A stretch of DNA of 42,435 nt, from positions 1 through 42,435 of the forward strand of contig JACRHD010000040.1 of NCBI GenBank assembly GCA_016234115.1, in the 5' to 3' direction. Source of the DNA: Nitrospirota bacterium (GTDB lineage Bacteria > Nitrospirota > Thermodesulfovibrionia > UBA6902). Below the pieces are notes generated by a model, which did no database searches, had not been told where the DNA came from, and was given only the letters and a program-made list of their open reading frames with translations. Positions 1 to 42,435 of the stretch are shown one piece after another. The translations under genes were made by a program, and so were the position numbers. How positions within the stretch are numbered: position 1 is the first letter of the stretch; each line of letters begins with the position of its first letter.

Positions 1-125
1 AGGTCTATTTCGTTGTCAATCAGGTAATGCAGAGTGTACTCAAATGTGCCGGGGATTATCTGCTTGTCAAAATGGATCGGTATGAATTTCCCCTGCGAGT
101 AATCGTAATCTTTGTATCTCGCCAT
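1..125 (-). CDS. IS1182-like transposase, N-terminal part (runs off window)
   Basis: The minus strand reads an open frame from ATG at 125 to the window edge (41 codons). It begins MARYKDYDYSQGKFIPIHFD and contains PGTFEYTLHYLIDNEIDL. This matches the start of IS1182/IS5-group DDE transposases, in which a short basic start is followed by a P-x-x-F-x-x-Q-(I/V)-x-P-G-T-F-E-x-T motif. A good ribosome binding site (AGGAGG) lies 7 bases upstream of the ATG. The catalytic DDE residues would be outside the window, so intactness cannot be judged. It lies just beyond the last attC of the integron array, so it may have inserted into the next cassette and now bounds the visible array. Family assignment rests on recall of N-terminal sequence only. 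Confidence 0.75.
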   Translation of the reverse strand, partial: MARYKDYDYSQGKFIPIHFDKQIIPGTFEYTLHYLIDNEID

Positions 126-194
126 CAAGCCCTCCTAAGCGATGCAGGTTTTTCTTTGGCGATATTATAATTCTTTTTGGGACTTTTTCTACAG

Positions 195-328
195 CTTCAA
201 CGTAGAGTTGAGTGACGAGTGCCACTGAAAGACACTCGTCACTCAGAAACCGCTTCGCTGCTCTCAATCCATCCACATGCTAAAACAGCGGCCTGTGGCA
301 CTCGTTCATCTCCAACGTCTTGTTATGC
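195..328 (-). other. attC recombination site of cassette 3
   Basis: Minus-strand R'' is GCATAAC (328-322) and R' is GTTGAAG (201-195). Between them are complementary arms: GAGTGCCAC (about 293-306) pairs with the GTGGCACTC stretch (about 215-225), and the outer TGGAG/CTC parts also pair with small bulges. A second inverted repeat (GAGTGACGAGTG / CACTCGTCACTC, about 209-243) lies inside, so alternative folds exist. The R' departs from the GTTRRRY consensus at its last base. It directly follows the lipoprotein gene, as a cassette attC should. Confidence 0.8.
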
Positions 329-332
329 CTTT

Positions 333-1292
333 TTATTCTTTAATACCAGCTAAAACGGAATATCCGTCACCACCAAAAAAGATTCCATCCGGTGTCATCA
401 AATAAAGACCTCCCAAACTTGGTGCATACACAAACCCTGTCCACGGAAAGTCATATATTACAGTAAGCGATCCAAGTGGCGTTGTTACATCTGTCCCGTT
501 CACAGTAACCGTGTACATTTGAGACTCACTGCTATCCAAAATATCGTATTTACCATTAACGCTTCCAGAAGTAATAGATTGCTGTTTCACTCCAATACCT
601 ATTCCTTTCTTTGTGCCAGTGAAGTCAATTACTATAACCTTACCTCCTCCAGCAGAAGGAAGAAGCATTGCATTGGCAATTTTCATTAATGAGCTGTTGT
701 ACACATATATAACGCCATTGCCTTGATCTGTCCATGTCCCACTAGAATCAGGGAGACCAATAGCATCCGTTTGATCCCAAGATTGCCAGACTCCTCCGGC
801 ACTAGCCTGAAACGTTCCATAAGAGCCACCGTAATTAGTGTATTCAACATAGTTGTATATCCCCGCTATTTCTGAAGTGGAATATCCTGTGGTTAGTTTC
901 GGTACTCCAACTATTAAGTCAATATTACTTAATGCTGCAATGACAAGATTGTTGGGTAATAATACGACGGGCACACCGTCACTCGTTGTATAAACATAAT
1001 CGCCATAGCCAGAAGCTTTACTAAGTGTTCCATTCCCTGTCGCACCAGCATAAGTACCCTCTATAAAACTGTAGGTATACTCCAGTGTTTCTGTATTAAC
1101 TGTATAAGTCAATAAATCTCCTATAGAAGCTGCTGCATTATAGGTTGTTCCAACGCTACCAGTACCTCCACCATTATCATCATCTTTGCTGCTTCCACCA
1201 CCGCCGCCGCCACCGCCACATGCAGTTAAGTATCCCGCAAGTAAGATACCTAATATTAATGTCCACATAATTCTAAAACTGCTTTTCATCAT
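333..1292 (-). CDS. poly-glycine lipoprotein, cassette 3 gene
   Basis: This 319-residue protein has a type II signal peptide. The basic start MMKSSFR is followed by a hydrophobic segment ending in a LTAC lipobox, with the lipidated Cys near residue 25. Eight glycines and a SSKDDDNGGG linker then tether the protein to the membrane. The remainder is rich in Thr, Ser, Gly and Tyr and looks like a beta-rich secreted domain; I do not recognise its family. A second Met directly follows the first, so either could start translation; GGGG purines lie about 6-10 bases upstream. It is the only gene of integron cassette 3, between two attC sites, and was therefore probably acquired by site-specific recombination. 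It is AT-richer than the CODH/ACS region. Function is unknown; surface exposure is inferred from the lipobox. Confidence 0.85.
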   Translation of the reverse strand: MMKSSFRIMWTLILGILLAGYLTACGGGGGGGGSSKDDDNGGGTGSVGTTYNAAASIGDLLTYTVNTETLEYTYSFIEGTYAGATGNGTLSKASGYGDYVYTTSDGVPVVLLPNNLVIAALSNIDLIVGVPKLTTGYSTSEIAGIYNYVEYTNYGGSYGTFQASAGGVWQSWDQTDAIGLPDSSGTWTDQGNGVIYVYNSSLMKIANAMLLPSAGGGKVIVIDFTGTKKGIGIGVKQQSITSGSVNGKYDILDSSESQMYTVTVNGTDVTTPLGSLTVIYDFPWTGFVYAPSLGGLYLMTPDGIFFGGDGYSVLAGIKE

Positions 1293-1339
1293 AAAACCCC
1301 CTCTTTACTAAAGATTAAGACCGCTACGCAGCCTCTAAG

Positions 1340-1473
1340 GCATAACGCTAAGCTCAGTGAACCGAACCACTTGAGCTCATCAAAAAGCAATCAAACCGAT
1401 TCGCTGTCCTTATACCAATTACAAGCCTAAAAAGTGTCTTGTGGTTCGGTTTCACTGCAGCGCGTTGTTATGT
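1340..1473 (-). other. attC recombination site of cassette 2
   Basis: On the minus strand the site runs ACATAAC (R'', 1473-1467), then CGCGCTGCAGTGAAACCG, then a long variable loop, then CGGTTCACTGAGCTTAGC and GTTATGC (R', 1346-1340). The arms AGTGAAACCGAACCAC and GTGGTTCGGTTCACT pair almost perfectly, with one extra base on one arm. This is the usual attC architecture with an extrahelical base that fixes strand choice. Length is 134 bp. It is the best-formed attC in the array. Confidence 0.92.
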
Positions 1474-1477
1474 GCTG

Positions 1478-2479
1478 CTATCTTATATTTGCTGGTAACA
1501 ACCAACCAAAAACACTTAAAGCTCCGCCCACACTCGTCGGATCCAACGGATACTTATCTCTGGGTTGAAGTAAATTCAAGTAAGCTGATGGCTTAGTATC
1601 AAAGCTACCATCTTCTTTACGCATATACGCTTTATAGCAATAACCGTTTGTGACAAGAACGCCTCGACAAGTTGGAAAATCCTTAGCGTAAAGGTGTGCT
1701 TGCTGTGGCGCATAATCAAGTCCCTGTTCAAATCCCTTAGTTTCAACGATAAGAATGCATTCCCTCTCAGATTTATTTTTAAATGGCTTAGGGAAGCAAG
1801 CAATATCAATTTTGCCGTTGTTGCAAGGAAGTTCAATTTTGAGTTGTTGTTCAGACCACCCGAGAGCAAGCAATAAAGGAACGACAAGGAACGATCTCGT
1901 TTCGTGCTCTCTTACATCGCTCCATGTGCATTTTTCATAATAATACTTTGCGAGAAGACGTATCCTATTTATCGTGTTTGTAAGATCAGCCGCAGAAGAT
2001 GCCCTTAATCCCTCTGCAATGAGATGCTCAAGAAGTTGATCGTCGCTAATCATATTAGTGCTTGATGGTTCTGGTTCATGATTATGAACCGGCAATAATA
2101 AAAGATCATTAGCTATTTGTTGGTGTCTGCTTTGAGGAAGTCTCTGTATTGTATTTATTGTAAGTCCACTAGTCTTGATTGGATCATCAGGGATATGCCA
2201 ATCGACATAGCAGTATGCTGGTAAATCCCACCCATCAAAGTCACGTAACCATAATTTATCTTCACATCCGATTGCTTTTCCATCCCTCTCAACAACTTCA
2301 CCTGCAGCAACAATTTGCGATAATCCTTGCTTAAGGACGACGATGTCTCCCACGGTAACGTCTTTCATAGCCTTTATTTGTGAATCGCCTCCAACAAAGG
2401 CTATGCCATGTTTAATAAAATAGTCCGTATAGTTTCGGCCAAAAGCTCCCGCTGCGATCTGCCAGTATGTCTTACTCAC
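1478..2479 (-). CDS. putative cassette-borne nuclease: EVE-like N-terminus plus PD-(D/E)XK domain
   Basis: This 333-residue protein is the single gene of integron cassette 2. The N-terminal ~110 residues (YWQIAAGAFGRNYTDYFIK..., then VGDIVVLKQG and AAGEVVE) resemble the small beta-barrel of EVE/PUA-like modules that some restriction enzymes use to read modified bases. Residues about 195-300 look like an HsdR-N-type PD-(D/E)XK nuclease core: an RSFLVVPLLLALGW helix, then KIDIACF (candidate metal-binding Asp), then ILIVETKG (E-x-K), then GVLVTNG. A linker with a helical segment joins them. The family reading comes from motif shape, not a search, and the sensor part is the less certain. The start sits just inside the cassette boundary (crossover at 2501/2500). 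AAGGAGA lies about 9-14 bases upstream of the ATG. A phage- or plasmid-defence role is inferred. Confidence 0.7.
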   Translation of the reverse strand: MSKTYWQIAAGAFGRNYTDYFIKHGIAFVGGDSQIKAMKDVTVGDIVVLKQGLSQIVAAGEVVERDGKAIGCEDKLWLRDFDGWDLPAYCYVDWHIPDDPIKTSGLTINTIQRLPQSRHQQIANDLLLLPVHNHEPEPSSTNMISDDQLLEHLIAEGLRASSAADLTNTINRIRLLAKYYYEKCTWSDVREHETRSFLVVPLLLALGWSEQQLKIELPCNNGKIDIACFPKPFKNKSERECILIVETKGFEQGLDYAPQQAHLYAKDFPTCRGVLVTNGYCYKAYMRKEDGSFDTKPSAYLNLLQPRDKYPLDPTSVGGALSVFGWLLPANIR

Positions 2480-2494
2480 TTTGAATCTCCTTGC

Positions 2495-2614
2495 ACATAA
2501 CGATTAGTTGAGCAATGGGAGTAAAGACGAAAAAATATATATCCCATTTGCTGTGCTGTATGATATCTGATTTTGTAATCGCATAATCCCATTTGCTCCA
2601 ACGCCAGGTTGGAC
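2495..2614 (-). other. attC recombination site of cassette 1
   Basis: R'' is GTCCAAC (2614-2608) and R' is GTTATGT (2501-2495) on the minus strand. The inner arms GTTGGAGCAAATGGGA and TCCCATTGCTCAAC pair with two single-base bulges, which is normal for attC. Length is 120 bp. R'' is complementary to GTTGGAC at 4283-4277, so this attC belongs to a cassette that begins next to the integrase. It lies downstream of the IS91-family transposase. Confidence 0.88.
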
Positions 2615-2814
2615 GGTTCCTATGTAATTTATAATCCGGACCCGTACCGTTTTAATTGGCCCGGATGGCATCTTGCAAGAAGATAATGAAATGCCATAAT
2701 CGCAATTTGATACCCTATAATCATCTTTCCTTTTTCTTGCCCATATGAATAGGCCTTTTGAAGCATCTGGGCGCATATTTTTTGTTACTTTGCCATTTTC
2801 TCGCTCTCAGCATC

Positions 2815-3978
2815 TTAAGCAGCTTGTCGCACATATCGATCACCCGGACCGGAAAAGACTTTGTCACGCGGTATGTTATCAAGACGTACAAGTCTCCTTC
2901 CGCAAACGGGACAAAGCTCCGCATGGTTTCTACCACGGTTTTCACTGTATGTCTGCCAGTCAAGTTCTGTGGTCTCTTTCACCGGCGACTGTCCTAATTT
3001 AGCCCGACAATCTGCCAATTCAGTTTTTGCCGTCGGCGCATACAGCCCGTAATACCTCACTACCTTTGTGTTCGCTTCAGGCACATGCTGAAAGTACCTC
3101 GTTAAAAAATCAGCAACCGGCAAGGTCATCACGTTGCCGTTCTTTTCTCCAAGCCGGTAACGAAAGCTCACTTCGCTTCCGTTGAACGACTCTATCCGCC
3201 TGTTTGATATCGCCCCACCTCGAATATAACGCGACAGATACGTCAACACCCCTTTGCCGTATTCATAACGCTCCCGGATATTCACATTCCATTTCACCCG
3301 CCCAAGCTTGTTCCTCATGTTCTTCCATCGCTGCCTGCTCATCATATCAGGCAACTTCAGTTGCCCCTTCTCAATTGCCTTATCTATGTACGCCAGCAAC
3401 TTCCCGCGATACACCGCCATTACCGCCCGGACCGGCAGAAGATACCCATTGTTTCTCGTTTTCCATTGCCCATCTTCCGACAGGCCGCCTTCCGTGATCA
3501 GGCAATGAATATGAGGATGAAGAAGCTGTGTCTGTGTCCACGTGTGCAAGGCCGCTATTATCCCGGGCTTCCCTCCGATATGCCTTTCATCAAGAAATAA
3601 TTCAAACAGCGTGTCACGCACCGCTGTAAACAGGATATTCGTCATCCGCTTCTTGTTGAATCGCCATATCTCATGCAGCTCATGCGGTATTGTGAAGATC
3701 ATATGGTAGTGCCCGCACTTAAGCAGTTTCTCACTCTGCTTCCTCAGCCATTGCTCGATCTGCAGCCAGTTGCATTGCGGACACATCCGGTTCCTGCATG
3801 AATTGTACCAGTGCCGCTGATAATGTCCCTCAGGACATGCCTGCACATGCCCCCCAAGTGCCGATGTCCTGCACTCTATCAATGCCTGCGCCGCCTTGTG
3901 CACATATCCAGGCATGCGGTGTTGCTGTCGAAACGAAGCATAACTCATCTTCAGTATCTCCTGCACCGAAGAGCCCAT
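2815..3978 (-). CDS. IS91-family (HUH, Y2-type) transposase
   Basis: This 387-residue protein has an N-terminal zinc-binding region (CPEGHYQRHWYNSCRNRMC, then CNW) and a HUH relaxase-like core. The metal-binding motif HPHIHC is followed by candidate catalytic tyrosines in TYLSRYIRGG. The C-terminus adds a second Cys pair (CPVCGRR). These are the hallmarks of IS91-type rolling-circle transposases. AGGGGAC precedes the ATG. The gene lies inside integron cassette 1, between the zinc-ribbon gene and the cassette's attC, so the element probably inserted into an existing cassette. Its oriIS/terIS ends were not identified; they should lie within 2615-2814 and 3979-4013 or slightly beyond. The reading frame is full length with no internal stop, so it could be active. 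Confidence 0.9.
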   Translation of the reverse strand: MGSSVQEILKMSYASFRQQHRMPGYVHKAAQALIECRTSALGGHVQACPEGHYQRHWYNSCRNRMCPQCNWLQIEQWLRKQSEKLLKCGHYHMIFTIPHELHEIWRFNKKRMTNILFTAVRDTLFELFLDERHIGGKPGIIAALHTWTQTQLLHPHIHCLITEGGLSEDGQWKTRNNGYLLPVRAVMAVYRGKLLAYIDKAIEKGQLKLPDMMSRQRWKNMRNKLGRVKWNVNIRERYEYGKGVLTYLSRYIRGGAISNRRIESFNGSEVSFRYRLGEKNGNVMTLPVADFLTRYFQHVPEANTKVVRYYGLYAPTAKTELADCRAKLGQSPVKETTELDWQTYSENRGRNHAELCPVCGRRLVRLDNIPRDKVFSGPGDRYVRQAA

Positions 3979-4013
3979 CTGTTGTCCCCTTTAATTAAAA
4001 CTTCAGCCTGCTA

Positions 4014-4223
4014 CTACCAAGTTTCCATATCTAACGCCGTCATCTGCCCCTGCCCGATTTCAGTCAATAATACTTTGTCCGATGATATTATTCCGCACTT
4101 CGGACATACTATTTTGTTTTCATATTTCGGCCTCTCGTTGGCCTTTGTCGGAAATGTTACCTTCCCAACATCACAATCAAATATGCTCCCGCATTCCTTG
4201 CATTCAAAATTGATCTCAGCCAT
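4014..4223 (-). CDS. small zinc-ribbon protein, likely first cassette gene
   Basis: This 69-residue protein begins MAEINFECKECGSIFDCDVG and has a second pair in CPKCG. The two CxxC pairs, about 30 residues apart, should form one zinc ribbon. The start is preceded by a weak AGGAA. It lies 54 bp inside the attI-proximal crossover at 4283/4282, the position of a first cassette gene, and reads away from intI as cassette genes do. The IS91-type transposase follows 35 bp downstream. No specific function is recognisable; small zinc ribbons of this kind often bind nucleic acid or act as protein adaptors. Confidence 0.65.
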   Translation of the reverse strand: MAEINFECKECGSIFDCDVGKVTFPTKANERPKYENKIVCPKCGIISSDKVLLTEIGQGQMTALDMETW

Positions 4224-4276
4224 TGTCCATTCCTACAATATATTCCCCGTCATTCCCGATTCTTCCGAATCGTTTA

Positions 4277-4283
4277 GTCCAAC
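4277..4283 (-). other. attI core site (crossover G|TTGGAC)
   Basis: The minus strand reads GTTGGAC, which fits GTTRRRY exactly. It sits between the divergent integrase and the first cassette gene. It is the exact complement of the R'' of the attC at 2495-2614, as required for the start of that cassette. The rest of attI would extend toward the integrase; its integrase-binding repeats were not resolved. Confidence 0.8.
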
Positions 4284-4293
4284 AGATATTCGA

Positions 4294-4352
4294 CTGCAGC
4301 AGCCATTATTGAATATTTACGCTCCTATATAGCGCAATAATATCTGCTGCAG
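4294..4352. repeat. 59-bp near-perfect inverted repeat beside attI
   Basis: CTGCAGCAG, two spacer bases, ATTATTG, spacer and CGCT are mirrored by AGCG, CAATAAT, two bases and CTGCTGCAG. The dyad starts 11 bp from the attI crossover on the integrase side. It could be a structural part of attI, an operator for intI or cassette expression, or a remnant of an older recombination site. No T-run follows, so a terminator is unlikely. Confidence 0.85.
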
Positions 4353-4472
4353 TATAGTTTTTATAATGATTATAAATTACACGTGATGCACATGCGTCCA
4401 TTTGAGGTTACCCCTCTTGGTCTCTATTAAGAATCTTAAAAGTGAAAGAAATACGCTTCGAGAAAGTAATTT

Positions 4473-4501
4473 ATTTTAAAGAGGTCAAGCGGAAAAAGCA
4501 A
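4473..4501 (-). promoter_or_regulatory. possible cassette promoter (Pc)
   Basis: On the minus strand, TTGCTT (4501-4496) and TAAAAT (4478-4473) are 17 bp apart and point into the cassette array. The -10 has five of six consensus bases and the -35 only three. It is correctly placed between intI and attI for a Pc promoter, but the region is AT-rich and a chance match is possible. Confidence 0.35.
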
Positions 4502-4603
4502 GAAAAAAATATCGGGAATTGATAACATATACACGCTCTTAGCCGTCATAGCTGTTTTCGTCATTTTCGATAGGATTTTATTTTCAAAAAAAGGGGGGAC
4601 ATC

Positions 4604-5965
4604 ATGAATAAACAATCAAATAATAATTTATCCGTTGCAGGTGACTTTTGGACGGACTATTCGAAGCTGGTTATTAAAAGCGGGGTGCTGCAAAAGAATG
4701 TGAAATGGCATATTCACTGGTTGCAGGAATTTGCCGATTTCATAAAAGGGAAATCATTGCGCGCGTGCGCCGTTGAAGACGCCCGGCGGTTCCTCGCATA
4801 TCTTTCCGGCAAGAACAGGATTCAGGACTGGCAGGTGGAGCAGGCAAAGAATGCGCTTCTGATAGTGTACAGGGACATGTTTAATGCTTCCTGGTCGTCA
4901 CAAATAGCGGACATGTCCTTCAAAATAACTCATTCAGAAATCAAACAAGCCGGTCGTGAATGCGAGGACATACATTTCCAGGATGAATTGCCTCCACCGG
5001 AAATAATCTCTGCGTATCAAGGTATATTTGAAAAACTGCGCACCGAGATACGTTACCGTCATTATTCCATCCGTACGGAAAAGACTTATGAACAGTGGAT
5101 TCTCCGCTTTTTGCATTATCATAAACAGAAACCTGCTGAACAAATCCTGGCTGCCGACGTAAAGAGTTACCTTGATTATTTAGCGGAAACGCGGAATGTT
5201 GCGGCGAGCACGCAAAACCAGGCGCTTAATGCGATCGTATTTTTGTATGAGCAGGTATTGGACCGGAAGATAGGGGAAATCGGTGATTTCATCAGGGCCA
5301 AGAGGCCGAAACGTCTTCCGGTCGTGCTGACACGCGATGAGGTGAACCGCCTGCTTGATAATTTACCGGACACATGCGCGCTCATGGCGGGGCTGCTTTA
5401 TGGGAGCGGCTTAAGGCTGATGGAATGCATTCGTCTCCGGACCAAAGATATAGATTTTGAACAAAGACAGGTACTGGTGAGGGACGGGAAGGGGCAGAAA
5501 GACCGGATCACAATGCTGCCCCGGCGGTTTCATGACCAACTTAAGGAGCAGATTGCCTATGCGAAAAAATTGCATGAGAAAGATCTGTCGGATGGTTACG
5601 GAGATACATATATCTGGCCGTCCCTGGCCCGCAAATATAAAAATGCGTCCCGCGAGTGGATATGGCAATATGTGTTCCCGGCAGACCGTCTGTCCGTTGA
5701 CCCGAGGACAAAGGAGGTCCGGAGACATCACATTCACGAGACTGTCCTGCAACGGGCCGTCAATAAGGCAGCATCAAAAACAGGCTTGACCAAAAAAGTA
5801 AGCTGCCACACCCTGCGCCACTCCTTCGCCACGCATCTCCTTGAAGGCGGCTACGACATCCGCACGGTGCAGGTACTGTTAGGACATTCCGACGTCTCTA
5901 CGACCATGATCTATACGCATGTATTAAATACGCCGGGGCTGGCGGTGAGGAGTCCGGTGGATTGA
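4604..5965 (+). CDS. intI: integron integrase with N-terminal extension
   Basis: This 453-residue tyrosine recombinase catalyses attC x attI and attC x attC exchange. The catalytic set is intact: Arg in [13 protein letters not shown] (about 270), His and Arg in [11 protein letters not shown] (about 402 and 405), His in [10 protein letters not shown] (about 428), and Tyr in IYTHV (437). The integron-specific insertion is present ([13 protein letters not shown] and RRHHIHE, about 348-380), which separates it from XerC/D. Usual integron integrases have about 320-340 residues. Here an extra ~130-residue helical region precedes a normal core-binding domain ([20 protein letters not shown]). GGGGGGAC precedes the ATG. 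It is divergent from the cassettes. No obvious LexA box was found upstream. Confidence 0.95.
5924..5962 (+). repeat. 39-bp sequence duplicated at 6631-6669 (intI 3' end copy)
   Basis: The last codons of intI ([12 protein letters not shown] region) recur at 6631-6669 with one mismatch in 39 bases. The two copies are in direct orientation and bracket the two-gene module at 6018-6532. Confidence 0.95.
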
Positions 5966-6017
5966 GAGGAATAATATGGGCATGTGAGTATCAATATTAC
6001 AGGGCAAAAGGGCCGGG

Positions 6018-6278
6018 TTATGCCTCTATCAAATTTACTTTGATATTATAACCGAGCCTATGCAGATACTCGTGGCAATCATCCCACGAGAGGCCGAAGT
6101 CCCGTACATCTGCCACCCCCAAATGGGCGAGGATATCTCTTATCAGTTCAAAATTATCAGGTTCAAAATCAGACTCTCTCAGCATGTCCTCCGCCCAGTC
6201 CACGAGATGCTGCAAGTCTGTCTCCCGGTTTATGTAGCCCGTGATCATATCAGCAAGCATCTTTTTTGTTACTATCAT
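6018..6278 (-). CDS. small protein, second gene of a TA-like pair
   Basis: This 86-residue acidic protein begins MIVTKKMLADMITGYINRE and continues LVDWAEDML. It appears all-helical with no Cys cluster or signal peptide. Proteins of this shape (short, acidic, with an N-terminal TKK-x-x-A start) are often the antidote or partner of a small toxin, but I cannot name the family. GGGAGGA lies 6 bases before the ATG. The start overlaps the stop of the upstream gene by four bases (ATGA), so the two are translationally coupled. The pair lies behind intI, between two copies of the intI 3' end, in an unusual acquired setting. Confidence 0.7.
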   Translation of the reverse strand: MIVTKKMLADMITGYINRETDLQHLVDWAEDMLRESDFEPDNFELIRDILAHLGVADVRDFGLSWDDCHEYLHRLGYNIKVNLIEA

Positions 6279-6532
6279 TTGTCCTCCCTTACTTTCCTAT
6301 GACCTTTGTCTACGGGGAATTTGTCATGAATTTCTATCAGGATATTATTATCATTATAGATTTCCTGATAAAAGCGTATCGTCTCTTCCTTTGCATCTAC
6401 TTCCTTAACATACCGCGCCTTCCATCCGTGCTTTCCTTTGATTTCAAGCCGGTATCTTCTGCCTCCATCGGGTAAATGTTCTATGTCTGGAAATTTTCTT
6501 TCATTCAGTTTTCTTTTGTCCCCCGGGGCCAT
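6275..6532 (-). CDS. small basic protein, first gene of a TA-like pair
   Basis: This 85-residue basic protein begins MAPGDKRKLNERKF. It has a beta-rich middle (RRYRLEIKGKHGWKARYVKE) and ends in EIHDKFPVDKGHRKV, which looks like a conserved family motif with its DKGH. I do not recognise the family with certainty. The size, charge and ATGA overlap with the following gene suggest a toxin-antitoxin or similar two-protein module, but this is inference. There is no clear ribosome binding site. TATACT lies only seven bases before the ATG, so the mRNA may be leaderless. Confidence 0.65.
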   Translation of the reverse strand: MAPGDKRKLNERKFPDIEHLPDGGRRYRLEIKGKHGWKARYVKEVDAKEETIRFYQEIYNDNNILIEIHDKFPVDKGHRKVREDK

Positions 6533-6630
6533 GTAATAAAGTATAACATATGAAGATAAAGCAGAATATATATATCAGAGAAACTGTCGAGGGAATTTAT
6601 GTGGCAGTATGTATTTCCTGCCAACAGCCT

Positions 6631-6669
6631 TTAAATACGCCGGGGCTTGCGGTGAGGAGTCCGGTGGAT
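6631..6669 (+). repeat. remnant copy of the intI 3' end
   Basis: 38 of 39 bases match the end of intI (5924-5962). The similarity stops abruptly on both sides. No other part of a second integrase is visible. Confidence 0.95.
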
Positions 6670-6679
6670 CAATTAAAAA

Positions 6680-6705
6680 GGGCGGGTTTGAAACCCGCCC
6701 CTACG
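6680..6705. repeat. GC-rich palindrome, family A (GGGCG...CGCCCCTACG)
   Basis: GGGCGGGTTTGAAACCCGCCC is a perfect 21-bp palindrome followed by CTACG. Other copies lie at 9585-9610, 11667-11692 and 33098-33123, with a degenerate one near 34049-34093. Here it sits just past the 3' end of the NuoG-like gene and could also slow transcription. Confidence 0.9.
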
Positions 6706-6730
6706 TTTTCACGGGAATGACGAAATGGTT

Positions 6731-8746
6731 TTATGCTTCCGTCATTACTTCCTTCAGCCATACAAGCCGTGAAGAGTAAATCACCGGCTTATTGATGGAC
6801 TCGTTGAGCTCGGCGGGATTGACGTCGAGGCCCTGTTTTTTCTCAAACGGTCTGAACTTAGGTTTGTCCTTGGCCTGAAACGCGCTCTTCATTGCCGCGG
6901 CCGACTCCTTGATCGGGCTTCCCATGACCTTTGAAAGCTCGATCAATATATTCTTGTGCTGCTTCGAATCTCCCGCGGGCTCGACGGATTTCCGGACGTC
7001 CCTGACCTTGCCCAGGTAGTTGATTATCGTGCCGTCGGATTCAAGAAATGTCGCGGCGGGAAATACGACGTCAGCCTGTTTGGCGAGATCAGTCATGAAT
7101 GAGGTCTGGGCAATAAGGAATTTCACATCCGGTCTTTTGGCAGCCGGGACTTCGCCGACCGCGTAGAGGACCTCCACGCCCCCGGACACCATTTCCCCGT
7201 ATGTCTTCCCTTCGGTAGTGAGCCCCAGGGACACCACTCCCTTTGCGTTTGCCTCAAAAGGGACTGCGACCACTTTCACATCGGTCAGCAATGCAATGTT
7301 TCTTGCCGCGGTGAACAGGGAAGGGTGGCAGAATATAACGGGCGACTTTGCCTCGGAAAGCAGGGTCGCGGCCTTTTCAGCGTCTTCCGTCGCCGAAAGT
7401 CCCGAGACAGCGTCTTGGAGCGCCTTGTCGGCGGCCTTGCCTTTTGCCGCCAGCGCCTTTGCGATCTGTGCAAGAGAGGACGCTTCATCAGCGGTCATAT
7501 TTACTGTCGCGACCGAGGAAGCCCTCGTCTCCCCGGAATTTATTATTAGGAGTTTGGCGCCCCTTGAAACCCTCCTCCTGATTGAAGCGTCAAGCGCGGG
7601 GAGGACCCGTTCCCACTGCGAAGGGTTTAAACCGGCCAATAAAATAACGTCGGCGGAGTCAATGTCCGCCTGGTCCGAGAACTTCATCGAATCCGCGTCG
7701 GCGTAAAGACTTGCGGTTGTATCGACGTTCTTCGTCTTCACAACGTCGGACGCGAATTTTGAAAGCACAAAGGCGTCCTGGTTGAGGATGCCCGCCGTGC
7801 TTATGACGCCTGCGCTGCCGCCGGCGGCCTTTAATTTTTCAGCCGCAAGGGCCAGGGCGTCTTTCCATGCGGCCTCCTTCAGCTCTCCGTTTACCCTGAT
7901 CAGCGGCGAAGTCACCCTCGCGTCCGAAGAAACGGAATCGAACCCGAACCTGCCGGTGGCGCATATGTATTTCTCCACGGAGCCCTCATCGCCTTCGGAA
8001 TTGACTTTTACAAGGCCGCCGTCTTTAGTGCTGACGACTATATCGCAGCCGTTTCCGCACGAAAGGCATGTCGAATTAGTAGTTGTGTAATCCCACTCCC
8101 TGCCTTTTCTCCAGCGGTCAGCTTCAAGCAGGGCGTTGACGGGACACGCATCCACGCAACTGCCGCAGAAGGTGCAGCCTGATTCCTGAAGGGGCTTGTC
8201 CATCGCGGTGCCGATCTTTGAGCCCACACCCCTTCCCATGAAATCGAGCACGCTGGTCCCCTGCTCCTTGCATACCCTCACGCACCTTCCGCACAGTATG
8301 CAATAGTCGGAGTCCCTTTTAATGAACGGGTTTGCAGCGTCCACAGGATATCCGAATTTCTTCCTCGTGAAGTTCGACTCCTTGATCTCGTGGTCGTAAG
8401 CGTACTGCTGAAGAGTGCAGACCCCGGCCTTTGTGCAGGTCATGCAGTCCAGGGGGTGCATGGAGAGGATGAGGTCGAGAATGAACTTCCTCGTCTCTTC
8501 GATCTGCGGGGTGGTTGTTTTGACGTTCATGCCTTCCTTTACCCGCGTGATGCAGCCGACCGAATGGCCCTTTGCCCCTTCCACCTCGACAAGACACATC
8601 CTGCACGCGCCGATACCCTTCATGCCTTTGAGATAGCAGAGGTTGGGGATGTGGACCCCCGCCGCCTGTGCAGCGTCGATGAGGTTGGTCCCCTCGGGGA
8701 CCTTTACATCCTTACCGTCTATTTTTAAGCTTACTGTTTTCGACAT
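6731..8746 (-). CDS. NuoG-like iron-sulfur subunit of an NAD(P)H:ferredoxin-type oxidoreductase
   Basis: This 671-residue protein has the cluster arrangement of complex I NuoG and related soluble diaphorase partners. An N-terminal [2Fe-2S] domain has CYLKGMKGIGACRMC plus a later Cys. A His-Cys cluster follows (HPLDCMTCTKAGVC), then two [4Fe-4S] ferredoxin motifs (CILCGRCVRVC, CTFCGSCVDAC). Next is a molybdopterin-family [4Fe-4S] motif (CLSCGNGC) with a shortened molybdopterin-like domain. I see no catalytic Cys/Sec arrangement of an active formate dehydrogenase and no H-cluster motifs, so it is probably an electron conduit. GGGAGGA precedes the ATG. It is the last gene of the CODH/ACS operon, after NuoE- and NuoF-like subunits. 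Coupling of ferredoxin from CO or acetyl-CoA oxidation to NAD(P)H is inferred from context. Confidence 0.88.
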   Translation of the reverse strand: MSKTVSLKIDGKDVKVPEGTNLIDAAQAAGVHIPNLCYLKGMKGIGACRMCLVEVEGAKGHSVGCITRVKEGMNVKTTTPQIEETRKFILDLILSMHPLDCMTCTKAGVCTLQQYAYDHEIKESNFTRKKFGYPVDAANPFIKRDSDYCILCGRCVRVCKEQGTSVLDFMGRGVGSKIGTAMDKPLQESGCTFCGSCVDACPVNALLEADRWRKGREWDYTTTNSTCLSCGNGCDIVVSTKDGGLVKVNSEGDEGSVEKYICATGRFGFDSVSSDARVTSPLIRVNGELKEAAWKDALALAAEKLKAAGGSAGVISTAGILNQDAFVLSKFASDVVKTKNVDTTASLYADADSMKFSDQADIDSADVILLAGLNPSQWERVLPALDASIRRRVSRGAKLLIINSGETRASSVATVNMTADEASSLAQIAKALAAKGKAADKALQDAVSGLSATEDAEKAATLLSEAKSPVIFCHPSLFTAARNIALLTDVKVVAVPFEANAKGVVSLGLTTEGKTYGEMVSGGVEVLYAVGEVPAAKRPDVKFLIAQTSFMTDLAKQADVVFPAATFLESDGTIINYLGKVRDVRKSVEPAGDSKQHKNILIELSKVMGSPIKESAAAMKSAFQAKDKPKFRPFEKKQGLDVNPAELNESINKPVIYSSRLVWLKEVMTEA

Positions 8747-8768
8747 AAAATCCTCCCTGTAATTTAAA

Positions 8769-8855
8769 AGTAGATAGTAGCAAGTAGTTAGTAGTTAGGG
8801 GACGAGCTTGGATAAACTTTCCCCTTAGCTACCAACTACTAACTACTTGCTACTT
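8769..8855. repeat. inverted repeat, family B (TAGTAAGTAGTTAGTAG)
   Basis: Arms AGTAGCAAGTAGTTAGTAGTTAGGG-like and CCCTTAGCTACCAACTACT-like fold back over a short loop. Related copies fill the spacers at 18559-18644 and 19612-19695. Each lies between two genes of the same operon. Confidence 0.9.
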
Positions 8856-8864
8856 ATTTATCCG

Positions 8865-9458
8865 TTACACTTCCACTATCTCGCTTTCCTTAACACTTAC
8901 AAATACAATCCCGCCTGTCGGGCAGACCTTCATGCATTCACCGCATTTTGAGCACCTCTTCTGCGCTATCTCAAAGGGACTATAACCCGACAAATAGGAT
9001 TTCCTCTTTTCTCCGATGATCGCGTTGTCCCTGCATACATCGAGGCAGTCGCCGCACATATTGCATTTGTCCGGTATGACAGTGTATTTGAAATAATCCA
9101 TGCATTCACGCTGCGCGCAAACGCCTGAAACATGGTCGGTGAACTCCCTGGAATCAACGTGTTCGAGCATGTATTTCGCGGTGTCTTTTCCCTTTTTGCA
9201 CATCGAGGCCTCCGACATGTTTGAGGCGATCCGCTTTACGGCGGCTATGTCCTCGCCCGAGCCGCTCCCGCCGGCAAGCCTCCTGAGCCTCACCCTGGCC
9301 TCGTAACTGCCGAAAGAGCAGGGGAAGCATTTACCGCACATCGGTCCTGAAAGAAATTCATCCACAAAATAGAGGGATTTCTGCACGGGACATTTCTTCT
9401 CGTCCGCCTCTTTTTTTATGTCTTCAAGTTTTTTCTCTTTCTGTTCTTCCTGGGTCAT
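8865..9458 (-). CDS. stand-alone NuoF C-terminal-like iron-sulfur protein with two ferredoxin clusters
   Basis: This 197-residue protein lacks the FMN/NADH domain of NuoF but keeps a NuoF-type [4Fe-4S] module: CGKCFPCSFGSYEA, then a distant Cys in SMCKKG. This aligns by eye with CGKCPPCRIGTYQM and SLCGLG in the neighbouring NuoF-like protein. Two ferredoxin motifs follow (CNMCGDCLDVC and CSKCGECMKVC). The N-terminus is lysine/glutamate-rich and looks flexible. AGGAG precedes the ATG. It sits between the NuoF- and NuoG-like genes, so it is probably an extra electron-transfer subunit of that complex. It looks like a partial duplication of the NuoF gene that lost nucleotide binding. Confidence 0.82.
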   Translation of the reverse strand: MTQEEQKEKKLEDIKKEADEKKCPVQKSLYFVDEFLSGPMCGKCFPCSFGSYEARVRLRRLAGGSGSGEDIAAVKRIASNMSEASMCKKGKDTAKYMLEHVDSREFTDHVSGVCAQRECMDYFKYTVIPDKCNMCGDCLDVCRDNAIIGEKRKSYLSGYSPFEIAQKRCSKCGECMKVCPTGGIVFVSVKESEIVEV

Positions 9459-9477
9459 AAGTGCTCCTGTTTTCTTG

Positions 9478-9573
9478 AATCCCCCTCTTTAGCAAAGAGG
9501 GGTCAGGGGAGATTTCTTAGGAATTATCCGTTTTCAAAATCCCCCCTTGCCCCCCTTTTACAAAGAGGGGAGG
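9478..9573. repeat. inverted repeat, family C (AATCCCCCTCTTT...AAAGAGGGGAGG)
   Basis: This ~96-bp element has arms of alternating C- and G-runs (CCCCCTCTTT/AAAGAGGGG) and an AT-rich centre. A related copy lies at 16518-16612. No coding capacity is visible; it may be a small non-autonomous mobile repeat. Confidence 0.85.
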
Positions 9574-9584
9574 TTATGTTCACA

Positions 9585-9610
9585 TACGGGCGGGGTCACC
9601 CCGCCCCTAC
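9585..9610. repeat. GC-rich palindrome, family A
   Basis: ACGGGCGGGGTCACCCCGCC followed by CCTA matches the family A unit at 6680-6705. It abuts the family C repeat, so two repeat families are stacked between the NuoF-like gene and the next gene. Confidence 0.88.
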
Positions 9611-11485
9611 ACGTTTTTCTTGTCTTTGCTGTTTCTCTATCTTCACCGCTCCGATGGGACACGCGGTATAACACGCCTTGCAACTGGTGCAGTCGTCCTG
9701 GTCTATGAGGAATTTGTTCCGCAGCTCCTTCACGGCGCCGAAGGCGCACGCCTGTTTGCAAAGGCCGCAGAGAAAACATTCGCTGTGCTCGATCCTGAAC
9801 CTGCCCAGACCGCTGCACGCCTTGGCCCTGCAGTATTTGTCGTGAATGTGCTCCTCATATTCTTCCCTGAAATATTTTATTGTGGTCAGGACCGGATTAG
9901 GCGCGCTGCTTCCAAGACCGCAGAGAGAGCCCTTAACAATATTCTTGCCCAAAGCCTCAAGCTTCTCGATGTCGCCGGGCTGTCCCTTTCCTGAGGTTAT
10001 TCTCTTCAGAATCTCAAGCATCTGGTAAGTGCCGATCCTGCACGGGGGGCACTTGCCGCAGGACTCGGACTGGGTAAAGGAAAGGAAGAATTTGGCGACG
10101 TCCACCATGCATGTATCTTCGTCCATGACGACCATTCCGCCTGAACCCATCATGGAGCCTACGGACGCTAATGAATCGAAGTCCACGGACAGGTCGAGGT
10201 GTTCGGGGGGAATGCATCCTCCCGAAGGGCCGCCCGTCTGGACCGCCTTGAATTTCTTGTCTCCCAAAATGCCGCCGCCGATGTCATATATTATTTCCCT
10301 GAGGGTGATACCCATCGGGACTTCGACGAGCCCGGTATTCTTGACCTTTCCCGTCAGCGCGAAGACCTTTGTGCCTGGTGAATTTTTCGTTCCTATTGAA
10401 AGGAAGTAGTCCGAACCCCTTTCAACAATTACTGGGACGCAGGCGTAGGTCTCGATATTATTAAGATTGCTCGGATATCCCCAGGCCCCGCCTCCCTGCT
10501 CTGAAAGTCTCGGCGGCCTCGGCCTCGGGAACCCTCTTTCACCTTCAATCGACGCGACGAGGGCCGTGGATTCCCCGCATACGAACGCGCCCGCGCCTTC
10601 CCTGATATCGACTGTGAAACTGAAATCGCTGCCGAGGATGTTTTTACCCAATAACCCTAATTCCACGGCCTGATTTATCGCTATACCGAGGTTCTTGACG
10701 GCAAGCGGGTATTCGTGTCTGACGTAAATGATTCCATACTGCGCGTTGATGGCGTATGCGCAGAGGGCCATTCCCTCAAGAAGGCTGTGAGGGTCGCCTT
10801 CCATGATCGACCTGTCCATGAAGGCCCCGGGGTCGCCTTCGTCGCCGTTTGCGATTACAAACTTGATGTTGCCGGACGCCGATTTTACGTGCTTCCATTT
10901 TTTCCCCGCGGGGAACCCGGCCCCGCCCCTGCCCCTGAGGTTGGCCTTATCGACTTCGGCAAGCGTCTCGTCGGGCGTCATGGTCGAAAGCGCCTTTCCC
11001 AACGCTGCGTACCCGCCGACCGCTATATAATGGTCTATGTTGCACGGGTCGATCTTCCCGTTGTTTCTGAGCGCGATCCTTTTCTGTTTTTTGTAGAAGG
11101 GGACGTCGGTCATTACCGGCACCGGTTCGCTGAGGAAGTCGTCCCTGTAAAGGCCCTGTCTGTACGGCATGCTCCCGAGGATGGAATAGCTCATGATCCA
11201 TGGAACGCTTGCCGGCTTGGTCCGCTGGTAGAAGATGTCCAGAGGTTCGACTTTCAGGACCGGGCCTTTCTGGCATATGCCCTGACACCCGGTCTTAACG
11301 ATCTCCAGGTCGATACCCGACTGGGAGGCCTCTTTCTGAAAGGCGTCGATGACCTGATGGGCGCCTGTTGCCGTGCAGGCGGTGCCGCAGCAGACCCTGG
11401 CCCTGAGCCTGTCCGGCATGAACGTCCCGGCCTTGAGTTTTTCGCTGTACTGCTTTAATTCGTCAATACTGCTGAGTTTGCTCAT
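9596..11485 (-). CDS. NuoF-like NADH-binding subunit (HydB/HndC type) with fused NuoE-like and ferredoxin domains
   Basis: This 629-residue flavoprotein has, in order: a thioredoxin-like [2Fe-2S] domain (CCGTACTATG... then CQGICQKGP), an FMN/NADH-binding domain (GRGGAGFPAGKKW, GDEGDPGAFMDR), an SLBB-type segment, and a NuoF [4Fe-4S] module (CGKCPPCRIGTYQM). Two C-terminal ferredoxin motifs follow (CFLCGLCKQAC and CTSCKACYTAC). This layout is that of the diaphorase subunit of soluble bifurcating hydrogenases and NAD-linked formate dehydrogenases. AAAGGTGGA precedes the ATG. It lies between the NuoE-like gene and the extra iron-sulfur subunit. The likely role is electron exchange between NAD(H) and the iron-sulfur chain. 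Bifurcation is possible but not provable from sequence. The 3' end runs slightly into the family A repeat. Confidence 0.92.
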   Translation of the reverse strand: MSKLSSIDELKQYSEKLKAGTFMPDRLRARVCCGTACTATGAHQVIDAFQKEASQSGIDLEIVKTGCQGICQKGPVLKVEPLDIFYQRTKPASVPWIMSYSILGSMPYRQGLYRDDFLSEPVPVMTDVPFYKKQKRIALRNNGKIDPCNIDHYIAVGGYAALGKALSTMTPDETLAEVDKANLRGRGGAGFPAGKKWKHVKSASGNIKFVIANGDEGDPGAFMDRSIMEGDPHSLLEGMALCAYAINAQYGIIYVRHEYPLAVKNLGIAINQAVELGLLGKNILGSDFSFTVDIREGAGAFVCGESTALVASIEGERGFPRPRPPRLSEQGGGAWGYPSNLNNIETYACVPVIVERGSDYFLSIGTKNSPGTKVFALTGKVKNTGLVEVPMGITLREIIYDIGGGILGDKKFKAVQTGGPSGGCIPPEHLDLSVDFDSLASVGSMMGSGGMVVMDEDTCMVDVAKFFLSFTQSESCGKCPPCRIGTYQMLEILKRITSGKGQPGDIEKLEALGKNIVKGSLCGLGSSAPNPVLTTIKYFREEYEEHIHDKYCRAKACSGLGRFRIEHSECFLCGLCKQACAFGAVKELRNKFLIDQDDCTSCKACYTACPIGAVKIEKQQRQEKRVGAG

Positions 11486-11666
11486 GGTAAATCCACCTTT
11501 TCCTGTATGTACTTAGAAGATAACGATAGCGGTTAGACCTGTTTCTAACCGCCATCCGTTATATTTTTTTATCTGCTTACTACCGACTACTATTCTTCTG
11601 TATGATGTTCCGCTGGAATCTACGTGCCGCTCTGAATGAATTCTCAAATCATGTATTTTATTTTGT

Positions 11667-11692
11667 ACGGGCGAGGTCACCTCGCCCCTACG
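11667..11692. repeat. GC-rich palindrome, family A
   Basis: ACGGGCGAGGTCACCTCGCC followed by CCTACG. It abuts the stop of the NuoE-like gene. The 200-bp spacer 11486-11692 also holds a hairpin (GCGGTTAGA...TCTAACCGC, about 11531-11551) and a decayed family B piece (about 11575-11595). Confidence 0.88.
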
Positions 11693-12166
11693 TTATTTCT
11701 TTATTTCCTCAATGACCTCCCCAACTTTTTTCATGTCTATTTCGCCTACTATATCTTCATTGATCGTAGCGACCGGCGCGAGACCGCAGCAGCCGATGCA
11801 CCCTACCGTCTCGAGCGTCATCGCGAGGTCCCTGGTCGTCTCGCCTTCTTCTATCCTGAATTCGTCCTTGATCTTATCGAGGACCTTGGACGCGCCCCTG
11901 ACGTGGCAGGCAGTGCCGGTGCACACCCTGATTATCTTTCTGCCGCGTGGCGTAAAGTAGAACTGCTTGTAGAAAGTGGCCGTGCTGTAGACGTCCGAAA
12001 GAGGGATGCTCAGGTTCTCTGCCAGTTTTCTCAGCTCAGTTTCGGGAAGATAGTTGTGCTCCTGCTGTATCTTCTGGAAGGCGTGGATAAGCACCCCCCT
12101 TTTTTTCTGGCCTTCAGCCAATACGTCGCCGACATGGCCGATGATCTCATCAGTTTTCAGACTCAT
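11693..12166 (-). CDS. NuoE-like [2Fe-2S] subunit (HydC/HndA type)
   Basis: This 157-residue protein from the chosen start has an N-terminal helical domain (AFQKIQQEHNYLPETELRKL) and a thioredoxin-like [2Fe-2S] domain. The four cluster cysteines are seen in CTGTACHV (two residues of the set) and GCIGCCG. It is the standard partner of the NuoF subunit next door. The longer frame starts at 12187. I chose the Met at 12166 because GGAGGGATCA sits directly before it and because it begins MSLKTDEIIG, as in relatives. The start overlaps the end of cooS by 17 bases, so the redox module is translationally linked to the CODH gene. Confidence 0.92.
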   Translation of the reverse strand: MSLKTDEIIGHVGDVLAEGQKKRGVLIHAFQKIQQEHNYLPETELRKLAENLSIPLSDVYSTATFYKQFYFTPRGRKIIRVCTGTACHVRGASKVLDKIKDEFRIEEGETTRDLAMTLETVGCIGCCGLAPVATINEDIVGEIDMKKVGEVIEEIKK

Positions 12167-14168
12167 TGATCCCTCCCACTCCGGCATGGGGCACTGCCGC
12201 CTTCTCGATCTCTCTTCTCGCGGCCATATCCATGAGCACCCTTTCGGCGCCGAATTTGCCCGGCTCGTACTTCCTGAGTTTCAGGGCTTCCCTGGCCTTG
12301 TCGATATAGTCGAAAGTCATGGCGAGTATCTTTTCAGGGTCCGGCTCAAAATGCAGCGCTCCCTTGAATCTCTCGAACCAGACTTCGGTCATGATCCTCG
12401 TGACTTCCCGGCTTGCCCCGACAGGCGATTCGCCTCCGAATATTACCGGAACGCCGGAGGCGGCAAAGTAGCAGCCGATGGATATCGCCTTTTCCGTGAT
12501 GAATTCCGGGGCGATACCGACTGCGGGCATTCCCCCGATCTCGTCGGACAGTCCGCCTTCCGCCGCCATAGCGGTTGCGATGGTCAGTATCCTTGTATTG
12601 TCGACGCATGAGCCAAGATGAAGAATGGGCGGGATACCTATCGCCTCGCAGACTTCTCTCAACCCTGGGCCTGCGTTCTCCATGGCCATCTCGGGCGTAA
12701 GGAACCCTGCCGTGCCGCATGAGGCCGAACTACAGCCTGTCGATACGACAAGGACATCGTTTTTAATCAGTTCGATGGCCAGGAATTTATGCATTCCCGT
12801 TGAAGGGACCCTCGGATTGTCACATCCCGCGAGACCCACAACTCCGCGGATCCTTCCGGCCATGATAGCGTCGTTAAGCGGCCTGAAGGAGGCGCGCCAT
12901 CTTCCGCCCTGCATATACTCAATGTATTCGTGCGAAAAACCCGCGATCACGGGAAACGTTTCCGTAACATGGCTTCCTTCCGCTTTCCTGTTCGGATAAT
13001 TGTCAATGGCAAGCTTAACGATCTCTCTTGCGATATCTTTTGCGTTGTGCTCGTCGAACTGAACGTGCGTTGCGCCCGGCATCCTTACCTTTGAAGAGGT
13101 GGTCACAATTTTTGTGTGGAACTTCTTTGATACTTCCGTCAAAGCAGGCATAATGCACTGCACATCCACAACCATCGCCTCTATGAGTCCCGTCATTATC
13201 CCTAACTCCTGGTTCGTGAAACCGCCGGCAGTGGGAATACCGTGGCGCATCATCACTTCGTTGGCGGTACAGCACATCCCGCCCAGATTTATGCCTTTCG
13301 CGCCTTTTGATTTGGCGTATTCAATCATCTCCGGCTCATACACAACATCGACTATCATTTCCGCTAAATTGGGTTCATGGCCGTGGATAACAATATTGAC
13401 TTCGTCGTCCTTGAATATGCCCAGACTCGCCTCCGCCTTTACCGGAGAAGGCGTTCCGAACAGGACGTCGGTGATGTCCGTCGATATCATACTGCCGCCC
13501 CAGCCGTTTGCTACGGCCGCTTTCAGGGCATGGTTCAGGATGGAGTCGGCATCGGCGTCCATACCCATTGTGGTCCTGTCCAGGGTTTCAGCGATTTCCC
13601 TGTCAATACCCCTCGGGACAATATCCCATTTCTTCCATCTTCCCTGGGTCTTCTTCGGCGCGCGCCTGACGTAGCTTACTTCTCCTCTTTGCCTGCCGAA
13701 ATCCTCTATGAATTTCAGGGCCACGTCTTTTGCCACATCGAGCACAGGTCTGCCTTCGGCTGCAACGCCGATTATTTCAGCGACCCTGTATAATTTTTTC
13801 ACGTCTTTTATCTTGAAGTCTTTGGCCTCACCCTCAGCGACCGCCAACAGGGTAAACGCCATGTCTCTTCCATGATCGCCGTGGCAGGCGGTTCCGGCAG
13901 CGACCATCCTCGCCAGATTTCTGGCGGCGATTACCGGAAGGGTAGCCCCGCAAATACCGCGGCCTTCTTCCTCGGCCTTGGTCCCGACGAGCCTGCATGG
14001 TCCCATATGGCATACCTTGCAGCACGCGCCGGATTCGCCGATAGGGCAGGGTTTCATTTTCTCGGCCCTTGTAAAACAGGTTTCATACCCGCGTGAGTCT
14101 CCCCATTCGAGAACTATCGCCGCTTCTTTATTAGCCGTTTTGGCTGGTTTGTGTCCGTTATTTTTCAT
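12150..14168 (-). CDS. cooS/acsA: anaerobic carbon monoxide dehydrogenase catalytic subunit
   Basis: This 672-residue Ni-Fe CODH interconverts CO and CO2 with ferredoxin. The N-terminus carries the B/D cluster cysteines (CPIGESGACCKVCHMGPC). Ligands of the C-cluster are recognisable in order: His in HGHEPN, Cys in GGMCCT, Cys in VDVQCIMP, Cys in AGCDNP, Cys in STGCSSASCG and Cys in LGSCVDN. Length fits the family. GGAGGATTTAG precedes the ATG. It follows acsB with a short repeat-filled spacer and overlaps the NuoE-like gene. Co-location with acsBCDE argues that it is the CODH half of the CODH/ACS complex and not a stand-alone energy-conserving CooS. Confidence 0.97.
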   Translation of the reverse strand: MKNNGHKPAKTANKEAAIVLEWGDSRGYETCFTRAEKMKPCPIGESGACCKVCHMGPCRLVGTKAEEEGRGICGATLPVIAARNLARMVAAGTACHGDHGRDMAFTLLAVAEGEAKDFKIKDVKKLYRVAEIIGVAAEGRPVLDVAKDVALKFIEDFGRQRGEVSYVRRAPKKTQGRWKKWDIVPRGIDREIAETLDRTTMGMDADADSILNHALKAAVANGWGGSMISTDITDVLFGTPSPVKAEASLGIFKDDEVNIVIHGHEPNLAEMIVDVVYEPEMIEYAKSKGAKGINLGGMCCTANEVMMRHGIPTAGGFTNQELGIMTGLIEAMVVDVQCIMPALTEVSKKFHTKIVTTSSKVRMPGATHVQFDEHNAKDIAREIVKLAIDNYPNRKAEGSHVTETFPVIAGFSHEYIEYMQGGRWRASFRPLNDAIMAGRIRGVVGLAGCDNPRVPSTGMHKFLAIELIKNDVLVVSTGCSSASCGTAGFLTPEMAMENAGPGLREVCEAIGIPPILHLGSCVDNTRILTIATAMAAEGGLSDEIGGMPAVGIAPEFITEKAISIGCYFAASGVPVIFGGESPVGASREVTRIMTEVWFERFKGALHFEPDPEKILAMTFDYIDKAREALKLRKYEPGKFGAERVLMDMAARREIEKAAVPHAGVGGINESEN

Positions 14169-14187
14169 CTAAATCCTCCAAATATTA

Positions 14188-14252
14188 GGGTCAAGGGTCA
14201 AGTAGCAAGGGTCAAGGGAAAACCGTGCCCCTTGCCCCATGACCCCTGCCCC
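14188..14252. repeat. low-complexity inverted repeat (GGGTCAAGGGTCAAG / CCTTGCCCCATGACCC)
   Basis: The acsB-cooS spacer is an inverted repeat built of TCAAGGG-type units. The same style of repeat lies before cooC (21955-22000). Confidence 0.85.
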
Positions 14253-14258
14253 TTTTTT

Positions 14259-16472
14259 TTAAAACATAGGCTCCATCTCAAGGGCCGGGTGTCCGACGCT
14301 CGCAAGGTATTCCATTAATTTTTCCGATTCCTCTGCTATGGACTCGTCCGCTATTTTATCTAACAGATCGGGCACGCCTTCTTCCTCCGCCCTCTTTTTG
14401 AAATCCTCGCCGAGTCTTTCTTTAAGGTTCTTCGTCATCCAGACAATCCTCTTGATGCCGCCGTCGGCAAAGAGGAATTTCTTGCTCGTGATGAAATTCA
14501 CCCCGATCCCCATAAATCCGGGGTTCTGGGTGCCGCCGCCGACTGTTCCGGCAAGGGTCGAGAATTTCATCCCGGCGGGGGTCATACCCGTGTGGCCTCT
14601 CTGCACAAGCATTATCCCGTTTGCCTCGGGGACAATCGCTACAATGCATTCAAAACACCCGCAGGACGTCATCGGGTTGTCCATGATGGTGTAGAGGTTC
14701 AACGACTCGACCGCGCCCGCGGAGTTGCTCTTGAGGTACGTATCCACCCCGGCCCATCTTCCTTTGGCCGCGTCCAGGGCCTCGCCTTTCATGATGGGCT
14801 GGTTGCCGCCCGTGGGGTCGATCTCAAAGGCCGCCCTCGTGTCTAACCAGTTGTACGCCCCGCACAGGCCGAGACGCTCGGGACTGATGACGCATACGTG
14901 CGAAGGGGCGAAAGACTGGCACAGCAGGCATGAGTAAAACGTGTCAACAGACTCGTCGGTCAGACCGGCAAGCCTGTGGTCTCTTTCTTTATATACCTTA
15001 CGCGCTTCATCCTGTAAGGCAAGCACGTCTTTTTCATCGACGTAAAGCGTTACCTGTACCTTGTCGACGATGGACTTGAAGCGGTTATGCGACATTGTAT
15101 TGTGGATGACGCCGATATGCTCCAGCGTGATCCCGTCCTTGTATGCCTGATTGCTGATCCTCATCCATACTATGTCGCGCTGGCCCATGTGCCAGAGGCC
15201 CTGTGCCTCATTTATATTGTGGTGGAGCTTCCTCTCGATGATCGCCTCGAAGTCCTTTTGCATCTTCCTTCCGGCGACGTCGATGACGACGGCCATAGGC
15301 ATAACTCCGCCTTTTTTGTACCGTTCCTCCACGTCCGTTCCCACGATGATGACCTTTCCGTCTTCGATCTCATGGAGTTCTTTTGTCCTCACCCATTCAA
15401 AGGCCGGTGAGCGCTGTCCGCCGAACTCGATGAACATGTCTTCCTTCCTGATACGCTCGCCCTCGAACGCGGGGCCGAAGGAGACAGGGATCGGCGGCTT
15501 TTCGACAGTGACTTTAAGTCCCCTGACTTCTATCGCCTTCTGTACTATCTTGTCGTGATCAAATTCCTTGACGACATGTTCGTAAGTGCATACGCCCGTG
15601 GGGTGAATGACGGGAACGTCGGTGTCGCATATGGCGGGGAAGCCCATGTTTATTGCGCCCCCTCCGGTGGACCACTTGATTTCATCCATTTCTCCAAGAG
15701 CGATAGCAAAAGCGAACACGCGGTCCTTCTGATATTTGAGATGCTCCCTGTAATCGCCGGGCTTCTTGCCGCCGAAAATAAGCGACGCCCTTATCGCCCA
15801 GTCGAGCGCATACAGCGTGTGCTCCGTGTCGGGACCGAGGGGGACAATGTATGTCTCCCAGCCTAACGTGACGCCCTTACTCAATAATTGTCTGGTGACG
15901 TTTGTCAGTTTCCCGTTTTTATCTTTCGCCTGACCCGAAAGGAAGATCAGAATGTTCTTCTCCTGCAATTCCCTGACTATCTTCACCGCGGTATCTTCAT
16001 CCGGCGCAGCGCCGATAATAGCGGCGAAACCGGGCATCCTTCCGTCTACGAGCGCTATACCGAGGTTCCTCTGGATCGTGTCCGTAATGAAGCCGTTGTA
16101 AACATATCCCGTTTCAGGATCGGTCACCGGCTCAAGCCCGTCCATGTATCTCAGCGCGAGAATGATCTCCTCGGCAAAAAGGGTCGCCATTCCGGAATCG
16201 AGCGCTTCGCCTAAGTAGGGCTTCCACAGCTTTTCATCAGGCTCCTCGTGAAGCATCTCTCTTGTCATAGCGAGGGCCACCTTCATGTCGGCCAGCGTCT
16301 TTACCGGGAACGCCGTCATCGCGTATATCATCGGAAGATAAAACGCGGTGTCCGGAAATTCGAACACAAAGTCTTTTCCTTTTTCGGCTATCGCTTTTTC
16401 AAGCATGACCTCTGCTCTTTTTACGAGCACGTGCGCAGCCTTAATGGCGGCAGAGGCAATTAATTTTGACAT
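14259..16472 (-). CDS. acsB: acetyl-CoA synthase (CODH/ACS alpha subunit)
   Basis: This 737-residue protein joins a methyl group from the corrinoid protein, CO and CoA into acetyl-CoA. The A-cluster ligands are visible: CLLCQSFAPSHVCVIS and GLCGAYNW supply the four cubane cysteines (about 512-534), and CGCFEC (about 603) supplies the Cys-Gly-Cys that holds the distal nickel. The N-terminal CODH-binding region and middle domain are also present, so this is the bacterial full-length form and not the short archaeal one. TTTAGGAGGTTTAAG gives an excellent ribosome binding site. It follows the Fur-type gene and precedes cooS on the same strand. No defects seen. Confidence 0.97.
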   Translation of the reverse strand: MSKLIASAAIKAAHVLVKRAEVMLEKAIAEKGKDFVFEFPDTAFYLPMIYAMTAFPVKTLADMKVALAMTREMLHEEPDEKLWKPYLGEALDSGMATLFAEEIILALRYMDGLEPVTDPETGYVYNGFITDTIQRNLGIALVDGRMPGFAAIIGAAPDEDTAVKIVRELQEKNILIFLSGQAKDKNGKLTNVTRQLLSKGVTLGWETYIVPLGPDTEHTLYALDWAIRASLIFGGKKPGDYREHLKYQKDRVFAFAIALGEMDEIKWSTGGGAINMGFPAICDTDVPVIHPTGVCTYEHVVKEFDHDKIVQKAIEVRGLKVTVEKPPIPVSFGPAFEGERIRKEDMFIEFGGQRSPAFEWVRTKELHEIEDGKVIIVGTDVEERYKKGGVMPMAVVIDVAGRKMQKDFEAIIERKLHHNINEAQGLWHMGQRDIVWMRISNQAYKDGITLEHIGVIHNTMSHNRFKSIVDKVQVTLYVDEKDVLALQDEARKVYKERDHRLAGLTDESVDTFYSCLLCQSFAPSHVCVISPERLGLCGAYNWLDTRAAFEIDPTGGNQPIMKGEALDAAKGRWAGVDTYLKSNSAGAVESLNLYTIMDNPMTSCGCFECIVAIVPEANGIMLVQRGHTGMTPAGMKFSTLAGTVGGGTQNPGFMGIGVNFITSKKFLFADGGIKRIVWMTKNLKERLGEDFKKRAEEEGVPDLLDKIADESIAEESEKLMEYLASVGHPALEMEPMF

Positions 16473-16517
16473 CTTAAACCTCCTAAATTAGATTCCGGTA
16501 CATGAACGGGTGGTATT

Positions 16518-16612
16518 ATTCCCCCTTTGAAAAAGGGGGTCAGGGGGAATTTTGCAATAAAACAATTGGTCCCAAAATCTCCCCTAACCCCTCTTTTCCA
16601 AAGAGGGGAATC
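16518..16612. repeat. inverted repeat, family C
   Basis: ATTCCCCCTTTGAAAAAGGGGG and the later CCCCTCTTTTCCAAAGAGGGGAAT are mirrored arms around an AT-rich centre. It is the second copy of the element at 9478-9573 and sits between the Fur-type gene and acsB. Confidence 0.88.
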
Positions 16613-16655
16613 ATCCAATTCCGTGCAACAAAATGTTTACGACCATGTACCTTTT

Positions 16656-17045
16656 TTATTTACATTTCCGGCATGTGCCGAAAAACTCGATATTCTTGCC
16701 GGACACCTTGAATCCGCCGGCTGTTTCCTCGGGCAGACGTATATCGAAATCCTTATATACATCAAAGATACTGCTGCATTTTGTGCAGATGATATGATGA
16801 TGCGGACTCATGTCGGGGTCATATCTTTTTTTGGCGGGGTCTATTTTCAGCTCCCGGATATTTCCCTTTTCTTTTAAGGCCTCCAGCGTATTGTAAATCG
16901 TGGCAAACGACATAGTAGGATATTTCTTCTTTACCGACTTGTATATCTCATCGGCCGACGGATGCGCTTTGTTGCCTTCAAGATGCTTCAAAATCGCCAG
17001 ACGCTGCGGCGTCAGTTTAATGTTAAGTCGCCGATATCTTTCCAT
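16656..17045 (-). CDS. Fur-family regulator, PerR-like
   Basis: This 129-residue protein has the Fur-family winged helix (LTPQRLAILKHLEGN, then TIYNTLEALKEKG) and a dimerisation domain. The structural zinc site is formed by CTKC and CRKC. The regulatory metal site appears as DPDMSPHHH followed by later acidic residues, which fits PerR better than Fur, though a Zur or Nur role cannot be excluded. AAGGAA precedes the ATG. It is embedded in the CODH/ACS operon between acsC and acsB on the same strand. This suggests that the oxygen-sensitive pathway is tied to a metal or peroxide signal. No operator was identified. Confidence 0.9.
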   Translation of the reverse strand: MERYRRLNIKLTPQRLAILKHLEGNKAHPSADEIYKSVKKKYPTMSFATIYNTLEALKEKGNIRELKIDPAKKRYDPDMSPHHHIICTKCSSIFDVYKDFDIRLPEETAGGFKVSGKNIEFFGTCRKCK

Positions 17046-17059
17046 CGTCGTTCCTTTTT

Positions 17060-17155
17060 ATCCACAGATTACGCAGATTTCACAGATAAACAGGACTATC
17101 TGAAAGAACAACCTACTCAGGGCCTATATAACCTGTGCTGATCTGTGGATTACGT
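17060..17155. repeat. short relative of the CACAGATTACGCAGATT repeat
   Basis: The sequence TCCACAGATTACGCAGATTT is mirrored by GATCTGTGGATTACG. It shares the wording of the long elements at 25429-25606 and 37440-37611 but is much shorter and more decayed. Confidence 0.75.
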
Positions 17156-17198
17156 CCACCTATAAACATTATCAGATTGGAATCGTTATTGTAAAGAC

Positions 17199-18542
17199 CT
17201 ATGACGCCCGGCCCCTGAGGAAGGTAGGGATCGCGTTTGCCTCCCGCGGACCCACCGTTATTTTCCATCCCTCAAGCTTGTCTTCAAGCGCCCCGCTCAG
17301 TATTGCGACCTGGCCGGGGATAATGAGTTCCCTGTGGCTTATCCGGCCTTCAATCCCGCTGTCCTTGATAAACTGGGCTATCTTGGCGGCCGTAAATTTG
17401 CCTGCCGCCCAGGCGGTCAGCACCGACAGTCCCTCGCTGTCCATAACGGCGAGAAGACTCGGCACCTTGCTGTTTTCAATTTCTCCGGAGACTATGAAGT
17501 AAGTGAGCGAGAAATTGGTTGTAATCATGAGCGGCGAATTTGCATCGGGCTCGCTTATCCCGTATATTTTCTGCTCTACCTGCATCGGCACCTGGGGGTC
17601 CGTGTAGAGGTTCTGCCTCACCGTAAACAGCGCAAGGTTCTTCCACTTTTCAATGCCGCTCAGCACGACAATCGACGCGTATTTTGCTATCGCTACGGAA
17701 GCCGCGGAGGCCTCCTGGATCGAATCGTCCCTGAATACAAAATTGATGATCGGAAAGCCGAGGGGCTTAAAGCCTTTTTTAAGGGCCGCGCGTCTGATCT
17801 GTGTATTGTTCTCGACGATCTCCTTTACGGATTTCGCGCCGGAGTCGAGCACGATGTCATTTACGCCTAATGCCTGAAGCTTTTCAGTCAGCGAGCTCAG
17901 CGCCTCGAGTCCCTGCGCGCTTGCGCAGAGGGGGACGCCGTGAGTCTTCGCGATACCGGCCATGGCCTCGGCGTTCTCGTTTGTCGCGCAGTAGAGAAGC
18001 GGCTTTCTAACGGCCACTGCCTTCACCGCTGCTTCCGCAGCAGCCGCGTCTTTACAGTTGAGTATTATGGCGGCGGCAGGGGCCTTTTCTGCAACGAGCC
18101 TGACGGCCTTTTCATATTGCGCGCTGCTGCCGGAGGCGTATTCGACTGATATGGCGTCGATCCTGAGCTTCTGCCCTACGCGTTCCATTTCAGACTGTGA
18201 GACCTCAGTCGCCTTTTTTACGAGTTCATCATCGCTTAAGTTGTCTTTTATATTTACGGCAAGGGCGCAGGGATTGAAGAATTTCTTGTCGTGCCTGAAG
18301 AGCACGGTCTCCCCGCCCAGCTTCACGGCCTTATCGCCGGTACCGAGATCAAAAGTCCTTATCGGCGGGGCAGAGGCCTCGCCTAACATTTTCTTTGATT
18401 CCTCGGAAACGTCCGGACATTTTGACAGGTCGGCTTTTCCCTGCGCGAGCGCCATTGCAAAGGCAAGACAGGTAGGAAACCCGCATTTCTTGCAGTTTGT
18501 CTTGGGAAGAAGTTTGAATATCTGAACTCCGGTTAAAGCCAT
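17199..18542 (-). CDS. acsC: corrinoid iron-sulfur protein large subunit (CFeSP gamma)
   Basis: This 447-residue protein carries the methyl group on its corrinoid between AcsE and acetyl-CoA synthase. The N-terminal [4Fe-4S] domain is clear: CKKCGFPTC followed about 17 residues later by SKC. A TIM-barrel and a C-terminal corrinoid-binding domain (SGEIE...LLAVMDSEG) follow. ACGGAGGTAAG precedes the ATG. It lies directly downstream of acsD, as in most acs operons, and upstream of the Fur-type gene. Confidence 0.97.
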   Translation of the reverse strand: MALTGVQIFKLLPKTNCKKCGFPTCLAFAMALAQGKADLSKCPDVSEESKKMLGEASAPPIRTFDLGTGDKAVKLGGETVLFRHDKKFFNPCALAVNIKDNLSDDELVKKATEVSQSEMERVGQKLRIDAISVEYASGSSAQYEKAVRLVAEKAPAAAIILNCKDAAAAEAAVKAVAVRKPLLYCATNENAEAMAGIAKTHGVPLCASAQGLEALSSLTEKLQALGVNDIVLDSGAKSVKEIVENNTQIRRAALKKGFKPLGFPIINFVFRDDSIQEASAASVAIAKYASIVVLSGIEKWKNLALFTVRQNLYTDPQVPMQVEQKIYGISEPDANSPLMITTNFSLTYFIVSGEIENSKVPSLLAVMDSEGLSVLTAWAAGKFTAAKIAQFIKDSGIEGRISHRELIIPGQVAILSGALEDKLEGWKITVGPREANAIPTFLRGRAS

Positions 18543-18558
18543 CTCTTACCTCCGTAAA

Positions 18559-18644
18559 TTAGTAGTAAGCAGTTAGTAGTTAGTAGTTAAGGGATATATT
18601 CAAGAGCTTTTCCCTTAACTACTAACTGCTTGCTACTAACTACT
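18559..18644. repeat. inverted repeat, family B
   Basis: TAGTAGTAAGCAGTTAGTAG and CTACTAACTGCTTGCTACTA arms flank a short loop with GGGATATATTCAAGAGC. It fills the acsD-acsC spacer. Confidence 0.9.
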
Positions 18645-18654
18645 GTCTTTCAAT

Positions 18655-19596
18655 TTATGTTAATTCCGCTATCGTCTTCTCAACAATCCCTATCGACTTC
18701 GGGTGTCTCATGATCAGGAGGTTCGTGCCTGCGACGATCATGGACGTTGCGGTTATCGCTTCCCACGCGACGCCCCTTTCCTCAAGCGAGCCCCATTCAG
18801 GGACATCGGCCTCAGCCGCGGTCACTTCCTTTATCTTCCAGACGTACATGCCGACGTCGCCTAAAATCGGGGGCTGCATGGTCGCGTCATTCTGAAACAG
18901 TCCCGCGAGCCTTATCCTCTCCATGACCGAATATGTATATTCAAGACCGTAACCTAATGCCGAACACATCGGGTCGGTAATGAGTTTCTCCTTGTCAAAC
19001 CCCATCTGGGTTATGAGGATGTTAAGCTGCTTTGCAAGGTTAATGTCGAGTTCCGACATTGCGATCAACTTATGGTTGTGAGCAAGAGCCGCCGCTACTA
19101 TGGTTTTGTAATTGCCTTCCTGGGCCTTCCCTATTATGCAGTTGTATCCGCTTGCGGCCTCCGCAGCGGCGACAAGGACGGAGGCGTCTTTTTCAATGTG
19201 GTTGGAGCCTAATATTATGAGCGGTATGTCGATGGCGGCCAATACATTCCTGATGGTCTTTGCCGCGTCTTCCGCCGAACGGTTTTCCCTGTCCGGATGG
19301 GTGCTCACCAGCCTCAGCGCAATGGCCCCGGCCTTTAGATTGTCCTGGCAATGCTTGGCCCATGTAACGGGGTCCCCGCTTACGTCCTTGTACTCGTTCC
19401 TGACCCTCTCCGGCCAGTCCTCGGGAGGGCAGTCCTGTATTTCATAAGCGACAACGGGACGATTTGGGATCTCACCTTCAAATGATAAAAAAGGGAGGGT
19501 ATTTTCACCGCCGATAACAACAGCTTTATCGCCCTTCCCGAAATCAACGCTTAAGACCTTTCCATTATAAGATTCCTTTGGAACAACGAATGACAT
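18655..19596 (-). CDS. acsD: corrinoid iron-sulfur protein small subunit (CFeSP delta)
   Basis: This 313-residue TIM-barrel protein pairs with AcsC and helps bind the corrinoid. The start (VLSVDFGKGDKAVVIGGENTL) parallels the opening of the AcsC barrel, as expected of the two related subunits. Conserved blocks include the WAKHCQD and ALRLVSTHP segments. TTACGGAGGTTAAA precedes the ATG. It sits between acsE and acsC on the same strand. Confidence 0.97.
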   Translation of the reverse strand: MSFVVPKESYNGKVLSVDFGKGDKAVVIGGENTLPFLSFEGEIPNRPVVAYEIQDCPPEDWPERVRNEYKDVSGDPVTWAKHCQDNLKAGAIALRLVSTHPDRENRSAEDAAKTIRNVLAAIDIPLIILGSNHIEKDASVLVAAAEAASGYNCIIGKAQEGNYKTIVAAALAHNHKLIAMSELDINLAKQLNILITQMGFDKEKLITDPMCSALGYGLEYTYSVMERIRLAGLFQNDATMQPPILGDVGMYVWKIKEVTAAEADVPEWGSLEERGVAWEAITATSMIVAGTNLLIMRHPKSIGIVEKTIAELT

Positions 19597-19611
19597 TTTA
19601 ACCTCCGTAAT

Positions 19612-19695
19612 TTAGTAGTAAGTAGTTAGTAGCTAAGGGAAGAAATTCACGCAGCTTCCCTCCCCCTAACTACTAACTACTTGCTGCTTGCTACT
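19612..19695. repeat. inverted repeat, family B
   Basis: TTAGTAGTAAGTAGTTAGTA and CTAACTACTAACTACTTGCT arms around a short centre. It fills the acsE-acsD spacer and is the third copy of the family in this operon. Confidence 0.9.
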
Positions 19696-19702
19696 GTCCT
19701 TT

Positions 19703-20491
19703 TCACATTTCCAGATACGAATGGGCGTACAACGTCTTGCCCATGAACATCTCGGTTGTCTTCATCGCATCCATCAATTCCTTATCAAGAGGGTTCATGA
19801 TCGCGGCTGTAAGGCCCTCGTATACTAATAAGGTCAGGTATACCCTGTCTATGAGGCTCCGCATAAGCTTCGGGGTCCCGTTTGAGATGTTGCTCAGCCC
19901 GACCACGGTCTTCATCGGGGGATCATTCAGCTCCTGAAACATCTTGATGGCCTTCAGGGAATGCAGCGCCTGGTCCTGGGTGGTGCAGACCTGGAGGATG
20001 AGCGGATCGAGGAATATATTCTCAAGCGGCACGCCGAACTCTGCCGCCCTTGCCATAATTTCCGCGGCGATTCCGCACCGCTCTTCCGCATCAGCGGGCA
20101 GGCCGCCTTTGCCGACAGTCAGGGCGATTATCTGTGCATTATATTTTGCCGCGAGTTCAAGCATTATGAACCGTTCGGGATCGTTGGAAGTCGAATTTAT
20201 AAGGGGTTTTCCCCACTGGTTATTATGGGCCTTGAGGCCTGCCTCGAGGGCCTGGGGATTTGTGGTGTCAAGGCATAGCGGGGCGTGGACTTTTTCCTGG
20301 ATGCTCTGCACCATCCACGTCATCAGCTCTTCGCCTTTTTCCTCCGCGGGCCCGGTATTTACATCTATTATATGAGCGCCGGCTTTCCACTGGGCATCGG
20401 CAAGCTCCTGGAGCGGTTTAGGATCGCGGCTGTTCATCGCTTCTCTTACTTTTTTTGCAATAACGCTGATTTTTTCGCCGATAATTATCAT
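19703..20491 (-). CDS. acsE: methyltetrahydrofolate:corrinoid iron-sulfur protein methyltransferase
   Basis: This 262-residue protein is a pterin-binding TIM barrel that moves the methyl group of methyl-tetrahydrofolate to the corrinoid protein. The start MIIIGEKISVIAKKVREAM and the pterin-site blocks (AHIIDVNTGP, LCLDTTNP, GLSNISNG) are typical. AAAAGGAGATTTATTC precedes the ATG. It is the first gene of the acsE-D-C-fur-B-cooS-nuoEF operon. A promoter should lie in 20492-20760, shared with the divergent small gene at 20761; I could not define it. Confidence 0.97.
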   Translation of the reverse strand: MIIIGEKISVIAKKVREAMNSRDPKPLQELADAQWKAGAHIIDVNTGPAEEKGEELMTWMVQSIQEKVHAPLCLDTTNPQALEAGLKAHNNQWGKPLINSTSNDPERFIMLELAAKYNAQIIALTVGKGGLPADAEERCGIAAEIMARAAEFGVPLENIFLDPLILQVCTTQDQALHSLKAIKMFQELNDPPMKTVVGLSNISNGTPKLMRSLIDRVYLTLLVYEGLTAAIMNPLDKELMDAMKTTEMFMGKTLYAHSYLEM

Positions 20492-20760
20492 GAATAAATC
20501 TCCTTTTGATTGAATCTCGCTTTGATTACAAGAGAATCAGCTTGAAGCAAAGTTTAAGATTATAACATAGCGGATTAAAAATATAGTGGGTTTATTTGAA
20601 AATTAAAAAATTAAATAGAGTTTGTTCATGACCGACAGCAAGGGCCTGAAAACACGGGAGTTTCACGGTAGACAGCCGGGGCATGGCGTTATAGAATATA
20701 AATATAAAGCATGAAACCGAAACCATTGAGAGTATGGGTCGGCAAGAAAGGGGGAGGGAA

Positions 20761-21063
20761 ATGCTGTATGTATCTGTTTGTACATTAAAAGAGGGCATAC
20801 AAAGGCCGGTCTCTTTCGGCAAGAGTGAAGAATGGAAGAGAATCAGTCGCGATGATGCCTTGCACGGGAGATACAAAAGGATTAAATGCTACGAGACCCT
20901 GTCTGATTCTCCGTTGAAGATAATGCTTTTGATTGATTCTGACGAGACGGATGTCCTGAAAGCGCTTTCCGATGATCTCGGCGACAAATGGGATATGACA
21001 ACATATCCTTTGCACGAATTGCATGAGATAATCGAGGAAGATCATGCGGTCATTGCGGGATAG
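20761..21063 (+). CDS. hypothetical protein between acsE and cooC
   Basis: This ~100-residue soluble protein begins MLYVSVCTLKEGIQRPVSFG. The middle and end (KIMLLIDSDETDVLKAL, LHELHEIIEED) read as an alpha/beta fold with an acidic tail. I do not recognise its family. The frame is open from 20734, but GGGGAGGG lies just before the ATG at 20761, so I prefer that start; the spacing is short. It is divergent from acsE and convergent with cooC, splitting an otherwise one-directional acs locus. Whether it takes part in CODH/ACS maturation or regulation is unknown. Confidence 0.6.
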   Translation: MLYVSVCTLKEGIQRPVSFGKSEEWKRISRDDALHGRYKRIKCYETLSDSPLKIMLLIDSDETDVLKALSDDLGDKWDMTTYPLHELHEIIEEDHAVIAG

Positions 21064-21175
21064 GGCGAGGGAGCTTTGTCTGCATGGCTTTCAACTATAA
21101 GCTTTCAGCGATCAGATCGAGAAACAGACCGCGTTGGCTGAGAGCTGAATGCTGATCACTGATAGCTGCGGCTGA

Positions 21176-21943
21176 TCACGGTATCTTACAGCTATCCAGA
21201 ATTGCAAAGACCGTCTTTACTGCAAGCGAACCGGCAGGCAGCTCGAACACGGCCCGGCCTTCAAGGTCGAGGTTAAAGATGCTCTCATCTTCCGGGACGT
21301 TGAATATATTCTCGAAAGACAGCGCACCCGACACGCTTTTCAGCTTGATGAAGTTCTCATCCGATATCCTGTTTACGATAAGCTCCCTCCGGTCTATGTC
21401 GAGCGCAAGCTCGTCGATCAGGCCGTTTATTCTCCTTGCCGTCCGGATCCCTTTCTGCGTGGGGTCGCTTATGACGAGAAGGAGGTCTACCTTGTGCGTG
21501 GTGCGCCTGCTCAAATGTTCCATGCCCGCTTCATTATCGAGTATGACGTAAGGATATTTGCCGGAAAGTTTATCTGTATATTTCCTGATAATATTGTTGG
21601 CCGCGCAGTAACACCCCGGCCCCTCGGGTCTGCCCATTACCATCAGGTCAAACCCGCATGCCTCTATAACAGACTGCTGCACCTGGTAGTCGAAGAGCTG
21701 CTCCATGCTCATCCCCCCCGGCCTTTCGGCGCCGCTGCGGACTTTAGCGAGAGATTCCTCCCGTAATTGTCCTATTGTAGCGTGCACCTTGACCCCGAGG
21801 GCCTCATTCAGACAGGCGTTGCTGTCGGCGTCGACCGCGAGGACGGGTTTGTGCTTCTTCTCCATCAGATAGCGTACCGTCAGGGCGGCGATGGTCGTTT
21901 TGCCGGTGCCGCCTTTTCCCGCAAATGCTATTACGTATGCCAT
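21176..21943 (-). CDS. cooC: CooC-type nickel-insertion ATPase for CODH/ACS
   Basis: This 255-residue MinD-family ATPase has a deviant Walker A (GKGGTGKTT), Walker B-like VILDNEAGMEHL, and the CxC metal motif in GCYCAAN that distinguishes CooC/AcsF. It loads nickel into CODH or ACS. The open frame extends upstream to 22075, but that part is translated repeat sequence. MAYVIAFAGKGG at 21943 is the family start, although no strong ribosome binding site is visible there. It is upstream of and co-oriented with the acs operon, separated by one divergent small gene. Confidence 0.93.
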   Translation of the reverse strand: MAYVIAFAGKGGTGKTTIAALTVRYLMEKKHKPVLAVDADSNACLNEALGVKVHATIGQLREESLAKVRSGAERPGGMSMEQLFDYQVQQSVIEACGFDLMVMGRPEGPGCYCAANNIIRKYTDKLSGKYPYVILDNEAGMEHLSRRTTHKVDLLLVISDPTQKGIRTARRINGLIDELALDIDRRELIVNRISDENFIKLKSVSGALSFENIFNVPEDESIFNLDLEGRAVFELPAGSLAVKTVFAILDSCKIP

Positions 21944-21954
21944 AAGATTAAGAT

Positions 21955-22079
21955 ACAAGGGGCAAGGGGCAAGGGTCAAGGGGCAAGGGGCAAAGGGCCA
22001 GTGACACAGGAAACCGTTCAAGCGGCTCAAGCGGCTCAAGCGGCTGGAACCGATTCTTTGTCTGTCACACTTCAAGCCT
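21955..22079. repeat. stacked low-complexity repeats upstream of cooC
   Basis: Units of AAGGGGC/AAGGGTC (21958-22000) are followed by a hairpin. GTGACA and TGTCAC ends enclose three tandem copies of TCAAGCGGC (about 22017-22043). No gene is visible. Confidence 0.85.
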
Positions 22080-22132
22080 GTCGATGACCTTTTTTACAGA
22101 ACTTTTCAGGCGGTCGGTCATCTTGACAAATT

Positions 22133-22462
22133 TCAGCCCGGCCTCGTATTGATTATGTATCCATAGGGCTCCGTGACCTTTGCGCGCTTCAGTATTTCCC
22201 CGTCGGCGTAAGCGATGAGATATATTACAGGGATATCCGAGCCGGAGCGAATGACCCCCGCGGCGTCAACGCCGTCTATTTTGTCCCTCAGCACGACATC
22301 CATCAGCACCAGATCGGGCCTGATCTCTATGGCCTTCCTGATCGCCTCCTTCCCCGAGGACACGACTGCCGGGACATCATATCCCATGTTGATCAAACTG
22401 CTCTTTATGTCTTCCGCGATAATGCCTTCGTCTTCGACGACCATTATTCTTCCTTTTGACAT
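22133..22462 (-). pseudogene. degenerate response-regulator receiver domain
   Basis: This 109-residue CheY-like domain has acidic pocket VVEDEG and phospho-acceptor Asp in LVLMDVVL (about 53). Two hallmark residues are lost: the switch Thr/Ser is Ile (YLIAYAD), and the conserved Lys-Pro after YGYI is replaced by an unrelated NTRPG end. The usual last helix is missing. A good AGAGGAG precedes the ATG. It follows a broken histidine kinase on the same strand. I read it as the decaying partner of that kinase; a retained non-phosphorylated receiver is possible. Confidence 0.75.
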
Positions 22463-22480
22463 TTTATTTCTCCTCTCGAC

Positions 22481-22978
22481 TCAGACTCTCTGAGCATATT
22501 CTTCTTCCCGGAACCTGATCCGGAAACATGTTCCTTCTCCCCTGATCAATTCCATCGCGCCCTGAAGCTGGTTTTCTGCGAGGGCCTTGACCAACCTCAT
22601 GCCTAATGAATCTGTATTTTTATAATCCACGTCCTCCGGCATTCCGATGCCGTTATCCCTGAAGACCGTGTTATGCCATGCAATAATCCTTTCATCGCCG
22701 CCTTTTGTCAGCACCGGGTTTTCGTAATATTCCACCGGACCGACTTCTCCCGACATTAATTTCCCGAACACTGACTTTGTTTCATTGATGTTTCTTCCGG
22801 GAAGAAAATTGTCGAACCAGTTCCTGCCTATGATCTCATCTGTTTCATATCCCAAAATTTCACAGCCTTTCCTGTTTATGAGCAGTACATCCTGGCAGGC
22901 GCCGATAACAACAATTATCACGTTTGCTATGTCAAGATAGATTTGCGCCTTGTTCTCGGCCTGCTTTTTAACGGTTTC
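22481..22978 (-). pseudogene. histidine kinase remnant: PAS joined to part of the ATPase domain
   Basis: The frame opens after the stop at 22979-22981 with a coiled linker (ETVKKQAENKAQIYLDIANV). It continues as a PAS domain (DVLLINRKGCEILGYETDEIIG). The PAS then runs directly into the G-boxes of a HATPase (HNTVFRDNGIGMPED..., then SLGMRLVKALAENQLQG). The dimerisation/phospho-acceptor helix with its His and the N-box are absent. The joint looks like a deletion between two RDNG-like sequences. The protein cannot autophosphorylate. The first Met is at 22921. It sits directly downstream, in the same frame, of the secreted protein at 22979. Confidence 0.85.
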
Positions 22979-23371
22979 TTACCTGGGTTCCCCGACCAGT
23001 TCATTCTCCTTAAACTTCCACCCTGCTTTTTTAAGGAGGGAGGCGGGAATAATCTTATATGACGGGGCGATGTCCTCAGTATGCTGCAACAGGTACTCGA
23101 CCAGCTTGTTTGTTTCCCGGTGCTGATCAATGTTGATAATAATGTCTGCGCTGCCTGCGGCCGCATCGTGTTTGACCGGCTGTTTGATCCACGCCTCCGG
23201 CATTTCCTGAAGGTCGGAAGGATCGCTGAAGGCCGGTCCCGTCAGACCCGCAAGAGGTTCGTGATGGGCCTGGACCGCAGGGGCGGAAATGGAAAGAGAC
23301 AGCGCTCCGGCAAGGCAGGCTGCAAAAAGTTTCCGGCGGTTGATTTTTAGATTATTAAGGTGGGTATTCAT
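22979..23371 (-). CDS. secreted protein of unknown function, possibly the N-terminus of a broken sensor
   Basis: This ~130-residue protein has a signal peptide: basic NRRKL, then LFAACLAGALSLSISAPAVQA and a likely cleavage site after AVQA. The mature part has INIDQHRETNKLVEYLLQHTE and ends EPR at a TAA. I do not recognise the family. GGAGGTGACACG gives a strong ribosome binding site for the ATG at 23371; the frame is open further upstream without support. The next codons after the stop continue in frame into the kinase linker. The gene may therefore be either complete or the N-terminal half of a sensor kinase cut by a nonsense mutation. Confidence 0.65.
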   Translation of the reverse strand: MNTHLNNLKINRRKLFAACLAGALSLSISAPAVQAHHEPLAGLTGPAFSDPSDLQEMPEAWIKQPVKHDAAAGSADIIINIDQHRETNKLVEYLLQHTEDIAPSYKIIPASLLKKAGWKFKENELVGEPR

Positions 23372-23629
23372 CGTGTCACCTCCAAAAGCTGATCTTATTT
23401 TGTTATAAATAATTATTAGTTGCAATCCATGCCTTGAGGCATGGTGAGCAGGCATGGATCAGAGGCATGACGGCGGCAGGCAGGTGTGACGGCCAATTAA
23501 GAACATCACTCGTCGCTTGTTACATGGTATGCGTTAAGAAAATTTGGGACAGCACAAGGTGGGGCGGGGAGAAATTTGCTGAAACATGAAGTTAAGGATT
23601 AAATCGCCGTTCTTAATCGGTCGGCTGCG

Positions 23630-23980
23630 TCAGGCGACCGATGTCTTCTCCGCGGTGCATTTAAGGCTGTTCACTAATTCGATATATTCCCAATTGGTAT
23701 GCAGCACTTCGACGCCGATGCCGTTAATAACATTTTGCGTTTTTGTCATCCGTATTACCCTGACAGGCACTCGTAACAACTTGTTTTCCGAGGGAATAAT
23801 TATTTCGATTTTTGAGTCGAAGGGGAACAGCATCTTCTTAATGCTTATAAACATCCCGTTTTCCGAAAGGTTTGTGACCGTCCCGTGATAATCGTTATCA
23901 CAGCAGTAAAATCTTACCCTGATATCCGACCGGACCCTTTCAAAGGCCCTTTTCTGTATATGCCGCGGCGTATTAATCAT
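23630..23980 (-). CDS. PilZ-domain protein
   Basis: This 116-residue protein has a PilZ pattern: an Arg-rich start (KRAFERVRSDIRVRF) that supplies an R-x-x-x-R c-di-GMP site, then NLSENGMFI (the D/N-x-S-x-x-G motif). A beta-barrel segment with IGVEVL closes the domain. It probably senses cyclic di-GMP. Its ATG is one base past the stop of the upstream PilZ gene, so the two are co-translated. The spacer 23372-23629 on its other side holds no gene I can support. Confidence 0.85.
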   Translation of the reverse strand: MINTPRHIQKRAFERVRSDIRVRFYCCDNDYHGTVTNLSENGMFISIKKMLFPFDSKIEIIIPSENKLLRVPVRVIRMTKTQNVINGIGVEVLHTNWEYIELVNSLKCTAEKTSVA

Positions 23981-23981
23981 C

Positions 23982-24335
23982 TTAAGATGGTCTTATGTTT
24001 TTGTTCAGCCACAAGTCATAGGCGAAATCCAGGATTTCACTTTTGGCTTCCGTGTCCATTTCTACGATGCTGATGCCTGCAAGCCATTTGCCTTCAACTT
24101 GACGCTGCCACACGATATTGCCTCTCGTGGTGATATAAATATCCGAAATGGGATGTTTGACTTTTAATTCAAGAGATTGTAATGTCATGTCCCGGTTTTC
24201 GGATTCAATACAGCATCCGTCACGCGAAAAATTCCTTGTAAGGCCCGCAATATAAGGCGCCGCATCATCAGCCGGTTTAAAAATGATCTCAAGGGGCACA
24301 TCGAACCTGATGTATCTTCGTCTGTCAGCCTGCAT
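23982..24335 (-). CDS. PilZ-domain protein
   Basis: This 117-residue protein begins MQADRRRYIRFDVPLEI. RRRYIR fits the c-di-GMP-binding R-x-x-x-R and NFSRDGCCI fits the second motif. A C-terminal helix follows (LDFAYDLWLNK). GGAGGTGGAAAC precedes the ATG. It is the first gene of a two-gene PilZ operon. A GGDEF-EAL protein that could supply or remove the ligand is encoded at 37.9 kb. The spacer 24336-24582 contains an inverted repeat (GCGGTCAGCCATCAGCAATC / GCTGATTGCCTGACCGC, about 24517-24585) and no gene. Confidence 0.87.
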   Translation of the reverse strand: MQADRRRYIRFDVPLEIIFKPADDAAPYIAGLTRNFSRDGCCIESENRDMTLQSLELKVKHPISDIYITTRGNIVWQRQVEGKWLAGISIVEMDTEAKSEILDFAYDLWLNKNIRPS

Positions 24336-24582
24336 GTTTCCACCTCCCTAAGGCGATTTAACTTCATAGTGCCGTCAGCCACTCAATAGCAATTAATTTA
24401 GCAAATTCAATGCCTTGCCGTAACAGGCTGATTTATAGGGATTTGTTGTATTCGTAATGCGTTGATATTTTGACGAAATGAATGATTTCAGACGCTTTTT
24501 CGGATGGAGCAAACAGCGGTCAGCCATCAGCAATCAGCTTAGGCAAAATGTTTATTGAGCTGAATGCTGATTGCCTGACCGC

Positions 24583-25341
24583 CTACTTAATTCCGTATTT
24601 CTCCCTTACTGCTTTTATCTTGCCGCAGGTGTAATCGCCTTCAGGGCAAGGGGTGTAAAGACATCCGGGGCCTGCCTTATGAAACAGGGTGGGGGCCGCT
24701 TTCTTAACGAGTTTCAGCATTTCTTCCGCCATATGCCGTACTTCCCATTGGGCCCGGTTGCAGCATCTCTGTCTGAAGAAATGGAGCAGTTCCCGCGCGT
24801 TCATTGTGACCATTATCTTTGTCTCCGCGGCGTTAGGCAGTACAAAGCGCGCGTCCTGGTTTGCGGACTCGCCTTTTATTCCTCTCTCATTGAGCCGTTC
24901 GATCAGAAGGTCATAGGCATTCTGGGCTTCCGCCATAAAGTTCCTGAATATTTTATTTGCTTCGGCGTCGTCTTTAATCGACGGAGGAATAACGTAGTCA
25001 AAAGTCGGCTGCTGACCGCTGACTGCTGACCGCTGTCCGCTTTCACTCACATATCTCTGAGACTGCTGGCTGTAGGATGCAAGTCTGTGCCTGACAAGCT
25101 GGTGAGAGCAGGCCCTTGAAATGCCTTCGATTGCGAATGTGAAAGAGGCGTGTTCGATAGGGCTCATGTGTCCCATCTTTACGAGTTTTTCAACAAATGC
25201 CTTTTGATCTTTGGCTTCGATTTTATCTTTCAGGGATGCGATGTCCGAAGGGCTGTAACACAGCTTTGCCGCCATCGCCACAGTCTCTTCAGGACCAGGC
25301 GTATGACGCAGGAGGATCACTTTTAATTTTGTTTCGGGCAA
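24583..25341 (-). CDS. thyX: FAD-dependent thymidylate synthase, with an in-frame repeat insertion
   Basis: This 252-residue enzyme makes dTMP using FAD, NADPH and methylene-THF. The signature R-H-R-x-x-S-x-x-x-x-S-x-R is intact as RHRLASYSQQSQR. Right after it, the residues SGQRSAVSGQQ (about 100-112) are encoded by a GCTGACCGCTGACTGCTGAC-type repeat (25009-25042). They are absent from the usual family pattern. The start is TTG with AAGGAG 5-6 bases upstream. The C-terminus ends in a CPEGDYTCGKIKAV tail, which is longer than in short ThyX forms. No other gene overlaps. Confidence 0.95.
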   Translation of the reverse strand: MPETKLKVILLRHTPGPEETVAMAAKLCYSPSDIASLKDKIEAKDQKAFVEKLVKMGHMSPIEHASFTFAIEGISRACSHQLVRHRLASYSQQSQRYVSESGQRSAVSGQQPTFDYVIPPSIKDDAEANKIFRNFMAEAQNAYDLLIERLNERGIKGESANQDARFVLPNAAETKIMVTMNARELLHFFRQRCCNRAQWEVRHMAEEMLKLVKKAAPTLFHKAGPGCLYTPCPEGDYTCGKIKAVREKYGIK

Positions 25342-25428
25342 TGGTTCTCCTTGTTTCGTAAGAGAGTTTGTTCAAGATAATAAACCTATCCCGATTTATA
25401 TGTCAATTTAAAGAGGGGGCCGATACCG

Positions 25429-25606
25429 GAATCCACCACCTAACCACGGAGGTCACAGAGAACAGATTAATTAATCCGCAGATTACACAGATTTCACAGA
25501 TTGAAACAATATTTCTAAATACATCTGTGTTAATCAGTGTAATCTGTGGATTAATATTTTATTTTTTCCTCTGTGGTCTCTGTGGGTTGTCTTTTGATGG
25601 TGAATC
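25429..25606. repeat. ~178-bp element, family D, copy 1
   Basis: Sequence units such as CCGCAGATTACACAGATTTC and its mirror CAGTGTAATCTGTGGATTAA make the core a long inverted repeat. The outer parts (AACCACGGAGGTCACAGAG / CTCTGTGGTCTCTGTGGG) also mirror. The whole element recurs in opposite orientation at 37440-37611. Together with flanks it fills the spacer 25342-25684 between thyX and the chemoreceptor; no gene is present there. Confidence 0.93.
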
Positions 25607-25684
25607 CGGGGATACGCAGCGTTATTAAAGAAATATTCCAAATGACCGATAAAATATCATACTTCACACTTTGAGGGAGATTTC

Positions 25685-27388
25685 ATGCAAATAAAAGACC
25701 TGAAGACGAGGGACAAGATTATCCTCTGTTATGCCGCGCCCCTTGTTGTTATGATCCTTTTCGGAGTATGGACATTATTAACCAGTTCAACCATATCCGG
25801 TCAGGTCAGGTCGGTGAGGGAAAAGAACGTCGAGTTTGCCCTTGTTGCCGAACGCATGAGCAAAGATATCGTAGAAATCCAGCAGTGGCTTACCGACATA
25901 TCGGCAACACGCGGGGAGCGCGGTCTGGACGACGGCTTTGATGAGGCCCGGAAACACTATGATCTGGTTGTTTCAGGTTTGTCGAGTTTTAAGGGAAAAT
26001 ATGAGTCTGAAAATAATACTGCGGGGGTCCGAAAGGTCCGTGACCTGAGGGAAAGAGTGGACGCATATTATGAGACCGGCAAAAAGATGGCAAATGCCTA
26101 CATTCAGGATGGGACCGACGCAGGGAACGATGTGATGGGAGAATTCGATAAGACGTCCGAAGAGCTGACCGAAGTCCTTGAGCCCTTTGTCGGTGAGCAG
26201 TTGAAAGAGATGGAAACCGGTCTTGGAATTATCTCTTCCTCAATAGCCAAAATAAGAAACGGGATATTGATGATAACTCTGCTGCTCCTGATCGTCGGGA
26301 TACTGAGCAGTCTGTTTTTGACCCGTTCCATAACAGGGCCTCTTAATGAAGGCGTGGCAGTTGCCGACAGGCTGGCTGATGGAGACGTAGGCATTGAAAT
26401 CAGTATGGACAGGGGGGATGAATTCGGACGCCTGAAGTCGTCATTGAAAACCGTCGTAGATAATCTGGGAAAAGTCGTGGGAGAAATAAAAGACGTAGCG
26501 GGCACGGTCGCAAGTAATTCGGAAGAAGTCTCGGCAACGGCAGAGCAGATCAGCCAGGGAATAAACGAGCAGGCAAGACAGATCGAACAATCAGCCGTGG
26601 CCGTAGGTGAAGTGTCTGATACGATAGTGGAAGTCTCAAGAAATGCCGCTGACGCCTCTGAGGCGGCGAAAGAATCCGTCAGCACCGCCGGCGAAGGGAA
26701 GTTGATTGTTGAACAAACCGTGACGAGCATGATGAACATAGCCGGAAATGTGGAGACGTCATCCCGCACGATTATAGAGCTGGGAGAGAGCAGCAGGCAG
26801 ATAGGGAACATAATCGATGTTATAAATGATATCGCGAGTCAGACCAATCTCCTCGCCCTTAACGCGGCCATTGAAGCCGCGCGCGCCGGAGAACAGGGCA
26901 GGGGCTTCGCCGTGGTGGCTGATGAGGTCAGGAAGCTGGCCGAAAAAACAGGGAAGGCGACCGAGGAAATTACGGCAATGATCAACAGGATTCAGATCGA
27001 GACGGGACAGGCAGTGCAGGGAATGTTGAAAAACAAGGCGGACGCGGAAGATGGCGTACAACTGGCAAACAGGGCCAAAGAATCCCTGGAGAAGATCGTG
27101 CATATGTCTGAGAAGTCCCTTGAGATGGTGCGCTCGATAGCGACCTCGACGGAAAAACAATCTTCCGCCGTGGGCCGGGCCTCTGAAGGCATAGATAATT
27201 TTGTCACCGTGTTCGGCACCTTGACTGATGCCGTCGGGCAGATCAATGCGTCTACGGCCGAGCTTGCCAGGGTGGCAGGGGGAATGAACAATCTGGTGTC
27301 CTGGTTTAAGACAGGACACCGCGCCGGAAAAGAAGGTGTCCTTGTCCCGTCACAAGACCGCGTCCGGTTCCGGACGGAAAGCTCTTAG
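25685..27388 (+). CDS. methyl-accepting chemotaxis protein
   Basis: This 567-residue transmembrane receptor has a first membrane helix about 13-32 ([17 protein letters not shown]) and a periplasmic four-helix-type sensor of about 160 residues. A second membrane helix is at about 193-213 ([18 protein letters not shown]). HAMP follows, then the long coiled-coil signalling domain. The hairpin tip ([20 protein letters not shown], then [14 protein letters not shown]) is intact and contacts CheA/CheW. There is no C-terminal methylation-tether pentapeptide. GAGGGAGA precedes the ATG. No other chemotaxis gene is nearby. The ligand is unknown. Confidence 0.95.
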
Positions 27389-27552
27389 CCGGACCGGGAC
27401 TCTCTTAGACGACTCCTTTGCTATTCAGGAGATGATTCTTAAGAAAGGCGCAGCTTATGGTGAAACTCCCGTGCTCGACAGCGATGGTGCGTGTGGTCAG
27501 TATGGGAGGCATTCACTCCGGAATATACTTGCGCCGTGTAGAAAAAATTCGC

Positions 27553-27581
27553 TTGACATTAATTTTTTGTTTCTGTATTCT
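27553..27581 (+). promoter_or_regulatory. strong sigma-70-type promoter in a gene-poor spacer
   Basis: TTGACA (27553-27558) and TATTCT (27576-27581) are separated by exactly 17 bases of AT-rich DNA. Transcription would begin near 27588. The next 250 bases hold no supported gene, so an unrecognised small RNA or a decayed gene is possible. An inverted repeat CAAGGAA/TTCCTTG lies about 27692-27719, without a T-run. Confidence 0.6.
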
Positions 27582-27838
27582 ACGTTGCATATCTGAAACT
27601 GATCGGATAGTTAAGCCCTGTTCTCAATGGGGTTTTTCGGGGACAAATGGTTGAAGGAATCGTCGAAACAACGCTAATGTAATTGTCGATCAAGGAAAAA
27701 AGATAATTTTATTCCTTGAAGATGAGGGTTTGAAAATTACTAATCCTGCAAGAAAATAATTTTAGATAATGCGCATCGTCGTGTTAATACATTTTCAATA
27801 AAGAAGTCGGGTTTTGTTTTTCTTAGCTATGAGGGGAC

Positions 27839-27979
27839 ATGGCCGAAGTTAAGATTCCTAACTTTGACGGGGTTAGGGACCGGCACGGGCTCGCCGGACA
27901 ATGCATGGAGGTCCCGTTAGATAAGATCCTTTTTTCTGACGGGATTTCCCCCTCATTTTATAAAAAACTATTTCAGTAA
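27839..27979 (+). CDS. possible 46-residue small protein
   Basis: ATG at 27839 opens a 46-codon frame (begins MAEVKIPNFDGVRD, ends YKKLFQ) with GAGGGG three bases upstream. Amino-acid composition is protein-like. No relative is recognised. It lies in the 780-bp spacer between the chemoreceptor and the PEP-CTERM gene, about 250 bp downstream of the promoter at 27553. It may be a real small gene or a fragment. Confidence 0.35.
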   Translation: MAEVKIPNFDGVRDRHGLAGQCMEVPLDKILFSDGISPSFYKKLFQ

Positions 27980-28167
27980 TTGTGCGAGGAGATCCACCTT
28001 TTTTGTGGAGAAAAGATATGTAAACCCTCTTCTTCGAGGTTGAACATAACGAGACCGATATGTTTAAAATGATAATTTTGCATTTATTATTTAAAATGAA
28101 TTTTTCTTATTATCTCCGCGAACTCTCCGGTAAAATGCCGTTCCAGAATAAAAAGGAGAAAATTGTT

Positions 28168-28848
28168 ATGAAGAGGGGACTATTGAGAAGCATCTCATTA
28201 TCACTGATGATTATTTTTACGGCAATTCCATCACAAAATTATGCCTCAACCGCATTTCGCGTTGACCTGGATGCAAATGAACCCGGCTTGCAGAAGGAGT
28301 TGTGGGTAATGCCCGGCGATAGCTTTACTGCGAACATTGAGCTTGTTCTGACCGACAGCAGCGACAGCATAAGTTCTTTCGGCTTTTCCCTGTGGTGGGA
28401 CACTGATGAACTGGACATTGCCGGGCCGGAGGGTGTTGTTACGGCTTTCGTAGCCGACGGATGGCGGGATTTATCATATTTAAATATACAGACTCCTTTT
28501 ATAAACAATTTCGCACAAGTCAGTTTTAATTCCTCTGAAGGACCGTTAACGGCAGTAATTGCATCAATAGACTGGACAGCGGGCAATCCTCAAACGGACA
28601 GGCCCATGGACGTGACCCCCGGTATCTACGGCCGGTTCGATGAATTCTATGACGGAAATGCCGGAACAATAACGCCGCATTTCGAAAGCGGGAAAATAAA
28701 TCTCTTGCCTGAGCCGGCAAGTCCGGCGCTGTTTCTGTCGGGTATCGGGGCGTTGACTGCGGGTCTCTGTCGCAGGAGAGTCGGGTTTTTTTTCAAGTTG
28801 GTGAATGAAGGGAAAAAAAAAGGTGCTGACCTGAGGGGACACGCTTAA
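28168..28848 (+). CDS. PEP-CTERM sorted exported protein
   Basis: This ~226-residue protein has a signal peptide (MKRGLLRSISLSLMIIFTAI..., likely cut near NYAS). The beta-rich body begins FRVDLDANEPG and resembles cohesin-like or PEP-CTERM anchored adhesin domains. A C-terminal sorting signal is present: LPEPASPALFLSG, a hydrophobic stretch, and CRRR. Exosortase/EpsH would process this signal. The frame is open from 28060, but AAGGAG ten bases before the ATG at 28168 decides the start. Usually the chain ends soon after the arginines; here about 24 extra residues follow. These are encoded partly within the terminator hairpin, so the original stop may have been lost. Confidence 0.85.
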   Translation: MKRGLLRSISLSLMIIFTAIPSQNYASTAFRVDLDANEPGLQKELWVMPGDSFTANIELVLTDSSDSISSFGFSLWWDTDELDIAGPEGVVTAFVADGWRDLSYLNIQTPFINNFAQVSFNSSEGPLTAVIASIDWTAGNPQTDRPMDVTPGIYGRFDEFYDGNAGTITPHFESGKINLLPEPASPALFLSGIGALTAGLCRRRVGFFFKLVNEGKKKGADLRGHA

Positions 28849-28907
28849 ATTTTTGGTAGGCTCTTGGCAAGGCAGGAAAAACTTTAAGCAAAGGTCAGCA
28901 CCTTTTT
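28816..28907. terminator. bidirectional terminator / nested palindrome
   Basis: AAAAAGGTGCTGACCT (28816-28831) mirrors AGGTCAGCACCTTTTT (28892-28907). GCTTAAA and TTTAAGC form a second nested pair inside. T-runs on both strands suit the convergent genes on either side. The size (92 bp) and nesting are larger than a plain terminator, so it may derive from a mobile repeat. Confidence 0.85.
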
Positions 28908-28915
28908 ATTTTTAT

Positions 28916-29227
28916 TTACTTTGCCGACGCAGCGTATTTTTGCCCCGGTTTTAATAATGTGAACTTGGCAGCGTCCTCTTCCTGTTTGACGGACTTAAAA
29001 AAATCGCACGACATGCAGGAGACGGATTTCTGCGCAAAATCACCCTGGACCTTGCCGCCGCAGAAAGTGCCTGCAACGGCCCAGCACATACGACCGCCGT
29101 TCTTACCTCCGTTTAATCCGCCGCAGGAACCCTCAGTTGTAGCAGGGCATACGCCCATTTCCTTGGATTTCGCTCCACCCGGTTCTCTGCCGCATTTCTT
29201 GAATTCCCAGCAATTTAATTTCGCCAT
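28916..29227 (-). CDS. two-CW domain protein
   Basis: This 103-residue cysteine-rich protein begins MAKLNCWEFKKCGREPGG. A second module has CWAVAGTFCGGK and then CMSCDFF. The two Cys-Trp motifs with spaced cysteines match the small two-CW proteins often found in metal- and sulfate-reducing bacteria. Metal or cluster binding is likely but the role is unknown. AAGGAGG precedes the ATG at a spacing of about nine bases. It converges on the PEP-CTERM gene through the shared terminator. Confidence 0.85.
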   Translation of the reverse strand: MAKLNCWEFKKCGREPGGAKSKEMGVCPATTEGSCGGLNGGKNGGRMCWAVAGTFCGGKVQGDFAQKSVSCMSCDFFKSVKQEEDAAKFTLLKPGQKYAASAK

Positions 29228-29339
29228 TTTTCCAATCCTCCTTTCCCCGTTAATTGAACCCCTACTTGTATTCTTTCTGATGGTCTTATCGGCACATATA
29301 AGAAAAACTTTAGGAATTAAAATTAAATGGGAGAAAGGC

Positions 29340-29627
29340 GGTGTATCCTTTCAAATTGAGACCAATCAACTATTAACGAAAGGAGACACCACCATGAGTA
29401 AGGGTATCACCGGGACGGTTAAGCCGTCAAGAGCGACGTATCAGGTATTGGAGGAAATGGTTCGTTTAAAGGTACAGGAATACATCCAGGAGATTCTGGA
29501 AGATGAGATCGAGGAATTTTTGGGCAGGAAGAAATCCGAAAGGATCAAGCCGGTCGATGGAACGCCTGGGTATCGGAACGGACCGGGGAAGCGGATGGGA
29601 TTTATGTGTACCTCCCGGAGGTTATGA
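29340..29627 (+). pseudogene. truncated IS256-family transposase
   Basis: The sequence GGTGTATCCTTTCAAATTGA at 29340 looks like an IS256-type left end. An ATG at 29394 with AAGGAGAC upstream opens a 77-codon frame. The N-terminal motif IEEFLGRKKSER and the GYRNGPGKR segment are typical of the first ~75 residues of IS256 transposases. The frame then runs into unrelated sequence and stops. All DDE catalytic residues are missing, so this is a dead fragment. The longer frame starting at 28959 is antisense to the two-CW gene and not real. Confidence 0.85.
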
Positions 29628-29738
29628 ATAATCCCGCCTAAAGTAAATCCCCGGCTATGACGATAACGGAACAGATGAAGTGACTTGATTTACGTCGTCT
29701 GTCTCGTAAAGCCTGTAGTGACGCCGGGAGGTGCTTGT

Positions 29739-31229
29739 TTGAGGACGGTCCTGTTCATTTGTTCTATCATGCTGTCATGCATTATTATCAGTTGCGGCGG
29801 CGGCGGCGGCGGCGATGTCCCGGCTGGGAGTTTGTCGTACAGCCCGCCTTCAATTGATGAAAACGGCGACGGCACTGTCGGCGCAGATAATTATGACAAC
29901 TCTCCGTTCGGTTTTCACCCCGCATCTATAGAAAAATCCGGATACGGCAACAAAGGCTATTTCGATGCGCAAAACATAGGCGTTAGATGGTCCAGACCCG
30001 CTTTATATGCCTTCTGGGTAAGGGTGCAGCCCGACATAAACAGCCCGGATTATAACTGGAACCAGTATGACATAATCTATGGGGGCGTTCCCAGCGGCAT
30101 GAATACTCTGGCGAATATTGAAATACAACCTAAGACATGGAATGCGACGTCTTACCGGGTGAAAGACTCATACCTGCCCGTTGATGAGGCGAAATATACT
30201 GCTTTCGTAAAGGCGCTGGTAGAGAGATATGACGGAGACGGGATTGACGATATGGCCGGATTGACCGTCCCGGTCAAATACTGGCAGGCCGGCAACGAAC
30301 CTCATGTTACAATGAGCGGCTTTGCCGGGTTTCAGAGAATGACATACCTGGCCGTCAAGGACGCCTGCCCGTCCTGCAAGGTCCTTATAGGCGGCGCTAC
30401 CGGCACAAATGTTACCGATTATATCGATTATATCGACCGGATATTTATGCCCATACTGACGGAGCTCAACGGCGATTACGCGGACATAATTGATTTTCAC
30501 TGGTATGGGGACGCAATGGGGGACTACAGGGAAAGCAGCATTGTATATGATCATATTAAAGCGGCCTTATCGAGCGCCGGCTTTGCAGCGGACATACCGG
30601 TATGGATCACGGAAATGGGCAGTTTCAGCGGAACCGCGACGACCGGAGAATATCGTGGCGTCAATCAAACCGAGGCCCGGCAGGCCGGGGATTATATAAA
30701 GCGCTATGTCTACTCTTTGTCTTTAGGAATAAAAAAGATCTTTCCGGCGTTCGGCCTGATCGAGGGCTTTAGGGGCATTGACGGATATTTCGATCATACC
30801 GGGCTTATATATGACGGAGAGGGCGACGATCCGGGTCTGGGCGTCAGGAAGCTCGGATATTACTCCTATAAACTGATGACGGATACCCTCGAAGGGGCGA
30901 GATGGGACCAAGTCGAAACCATTCGGGAATCAGATAATGTTTACATATACAAGTTTACCAAAAACGGCAAAAGCATCTTTGTGGCATGGTGGGATTACTT
31001 TAATGAGACTGATTATAGCGGCGGCGACATCAAGACAGTCGCGCTGGACACCGATTTCACCGGCGCTGCCTATATTACAAATGCGGTCCCAAACGCTGAC
31101 GCCGGTTTAAACTTAAATGCGGGAGACTATCCGGATTTCTTTGAAAAAACAGCGGCGCAGACGGCGACCGACGGGCAAATCACACTCCACCTGCAGGAAA
31201 GCCCCTTGTTTATACAAGACGGCGATTGA
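29739..31229 (+). CDS. glycoside-hydrolase-like lipoprotein (clan A barrel)
   Basis: This ~496-residue protein has a lipoprotein signal (RTVLFICSIMLSCIIISC, then six glycines). A TIM-barrel follows whose two catalytic acids are recognisable: the acid/base in WQAGNEPH (about 182) and the nucleophile in WITEMGS (about 288). The pattern fits clan GH-A (GH5/GH39-like); exact family and sugar are unknown. FHWYGDAMGD and WWDYFNE also fit barrel-edge aromatic positions. The frame is open from 29685. However, GGGAGG seven bases before the TTG at 29739 and the start of the signal peptide favour that start. A beta-sandwich-like tail ends the protein. It may act on extracellular polysaccharide. Confidence 0.82.
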   Translation: MRTVLFICSIMLSCIIISCGGGGGGDVPAGSLSYSPPSIDENGDGTVGADNYDNSPFGFHPASIEKSGYGNKGYFDAQNIGVRWSRPALYAFWVRVQPDINSPDYNWNQYDIIYGGVPSGMNTLANIEIQPKTWNATSYRVKDSYLPVDEAKYTAFVKALVERYDGDGIDDMAGLTVPVKYWQAGNEPHVTMSGFAGFQRMTYLAVKDACPSCKVLIGGATGTNVTDYIDYIDRIFMPILTELNGDYADIIDFHWYGDAMGDYRESSIVYDHIKAALSSAGFAADIPVWITEMGSFSGTATTGEYRGVNQTEARQAGDYIKRYVYSLSLGIKKIFPAFGLIEGFRGIDGYFDHTGLIYDGEGDDPGLGVRKLGYYSYKLMTDTLEGARWDQVETIRESDNVYIYKFTKNGKSIFVAWWDYFNETDYSGGDIKTVALDTDFTGAAYITNAVPNADAGLNLNAGDYPDFFEKTAAQTATDGQITLHLQESPLFIQDGD

Positions 31230-31244
31230 TCCCGCTACAGCGGG

Positions 31245-33275
31245 TCACAACATGTTGATCGGATCGACGTCAATGTCGCTTTTGATACTCCCGATGTCCT
31301 TTATCAACTCCAGAATCCTCGAAGCTGCCTGCCGCAGGGCCTTCGCGTTTTTCCCTTTCAGGACGAGATGCCACCTCCAGTAGTTTCTGATCTTCTCCAC
31401 AGGAGCGGGGGATGGTCCGAGAATCTCTATGTTCGAATCTTGAATCTTGAATCTTGAATCTTGAATTTTTTTGGATACATCTTTCATGATCTTCACTGCG
31501 TCCTCTTTGTTTCTGAAACTAAAAACAATCCTGATCAATCTGCTGAAGGGAGGATAAGAAAGCTCCTTTCTCAATTCTATCTCCTTCCGGTAGAAGCCGG
31601 CATAGTCATGGTTGAGAACGTAATCGAAGACATAATGGCCCGGTTCGTAAGTCTGGATATAAACCTCTCCGTGCATGTCGCCGCGCCCCGCCCTTCCGGC
31701 AAGCTGGGTGAATAACTGGAAGGTCCTCTCAGACGACCTGAAGTCGGGAAGGTTCAGCGCCACGTCGGCAAAGACGACGGCGGCGACCGTCACATCCGGG
31801 AAATCATGCCCCCTGGCAACCATCTGCGTGCCCAGGAGCACGTCGATTTTCCTGTCCTCCATGTCCTTTACGATCCTGTAGTGTGCAAGTTTTTTCCTTG
31901 TGGTGTCCCGGTCCATCCTCTTCAGGGAGAGCTCCGGCAGGAGGACGCCGAGCTCCTCTTCCGCACGCTGGGTGCCGAGGCCTATGAATTTAATATTTAT
32001 ACCCTTGCATTGGGGACATACATCCTGCGGTTTCAGAAATGAATTGCAGTAATGGCATTTCAGGGTCTTCGTGTCCTTGTGGTATGTAAGGGTAATGCTG
32101 CACGCGGGACATTTGTAGGTATACCCGCAGTCCACGCACATAAGAAAAGGCGAATATCCCCTCCTGTTGAGCATAATGAGAGACTGACGCCCCGCTGAAA
32201 GGTTCTCCCTCAAAACGCCTAAGAGTTTTTTTGAATACGCGGGCGACCCCTTCTCCGCCCTTGTCATATCTATGATCTCGACGCGGGGCATGGGTTTCCG
32301 CTCTATCCTGTGAGTAAGCTCAAGAAACGCAAGCTTCCCCTTCCCGGCATGATAATAAGTTTCAATGGAAGGAGTAGCCGAGCCGAGGATTATTTTGATG
32401 CCTTCAATCTTGGCCCTTGCGAGCGCGACGTCCCGCGCGCTGTATTTCAATCCCTCAAACTGCTTGTAAGAAGCCTCGTGCTCTTCGTCGATGATAATGA
32501 GTCCGGGATTTTTAAAAGGCGCAAAGACGGCGCTCCTCACTCCGAGCGCGATTCTCACCTTACCGTCCCTGATCTTCCGCCACTGCGTCAGCCGTTCTCC
32601 AGGGGAAAGTCCGCTGTGGAAGAACGCGACCCTGTCGTGAAAGCGGCTGCGGAACCTGTCGATGATCTGCGTCGTGAGCGCGATTTCAGGCACAAGCACA
32701 ATGGCCTCTTTATCGCCTGATGCCTCTATGGCCCTGATATAAATCTCGGTCTTGCCGCTTCCTGTGACTCCGTGTAGAAGAAACGCGCCTGCCTCTGCTT
32801 TATTGATTTCCGATAAAGCGGTTTGCTGCTCCCATGTAAGATTGACGGCCGTAGCCGGAACGACTTTCTCATCATAAACAATCCTGCCCTTCCCGCCTTT
32901 CTTGCCCTCGAATATCCCGGCAGGGACCGCATTTTTCAAGGCAAGACCGGAGGTGGACATATAGTACTCACCTACCCACTTGATCAGTTTCAATAAATTC
33001 TCCGGAATGAGCGGTTCGTCGTCCAGGACCTCTTCAAGAGGTTTCAGTGTTATCTCTTTCTCCGATGGGGCGACCCTGTGGTCCGTCCCATCGTTCAGGG
33101 CGAGGCCCCGCCTCGCCCCTACGGAATTATCCATTCCGACAACTATCCCCACCTTCTTCCCTCTTCTGAACGGCGCAAGCACGCGCATACCTGGCTTGAT
33201 CTTCTCCTCAAGTCCTTCCGGGACCGAATAGGTGAAGGCCTCAGCGTTTATGGGGAATAAGATATTGACTTGCAT
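31245..33275 (-). CDS. priA: primosomal helicase PriA with two in-frame repeat insertions
   Basis: This 676-residue protein restarts stalled replication forks. The helicase motifs are intact: Walker A GVTGSGKTEIY, DEEH box IIDEEHEASYK and LGSATPS. The zinc-binding insertion is also present (CVDCGYTYKCPAC, CHYC, CPQC). Two stretches look foreign. About residues 50-68 (SVGARRGLALNDGTDHRV) are encoded by a family A palindrome (33098-33123). About residues 602-613 (QDSRFKIQDS) are encoded by ATTCAAGATTCAAG units (31432-31468). Both keep the frame. The start codon is supported by GGAGAC 13 bases upstream. No defects in the motor domains. Confidence 0.96.
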   Translation of the reverse strand: MQVNILFPINAEAFTYSVPEGLEEKIKPGMRVLAPFRRGKKVGIVVGMDNSVGARRGLALNDGTDHRVAPSEKEITLKPLEEVLDDEPLIPENLLKLIKWVGEYYMSTSGLALKNAVPAGIFEGKKGGKGRIVYDEKVVPATAVNLTWEQQTALSEINKAEAGAFLLHGVTGSGKTEIYIRAIEASGDKEAIVLVPEIALTTQIIDRFRSRFHDRVAFFHSGLSPGERLTQWRKIRDGKVRIALGVRSAVFAPFKNPGLIIIDEEHEASYKQFEGLKYSARDVALARAKIEGIKIILGSATPSIETYYHAGKGKLAFLELTHRIERKPMPRVEIIDMTRAEKGSPAYSKKLLGVLRENLSAGRQSLIMLNRRGYSPFLMCVDCGYTYKCPACSITLTYHKDTKTLKCHYCNSFLKPQDVCPQCKGINIKFIGLGTQRAEEELGVLLPELSLKRMDRDTTRKKLAHYRIVKDMEDRKIDVLLGTQMVARGHDFPDVTVAAVVFADVALNLPDFRSSERTFQLFTQLAGRAGRGDMHGEVYIQTYEPGHYVFDYVLNHDYAGFYRKEIELRKELSYPPFSRLIRIVFSFRNKEDAVKIMKDVSKKIQDSRFKIQDSNIEILGPSPAPVEKIRNYWRWHLVLKGKNAKALRQAASRILELIKDIGSIKSDIDVDPINML
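33098..33123. repeat. GC-rich palindrome, family A, inside priA
   Basis: AGGGCGAGGCCCCGCCTCGC followed by CCCTACG. It is a family A copy lying in frame within the priA coding sequence. Confidence 0.9.
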
Positions 33276-33351
33276 TGGTTAGTCGTGTCTCCTGATACGT
33301 TTCAGGTCTATATAATACCAGACACAAGCCCGGTTCTACCTGTTGAATTAT

Positions 33352-33379
33352 TTGACAGGCATTATCTATTGGGTATAAT
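33352..33379 (+). promoter_or_regulatory. consensus promoter of the TumE/TumA-type pair
   Basis: TTGACA (33352-33357) and TATAAT (33374-33379) are both perfect consensus with a 16-base spacer. The ATG is only ten bases past the -10, so transcription should start within about three bases of it. The mRNA would be (nearly) leaderless; no ribosome binding site is present. Confidence 0.8.
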
Positions 33380-33388
33380 ATACCTCAT

Positions 33389-33676
33389 ATGGGTGGGGAC
33401 ATTTTATTTTACAGGAAAAATATTGAGCCGGACAGCGATATAGTGGAAATGAAAATATGGAACGTGCCACATTCAAAACACAGACCTCACGGCCTGAAGT
33501 ATTCACTCGTCTATATAAGATAAGGTAAAAGAATTATAGGCTACGATAACGCGGAGATGAAAGGAGATCACAAGCATTACGAAGGAAAAGAATCCGTCTA
33601 TCATTTTACAGACGTCGAAACCCTGATAAAGGACTTTCATGAAGATGTCGGAAAAATAAAACGGGGCAAGCTATGA
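33389..33676 (+). pseudogene. TumE-type toxin gene with an in-frame stop
   Basis: One continuous frame of 96 codons reads MGGDILFYRKNIEPDSD..., SLVYIR, stop (TAA 33521-33523), GKRIIGYDNAEMKGDHKHYE..., IKRGKL, stop. The GYDN-x-x-x-KGDHKHY block is the hallmark of TumE-like (DUF6516) toxins. No frameshift is needed, so a single nonsense change has split an otherwise intact gene after 44 residues. Its last bases overlap the ATG of the antitoxin gene (ATGA). The truncated product would lack the conserved core. A sequencing error or readthrough is also possible. The promoter directly upstream is still of consensus quality. Confidence 0.88.
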
Positions 33677-34047
33677 AGGTAAAAAAAATAAACATAGGCA
33701 TAAAGGGATTAAAAGAAAGTTTAAGGGATTTTGCAGAGACCTGGAAAAATCTGGAAGCGGGAAGAAAAGTTAAAAAAGAAGAAGGGATATATTTTGACTC
33801 GATTGACGTCATGAGGTCGGTCCTTACAAATAAAAGGCTGTTGATTCTCAGAACGATAAGAGAGCGTCATCCGGCATCGGTTTATGAACTGGCAATATTT
33901 TTGAAAAGGGACATAAAAAATGTAAATCAGGACTTAACACTGCTCTCGAATATCGGATTGGTTTCACTCGAAAAGACCGAAACAGACAAAAAACGAATAA
34001 TGCCGCATGTTGATTACAATGAGATATTGCTGAAGATCGCCCTGTAA
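33673..34047 (+). CDS. TumA-type winged-helix antitoxin
   Basis: This 124-residue protein has an N-terminal helical region (GLKESLRDFAETWKNLE) and a winged-helix DNA-binding domain. The key stretch is LTNKRLLILRTIRERHPASV, then ELAIFLKRDIKNVNQDLTLL. This is the usual antitoxin partner of TumE-type toxins, and it may repress the promoter at 33352. It overlaps the toxin gene by four bases. It appears intact even though the toxin is interrupted. Downstream, a degenerate family A palindrome cluster (34049-34093) separates it from the convergent ATPase gene. Confidence 0.82.
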   Translation: MKVKKINIGIKGLKESLRDFAETWKNLEAGRKVKKEEGIYFDSIDVMRSVLTNKRLLILRTIRERHPASVYELAIFLKRDIKNVNQDLTLLSNIGLVSLEKTETDKKRIMPHVDYNEILLKIAL

Positions 34048-34048
34048 A

Positions 34049-34093
34049 CGGGCGAGGCGCCGCCCCACCCTTAGGGCGAACGGCCGTTCGCCC
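34049..34093. repeat. degenerate family A palindrome and adjoining hairpin
   Basis: GGGCGAGGCGCCGCCCCACC is followed by a perfect hairpin GGGCGAACGGCCGTTCGCCC. It lies between two convergent genes and may also end transcription. Confidence 0.8.
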
Positions 34094-34128
34094 GTGCGAA
34101 TGGGCAGATACAGAGGGCTGCCCCTACC

Positions 34129-36822
34129 CTACCCTTTTCTTCTCTTCCACCACTTCTCCAGCTCCACAGCAAAAAATACAACGGTCGACAGGGCAAGTGT
34201 GAACGTCAGTTCATTCAACGATAAAGGCTCTGTCCTGAACACCGGATTCAGTGAAGGAATATATACAGTCCCCATCTGAAGCGCAAAGGTCAGCAGGAAC
34301 GCGCCCACTAACGGCTTATTGGAAAGAAATCCCTGAACAAAAAGCGCTTCCCTCTCCGACCGTATGGCGAGGACATGGCCCATCTGGCTTAAACACAATA
34401 CTGTAAACACCATCGTCTGCCAGTGTGCCGAACCCGTCCTTATGCTCCATGCCTGAACAAATATGGATACAAAACCCATCAGAAGCCCGACCCATATTAT
34501 ATGCGCGCCGAGCCCCTGCGCAAAGACACTCTCCCGGGGATGGCGCGGCGGTCTTTGCATGATCCCCTTTTCCGCCGGCTCCGCGGCAAGGGCCAGTCCG
34601 GGCAAACCGTCGGTGACAAGGTTGATCCAGAGAATATGAATCGGCAAAAGAGGAATCGGCAATCCTAAAAAGGGCGCGAGGAATATCGTCCATATCTCGC
34701 CGGAATTACTGGTCATCGTATATTTTATGAATTTGCGTATGTTGTCAAAGATACGCCTTCCCTCTTTCACCGCCCTTACTATAGTCGCAAAATTATCATC
34801 GCGCAGCACCATGTGGGCCGCCTCTTTTGAGACGTCCGTCCCGGTAATACCCATGGCAATGCCGATGTCCGCCCTTTTCAGCGCCGGGGCGTCATTGACT
34901 CCGTCGCCGGTCATGGCAACGAACTGTCCTTTGTCCTGGAGCGCTTTGACTATCTTCAGTTTCTGCTCGGGCGCAACCCTCGCGTACACCCTGATATGTT
35001 CGACCCTTTCTTCAAAATCCTCCAACGATAATTTCTCAAGCTCCCTGCCTGTAATTATCGCCTTCGAGTCCTCTTCGAAAATGCCCAACCTCTTTGCTAT
35101 TACCCTCGCCGTAAGCGGATGGTCCCCGGTTATCATCACCGGCCTGATCCCTGCTGTTTTGCACATGGCGACTGCTTCTTTTGCTTCATCCCTCGGAGGG
35201 TCCATCATCCCTGTGAGACCTAAAATGGTAAGTCCCTTCTCCACGTTCTCCGGGGACATATCTTCAGGCAGGCCGTCCCACTCTCTCATGGCTATGCAAA
35301 GCACTCTCAACCCGTCTGCGGCCATCCTGTCGCTGATCTTGAGAATTTCCATCCTGTCAACATCTTTCAAACCTTCAGACGTCAGTACCTTGCCCGCTTT
35401 TTCGATCAGGACCTCGACAGCGCCCTTGGTGAAGGAAACATACTGAAAGGGTCCGGGGGTCGGGGTCCGGGGGCCGGGAACGACCGGACCCTGGTCCCTG
35501 GACCCTGGCCCCTTGTGAAGAGTCGTCATGCATTTTCTCTCTGAATCAAACGGAATTTCGGCGACGCGGGGGAATTCTTTTTCAATCTCTTCTTTAACGA
35601 ATCCATTTCTGTTTGCTATATCAAGGAGGGCGACCTCGGTAGGATCGCCGATTACGTTTCCATCCTTGTCCCGGACAGCGTCGTTACTGAGGGCGAGGGC
35701 AGTATATAGAGTTAAGAGTGAAGAGTTATGAGTTAAGAGGTCCTTATCTCCCTGACTCCTGACTCTTGACTCTTGACTCTTGATCAGTTTCCCGTCCACA
35801 TACATCTCCTCCACAGTCATCTTGTTCATTGTCAGCGTGCCGGTCTTGTCGGAGCATATGTAGGTGACGGAGCCGAGGGTTTCCACTGCGGGAAGCTTCC
35901 TGATAAGCGCGTTCTGCCTTACCAGTTTCTTCGCGCCTAATGCAAGGGATATCGTTATTACGGCAGGAAGGGCTTCAGGGATCGCGGCAACCGCAAGGGA
36001 AATCGCAGTCAGGAGCATCAGCAGGGGCTGCTCCCCTCTCATCACTCCGATGCCGAAGACTATCGCGCATATTACAAGGACGGCAACAGCGAGTTTCTGG
36101 CCGAAGCTCGCGAGTCTTTTCTGAAGGGGCGTCTTTACCTCCTCTTCTTCCTGCAGCATAGTGGCGATCCTTCCGAGCTCCGTGTCCATACCTGTGGCGA
36201 CAACAACGCCGGTCCCTCGCCCGTAGGTCACAAAGGTGCCTTTATATGTCATATTCTTCCTGTCGCCGATGGGGAGATGTTCATCATGCAATACGTTTGC
36301 GTGTTTATCAACAGGGACCGCTTCCCCGGTCAGCGCCGCCTCCTCCGCCTTCATCTGCGCGGATTCTATGAGCCGCACATCCGCCGGGACCACCCTTCCC
36401 GCCTCAAGGACAACCACGTCACCGGGGACAAGCTGCGCTGCCGGAATACCGGCAGGCGCTCCGTCCCGAATAACAGTTGCCGTAGGCGCCGCCATCATTT
36501 TGAGGGCCGCCATTGCCTTTTCCGCACGGTATTCCTGGACAAAGCCGATAACGGCGTTAAGCAGAACGATTATGATTATGGCGATAGTGTCCGACGGCTC
36601 TCCTATGGTCCCCGATATAACCGCGGCAGCGATAAGGACCAGGATCATAAAGTCCCTGAACTGGTCCAGGAACATCATGAATGGGGTCTTTTTCTTCTTC
36701 TCCTTTAACTCATTGGGGCCGTATTCCGCAAGGCGCTTCACCGCTTCTTCAGAAGAAATGCCCCGGGGGGACGATTTCAGCTCTTCAATTGCTTCTTTTA
36801 TACCTTTCTGGTGCCAGTGCAT
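34129..36822 (-). CDS. P2A-type cation-transporting ATPase, probable Mn2+ (or Ca2+) exporter
   Basis: This 897-residue P-type ATPase resembles SERCA/PMR1. The phosphorylation motif is CSDKTGTLTMNK (about 325), and the hinge is TGDGVNDAPALK. M4 carries PEALPAVIT, and M6 carries NLVTDGLPGLAL, whose Asn and Asp are divalent-metal ligands in P2A pumps. Ten membrane helices are expected and present by eye. Two low-complexity stretches in the nucleotide-binding domain (KSQESRVRSQGDKDLLTHN at 35708-35782, PGSRDQGPVVPGPRTPTPG at 35449-35516) come from inserted repeats. AGGAG precedes the ATG. It follows the zinc-finger gene behind a yybP-ykoY riboswitch, which points to Mn2+. Confidence 0.95.
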   Translation of the reverse strand: MHWHQKGIKEAIEELKSSPRGISSEEAVKRLAEYGPNELKEKKKKTPFMMFLDQFRDFMILVLIAAAVISGTIGEPSDTIAIIIIVLLNAVIGFVQEYRAEKAMAALKMMAAPTATVIRDGAPAGIPAAQLVPGDVVVLEAGRVVPADVRLIESAQMKAEEAALTGEAVPVDKHANVLHDEHLPIGDRKNMTYKGTFVTYGRGTGVVVATGMDTELGRIATMLQEEEEVKTPLQKRLASFGQKLAVAVLVICAIVFGIGVMRGEQPLLMLLTAISLAVAAIPEALPAVITISLALGAKKLVRQNALIRKLPAVETLGSVTYICSDKTGTLTMNKMTVEEMYVDGKLIKSQESRVRSQGDKDLLTHNSSLLTLYTALALSNDAVRDKDGNVIGDPTEVALLDIANRNGFVKEEIEKEFPRVAEIPFDSERKCMTTLHKGPGSRDQGPVVPGPRTPTPGPFQYVSFTKGAVEVLIEKAGKVLTSEGLKDVDRMEILKISDRMAADGLRVLCIAMREWDGLPEDMSPENVEKGLTILGLTGMMDPPRDEAKEAVAMCKTAGIRPVMITGDHPLTARVIAKRLGIFEEDSKAIITGRELEKLSLEDFEERVEHIRVYARVAPEQKLKIVKALQDKGQFVAMTGDGVNDAPALKRADIGIAMGITGTDVSKEAAHMVLRDDNFATIVRAVKEGRRIFDNIRKFIKYTMTSNSGEIWTIFLAPFLGLPIPLLPIHILWINLVTDGLPGLALAAEPAEKGIMQRPPRHPRESVFAQGLGAHIIWVGLLMGFVSIFVQAWSIRTGSAHWQTMVFTVLCLSQMGHVLAIRSEREALFVQGFLSNKPLVGAFLLTFALQMGTVYIPSLNPVFRTEPLSLNELTFTLALSTVVFFAVELEKWWKRRKG
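35449..35516. repeat. GGTCC/GGGTCC repeat inserted in the ATPase gene
   Basis: Inverted units of GTCCGGGGGTCGGGGTCC and GGACCCTGGTCCCTGGACCC. They are translated in frame as a Pro/Gly-rich loop. Confidence 0.85.
35708..35782. repeat. GACTCTTGACTC-type inverted repeat inserted in the ATPase gene
   Basis: GTTAAGAGTGAAGAGTTATG mirrors CTGACTCTTGACTCTTGAC-like arms. Translated in frame within the nucleotide-binding domain. Confidence 0.85.
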
Positions 36823-36893
36823 TATTCTCCTGTCGCTGTCTTGTTGTCCTTACACGTGTTACAGAATTTATTGTAAATCAGACAAACCTTAAC

Positions 36894-37199
36894 TTACTTC
36901 CTGAATACACCGAACAGTTTGTCGAGCCCTGTCTTTTCAAGTCTTGACACGGACTCAAGCTCTCCGGCATCCAGCCAGATGCCGTCACATTCAGAGCACT
37001 TATCTACCTTTATGTCCCTGTAGTCTATCTCGATCAGCTCCATTCCGCATTTGGGACATCTCATCTTATGAAGGTCCCGGAGTCTCTTCTTTTCCGCTAA
37101 TGCAAGAAGTTTATGTTTATCCTCCTCGATCTTCTTCTTTTTTTCAAACTCCATCCTTGCTACGAATTCCGCTTCTCTTTCACTTGGTTTCCCCGGCAT
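36894..37199 (-). CDS. zf-TFIIB-type zinc-finger protein
   Basis: This 101-residue protein has a charged N-terminal coiled region (EFVARMEFEKKKKIEEDKHK). A zinc finger follows: CPKCGMEL, then CSECDGIWLDAGEL. The C-x-x-C / C-x-x-C-x-G-x-W-x-D pattern is typical of the zf-TFIIB family. GGAGGAGGT four bases before the ATG at 37199 decides the start over an upstream in-frame Met at 37223. It is the first gene behind the yybP-ykoY riboswitch and is probably co-transcribed with the cation ATPase 71 bp downstream. A role in metal handling is inferred from position only. Confidence 0.88.
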   Translation of the reverse strand: MPGKPSEREAEFVARMEFEKKKKIEEDKHKLLALAEKKRLRDLHKMRCPKCGMELIEIDYRDIKVDKCSECDGIWLDAGELESVSRLEKTGLDKLFGVFRK

Positions 37200-37237
37200 T
37201 TTGACCTCCTCCTTATATTTCACGCATTACTGTTAAT

Positions 37238-37285
37238 AAAAAAACCTTTATCACGAATGCACGAGAAATGCAACCATGATAAAGG
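37238..37285 (-). terminator. riboswitch-controlled intrinsic terminator
   Basis: On the minus strand CCTTTATCA (37285-37277) pairs with TGATAAAGG (37253-37245), followed by seven T (37244-37238). The upstream arm is also the 3' strand of the riboswitch P1 stem, so the two structures exclude each other. Confidence 0.9.
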
Positions 37286-37386
37286 TCTTGCTTGTCAGTT
37301 TTACCTGACCGGCGGTACCGGTCCGCGCCTCACCGGGGCGGAACGTGCTGACGATAGCCGCTGATCCAGCTACTCCCCTTTATTCA
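37278..37386 (-). promoter_or_regulatory. yybP-ykoY manganese riboswitch
   Basis: The minus-strand RNA begins AUAAAGGGGAGUAGC and ends CAAGACCUUUAUC. Both ends match the conserved loops of the yybP-ykoY aptamer known from Lactococcus yoaB (AAAGGGGAGUAGC ... GCAAGACCUUU). Between them are AUCGUCAGCACG and CCGGUGAGG, also typical. P1 would pair AUAAAGG with CCUUUAU. The P1 3' strand is needed for the terminator at 37238-37285, so Mn2+ binding should prevent termination and turn on the downstream zinc-finger and P-type ATPase genes. Confidence 0.93.
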
Positions 37387-37439
37387 GTTTTAAAAGATAG
37401 CTGAAATTACCGGTTAAGTCAAGGGGCGGCCAACTCCCT

Positions 37440-37611
37440 GATTCACCATCAAAAGACAAACCACAGAGACCACAGAGGAAAAAAATAAATATTAATCCAC
37501 AGATTACACTGATTAACACAGATGTATTTAGAAATATTCTTTCAATCTGTGTAATCTGCGGATTAATTAATCTTTTCTCTGTGACCTCTGTGGTTAGGTG
37601 GTGGATTCTGG
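37440..37611. repeat. ~172-bp element, family D, copy 2
   Basis: This is the reverse complement of the element at 25429-25606. It differs mainly by lacking one short internal CAGATTTCA-type unit and a few substitutions. It lies upstream of the riboswitch. The rest of the spacer (37612-37922) shows only a TATAAT at 37686-37691 and no gene. Confidence 0.93.
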
Positions 37612-37922
37612 AACTGCACTATTAATAATGCAAATCCCCTTATTAGCCCGTCGTCAAATTTAATGCTTTTCATTATTGAAATGTTTATAATAGAACACTT
37701 ATTATCGCCTTATATTTCTTTCGCAAGAATGAGTATTGCGGAGACAGCCTGTGCGCCTTATTCCGACCGAATCGATCTCTATATTTCTCTCAGGCGGCGT
37801 ATTCAGGAAGTCAGGGGCGCCCACCTCCGGGTCTGAGTATGGGCAGGTGTTTGAAGGTTCAAAGAAGGCCGGCGTCAACTTTTGAACATTACAGGTATGT
37901 AAATGCTTAAGGAGACCTACAG

Positions 37923-40436
37923 ATGAGACGCAAGGTCGTCATGTCCCTTATTTCGCTTTTTGTATGCTATACCATAGGCGCGGTCCTGTCCGTACTGTAT
38001 ATTACAAAGAATACCGGGGAGATGAACCACGTCATCAGGCTTCACCAGGTAGACCAGATCAGGAAATCGCTCGTCATAAACGTATATGCCGCGCAGAGCG
38101 ATCTTTTCAGGTTAAACACACCGTTCGCGCCTGATACTTCGAATATTTCGGGCCATATGCTGACTCTCGAAGAATCAGTCCGGCAGTGCGCTTCATGCCA
38201 CCATACTTCCGCTGTCGGCGACCGCATAAAGGGCCTGCAATCTCTTATTCTGAATTATCACGCTGCTCTTGACGACTATATGGCCGCAGCCTCCGACCGG
38301 ACGGAGACGTGGAGACTGAAAATGAACGCCGTCAGGATCAGCAACGACATACTTAAACTGACTGAAGGCATTTCCCACCAGGCGAGCGATAACCTTGAAG
38401 TATTGACAGGCGACACCATGAAGAGACTCAGGGACGTCCGGAAGATCCTGTTTGCCACGCTGGTGACGACCTTCTTCCTCGCAGCGGCGATCGCGCTGTA
38501 TCTGAAGAGGTCCATAACGCGACCAGTAAGCGAACTGGTCGAGGCGACGAGGACGATGGCGGGCGGCAACTTCAATGCCAGGATTTCTTATACCGATACT
38601 TCCGAGTTCGGGGAGCTGGCGAGGCATTTTAATACTATGAGCGAAACAGTAAGATACGGATATGAAGAGATACGGAAGGAAATCATATGGCGCCGTGAGA
38701 CGGAAGAGGCCCTTCGTGAAAGCGAAGAACGCTATGCCCTCGCCTCCAGCGGCGCAAACGACGGGATATGGGACTGGAACCTGAAGTCGAACAGGATGTA
38801 CTATTCGCCCCGCTGGAAATCCATACTCGGCTACGAAAAAGACGAATTGACGGACAGTCCTTCCGAATGCCTGGACAGGGTGCATCCCGATGACCGTCCC
38901 CATATGGATACCGCGTTGGCCGCTCATATCAACGGCCATTCGCCCCATTATAAACATGAGCACAGGATGCTCAACAGAGAGGGCGTATACCTATGGGTAA
39001 TGTGCCGGGGGCTGGCCATCCGGGACTCATCCGGGAAGGCTTACCGCATAGCGGGGTCGATGAGTGATATTACGGAACGGAAAATTGTGGAAGAGCAGCT
39101 TATATTCGACGCGCTTCACGACTCCCTGACGGGACTCCCCAACCGGTCCCTGTTCAGCGACCGTCTCAGGCAGGCGATGTATCGCGAAAAGCGGCGCAGC
39201 GATTACCTGTTCGCGGTATTGTTTCTGGACATCGACCGTTTCAAGGTGTTTAACGACAGTCTTGGACACGCGATGGGCGATGAACTGCTTGTAGCGGTCA
39301 GTCACAGGCTCAAAGACACCATCAGGCCGGAGGACACTATCGCGCGTTTCGGGGGAGACGAGTTTGTAATTCTCCTTGAAGACCTGAAGGACAAAACGGA
39401 AGCCGTCCATATAGCCGAACGCATACAGGCCCACGTGACCCTGCCTTATAATATCAACGGGCGGGAGTTTTTCACATCTTCAAGCATCGGGATGACCTTC
39501 AATGCTCCGGCCTATGAAAAGCCGGAGCATTTTCTGCGCGACGCCGACATCGCCATGTATTGCGCGAAAAGCAAGGGCAGCGGCCGCTATGAGATCTTCG
39601 ACAAGGGGATGTATGCCGATGCGCTGGCGCGGATGCAGCTCGAGACCGACATGAGACAGGCCATCAAGCGGAACGAATTCCTGCTCCACTATCAGCCTGT
39701 AATATCGCTGAGAACGGGCAGGATTACAGGCGTGGAGGCCCTCATACGGTGGCAACACCCGGTGCGCGGCCTCATTTACCCTTCCGAATTCATCCGGTTG
39801 GCCGAGGAAACAGGTCTGATTATTTATATCGGCGAGTGGGTGCTCCATGAGGCCTGCCTCCGCCTGAGGATATGGCAGGACAAATTCCCTTCAGAGCCGC
39901 CTATGAAGATGAGCGTTAATATGTCCAGCAAACAGTTGTTCCCGCATTTCGTCAAGGCGGTCGGGGAGGCCCTTCAGAATAACTCCCTGGCCCCCGACAG
40001 CCTGGTGCTGGAGGTCACCGAGAGCATGCTGATGGAAAACGCCGAGACCGTTTCAAACCTTCTTTTACAACTGAAAGAAATGCGCGTCCAGATACATATC
40101 GATGACTTCGGCACCGGATATTCCTCGCTGAGCTACCTGCACCAGTTCCCCATCGACGCGCTGAAGATCGACCGTTCTTTCATCAAAAAAGCGGGCAGCG
40201 GAAATCTTGAAATCGCCCGGGCGATTGCGACCCTGTCCCACGGTCTCAATATGGAAGTCGTCGCAGAAGGCGTGGAAACAGAGGACCAGCTCGCGTTCAT
40301 TAAAACGCTGGACTGCGAATACGTTCAGGGGTTCCTGCTGTCAAGGCCCATCGAAAGCGGGGCCGTGGAAGATCTGCTGAATCAGGGCCGGATGGATATG
40401 GCCGGGTTCAAGAAGCATCCTTCCGCTAAAACTTAG
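37923..40436 (+). CDS. c-heme sensor diguanylate cyclase/phosphodiesterase (HAMP-PAS-GGDEF-EAL)
   Basis: This 837-residue membrane protein has a first membrane helix about 7-28 and a periplasmic sensor domain with one c-type heme motif (CASCHH, about 88-93). A second membrane helix lies at about 178-198 (ILFATLVTTFFLAAAIAL), followed by HAMP. PAS follows (YALASSGANDGIWDWNLKSN, then YRIAGSMSDITERK). GGDEF is intact (ARFGGDEFVIL, about 478). EAL is intact in key motifs (GVEALIRW, EVTESMLMEN, DDFGTGYSS, VVAEGVET). AAGGAGA precedes the ATG. Both enzymatic halves appear competent. A covalent heme in the sensor suggests it reads redox state or a gas. PilZ receptors at 23.6-24.3 kb are possible downstream partners. 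Confidence 0.95.
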   Translation: MRRKVVMSLISLFVCYTIGAVLSVLYITKNTGEMNHVIRLHQVDQIRKSLVINVYAAQSDLFRLNTPFAPDTSNISGHMLTLEESVRQCASCHHTSAVGDRIKGLQSLILNYHAALDDYMAAASDRTETWRLKMNAVRISNDILKLTEGISHQASDNLEVLTGDTMKRLRDVRKILFATLVTTFFLAAAIALYLKRSITRPVSELVEATRTMAGGNFNARISYTDTSEFGELARHFNTMSETVRYGYEEIRKEIIWRRETEEALRESEERYALASSGANDGIWDWNLKSNRMYYSPRWKSILGYEKDELTDSPSECLDRVHPDDRPHMDTALAAHINGHSPHYKHEHRMLNREGVYLWVMCRGLAIRDSSGKAYRIAGSMSDITERKIVEEQLIFDALHDSLTGLPNRSLFSDRLRQAMYREKRRSDYLFAVLFLDIDRFKVFNDSLGHAMGDELLVAVSHRLKDTIRPEDTIARFGGDEFVILLEDLKDKTEAVHIAERIQAHVTLPYNINGREFFTSSSIGMTFNAPAYEKPEHFLRDADIAMYCAKSKGSGRYEIFDKGMYADALARMQLETDMRQAIKRNEFLLHYQPVISLRTGRITGVEALIRWQHPVRGLIYPSEFIRLAEETGLIIYIGEWVLHEACLRLRIWQDKFPSEPPMKMSVNMSSKQLFPHFVKAVGEALQNNSLAPDSLVLEVTESMLMENAETVSNLLLQLKEMRVQIHIDDFGTGYSSLSYLHQFPIDALKIDRSFIKKAGSGNLEIARAIATLSHGLNMEVVAEGVETEDQLAFIKTLDCEYVQGFLLSRPIESGAVEDLLNQGRMDMAGFKKHPSAKT

Positions 40437-40637
40437 AACATTTCGTCCTTAAATCTCCTGGTTACCGCTAACCATTTCCCCACTCATTTATCTCATGATT
40501 TCAAAATAAAATTACGTCCGGTTACGTTATAATAGCCGCAAAAGCAGGGCTCTGAAAGAGGGGTGAAGGTCTTAAATTTCCGTTGAAAAGAAACCATGAA
40601 GGCAGGCAATAACACTCACAACAGGAAAGGGGACAAA

Positions 40638-41465
40638 ATGGAAACACAATTGGCGGTTTTTAAAGGCAGGAAAATCAGAAAGACAATTTATAACAATGAG
40701 TGGTGGTTTGTAATTGAGGACGTAGTTCTGGCGCTTATTGATTCGACTGATCCTAAACAATATATCCAGCGTATGAAACAGCGCGATCCGGAGCTTGCAA
40801 AAGGGTGGGTACAAATTGTACATACCCTTTTGGTTGATACGTCCGGTGGCTCGCAGCGGATGATCTGCGCCGATACTGAGGGAATCTTTCGTATTATTCA
40901 ATCCATCCCGTCTTCTAAAGCCGAGCCCTTTAAACGCTGGCTGGCCAAGGTCGGTTACGAGAGGGTACAGGAGATTGAAGACCCCGAATTAGGCACCAAA
41001 AGGACAAGGGCTTTGTATAAGGCGAAGGGCTATTCGGACGACTGGATTGAAAAAAGAATGCGTGGAATAGCCATCAGGGAAGAGCTTACCGGCGAGTGGA
41101 AAAAGCGGGAAGTGAAAGAGAAAAGAGAATACGAGATACTTACCGCCGAGATAGCTAAAGCTGCATTCGGGATAACGCCTGACAAGCACAAGAGACTCAA
41201 AGGCTTAAAACGTGAGAATCTCCGTGACCACATGACCGACCTTGAACTGATCTTCTCAATGTTAGGCGAAGCGGCAACGACTGAGATAACACGGGTCGAT
41301 GACACAAAGGGGTTTCATGAAAGCAAACACTCAGCTCGTAAAGGCGGTGAAGTTGCAGGCAAAGCGCGAGAGGACCTTGAAAGGAAAACCGGCAGGCGAG
41401 TTGTCACACATGAAAATTATCTGTCCGAGCCGGAGAGCCGGAAGAAGTTGGAGAGAAAGAAGTAA
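40638..41465 (+). CDS. BRO-N / DinD-like protein
   Basis: This 275-residue protein has an N-terminal BRO-type domain (VFKGRKIRKTIYNNEWWFV, then IEDVVLALIDSTDPKQYIQR, then ADTEGIFRIIQSIPS), as in phage antirepressors. The C-terminal half (LYKAKGYSDDWIEKRMRGIA, then ITPDKHKRLKGLKR) matches DinD-like proteins. DinD in E. coli is damage-induced and inhibits RecA; that role is not proven here. AGGAAAGGGG lies before the ATG at 40638; the frame is open from 40596. It is 56 bp upstream of and co-oriented with cas3, so the two may share a transcript. Confidence 0.85.
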   Translation: METQLAVFKGRKIRKTIYNNEWWFVIEDVVLALIDSTDPKQYIQRMKQRDPELAKGWVQIVHTLLVDTSGGSQRMICADTEGIFRIIQSIPSSKAEPFKRWLAKVGYERVQEIEDPELGTKRTRALYKAKGYSDDWIEKRMRGIAIREELTGEWKKREVKEKREYEILTAEIAKAAFGITPDKHKRLKGLKRENLRDHMTDLELIFSMLGEAATTEITRVDDTKGFHESKHSARKGGEVAGKAREDLERKTGRRVVTHENYLSEPESRKKLERKK

Positions 41466-41521
41466 GAGTCGGGAAGATTCCCTCTCCAGATGGAGAGGGT
41501 CGGAATGAGGGGGGTATAATA

Positions 41522-42435
41522 ATGAAGAAATTCTACGCCCATAGCGCTGAAGGCAAACCACAGGATGAATGGCATTCGCTTGAGGAGCATTTGAAGGGGA
41601 CGGCGGAGCTTGCCGGATCGTTTGCGGGTGAATTTGGATCCGGGGAATGGGCTTGTCTGGCGGGGTTGTGGCATGATCTGGGGAAGTATTCGGATGATTT
41701 TCAAAAAATGCTTCTTGACTCTATCGATGCTCATATTGAAACAAAATCTGGCAGGGTAGATCATTCCACTGCGGGGGCAATTCACTCAGTTAGAAAATTT
41801 AATATACCGGGAAGAATATTCAGCTATCTTATCGCGGGACACCATGCCGGACTTGCAGACTGGCAAACCGCTGAAGCAGGCAACAGGAGCTTAATCCACC
41901 GTCTTCAAAATAATGATCTCATCAAGAAAGCCCTCGAATCAAATATTCCGCAGAAAATCACAGAACAATCTCTGCCCAGGCAAAAATTCAGGACTAACGA
42001 AGGGCATGCGCTGTGGATCAGGATGCTATATTCCTGCCTTGTTGACGCTGACTTTCTTGACACAGAGGCATTTCTTGATCCGGATAAATCAAAGACGCGC
42101 AAAGGTTACCCTTCACTGAATGAACTTCAGCCTCTTTTTGAAACCTATATTGAGATGAAACAGGCTGGGGCTGATGATACCGATGTCAACAAACAACGGG
42201 CCGATATCCTCAGGCAATGCATTGCAAAATCATTACATGAACCTGCAATCTTTACGCTGACAGTTCCGACAGGTGGCGGAAAGACTCTTTCGTCAATGGC
42301 TTTTGCCTTGCATCATGCAGCGGAACACGATAAGAGGCGAATTATTTATGTCATCCCCTATACGAGTATCATCGAACAGACAGCCGAGCAATTCAGAGAT
42401 ATTTTCAAAGATACAGTTGTCGAGCATCACAGCAA
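41522..42435 (+). CDS. cas3: CRISPR-associated helicase-nuclease Cas3 (N-terminal part, runs off window)
   Basis: An open frame of 304 codons runs from ATG 41522 to the window edge with GAGGGGGG about eight bases upstream. The HD nuclease domain comes first: YAHSAEGK, LEEHL, WHDLGKYSDDFQ (about 50), DHSTAGA and AGHHAGLADW (about 106). The helicase begins with Walker A in TVPTGGGKTLSS (about 248) and YVIPYTSIIEQ. This arrangement is Cas3 of type I. The opening resembles I-C forms, but subtype cannot be fixed without the other cas genes. No CRISPR repeat is in the window; the rest of the locus should lie to the right. Confidence 0.95.
   Translation, partial: MKKFYAHSAEGKPQDEWHSLEEHLKGTAELAGSFAGEFGSGEWACLAGLWHDLGKYSDDFQKMLLDSIDAHIETKSGRVDHSTAGAIHSVRKFNIPGRIFSYLIAGHHAGLADWQTAEAGNRSLIHRLQNNDLIKKALESNIPQKITEQSLPRQKFRTNEGHALWIRMLYSCLVDADFLDTEAFLDPDKSKTRKGYPSLNELQPLFETYIEMKQAGADDTDVNKQRADILRQCIAKSLHEPAIFTLTVPTGGGKTLSSMAFALHHAAEHDKRRIIYVIPYTSIIEQTAEQFRDIFKDTVVEHHS

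What the first reader, a model, noticed from the sequence alone, without database searches (positions are those of the whole stretch)
195..4283. Chromosomal integron whose three cassettes obey the R''/start complementarity rule exactly
Each cassette begins with a heptamer (GTTGGAC, GTTATGT, GTTATGC) that is the exact complement of the R'' in its own attC (GTCCAAC, ACATAAC, GCATAAC). Neighbouring sites do not share heptamers. Complete integrons with intI are not typical in this kind of autotrophic anaerobe, and the cassette genes have no named function. The exact boundaries allow each cassette to be defined to the base.
Basis: partly seen in the sequence, partly recalled or inferred. Interest (0 to 1): 0.8.

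Follow-up and report, generated by a model that had tools for sequence, protein, structure and literature searches.

The report
Real integron, capped by attC-targeting IS
The stretch is a genuine but ordinary chromosomal integron, a bacterial gene-capturing device, carrying three gene cassettes; what is new is that its last recombination site has been hit by a transposable element whose relatives, across a whole bacterial phylum, sit exactly at the point where integron cassettes are cut and joined.

Summary
The R''/start rule is exact here, and in 19 of 19 cassettes checked, so it is the normal mark of a cassette. The claim that complete integrons are unusual here is wrong: 22 of 37 genomes of this family carry an integron-integrase match, 18 over the curated cut-off.

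Three things go beyond the finding.
(1) The last heptamer, GTTGAAG (201-195), is not a cassette start. Positions 200-1 are the left end of an IS1182-family element. Its relatives, including ~156-bp MITEs, sit precisely at the attC crossover (CG|TT) in many Nitrospirota genomes. A second copy hits another attC on contig C29.
(2) Cassette 1 carries an IS91-family (HUH) transposase plus a zinc-ribbon gene. A homologous first cassette in another genus has both boundary heptamers changed together.
(3) IntI has a second core-binding domain, shared by a multi-phylum clade.

The same genome also holds an attI with a cassette but no adjacent intI (C29). The integron itself is ordinary. The attC-targeting IS1182/MITE family is, as far as I could search, undescribed.

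The parts
4604..5965 (+). intI, integron integrase, 453 aa, with a second N-terminal SAM-like core-binding domain (residues ~15-97)
   Evidence: TIGR02249 451.9 bits, cut-off 265; PDB IntI4 2a3v E 2e-87; PF13495 in residues 33-97, 33.7 bits, gathering 27; predicted 4-helix N domain mirrors the core-binding domain
4283..4400 (-). attI region (inferred limits); insertion point at G4283
   Evidence: conserved with relatives' intI-cassette intervals of the same type (L130, L134); G|TTGGAC is the first cassette junction
2501..4282 (-). cassette 1 (1782 bp): zinc-ribbon ORF, IS91-family transposase, attC1
   Evidence: start GTTGGAC and R'' GTCCAAC exact; homologous cassette in G008 with GTTGTAC/GTACAAC
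4014..4223 (-). 69-aa zinc-ribbon protein in cassette 1
   Evidence: no family over cut-off; 62% identical homologue before the IS91 gene in G008
2815..3978 (-). IS91-family (Y2 HUH) transposase in cassette 1
   Evidence: NF033538 378.9 bits, cut-off 125; PF04986 and PF14319
2495..2614 (-). attC1
   Evidence: held-out covariance model 36 bits, E 4.5e-9
1346..2500 (-). cassette 2 (1155 bp)
   Evidence: exact R''/start pair ACATAAC/GTTATGT
1478..2479 (-). cassette 2 protein, 333 aa, GTG start; likely PD-(D/E)XK nuclease
   Evidence: 56% identical to a Photobacterium toruni protein annotated HsdR N-terminal domain; conserved EHET, IDIACF and ETK motifs in a 3-way alignment
1340..1473 (-). attC2
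   Evidence: held-out covariance model 109.3 bits, E 2.5e-32
201..1345 (-). cassette 3 (1145 bp)
   Evidence: exact R''/start pair GCATAAC/GTTATGC
333..1292 (-). cassette 3 protein, 319 aa, predicted secreted lipoprotein with a glycine-rich linker
   Evidence: sequence only; no family over cut-off
195..328 (-). attC3; 195-200 are the first bases of the inserted IS
   Evidence: held-out covariance model 98.6 bits, E 6.1e-29; junction analysis
1..200 (-). left end of an IS1182-family element (terminal TTGAAGCTGTAGAAAAAGTC; transposase start codon near 125), cut by the contig end
   Evidence: same end at an attC on C29; relatives at CG|TT; NF033551 and PF05598 for relatives' longer ORFs

Best explanation
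This is a sedentary chromosomal integron of a Nitrospirota bacterium. IntI recombines folded single-stranded attC hairpins into attI, so cassettes enter next to intI and the array runs leftwards on the - strand: cassette 1 (zinc ribbon + IS91 transposase), cassette 2 (nuclease), cassette 3 (lipoprotein). The G|TT crossover of the third attC was then hit by an IS1182-family element that targets attC. After such an insertion both junctions read CG|TT, so the attC to its left keeps a usable core, and the IS or MITE becomes the front of the next cassette. Shown here: gene and site anatomy, the R''/start rule, recurrence of the IS and MITE ends at attC crossovers, and two MITE insertions that lie between an attC and the true start of a cassette. 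Inferred: that IntI is active, that the IS1182 transposase itself chooses attC, and that the IS or MITE can travel with a cassette.
For: IntI model, closest solved structure IntI4. Held-out covariance model on all three sites. 19/19 rule. Same attC type in arrays of relatives. IS end: window 1-201 and contig C29 1-201 are 98% identical up to the attC crossover and then diverge. An attC-blind pattern search of 396 phylum genomes hit 42 genomes, with few hits for the reversed-pattern control. 34 of 47 copies are preceded by CG; 18 of 47 have attC arm scores above the 95th percentile of 1008 control GTT positions, 9 of 47 above the 99th. Right ends read CAGACTCG|TT followed by cassette-start-like bases in nearly every copy with both ends. 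In L324 and L316 the right-junction heptamer (GTTAGCT, GTTAAGC) is the exact complement of the R'' of the cassette behind the MITE.
Against: The contig ends inside the IS, so its right end, its full transposase and the rest of the array are not seen here. attC1 scores much lower than the other two and folds only weakly. 13 of 47 motif copies are not preceded by CG; some are chance coding matches, but a few carry the transposase (L184, L325, L318). More than half of the copies do not pass the 95% arm-score control, partly because short attC types and contig ends defeat that score. No sign of recombination activity was testable.
Confidence: 0.87

Rival explanations
1. The IS1182 end at 1-200 is the start of a fourth ordinary cassette encoding a transposase, moved by IntI and present behind two different attC sites (C22 and C29).
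For: Identity between C22 and C29 ends exactly at the G|TT crossover, as a shared cassette would.
Against: The same 20-base end occurs with different interiors, has an inverted partner end, and forms ~156-bp MITEs without any attC of their own; in two cases the cassette behind it obeys the rule with the right junction, not the left.
Confidence: 0.1
2. Cassette 1 is not a cassette; an IS91 element inserted between attI and an older attC, using its own rolling-circle mechanism.
For: Different IS91-type elements lie at attI in G011 and in a Chloroflexi MAG, and their ends share TTGAACTAA with a non-integron copy; the 3' terminal hairpin of that subtype looks like an attC.
Against: For the window type the start heptamer and R'' are exact complements and changed together in G008 (GTTGGAC/GTCCAAC versus GTTGTAC/GTACAAC), and both 3' sites are hit by the attC model (36.0 and 36.2 bits). 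No copy of this IS91 type was found outside an integron in 47 genomes of the order.
Confidence: 0.25
3. The integron is a fossil: cassettes and IntI no longer recombine.
For: Only three cassettes are visible; an IS is inserted at the last attC; a lone degenerate attC lies on C10.
Against: IntI is an intact full-length ORF with the conserved RHRHY-type catalytic residues and the IntI-specific patch in the alignment; attC2 and attC3 score like sites in the long arrays.
Confidence: 0.2

Closest known systems
Sedentary chromosomal integrons (IntI / attI / attC)
   Same: Integron integrase divergent from an array of attC-bounded cassettes; R'' complementary to the cassette start
   Different: IntI has two core-binding domains, and the first cassette carries an IS91-family transposase
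IS1111-attC group insertion sequences (Tetu & Holmes 2008; Post & Hall 2009, as cited in PMC11187229)
   Same: Insertion sequences that target one end of attC sites of gene cassettes
   Different: Those have DEDD transposases with a guiding seekRNA; here the transposase is IS1182 family (DUF772), with ~156-bp MITE derivatives, sitting exactly at CG|TT
Group IIC-attC introns (own knowledge; mentioned in PMC7923331)
   Same: Mobile elements associated with attC sites
   Different: No intron or reverse transcriptase here; the elements are DNA IS and MITEs
ISCR1 / IS91-family elements of complex class 1 integrons
   Same: IS91-family transposase linked to an integron
   Different: There the element lies beside the 3' conserved segment; here the transposase gene is inside an attC-bounded first cassette

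Membership tests
Integron | integron integrase IntI | tested here: met
   TIGR02249 451.9 bits versus cut-off 265
Integron | attC sites with R''-L''...L'-R' structure | tested here: met
   held-out covariance model at all three sites
Integron | cassette start complementary to its own R'' | tested here: met
   3/3 in window, 19/19 in all arrays checked
Integron | attI next to intI | tested here: inconclusive
   interval conserved with relatives of the same attI type; attI function not testable
Integron | IntI-mediated recombination | not testable with these tools
   needs an experiment
IS1182 family (element at 1-200) | IS1182-type DDE transposase | tested here: inconclusive
   only 41 aa are in the window; homologous longer ORFs in relatives match NF033551 at 84-118 bits (cut-off 270 for the full protein) and PF05598 over cut-off
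IS1182 family (element at 1-200) | terminal inverted repeats | tested here: met
   in relatives' MITEs: TTGAAGCTGTAGAAAAAG ... CTTTTTCTACAGACTCG; right end not seen in this genome
IS1111-attC group | DEDD transposase of the IS110/IS1111 family | tested here: not met
   relatives' transposase ORFs match IS1182/DUF772 instead
IS91 family (cassette 1) | Y2 HUH transposase with zinc-binding domain | tested here: met
   NF033538, PF04986, PF14319
IS91 family (cassette 1) | oriIS/terIS ends and GAAC/CAAG target | tested here: inconclusive
   cassette ends coincide with attI/attC heptamers (GNAC); no independent copy found outside integrons

The most novel reading that the evidence does not exclude
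An IS1182-family insertion sequence and its MITEs form an attC-specific parasite of integrons, spread through Nitrospirota and probably other phyla. They insert exactly at the IntI crossover (CG|TT), regenerate the core on both sides, and so can ride with cassettes and relabel cassette starts.
Probability: 0.65. Interest if true: 0.65.

Novelty: new variant of a known kind. Interest (0 to 1): 0.5.

Why it matters
The integron adds little by itself. The element at its left edge would be a second, unrelated solution to attC targeting, next to the RNA-guided IS1111 group, and one that places MITEs at the exact strand-exchange point without destroying it. That makes testable whether a DDE transposase reads the folded single-stranded attC, whether IS-capped cassettes still move, and how much integron diversity in environmental bacteria is shaped by such elements. 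A conserved IntI clade with a duplicated core-binding domain is a ready comparison for how IntI holds its hairpin substrate.

Tried and rejected
Rfam on the whole window: nothing. The lone attC on C10 does not obey the rule and has lost its core: fossil. PADLOC hits for cassette genes are weak or partial and not used. AlphaFold of the cassette 2 protein without an alignment was uninformative (mean pLDDT 39). An own-genome search with PF05598 found nothing because only the first 41 aa are assembled. I first read 1-200 as a fourth, transposase-encoding cassette shared with C29; the phylum-wide pattern search and the MITE right ends overturned that. The IMG/VR exact-pattern scan returned mostly chance matches in coding sequence and is ignored. 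No attC was found near the Photobacterium homologue of cassette 2. The MITE has no match in plasmids. Literature searches for IS1182 at attC and for MITEs at attC gave nothing relevant; the library lacks many subscription papers.

Full report
1. Checking the observation. Cassettes read on the - strand. To avoid circularity I collected 12 attC sites from arrays of other genomes of the same family, whose consensus folds into a 22-pair stem with 11 compensated pairs and unpaired bases in the L box, and built a covariance model from those alone. Over eight arrays, 19 of 19 cassettes have R'' equal to the exact complement of their own start; shuffling starts gives 2.7 on average and 9 at most. The rule is therefore general, and useful as a ruler.

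2. The platform. The integrase scores 451.9 bits against TIGR02249 (cut-off 265) and its nearest solved structure is IntI4. In this family 22 of 37 genomes have a match and 18 pass the cut-off, so an integron is common here. Two relatives carry longer arrays of the same attC type (G035, at least seven sites; G015, at least four). The intI-cassette interval shows two attI types in the family; the window has one, contig C29 of the same genome has the other, followed by a protease-like cassette (boundaries GTTAGGA/TCCTAAC) but with no intI beside it. The phylum assignment (Nitrospirota) is inferred from named relatives such as L050/L134, whose integrase core is identical, and from the acetyl-CoA pathway genes nearby.

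3. IntI with two core-binding domains. Residues 33-97 match Phage_int_SAM_4 over its gathering score, besides the normal copy at 142-224. A predicted model (20 sequences, mean pLDDT 82) shows a four-helix N domain (15-25, 30-47, 57-68, 75-92) with the same helix pattern as the core-binding domain (139-151, 156-172, 183-195, 201-218). In a tree of 98 IntI cores, 40 of the 46 extended proteins form one group (support 84/91, drawn open) spanning Nitrospirota, Nitrospinota, Thermodesulfobacteriota and Pseudomonadota. No paper in the library describes this.

4. Cassette 1 carries an IS91-family transposase. It encodes a 69-aa zinc ribbon and an IS91 transposase. In another genus (G008) the same pair (62% and 68% identity) is again the first cassette beside a damaged intI; there the boundary heptamers are GTTGTAC and GTACAAC instead of GTTGGAC and GTCCAAC, and the attC model hits its 3' site at 36.2 bits, as it does here at 36.0. 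In 47 genomes of the order this IS91 type occurs only at these two places (apart from one 36%-identical element of the other subtype). G024 has the start of a similar IS91 gene in first position, cut by the contig end. G011 and a Chloroflexi MAG have a different type, tyrosine recombinase plus IS91, at attI. For that type a copy outside any integron has the same ends, and its 3' hairpin resembles a short attC, so I do not claim that it is a cassette.

5. The left edge is an attC-targeting IS. Window 1-201 and C29 1-201 are 98% identical up to the crossover and then differ. A search of 396 phylum genomes with the 20-base end, blind to attC, hit 42 genomes. Most copies read CG|TTGA... directly after an attC-like 3' arm: 34 of 47 are preceded by CG; 18 of 47 exceed the 95th percentile and 9 of 47 the 99th percentile of control arm scores. 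Copies with both ends show an inverted right end CTTTTTCTACAGACTCG followed by TT and a cassette-start-like heptamer; many are 156-157-bp MITEs with a conserved interior. In L324 and L316 the heptamer after the MITE (GTTAGCT, GTTAAGC) is the exact complement of the R'' of the cassette behind it, which places the insertion between the attC and the true cassette start. ORFs behind the end match IS1182/DUF772. Similar ends lie at attC-like sites in integron loci of Marinobacterium arenosum and a Gallionellaceae MAG; those loci were fetched by intI, so they are a biased sample.

6. What the cargo may do. Cassette 2 is 56% identical to a Photobacterium toruni protein annotated HsdR N-terminal and keeps nuclease-like motifs; a role in phage defence is plausible but untested. 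Cassette 3 is a predicted lipoprotein without family. Cassette 2 starts with GTG behind an AAGGAG within its first 20 bases (sequence). No clear promoter was found in the intI-cassette interval beyond chance.

7. Limits. Contig ends hide the right end of the IS and the rest of the array. The 4-base CGTT on both sides looks like a target duplication but was not tested against an empty allele. attC-targeting insertion sequences are known for IS1111 (PMC11187229); that an IS1182 type does this is, in the library searched, undescribed.

Noticed in passing
L012 (G000:C29) 1-1340: Second integron-like array in the same genome: type-B attI, protease-like cassette, attC, then the same IS1182 end; no intI beside it.
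   Followed up: partly
window 4604-5020: IntI carries a second SAM-like core-binding domain; 40 extended IntI group together across several phyla.
   Followed up: partly
L145 10671-13277 and L171: Tyrosine recombinase + IS91 elements whose 3' terminal hairpin (AATGCCTCCGGCACTG) with flanking GTTCAAC looks like a short attC; one copy sits in first-cassette position, one lies outside any integron.
   Followed up: partly
L154 6502-6632 (G000:C10:34501-34631): Lone degenerate attC (57.7 bits) behind a small secreted-protein gene; R' core lost.
   Followed up: yes
L324 1186-2400 (G028:C35): Two successive cassettes each capped by a 156-bp MITE at the attC crossover; the first carries an AbrB-like/PIN-like gene pair.
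   Followed up: partly
window 6731-20491: Acetyl-CoA pathway genes (CO dehydrogenase/acetyl-CoA synthase and NADH-linked dehydrogenase- or hydrogenase-like subunits) beside the integron, consistent with an autotroph; named from sequence by eye.
   Followed up: no
window 41522-42433: ORF with an HD-like N terminus and a helicase motif, resembling Cas3, at the right contig end; not tested.
   Followed up: no

Follow-up and report, generated by a model that had tools for sequence, protein, structure and literature searches.

Identification of the Leader and Its Layout

What senses what in the leader ahead of a zinc-ribbon gene and a P-type ATPase gene on contig JACRHD010000040.1 of a Nitrospirota bacterium (assembly GCA_016234115.1)? 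A preliminary description, made from the letters of the DNA, took the leader for a yybP-ykoY riboswitch that turns on the two genes in response to Mn2+. The window examined here is the whole stretch of 42,435 nt. We propose that the leader is a Mn2+-sensing riboswitch of the yybP-ykoY class, which would switch on the transcription of a gene for a Mn/Ca efflux ATPase, and we put the probability of this reading at about 0.88. The DNA sequence shows a conserved core, a covarying three-way junction, a strand shared with a terminator, a promoter and, in relatives, neighbouring genes for Mn exporters.

The features of the locus are collected in Table 1. All of the strings quoted in the preliminary description were located, on the minus strand. 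Read 5′ to 3′ on that strand, from 37384 to 37238, they stand in the order AUAAAGGGGAGUAGC, CAAGACCUUUAUC, the terminator hairpin, CCUUUAUCAUGG...UUCGUGAUAAAGG, and the U-tract. The genome, of 3.5 Mb, has a single copy of the motif GGGGAGTAGC-N60..90-AAGACC and none of the pattern read backwards. Of the 50 distinct leaders from Nitrospirota, 42 have TTGAC, the −35 box, 36–58 nt ahead of GGGGAG, vs 2.6% of random windows. Given this position of TTGAC and a terminator directly after the aptamer, transcription would start at the aptamer and the decision would fall right behind it. A terminator scan with the loop limited to 3–8 nt found no site, owing to that limit, and is not used as evidence.

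Table 1. Predicted elements and genes of the riboswitch operon, in window coordinates.
Feature	Position	Strand	Evidence or remark
Sigma-70-like promoter, TTGACT-17-TATCTT	37394..37422	−	9/12 consensus matches
yybP-ykoY (Mn2+) aptamer, predicted, P2-less three-way junction	37279..37383	−	R1 97.8 bits (the window is one of the 18 training sequences of R1); covariation
Aptamer parts in order: P1.1, L1 GGAGUA/AAGA, P1.2, P3.1, L3 UCAGCAC, P3.2, P4
Shared switch strand CCUUUAU (P1.1 3′ strand and terminator 5′ arm)	37279..37285	−
Intrinsic terminator hairpin	37245..37285	−	12 uninterrupted bp at base; −21.2 kcal/mol alone
Terminator U-tract, seven U (UUUUUUU)	37238..37244	−	Direct reading
101-aa protein, N-terminal helix and TFIIB-type zinc ribbon (PF13453)	36894..37199	−	Pfam 58.1 bits
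897-aa P2A-type (Ca2+/Mn2+) P-type ATPase	34129..36822	−	Some 70 nt downstream of the zinc-ribbon gene

A Conserved Core without P2

The leader contains both L1 (GGGGAGUAGC with AAGACC) and a 7-nt L3 with the invariant adenosine. The U-C-A that opens L3 is found in all 18 of the aligned aptamers described below. According to PMC6754395, the L3 of the crystal structures is UCA41AUUC in Lactococcus lactis and ACA48UACU in Xanthomonas oryzae, the N7 of the adenosine contacts Mn2+, and both structures are four-way junctions with P2. Four helices, P1 to P4, at a four-way junction are not what is found in the window and its relatives; P2 is absent, and the junction is three-way instead.

In a sample of at least 124 exact-motif members, the spacer between GUAGC and CGUCA measures 13–19 nt in 60 and 21–38 nt in 64. 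Under constrained folding, a P2 hairpin of at least three pairs forms in 2 of the 60 short-spacer and all 64 long-spacer members among the matches listed. The Escherichia coli alx leader, whose reporter is activated by Mn according to PMC9603457, has a GTAAC-to-CGTCA linker of 16 nt, counted by eye. That is, it falls in the short, P2-less class. These sequence comparisons indicate that P2 is optional, rather than defining, for the yybP-ykoY class. The P2-less fold was considered as a novel subclass and rejected: with the form this common among the members listed and with one proven example in alx, there is no new class. Two P2-less Mn riboswitches lie about 430 bp apart in Alkalihalobacillus algicola (locus L044, 3027-3119 and 3538-3630), with a 102-aa ORF between them.

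Covariation and Homology

BLASTN, queried with the leader, detected homologous leaders in 18 of the family's 37 genomes, a few of them terminator remnants only. The alignment, A2, holds 18 aptamers, as follows: 17 from the BLASTN matches, the window included, and one from a sub-threshold RF00080 match. RNAalifold folds them into a three-way junction of P1.1, L1, P1.2, P3.1, L3, P3.2 and P4. In this structure, 96.8% of the cells are paired, vs 90.9% in shuffled alignments; 12 pairs show changes on both sides, vs 5.9; and there are 42 double-change cells, vs 15.5, a number reached by none of 500 shuffles. The covariation is also far above that of slid versions of the structure.

A covariance model, R1, was built solely from the 18 aligned Nitrospirota aptamers. 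In the 8-kb loci of E. coli alx and mntP, it finds a single match each, immediately upstream of the gene (26.3 bits, E 1.3e-4, and 20.7 bits, E 0.006, respectively). Firmicutes members score 45–58 bits, and 32 of 198 Nitrospirota genomes have R1 matches. The window leader is homologous to the experimentally proven yybP-ykoY members, E. coli alx and mntP, and the class assignment of the preliminary description is upheld by the covarying fold together with these matches.

In two relatives (L015 of genome G023 and L019 of G029), the 3′ half of the leader, the terminator part, alone is kept, an apparent loss of the aptamer. The L015 remnant stands before a zinc-ribbon gene.

Why Rfam Misses the Element

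The preliminary description held that the lack of an RF00080 hit would refute the riboswitch. At the gathering score, RF00080 indeed has no match in the window, where the leader reaches 8.7 bits in E-value mode vs a cut-off of 45, nor across the source genome. The 198 Nitrospirota genomes yielded one sub-threshold match and none above the cut-off, and four Nitrospirota loci (L055, L092, L134 and L160) have no match at E <= 1. Neither the alx nor the mntP locus of E. coli reaches the cut-off, and P2-less members from Firmicutes score 25–32 bits in E-value mode. The control loci, which hold exact-motif members from named genomes, separate by P2: the cut-off is reached by 0 of 28 P2-less vs 11 of 25 P2-bearing loci (Fisher p = 6e-5). 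Since the P2-less form is missed as a group by RF00080 (Rfam 15), a missing match does not refute the riboswitch, and that use of the test was dropped in the light of the control loci and the R1 matches. At the gathering score, the refuting condition did arise, and the class assignment survives it. The RF00080 cut-off is no fair definition of the yybP-ykoY class. RF00080 (Manganese) and the window leader have GGGGAGUAGC in common, and the model does detect some of the P2-bearing members.

What is new here is a phylum-wide set of riboswitches missed by Rfam and the zinc-ribbon protein linked to it; the window leader as such is an ordinary, well-formed riboswitch of a known class before a known kind of target, to which the standard model is blind. 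The set extends Mn2+ riboswitch control to a phylum with no RF00080 match over the cut-off; one of the genomes is, by its title, from a Mn-oxidising enrichment. About half of the exact-motif members listed are without P2 and at risk of being overlooked in annotation.

The Proposed Switch

The competition between P1 and the terminator that was proposed at the outset is supported in the window by the shared CCUUUAU strand, the P1.1 3′ strand competing with the expression platform. Among the 50 distinct leaders from Nitrospirota, 43 likewise use the P1.1 strand in a terminator, sharing being counted where a stem of at least 7 pairs starts from exactly the first C of the strand and is accompanied by four or more U in a row. 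The other seven are L010–L012, which are near misses, the second leader of L098, with a bulged stem, L184, with a short U-run, L183, which is clipped by the search pattern, and L172, without a clear terminator.

In L. lactis, Mn2+ stabilises P1.1 and the terminator is blocked, making an ON switch, as described in PMC11087558 and PMC6754395. In one review, the Mn riboswitches are labelled OFF switches (PMC11477304). That label is at odds with the primary papers and with the geometry seen here, both of which point to ON, and the ON direction given in the preliminary description gains support from the shared-strand geometry and the published mechanism alike.

Mn2+ binding, the direction of switching and the substrate of the pump are what we infer, as follows. 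At low Mn2+, CCUUUAU would pair within the terminator, and RNA polymerase would stop at the seven U. When Mn2+ is high, its binding between L1 and L3 would dock the two legs of the RNA and stabilise P1.1. The stabilised P1.1 would hold CCUUUAU, no terminator would form, and the zinc-ribbon and P2A-ATPase genes would be transcribed. The ATPase would then most likely export surplus Mn2+, possibly with Ca2+, and the zinc-ribbon protein would be a linked accessory.

Genes behind the Element and the Identity of the Ligand

In relatives, the same leader precedes genes for HtpX, GDT1, a DsbA-like protein, carbonic anhydrase, UPF0182 and the zinc-ribbon/P2A-ATPase pair. We take GDT1 to be the UPF0016/MneA-type family of Mn exporters. 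A cross-phylum sample of at least 114 downstream proteins includes 56 TerC, 17 GDT1 and 8 P-type ATPases.

The window ATPase carries the Cation_ATPase N, E1-E2 and C domains and the motifs PEALPA in M4, N/E in M5 and NLVTD in M6; the meaning of the three motifs and the naming of M5 and M6 are presumed. Neither NCBIfam equivalog cut-off is reached (PMR1-type, 720.6 vs 798.3; SERCA-type, 661.5 vs 703.4). Among solved structures, the closest relative is lmo0841, a Ca2+-ATPase of Listeria (E about 2e-194), which has AGNLGA in M5, where the window protein has TSNSGE, and INLVNDSLPA in M6, where the window protein has INLVTDGLPG. The M5 and M6 ligands fit the Ca2+/Mn2+ P2A group without choosing between the two metals. 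The M6 ligands are compatible with the Ca/Mn class named in the preliminary description; its step from M6 to a Mn2+ exporter is not supported, as these residues do not discriminate, and we rejected them as a proof that the pump is specific for Mn. The assignment of Mn to the pump rests instead on the riboswitch and on the GDT1 exporter neighbour in relatives.

An element with the same fold and switch could have another transition metal (Cd2+, Co2+ or Ni2+), or a broader set, as its physiological ligand. According to the review PMC11477304, Co2+, Cd2+ and Ni2+ are further ligands of Mn2+ riboswitches, and the ATPase residues do not separate Mn from Ca. Against this, L3 and its Mn-ligand adenosine are conserved, and GDT1 stands behind the element in relatives; 328 of 333 GDT1 cases in the bacterial strains screened in PMC7380456 are under yybP-ykoY control. 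We consider a ligand other than Mn2+ improbable.

The pairing of this riboswitch with a P-type ATPase is already known. In Streptococcus, a Mn-sensing riboswitch reportedly activates a Mn2+/Ca2+ ATPase, going by the title of a 2019 report by Martin. The yoaB switch of L. lactis is, as presented in PMC11087558, PMC11477304 and PMC9190785, a Mn2+ ON switch in which P1.1 competes with a terminator, as in the window; the YoaB P-type ATPase protects against Mn2+, and a P-type ATPase likewise stands behind the window switch. The L. lactis element differs in having P2 and a four-way junction, whereas in the window P2 is absent and the ATPase gene is separated from the switch by the zinc-ribbon gene. 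By its description in PMC11477304, the Mn2+ riboswitch of Clostridioides difficile CD2503, before a cation P-type ATPase orthologous to that of L. lactis, is similar; that account makes no mention of a zinc-ribbon partner, unlike the window. E. coli alx belongs to the same riboswitch family and is also P2-less, but its target gene, alx, differs from that of the window.

Several loci of relatives carry more than one element. In L032 (G035:C52), three P2-less leaders (L012, L020 and L022) lie within about 7 kb, before HtpX-GDT1-DsbA-like genes, before a second P2A ATPase (44% identical) and before a carbonic anhydrase-zinc ribbon-P2A ATPase series in which the ATPase is split into two ORFs. GGGGAG is altered in L022, the middle one of the three. 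L098 (VEOY01000185.1, ‘Mn-Nitrospirae-1’ MnB_6), from a genome that, to judge by its title, may stem from a Mn-oxidising enrichment, carries a Mn riboswitch in front of HtpX and, about 1.1 kb away, a second in front of a P2A ATPase. A cluster seen in L194, L197, L198, L204 and L210 begins with a Mn riboswitch, HtpX and further ORFs and continues with a second Mn riboswitch, carbonic anhydrase, zinc ribbon and P2A ATPase; carbonic anhydrase was not seen in the L198 copy. In L160, which has the same cluster as L194, the further ORFs are AIR carboxylase, biotin carboxylase and a carboxylase/biotinyl subunit.

Folding Energies and Competing Structures

The whole leader, mostly through the terminator, folds far better than shuffled sequences (z −5.8), which is not true of the aptamer by itself (z −1.6). 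For the full leader, the computed energies favour the terminator by about 20 kcal/mol (−62.1 vs −42.5), a difference that is expected for the OFF state and mute on switching.

The three-way junction of the window is not the minimum-energy structure of the aptamer in ViennaRNA (−18.1 vs −38.9 kcal/mol), with which it shares 12 of 28 pairs. Of the 18 aligned sequences, 10 have at least 28 pairs in common with their optimum; two relatives have just 10 of 29–30, and the rest are intermediate. In the window, a GUAGCUG/CGGCUAU hairpin competes with the junction. Covariation was sought for this hairpin and none was found; a P2-like hairpin (GCUG/CAGC or GUAGCUG/CGGCUAU) was rejected as the true fold, being without covariation, vs strong covariation in P3.1. 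Because the energy model has no metal term and no tertiary term, the non-optimal junction lowers our confidence only slightly.

It could still be argued that the window copy is a decayed riboswitch, which misfolds and leaves the terminator constitutive. The junction is off the energy minimum, P3.1 has an A.C mismatch, and L015 and L019 show reduction to a terminator remnant in relatives. However, L1, L3, P1.1, P1.2, P4 (with a compensatory C-G pair), the promoter and the terminator are all intact in the window, and the poor overlap with the optimum in the two other relatives means that the effect is not specific to the window. Decay is, in our estimate, slightly less probable still than a change of ligand. 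An ordinary attenuator or terminator without a metal aptamer, as the silence of RF00080 at its gathering score might suggest, is scarcely credible when all of the helices covary, L1 and L3 are invariant and the leader is homologous to proven E. coli riboswitches.

The Zinc-Ribbon Protein

With the Mn2+ riboswitch as the preferred reading, the first gene that it would control deserves attention. Its ATG follows a Shine-Dalgarno sequence, AAGGAGGAGG, and no PF13453 protein other than its product was found in the source genome. AlphaFold predicts, with modest confidence (mean pLDDT 70.7), a long N-terminal helix, from 9 to 47, followed by the ribbon. In the alignment of orthologues, the CPKC and CSxC pairs are invariant.

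Close orthologues (at least 57% identity) are present in 24 of the 198 Nitrospirota genomes and R1 matches in 32; both are found in 16, vs about 4 expected (Fisher p = 1.5e-9, not corrected for relatedness). In 14 of the 16, the zinc-ribbon gene shares contig and strand with the element and is at most 12 kb away from it, downstream in 12 and just upstream in two (G051 and G116); in G145 and G154, it is on a different contig. Eight genomes have the zinc-ribbon gene without an R1 match. Among these, it stands upstream of a P2A ATPase in four (G018, G140, G077 and G099) and about 1 kb after one in G174; in the remaining three, the ATPase is outside the stretch examined. This adjacency in R1-negative genomes makes the tie of the zinc-ribbon protein to the ATPase independent of the switch.

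The suggestion that the protein is a new partner of the ATPase therefore holds as an association, that of a recurrent neighbour. If we were to guess at a function, it would be that of an adaptor or metal carrier for the pump. It is tempting to go further, at odds distinctly below even, and to see in it an undescribed component of bacterial Mn2+ homeostasis. It would be a cytosolic protein, controlled by the switch, that partners the P2A ATPase as adaptor, metal carrier or regulator. The Mn regulon of Nitrospirota to which it would belong is invisible to the current Rfam model and might also include HtpX, carbonic anhydrase, UPF0182 and GDT1. In the open-licence PMC literature, we recognised no paper on the element in Nitrospirota or on the zinc-ribbon partner. 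Tied to both switch and ATPase, this small protein is a named, directly testable candidate.

Other Features of the Window

Divergent from the riboswitch operon, on the plus strand, is the gene for a HAMP-PAS-GGDEF-EAL protein (37923-40436), in which a CASCHH heme-type motif was read by eye in the N-terminal sensor part. A Bro-N domain gene (40596-41465) adjoins a Cas3-like HD/helicase gene (41522-42433, plus strand), which is cut by the contig end. Upstream of the promoter, at 37462-37600, lies an imperfect inverted repeat of CACAGATTACACTGATTAACACAGAT-type sequence, which also occurs at 25523-25548. The CACAGATTACACTGATTAACACAGAT-type 26-mer has 54 copies in the genome with at most 3 mismatches, 24 of them exact, vs 0 for the control.
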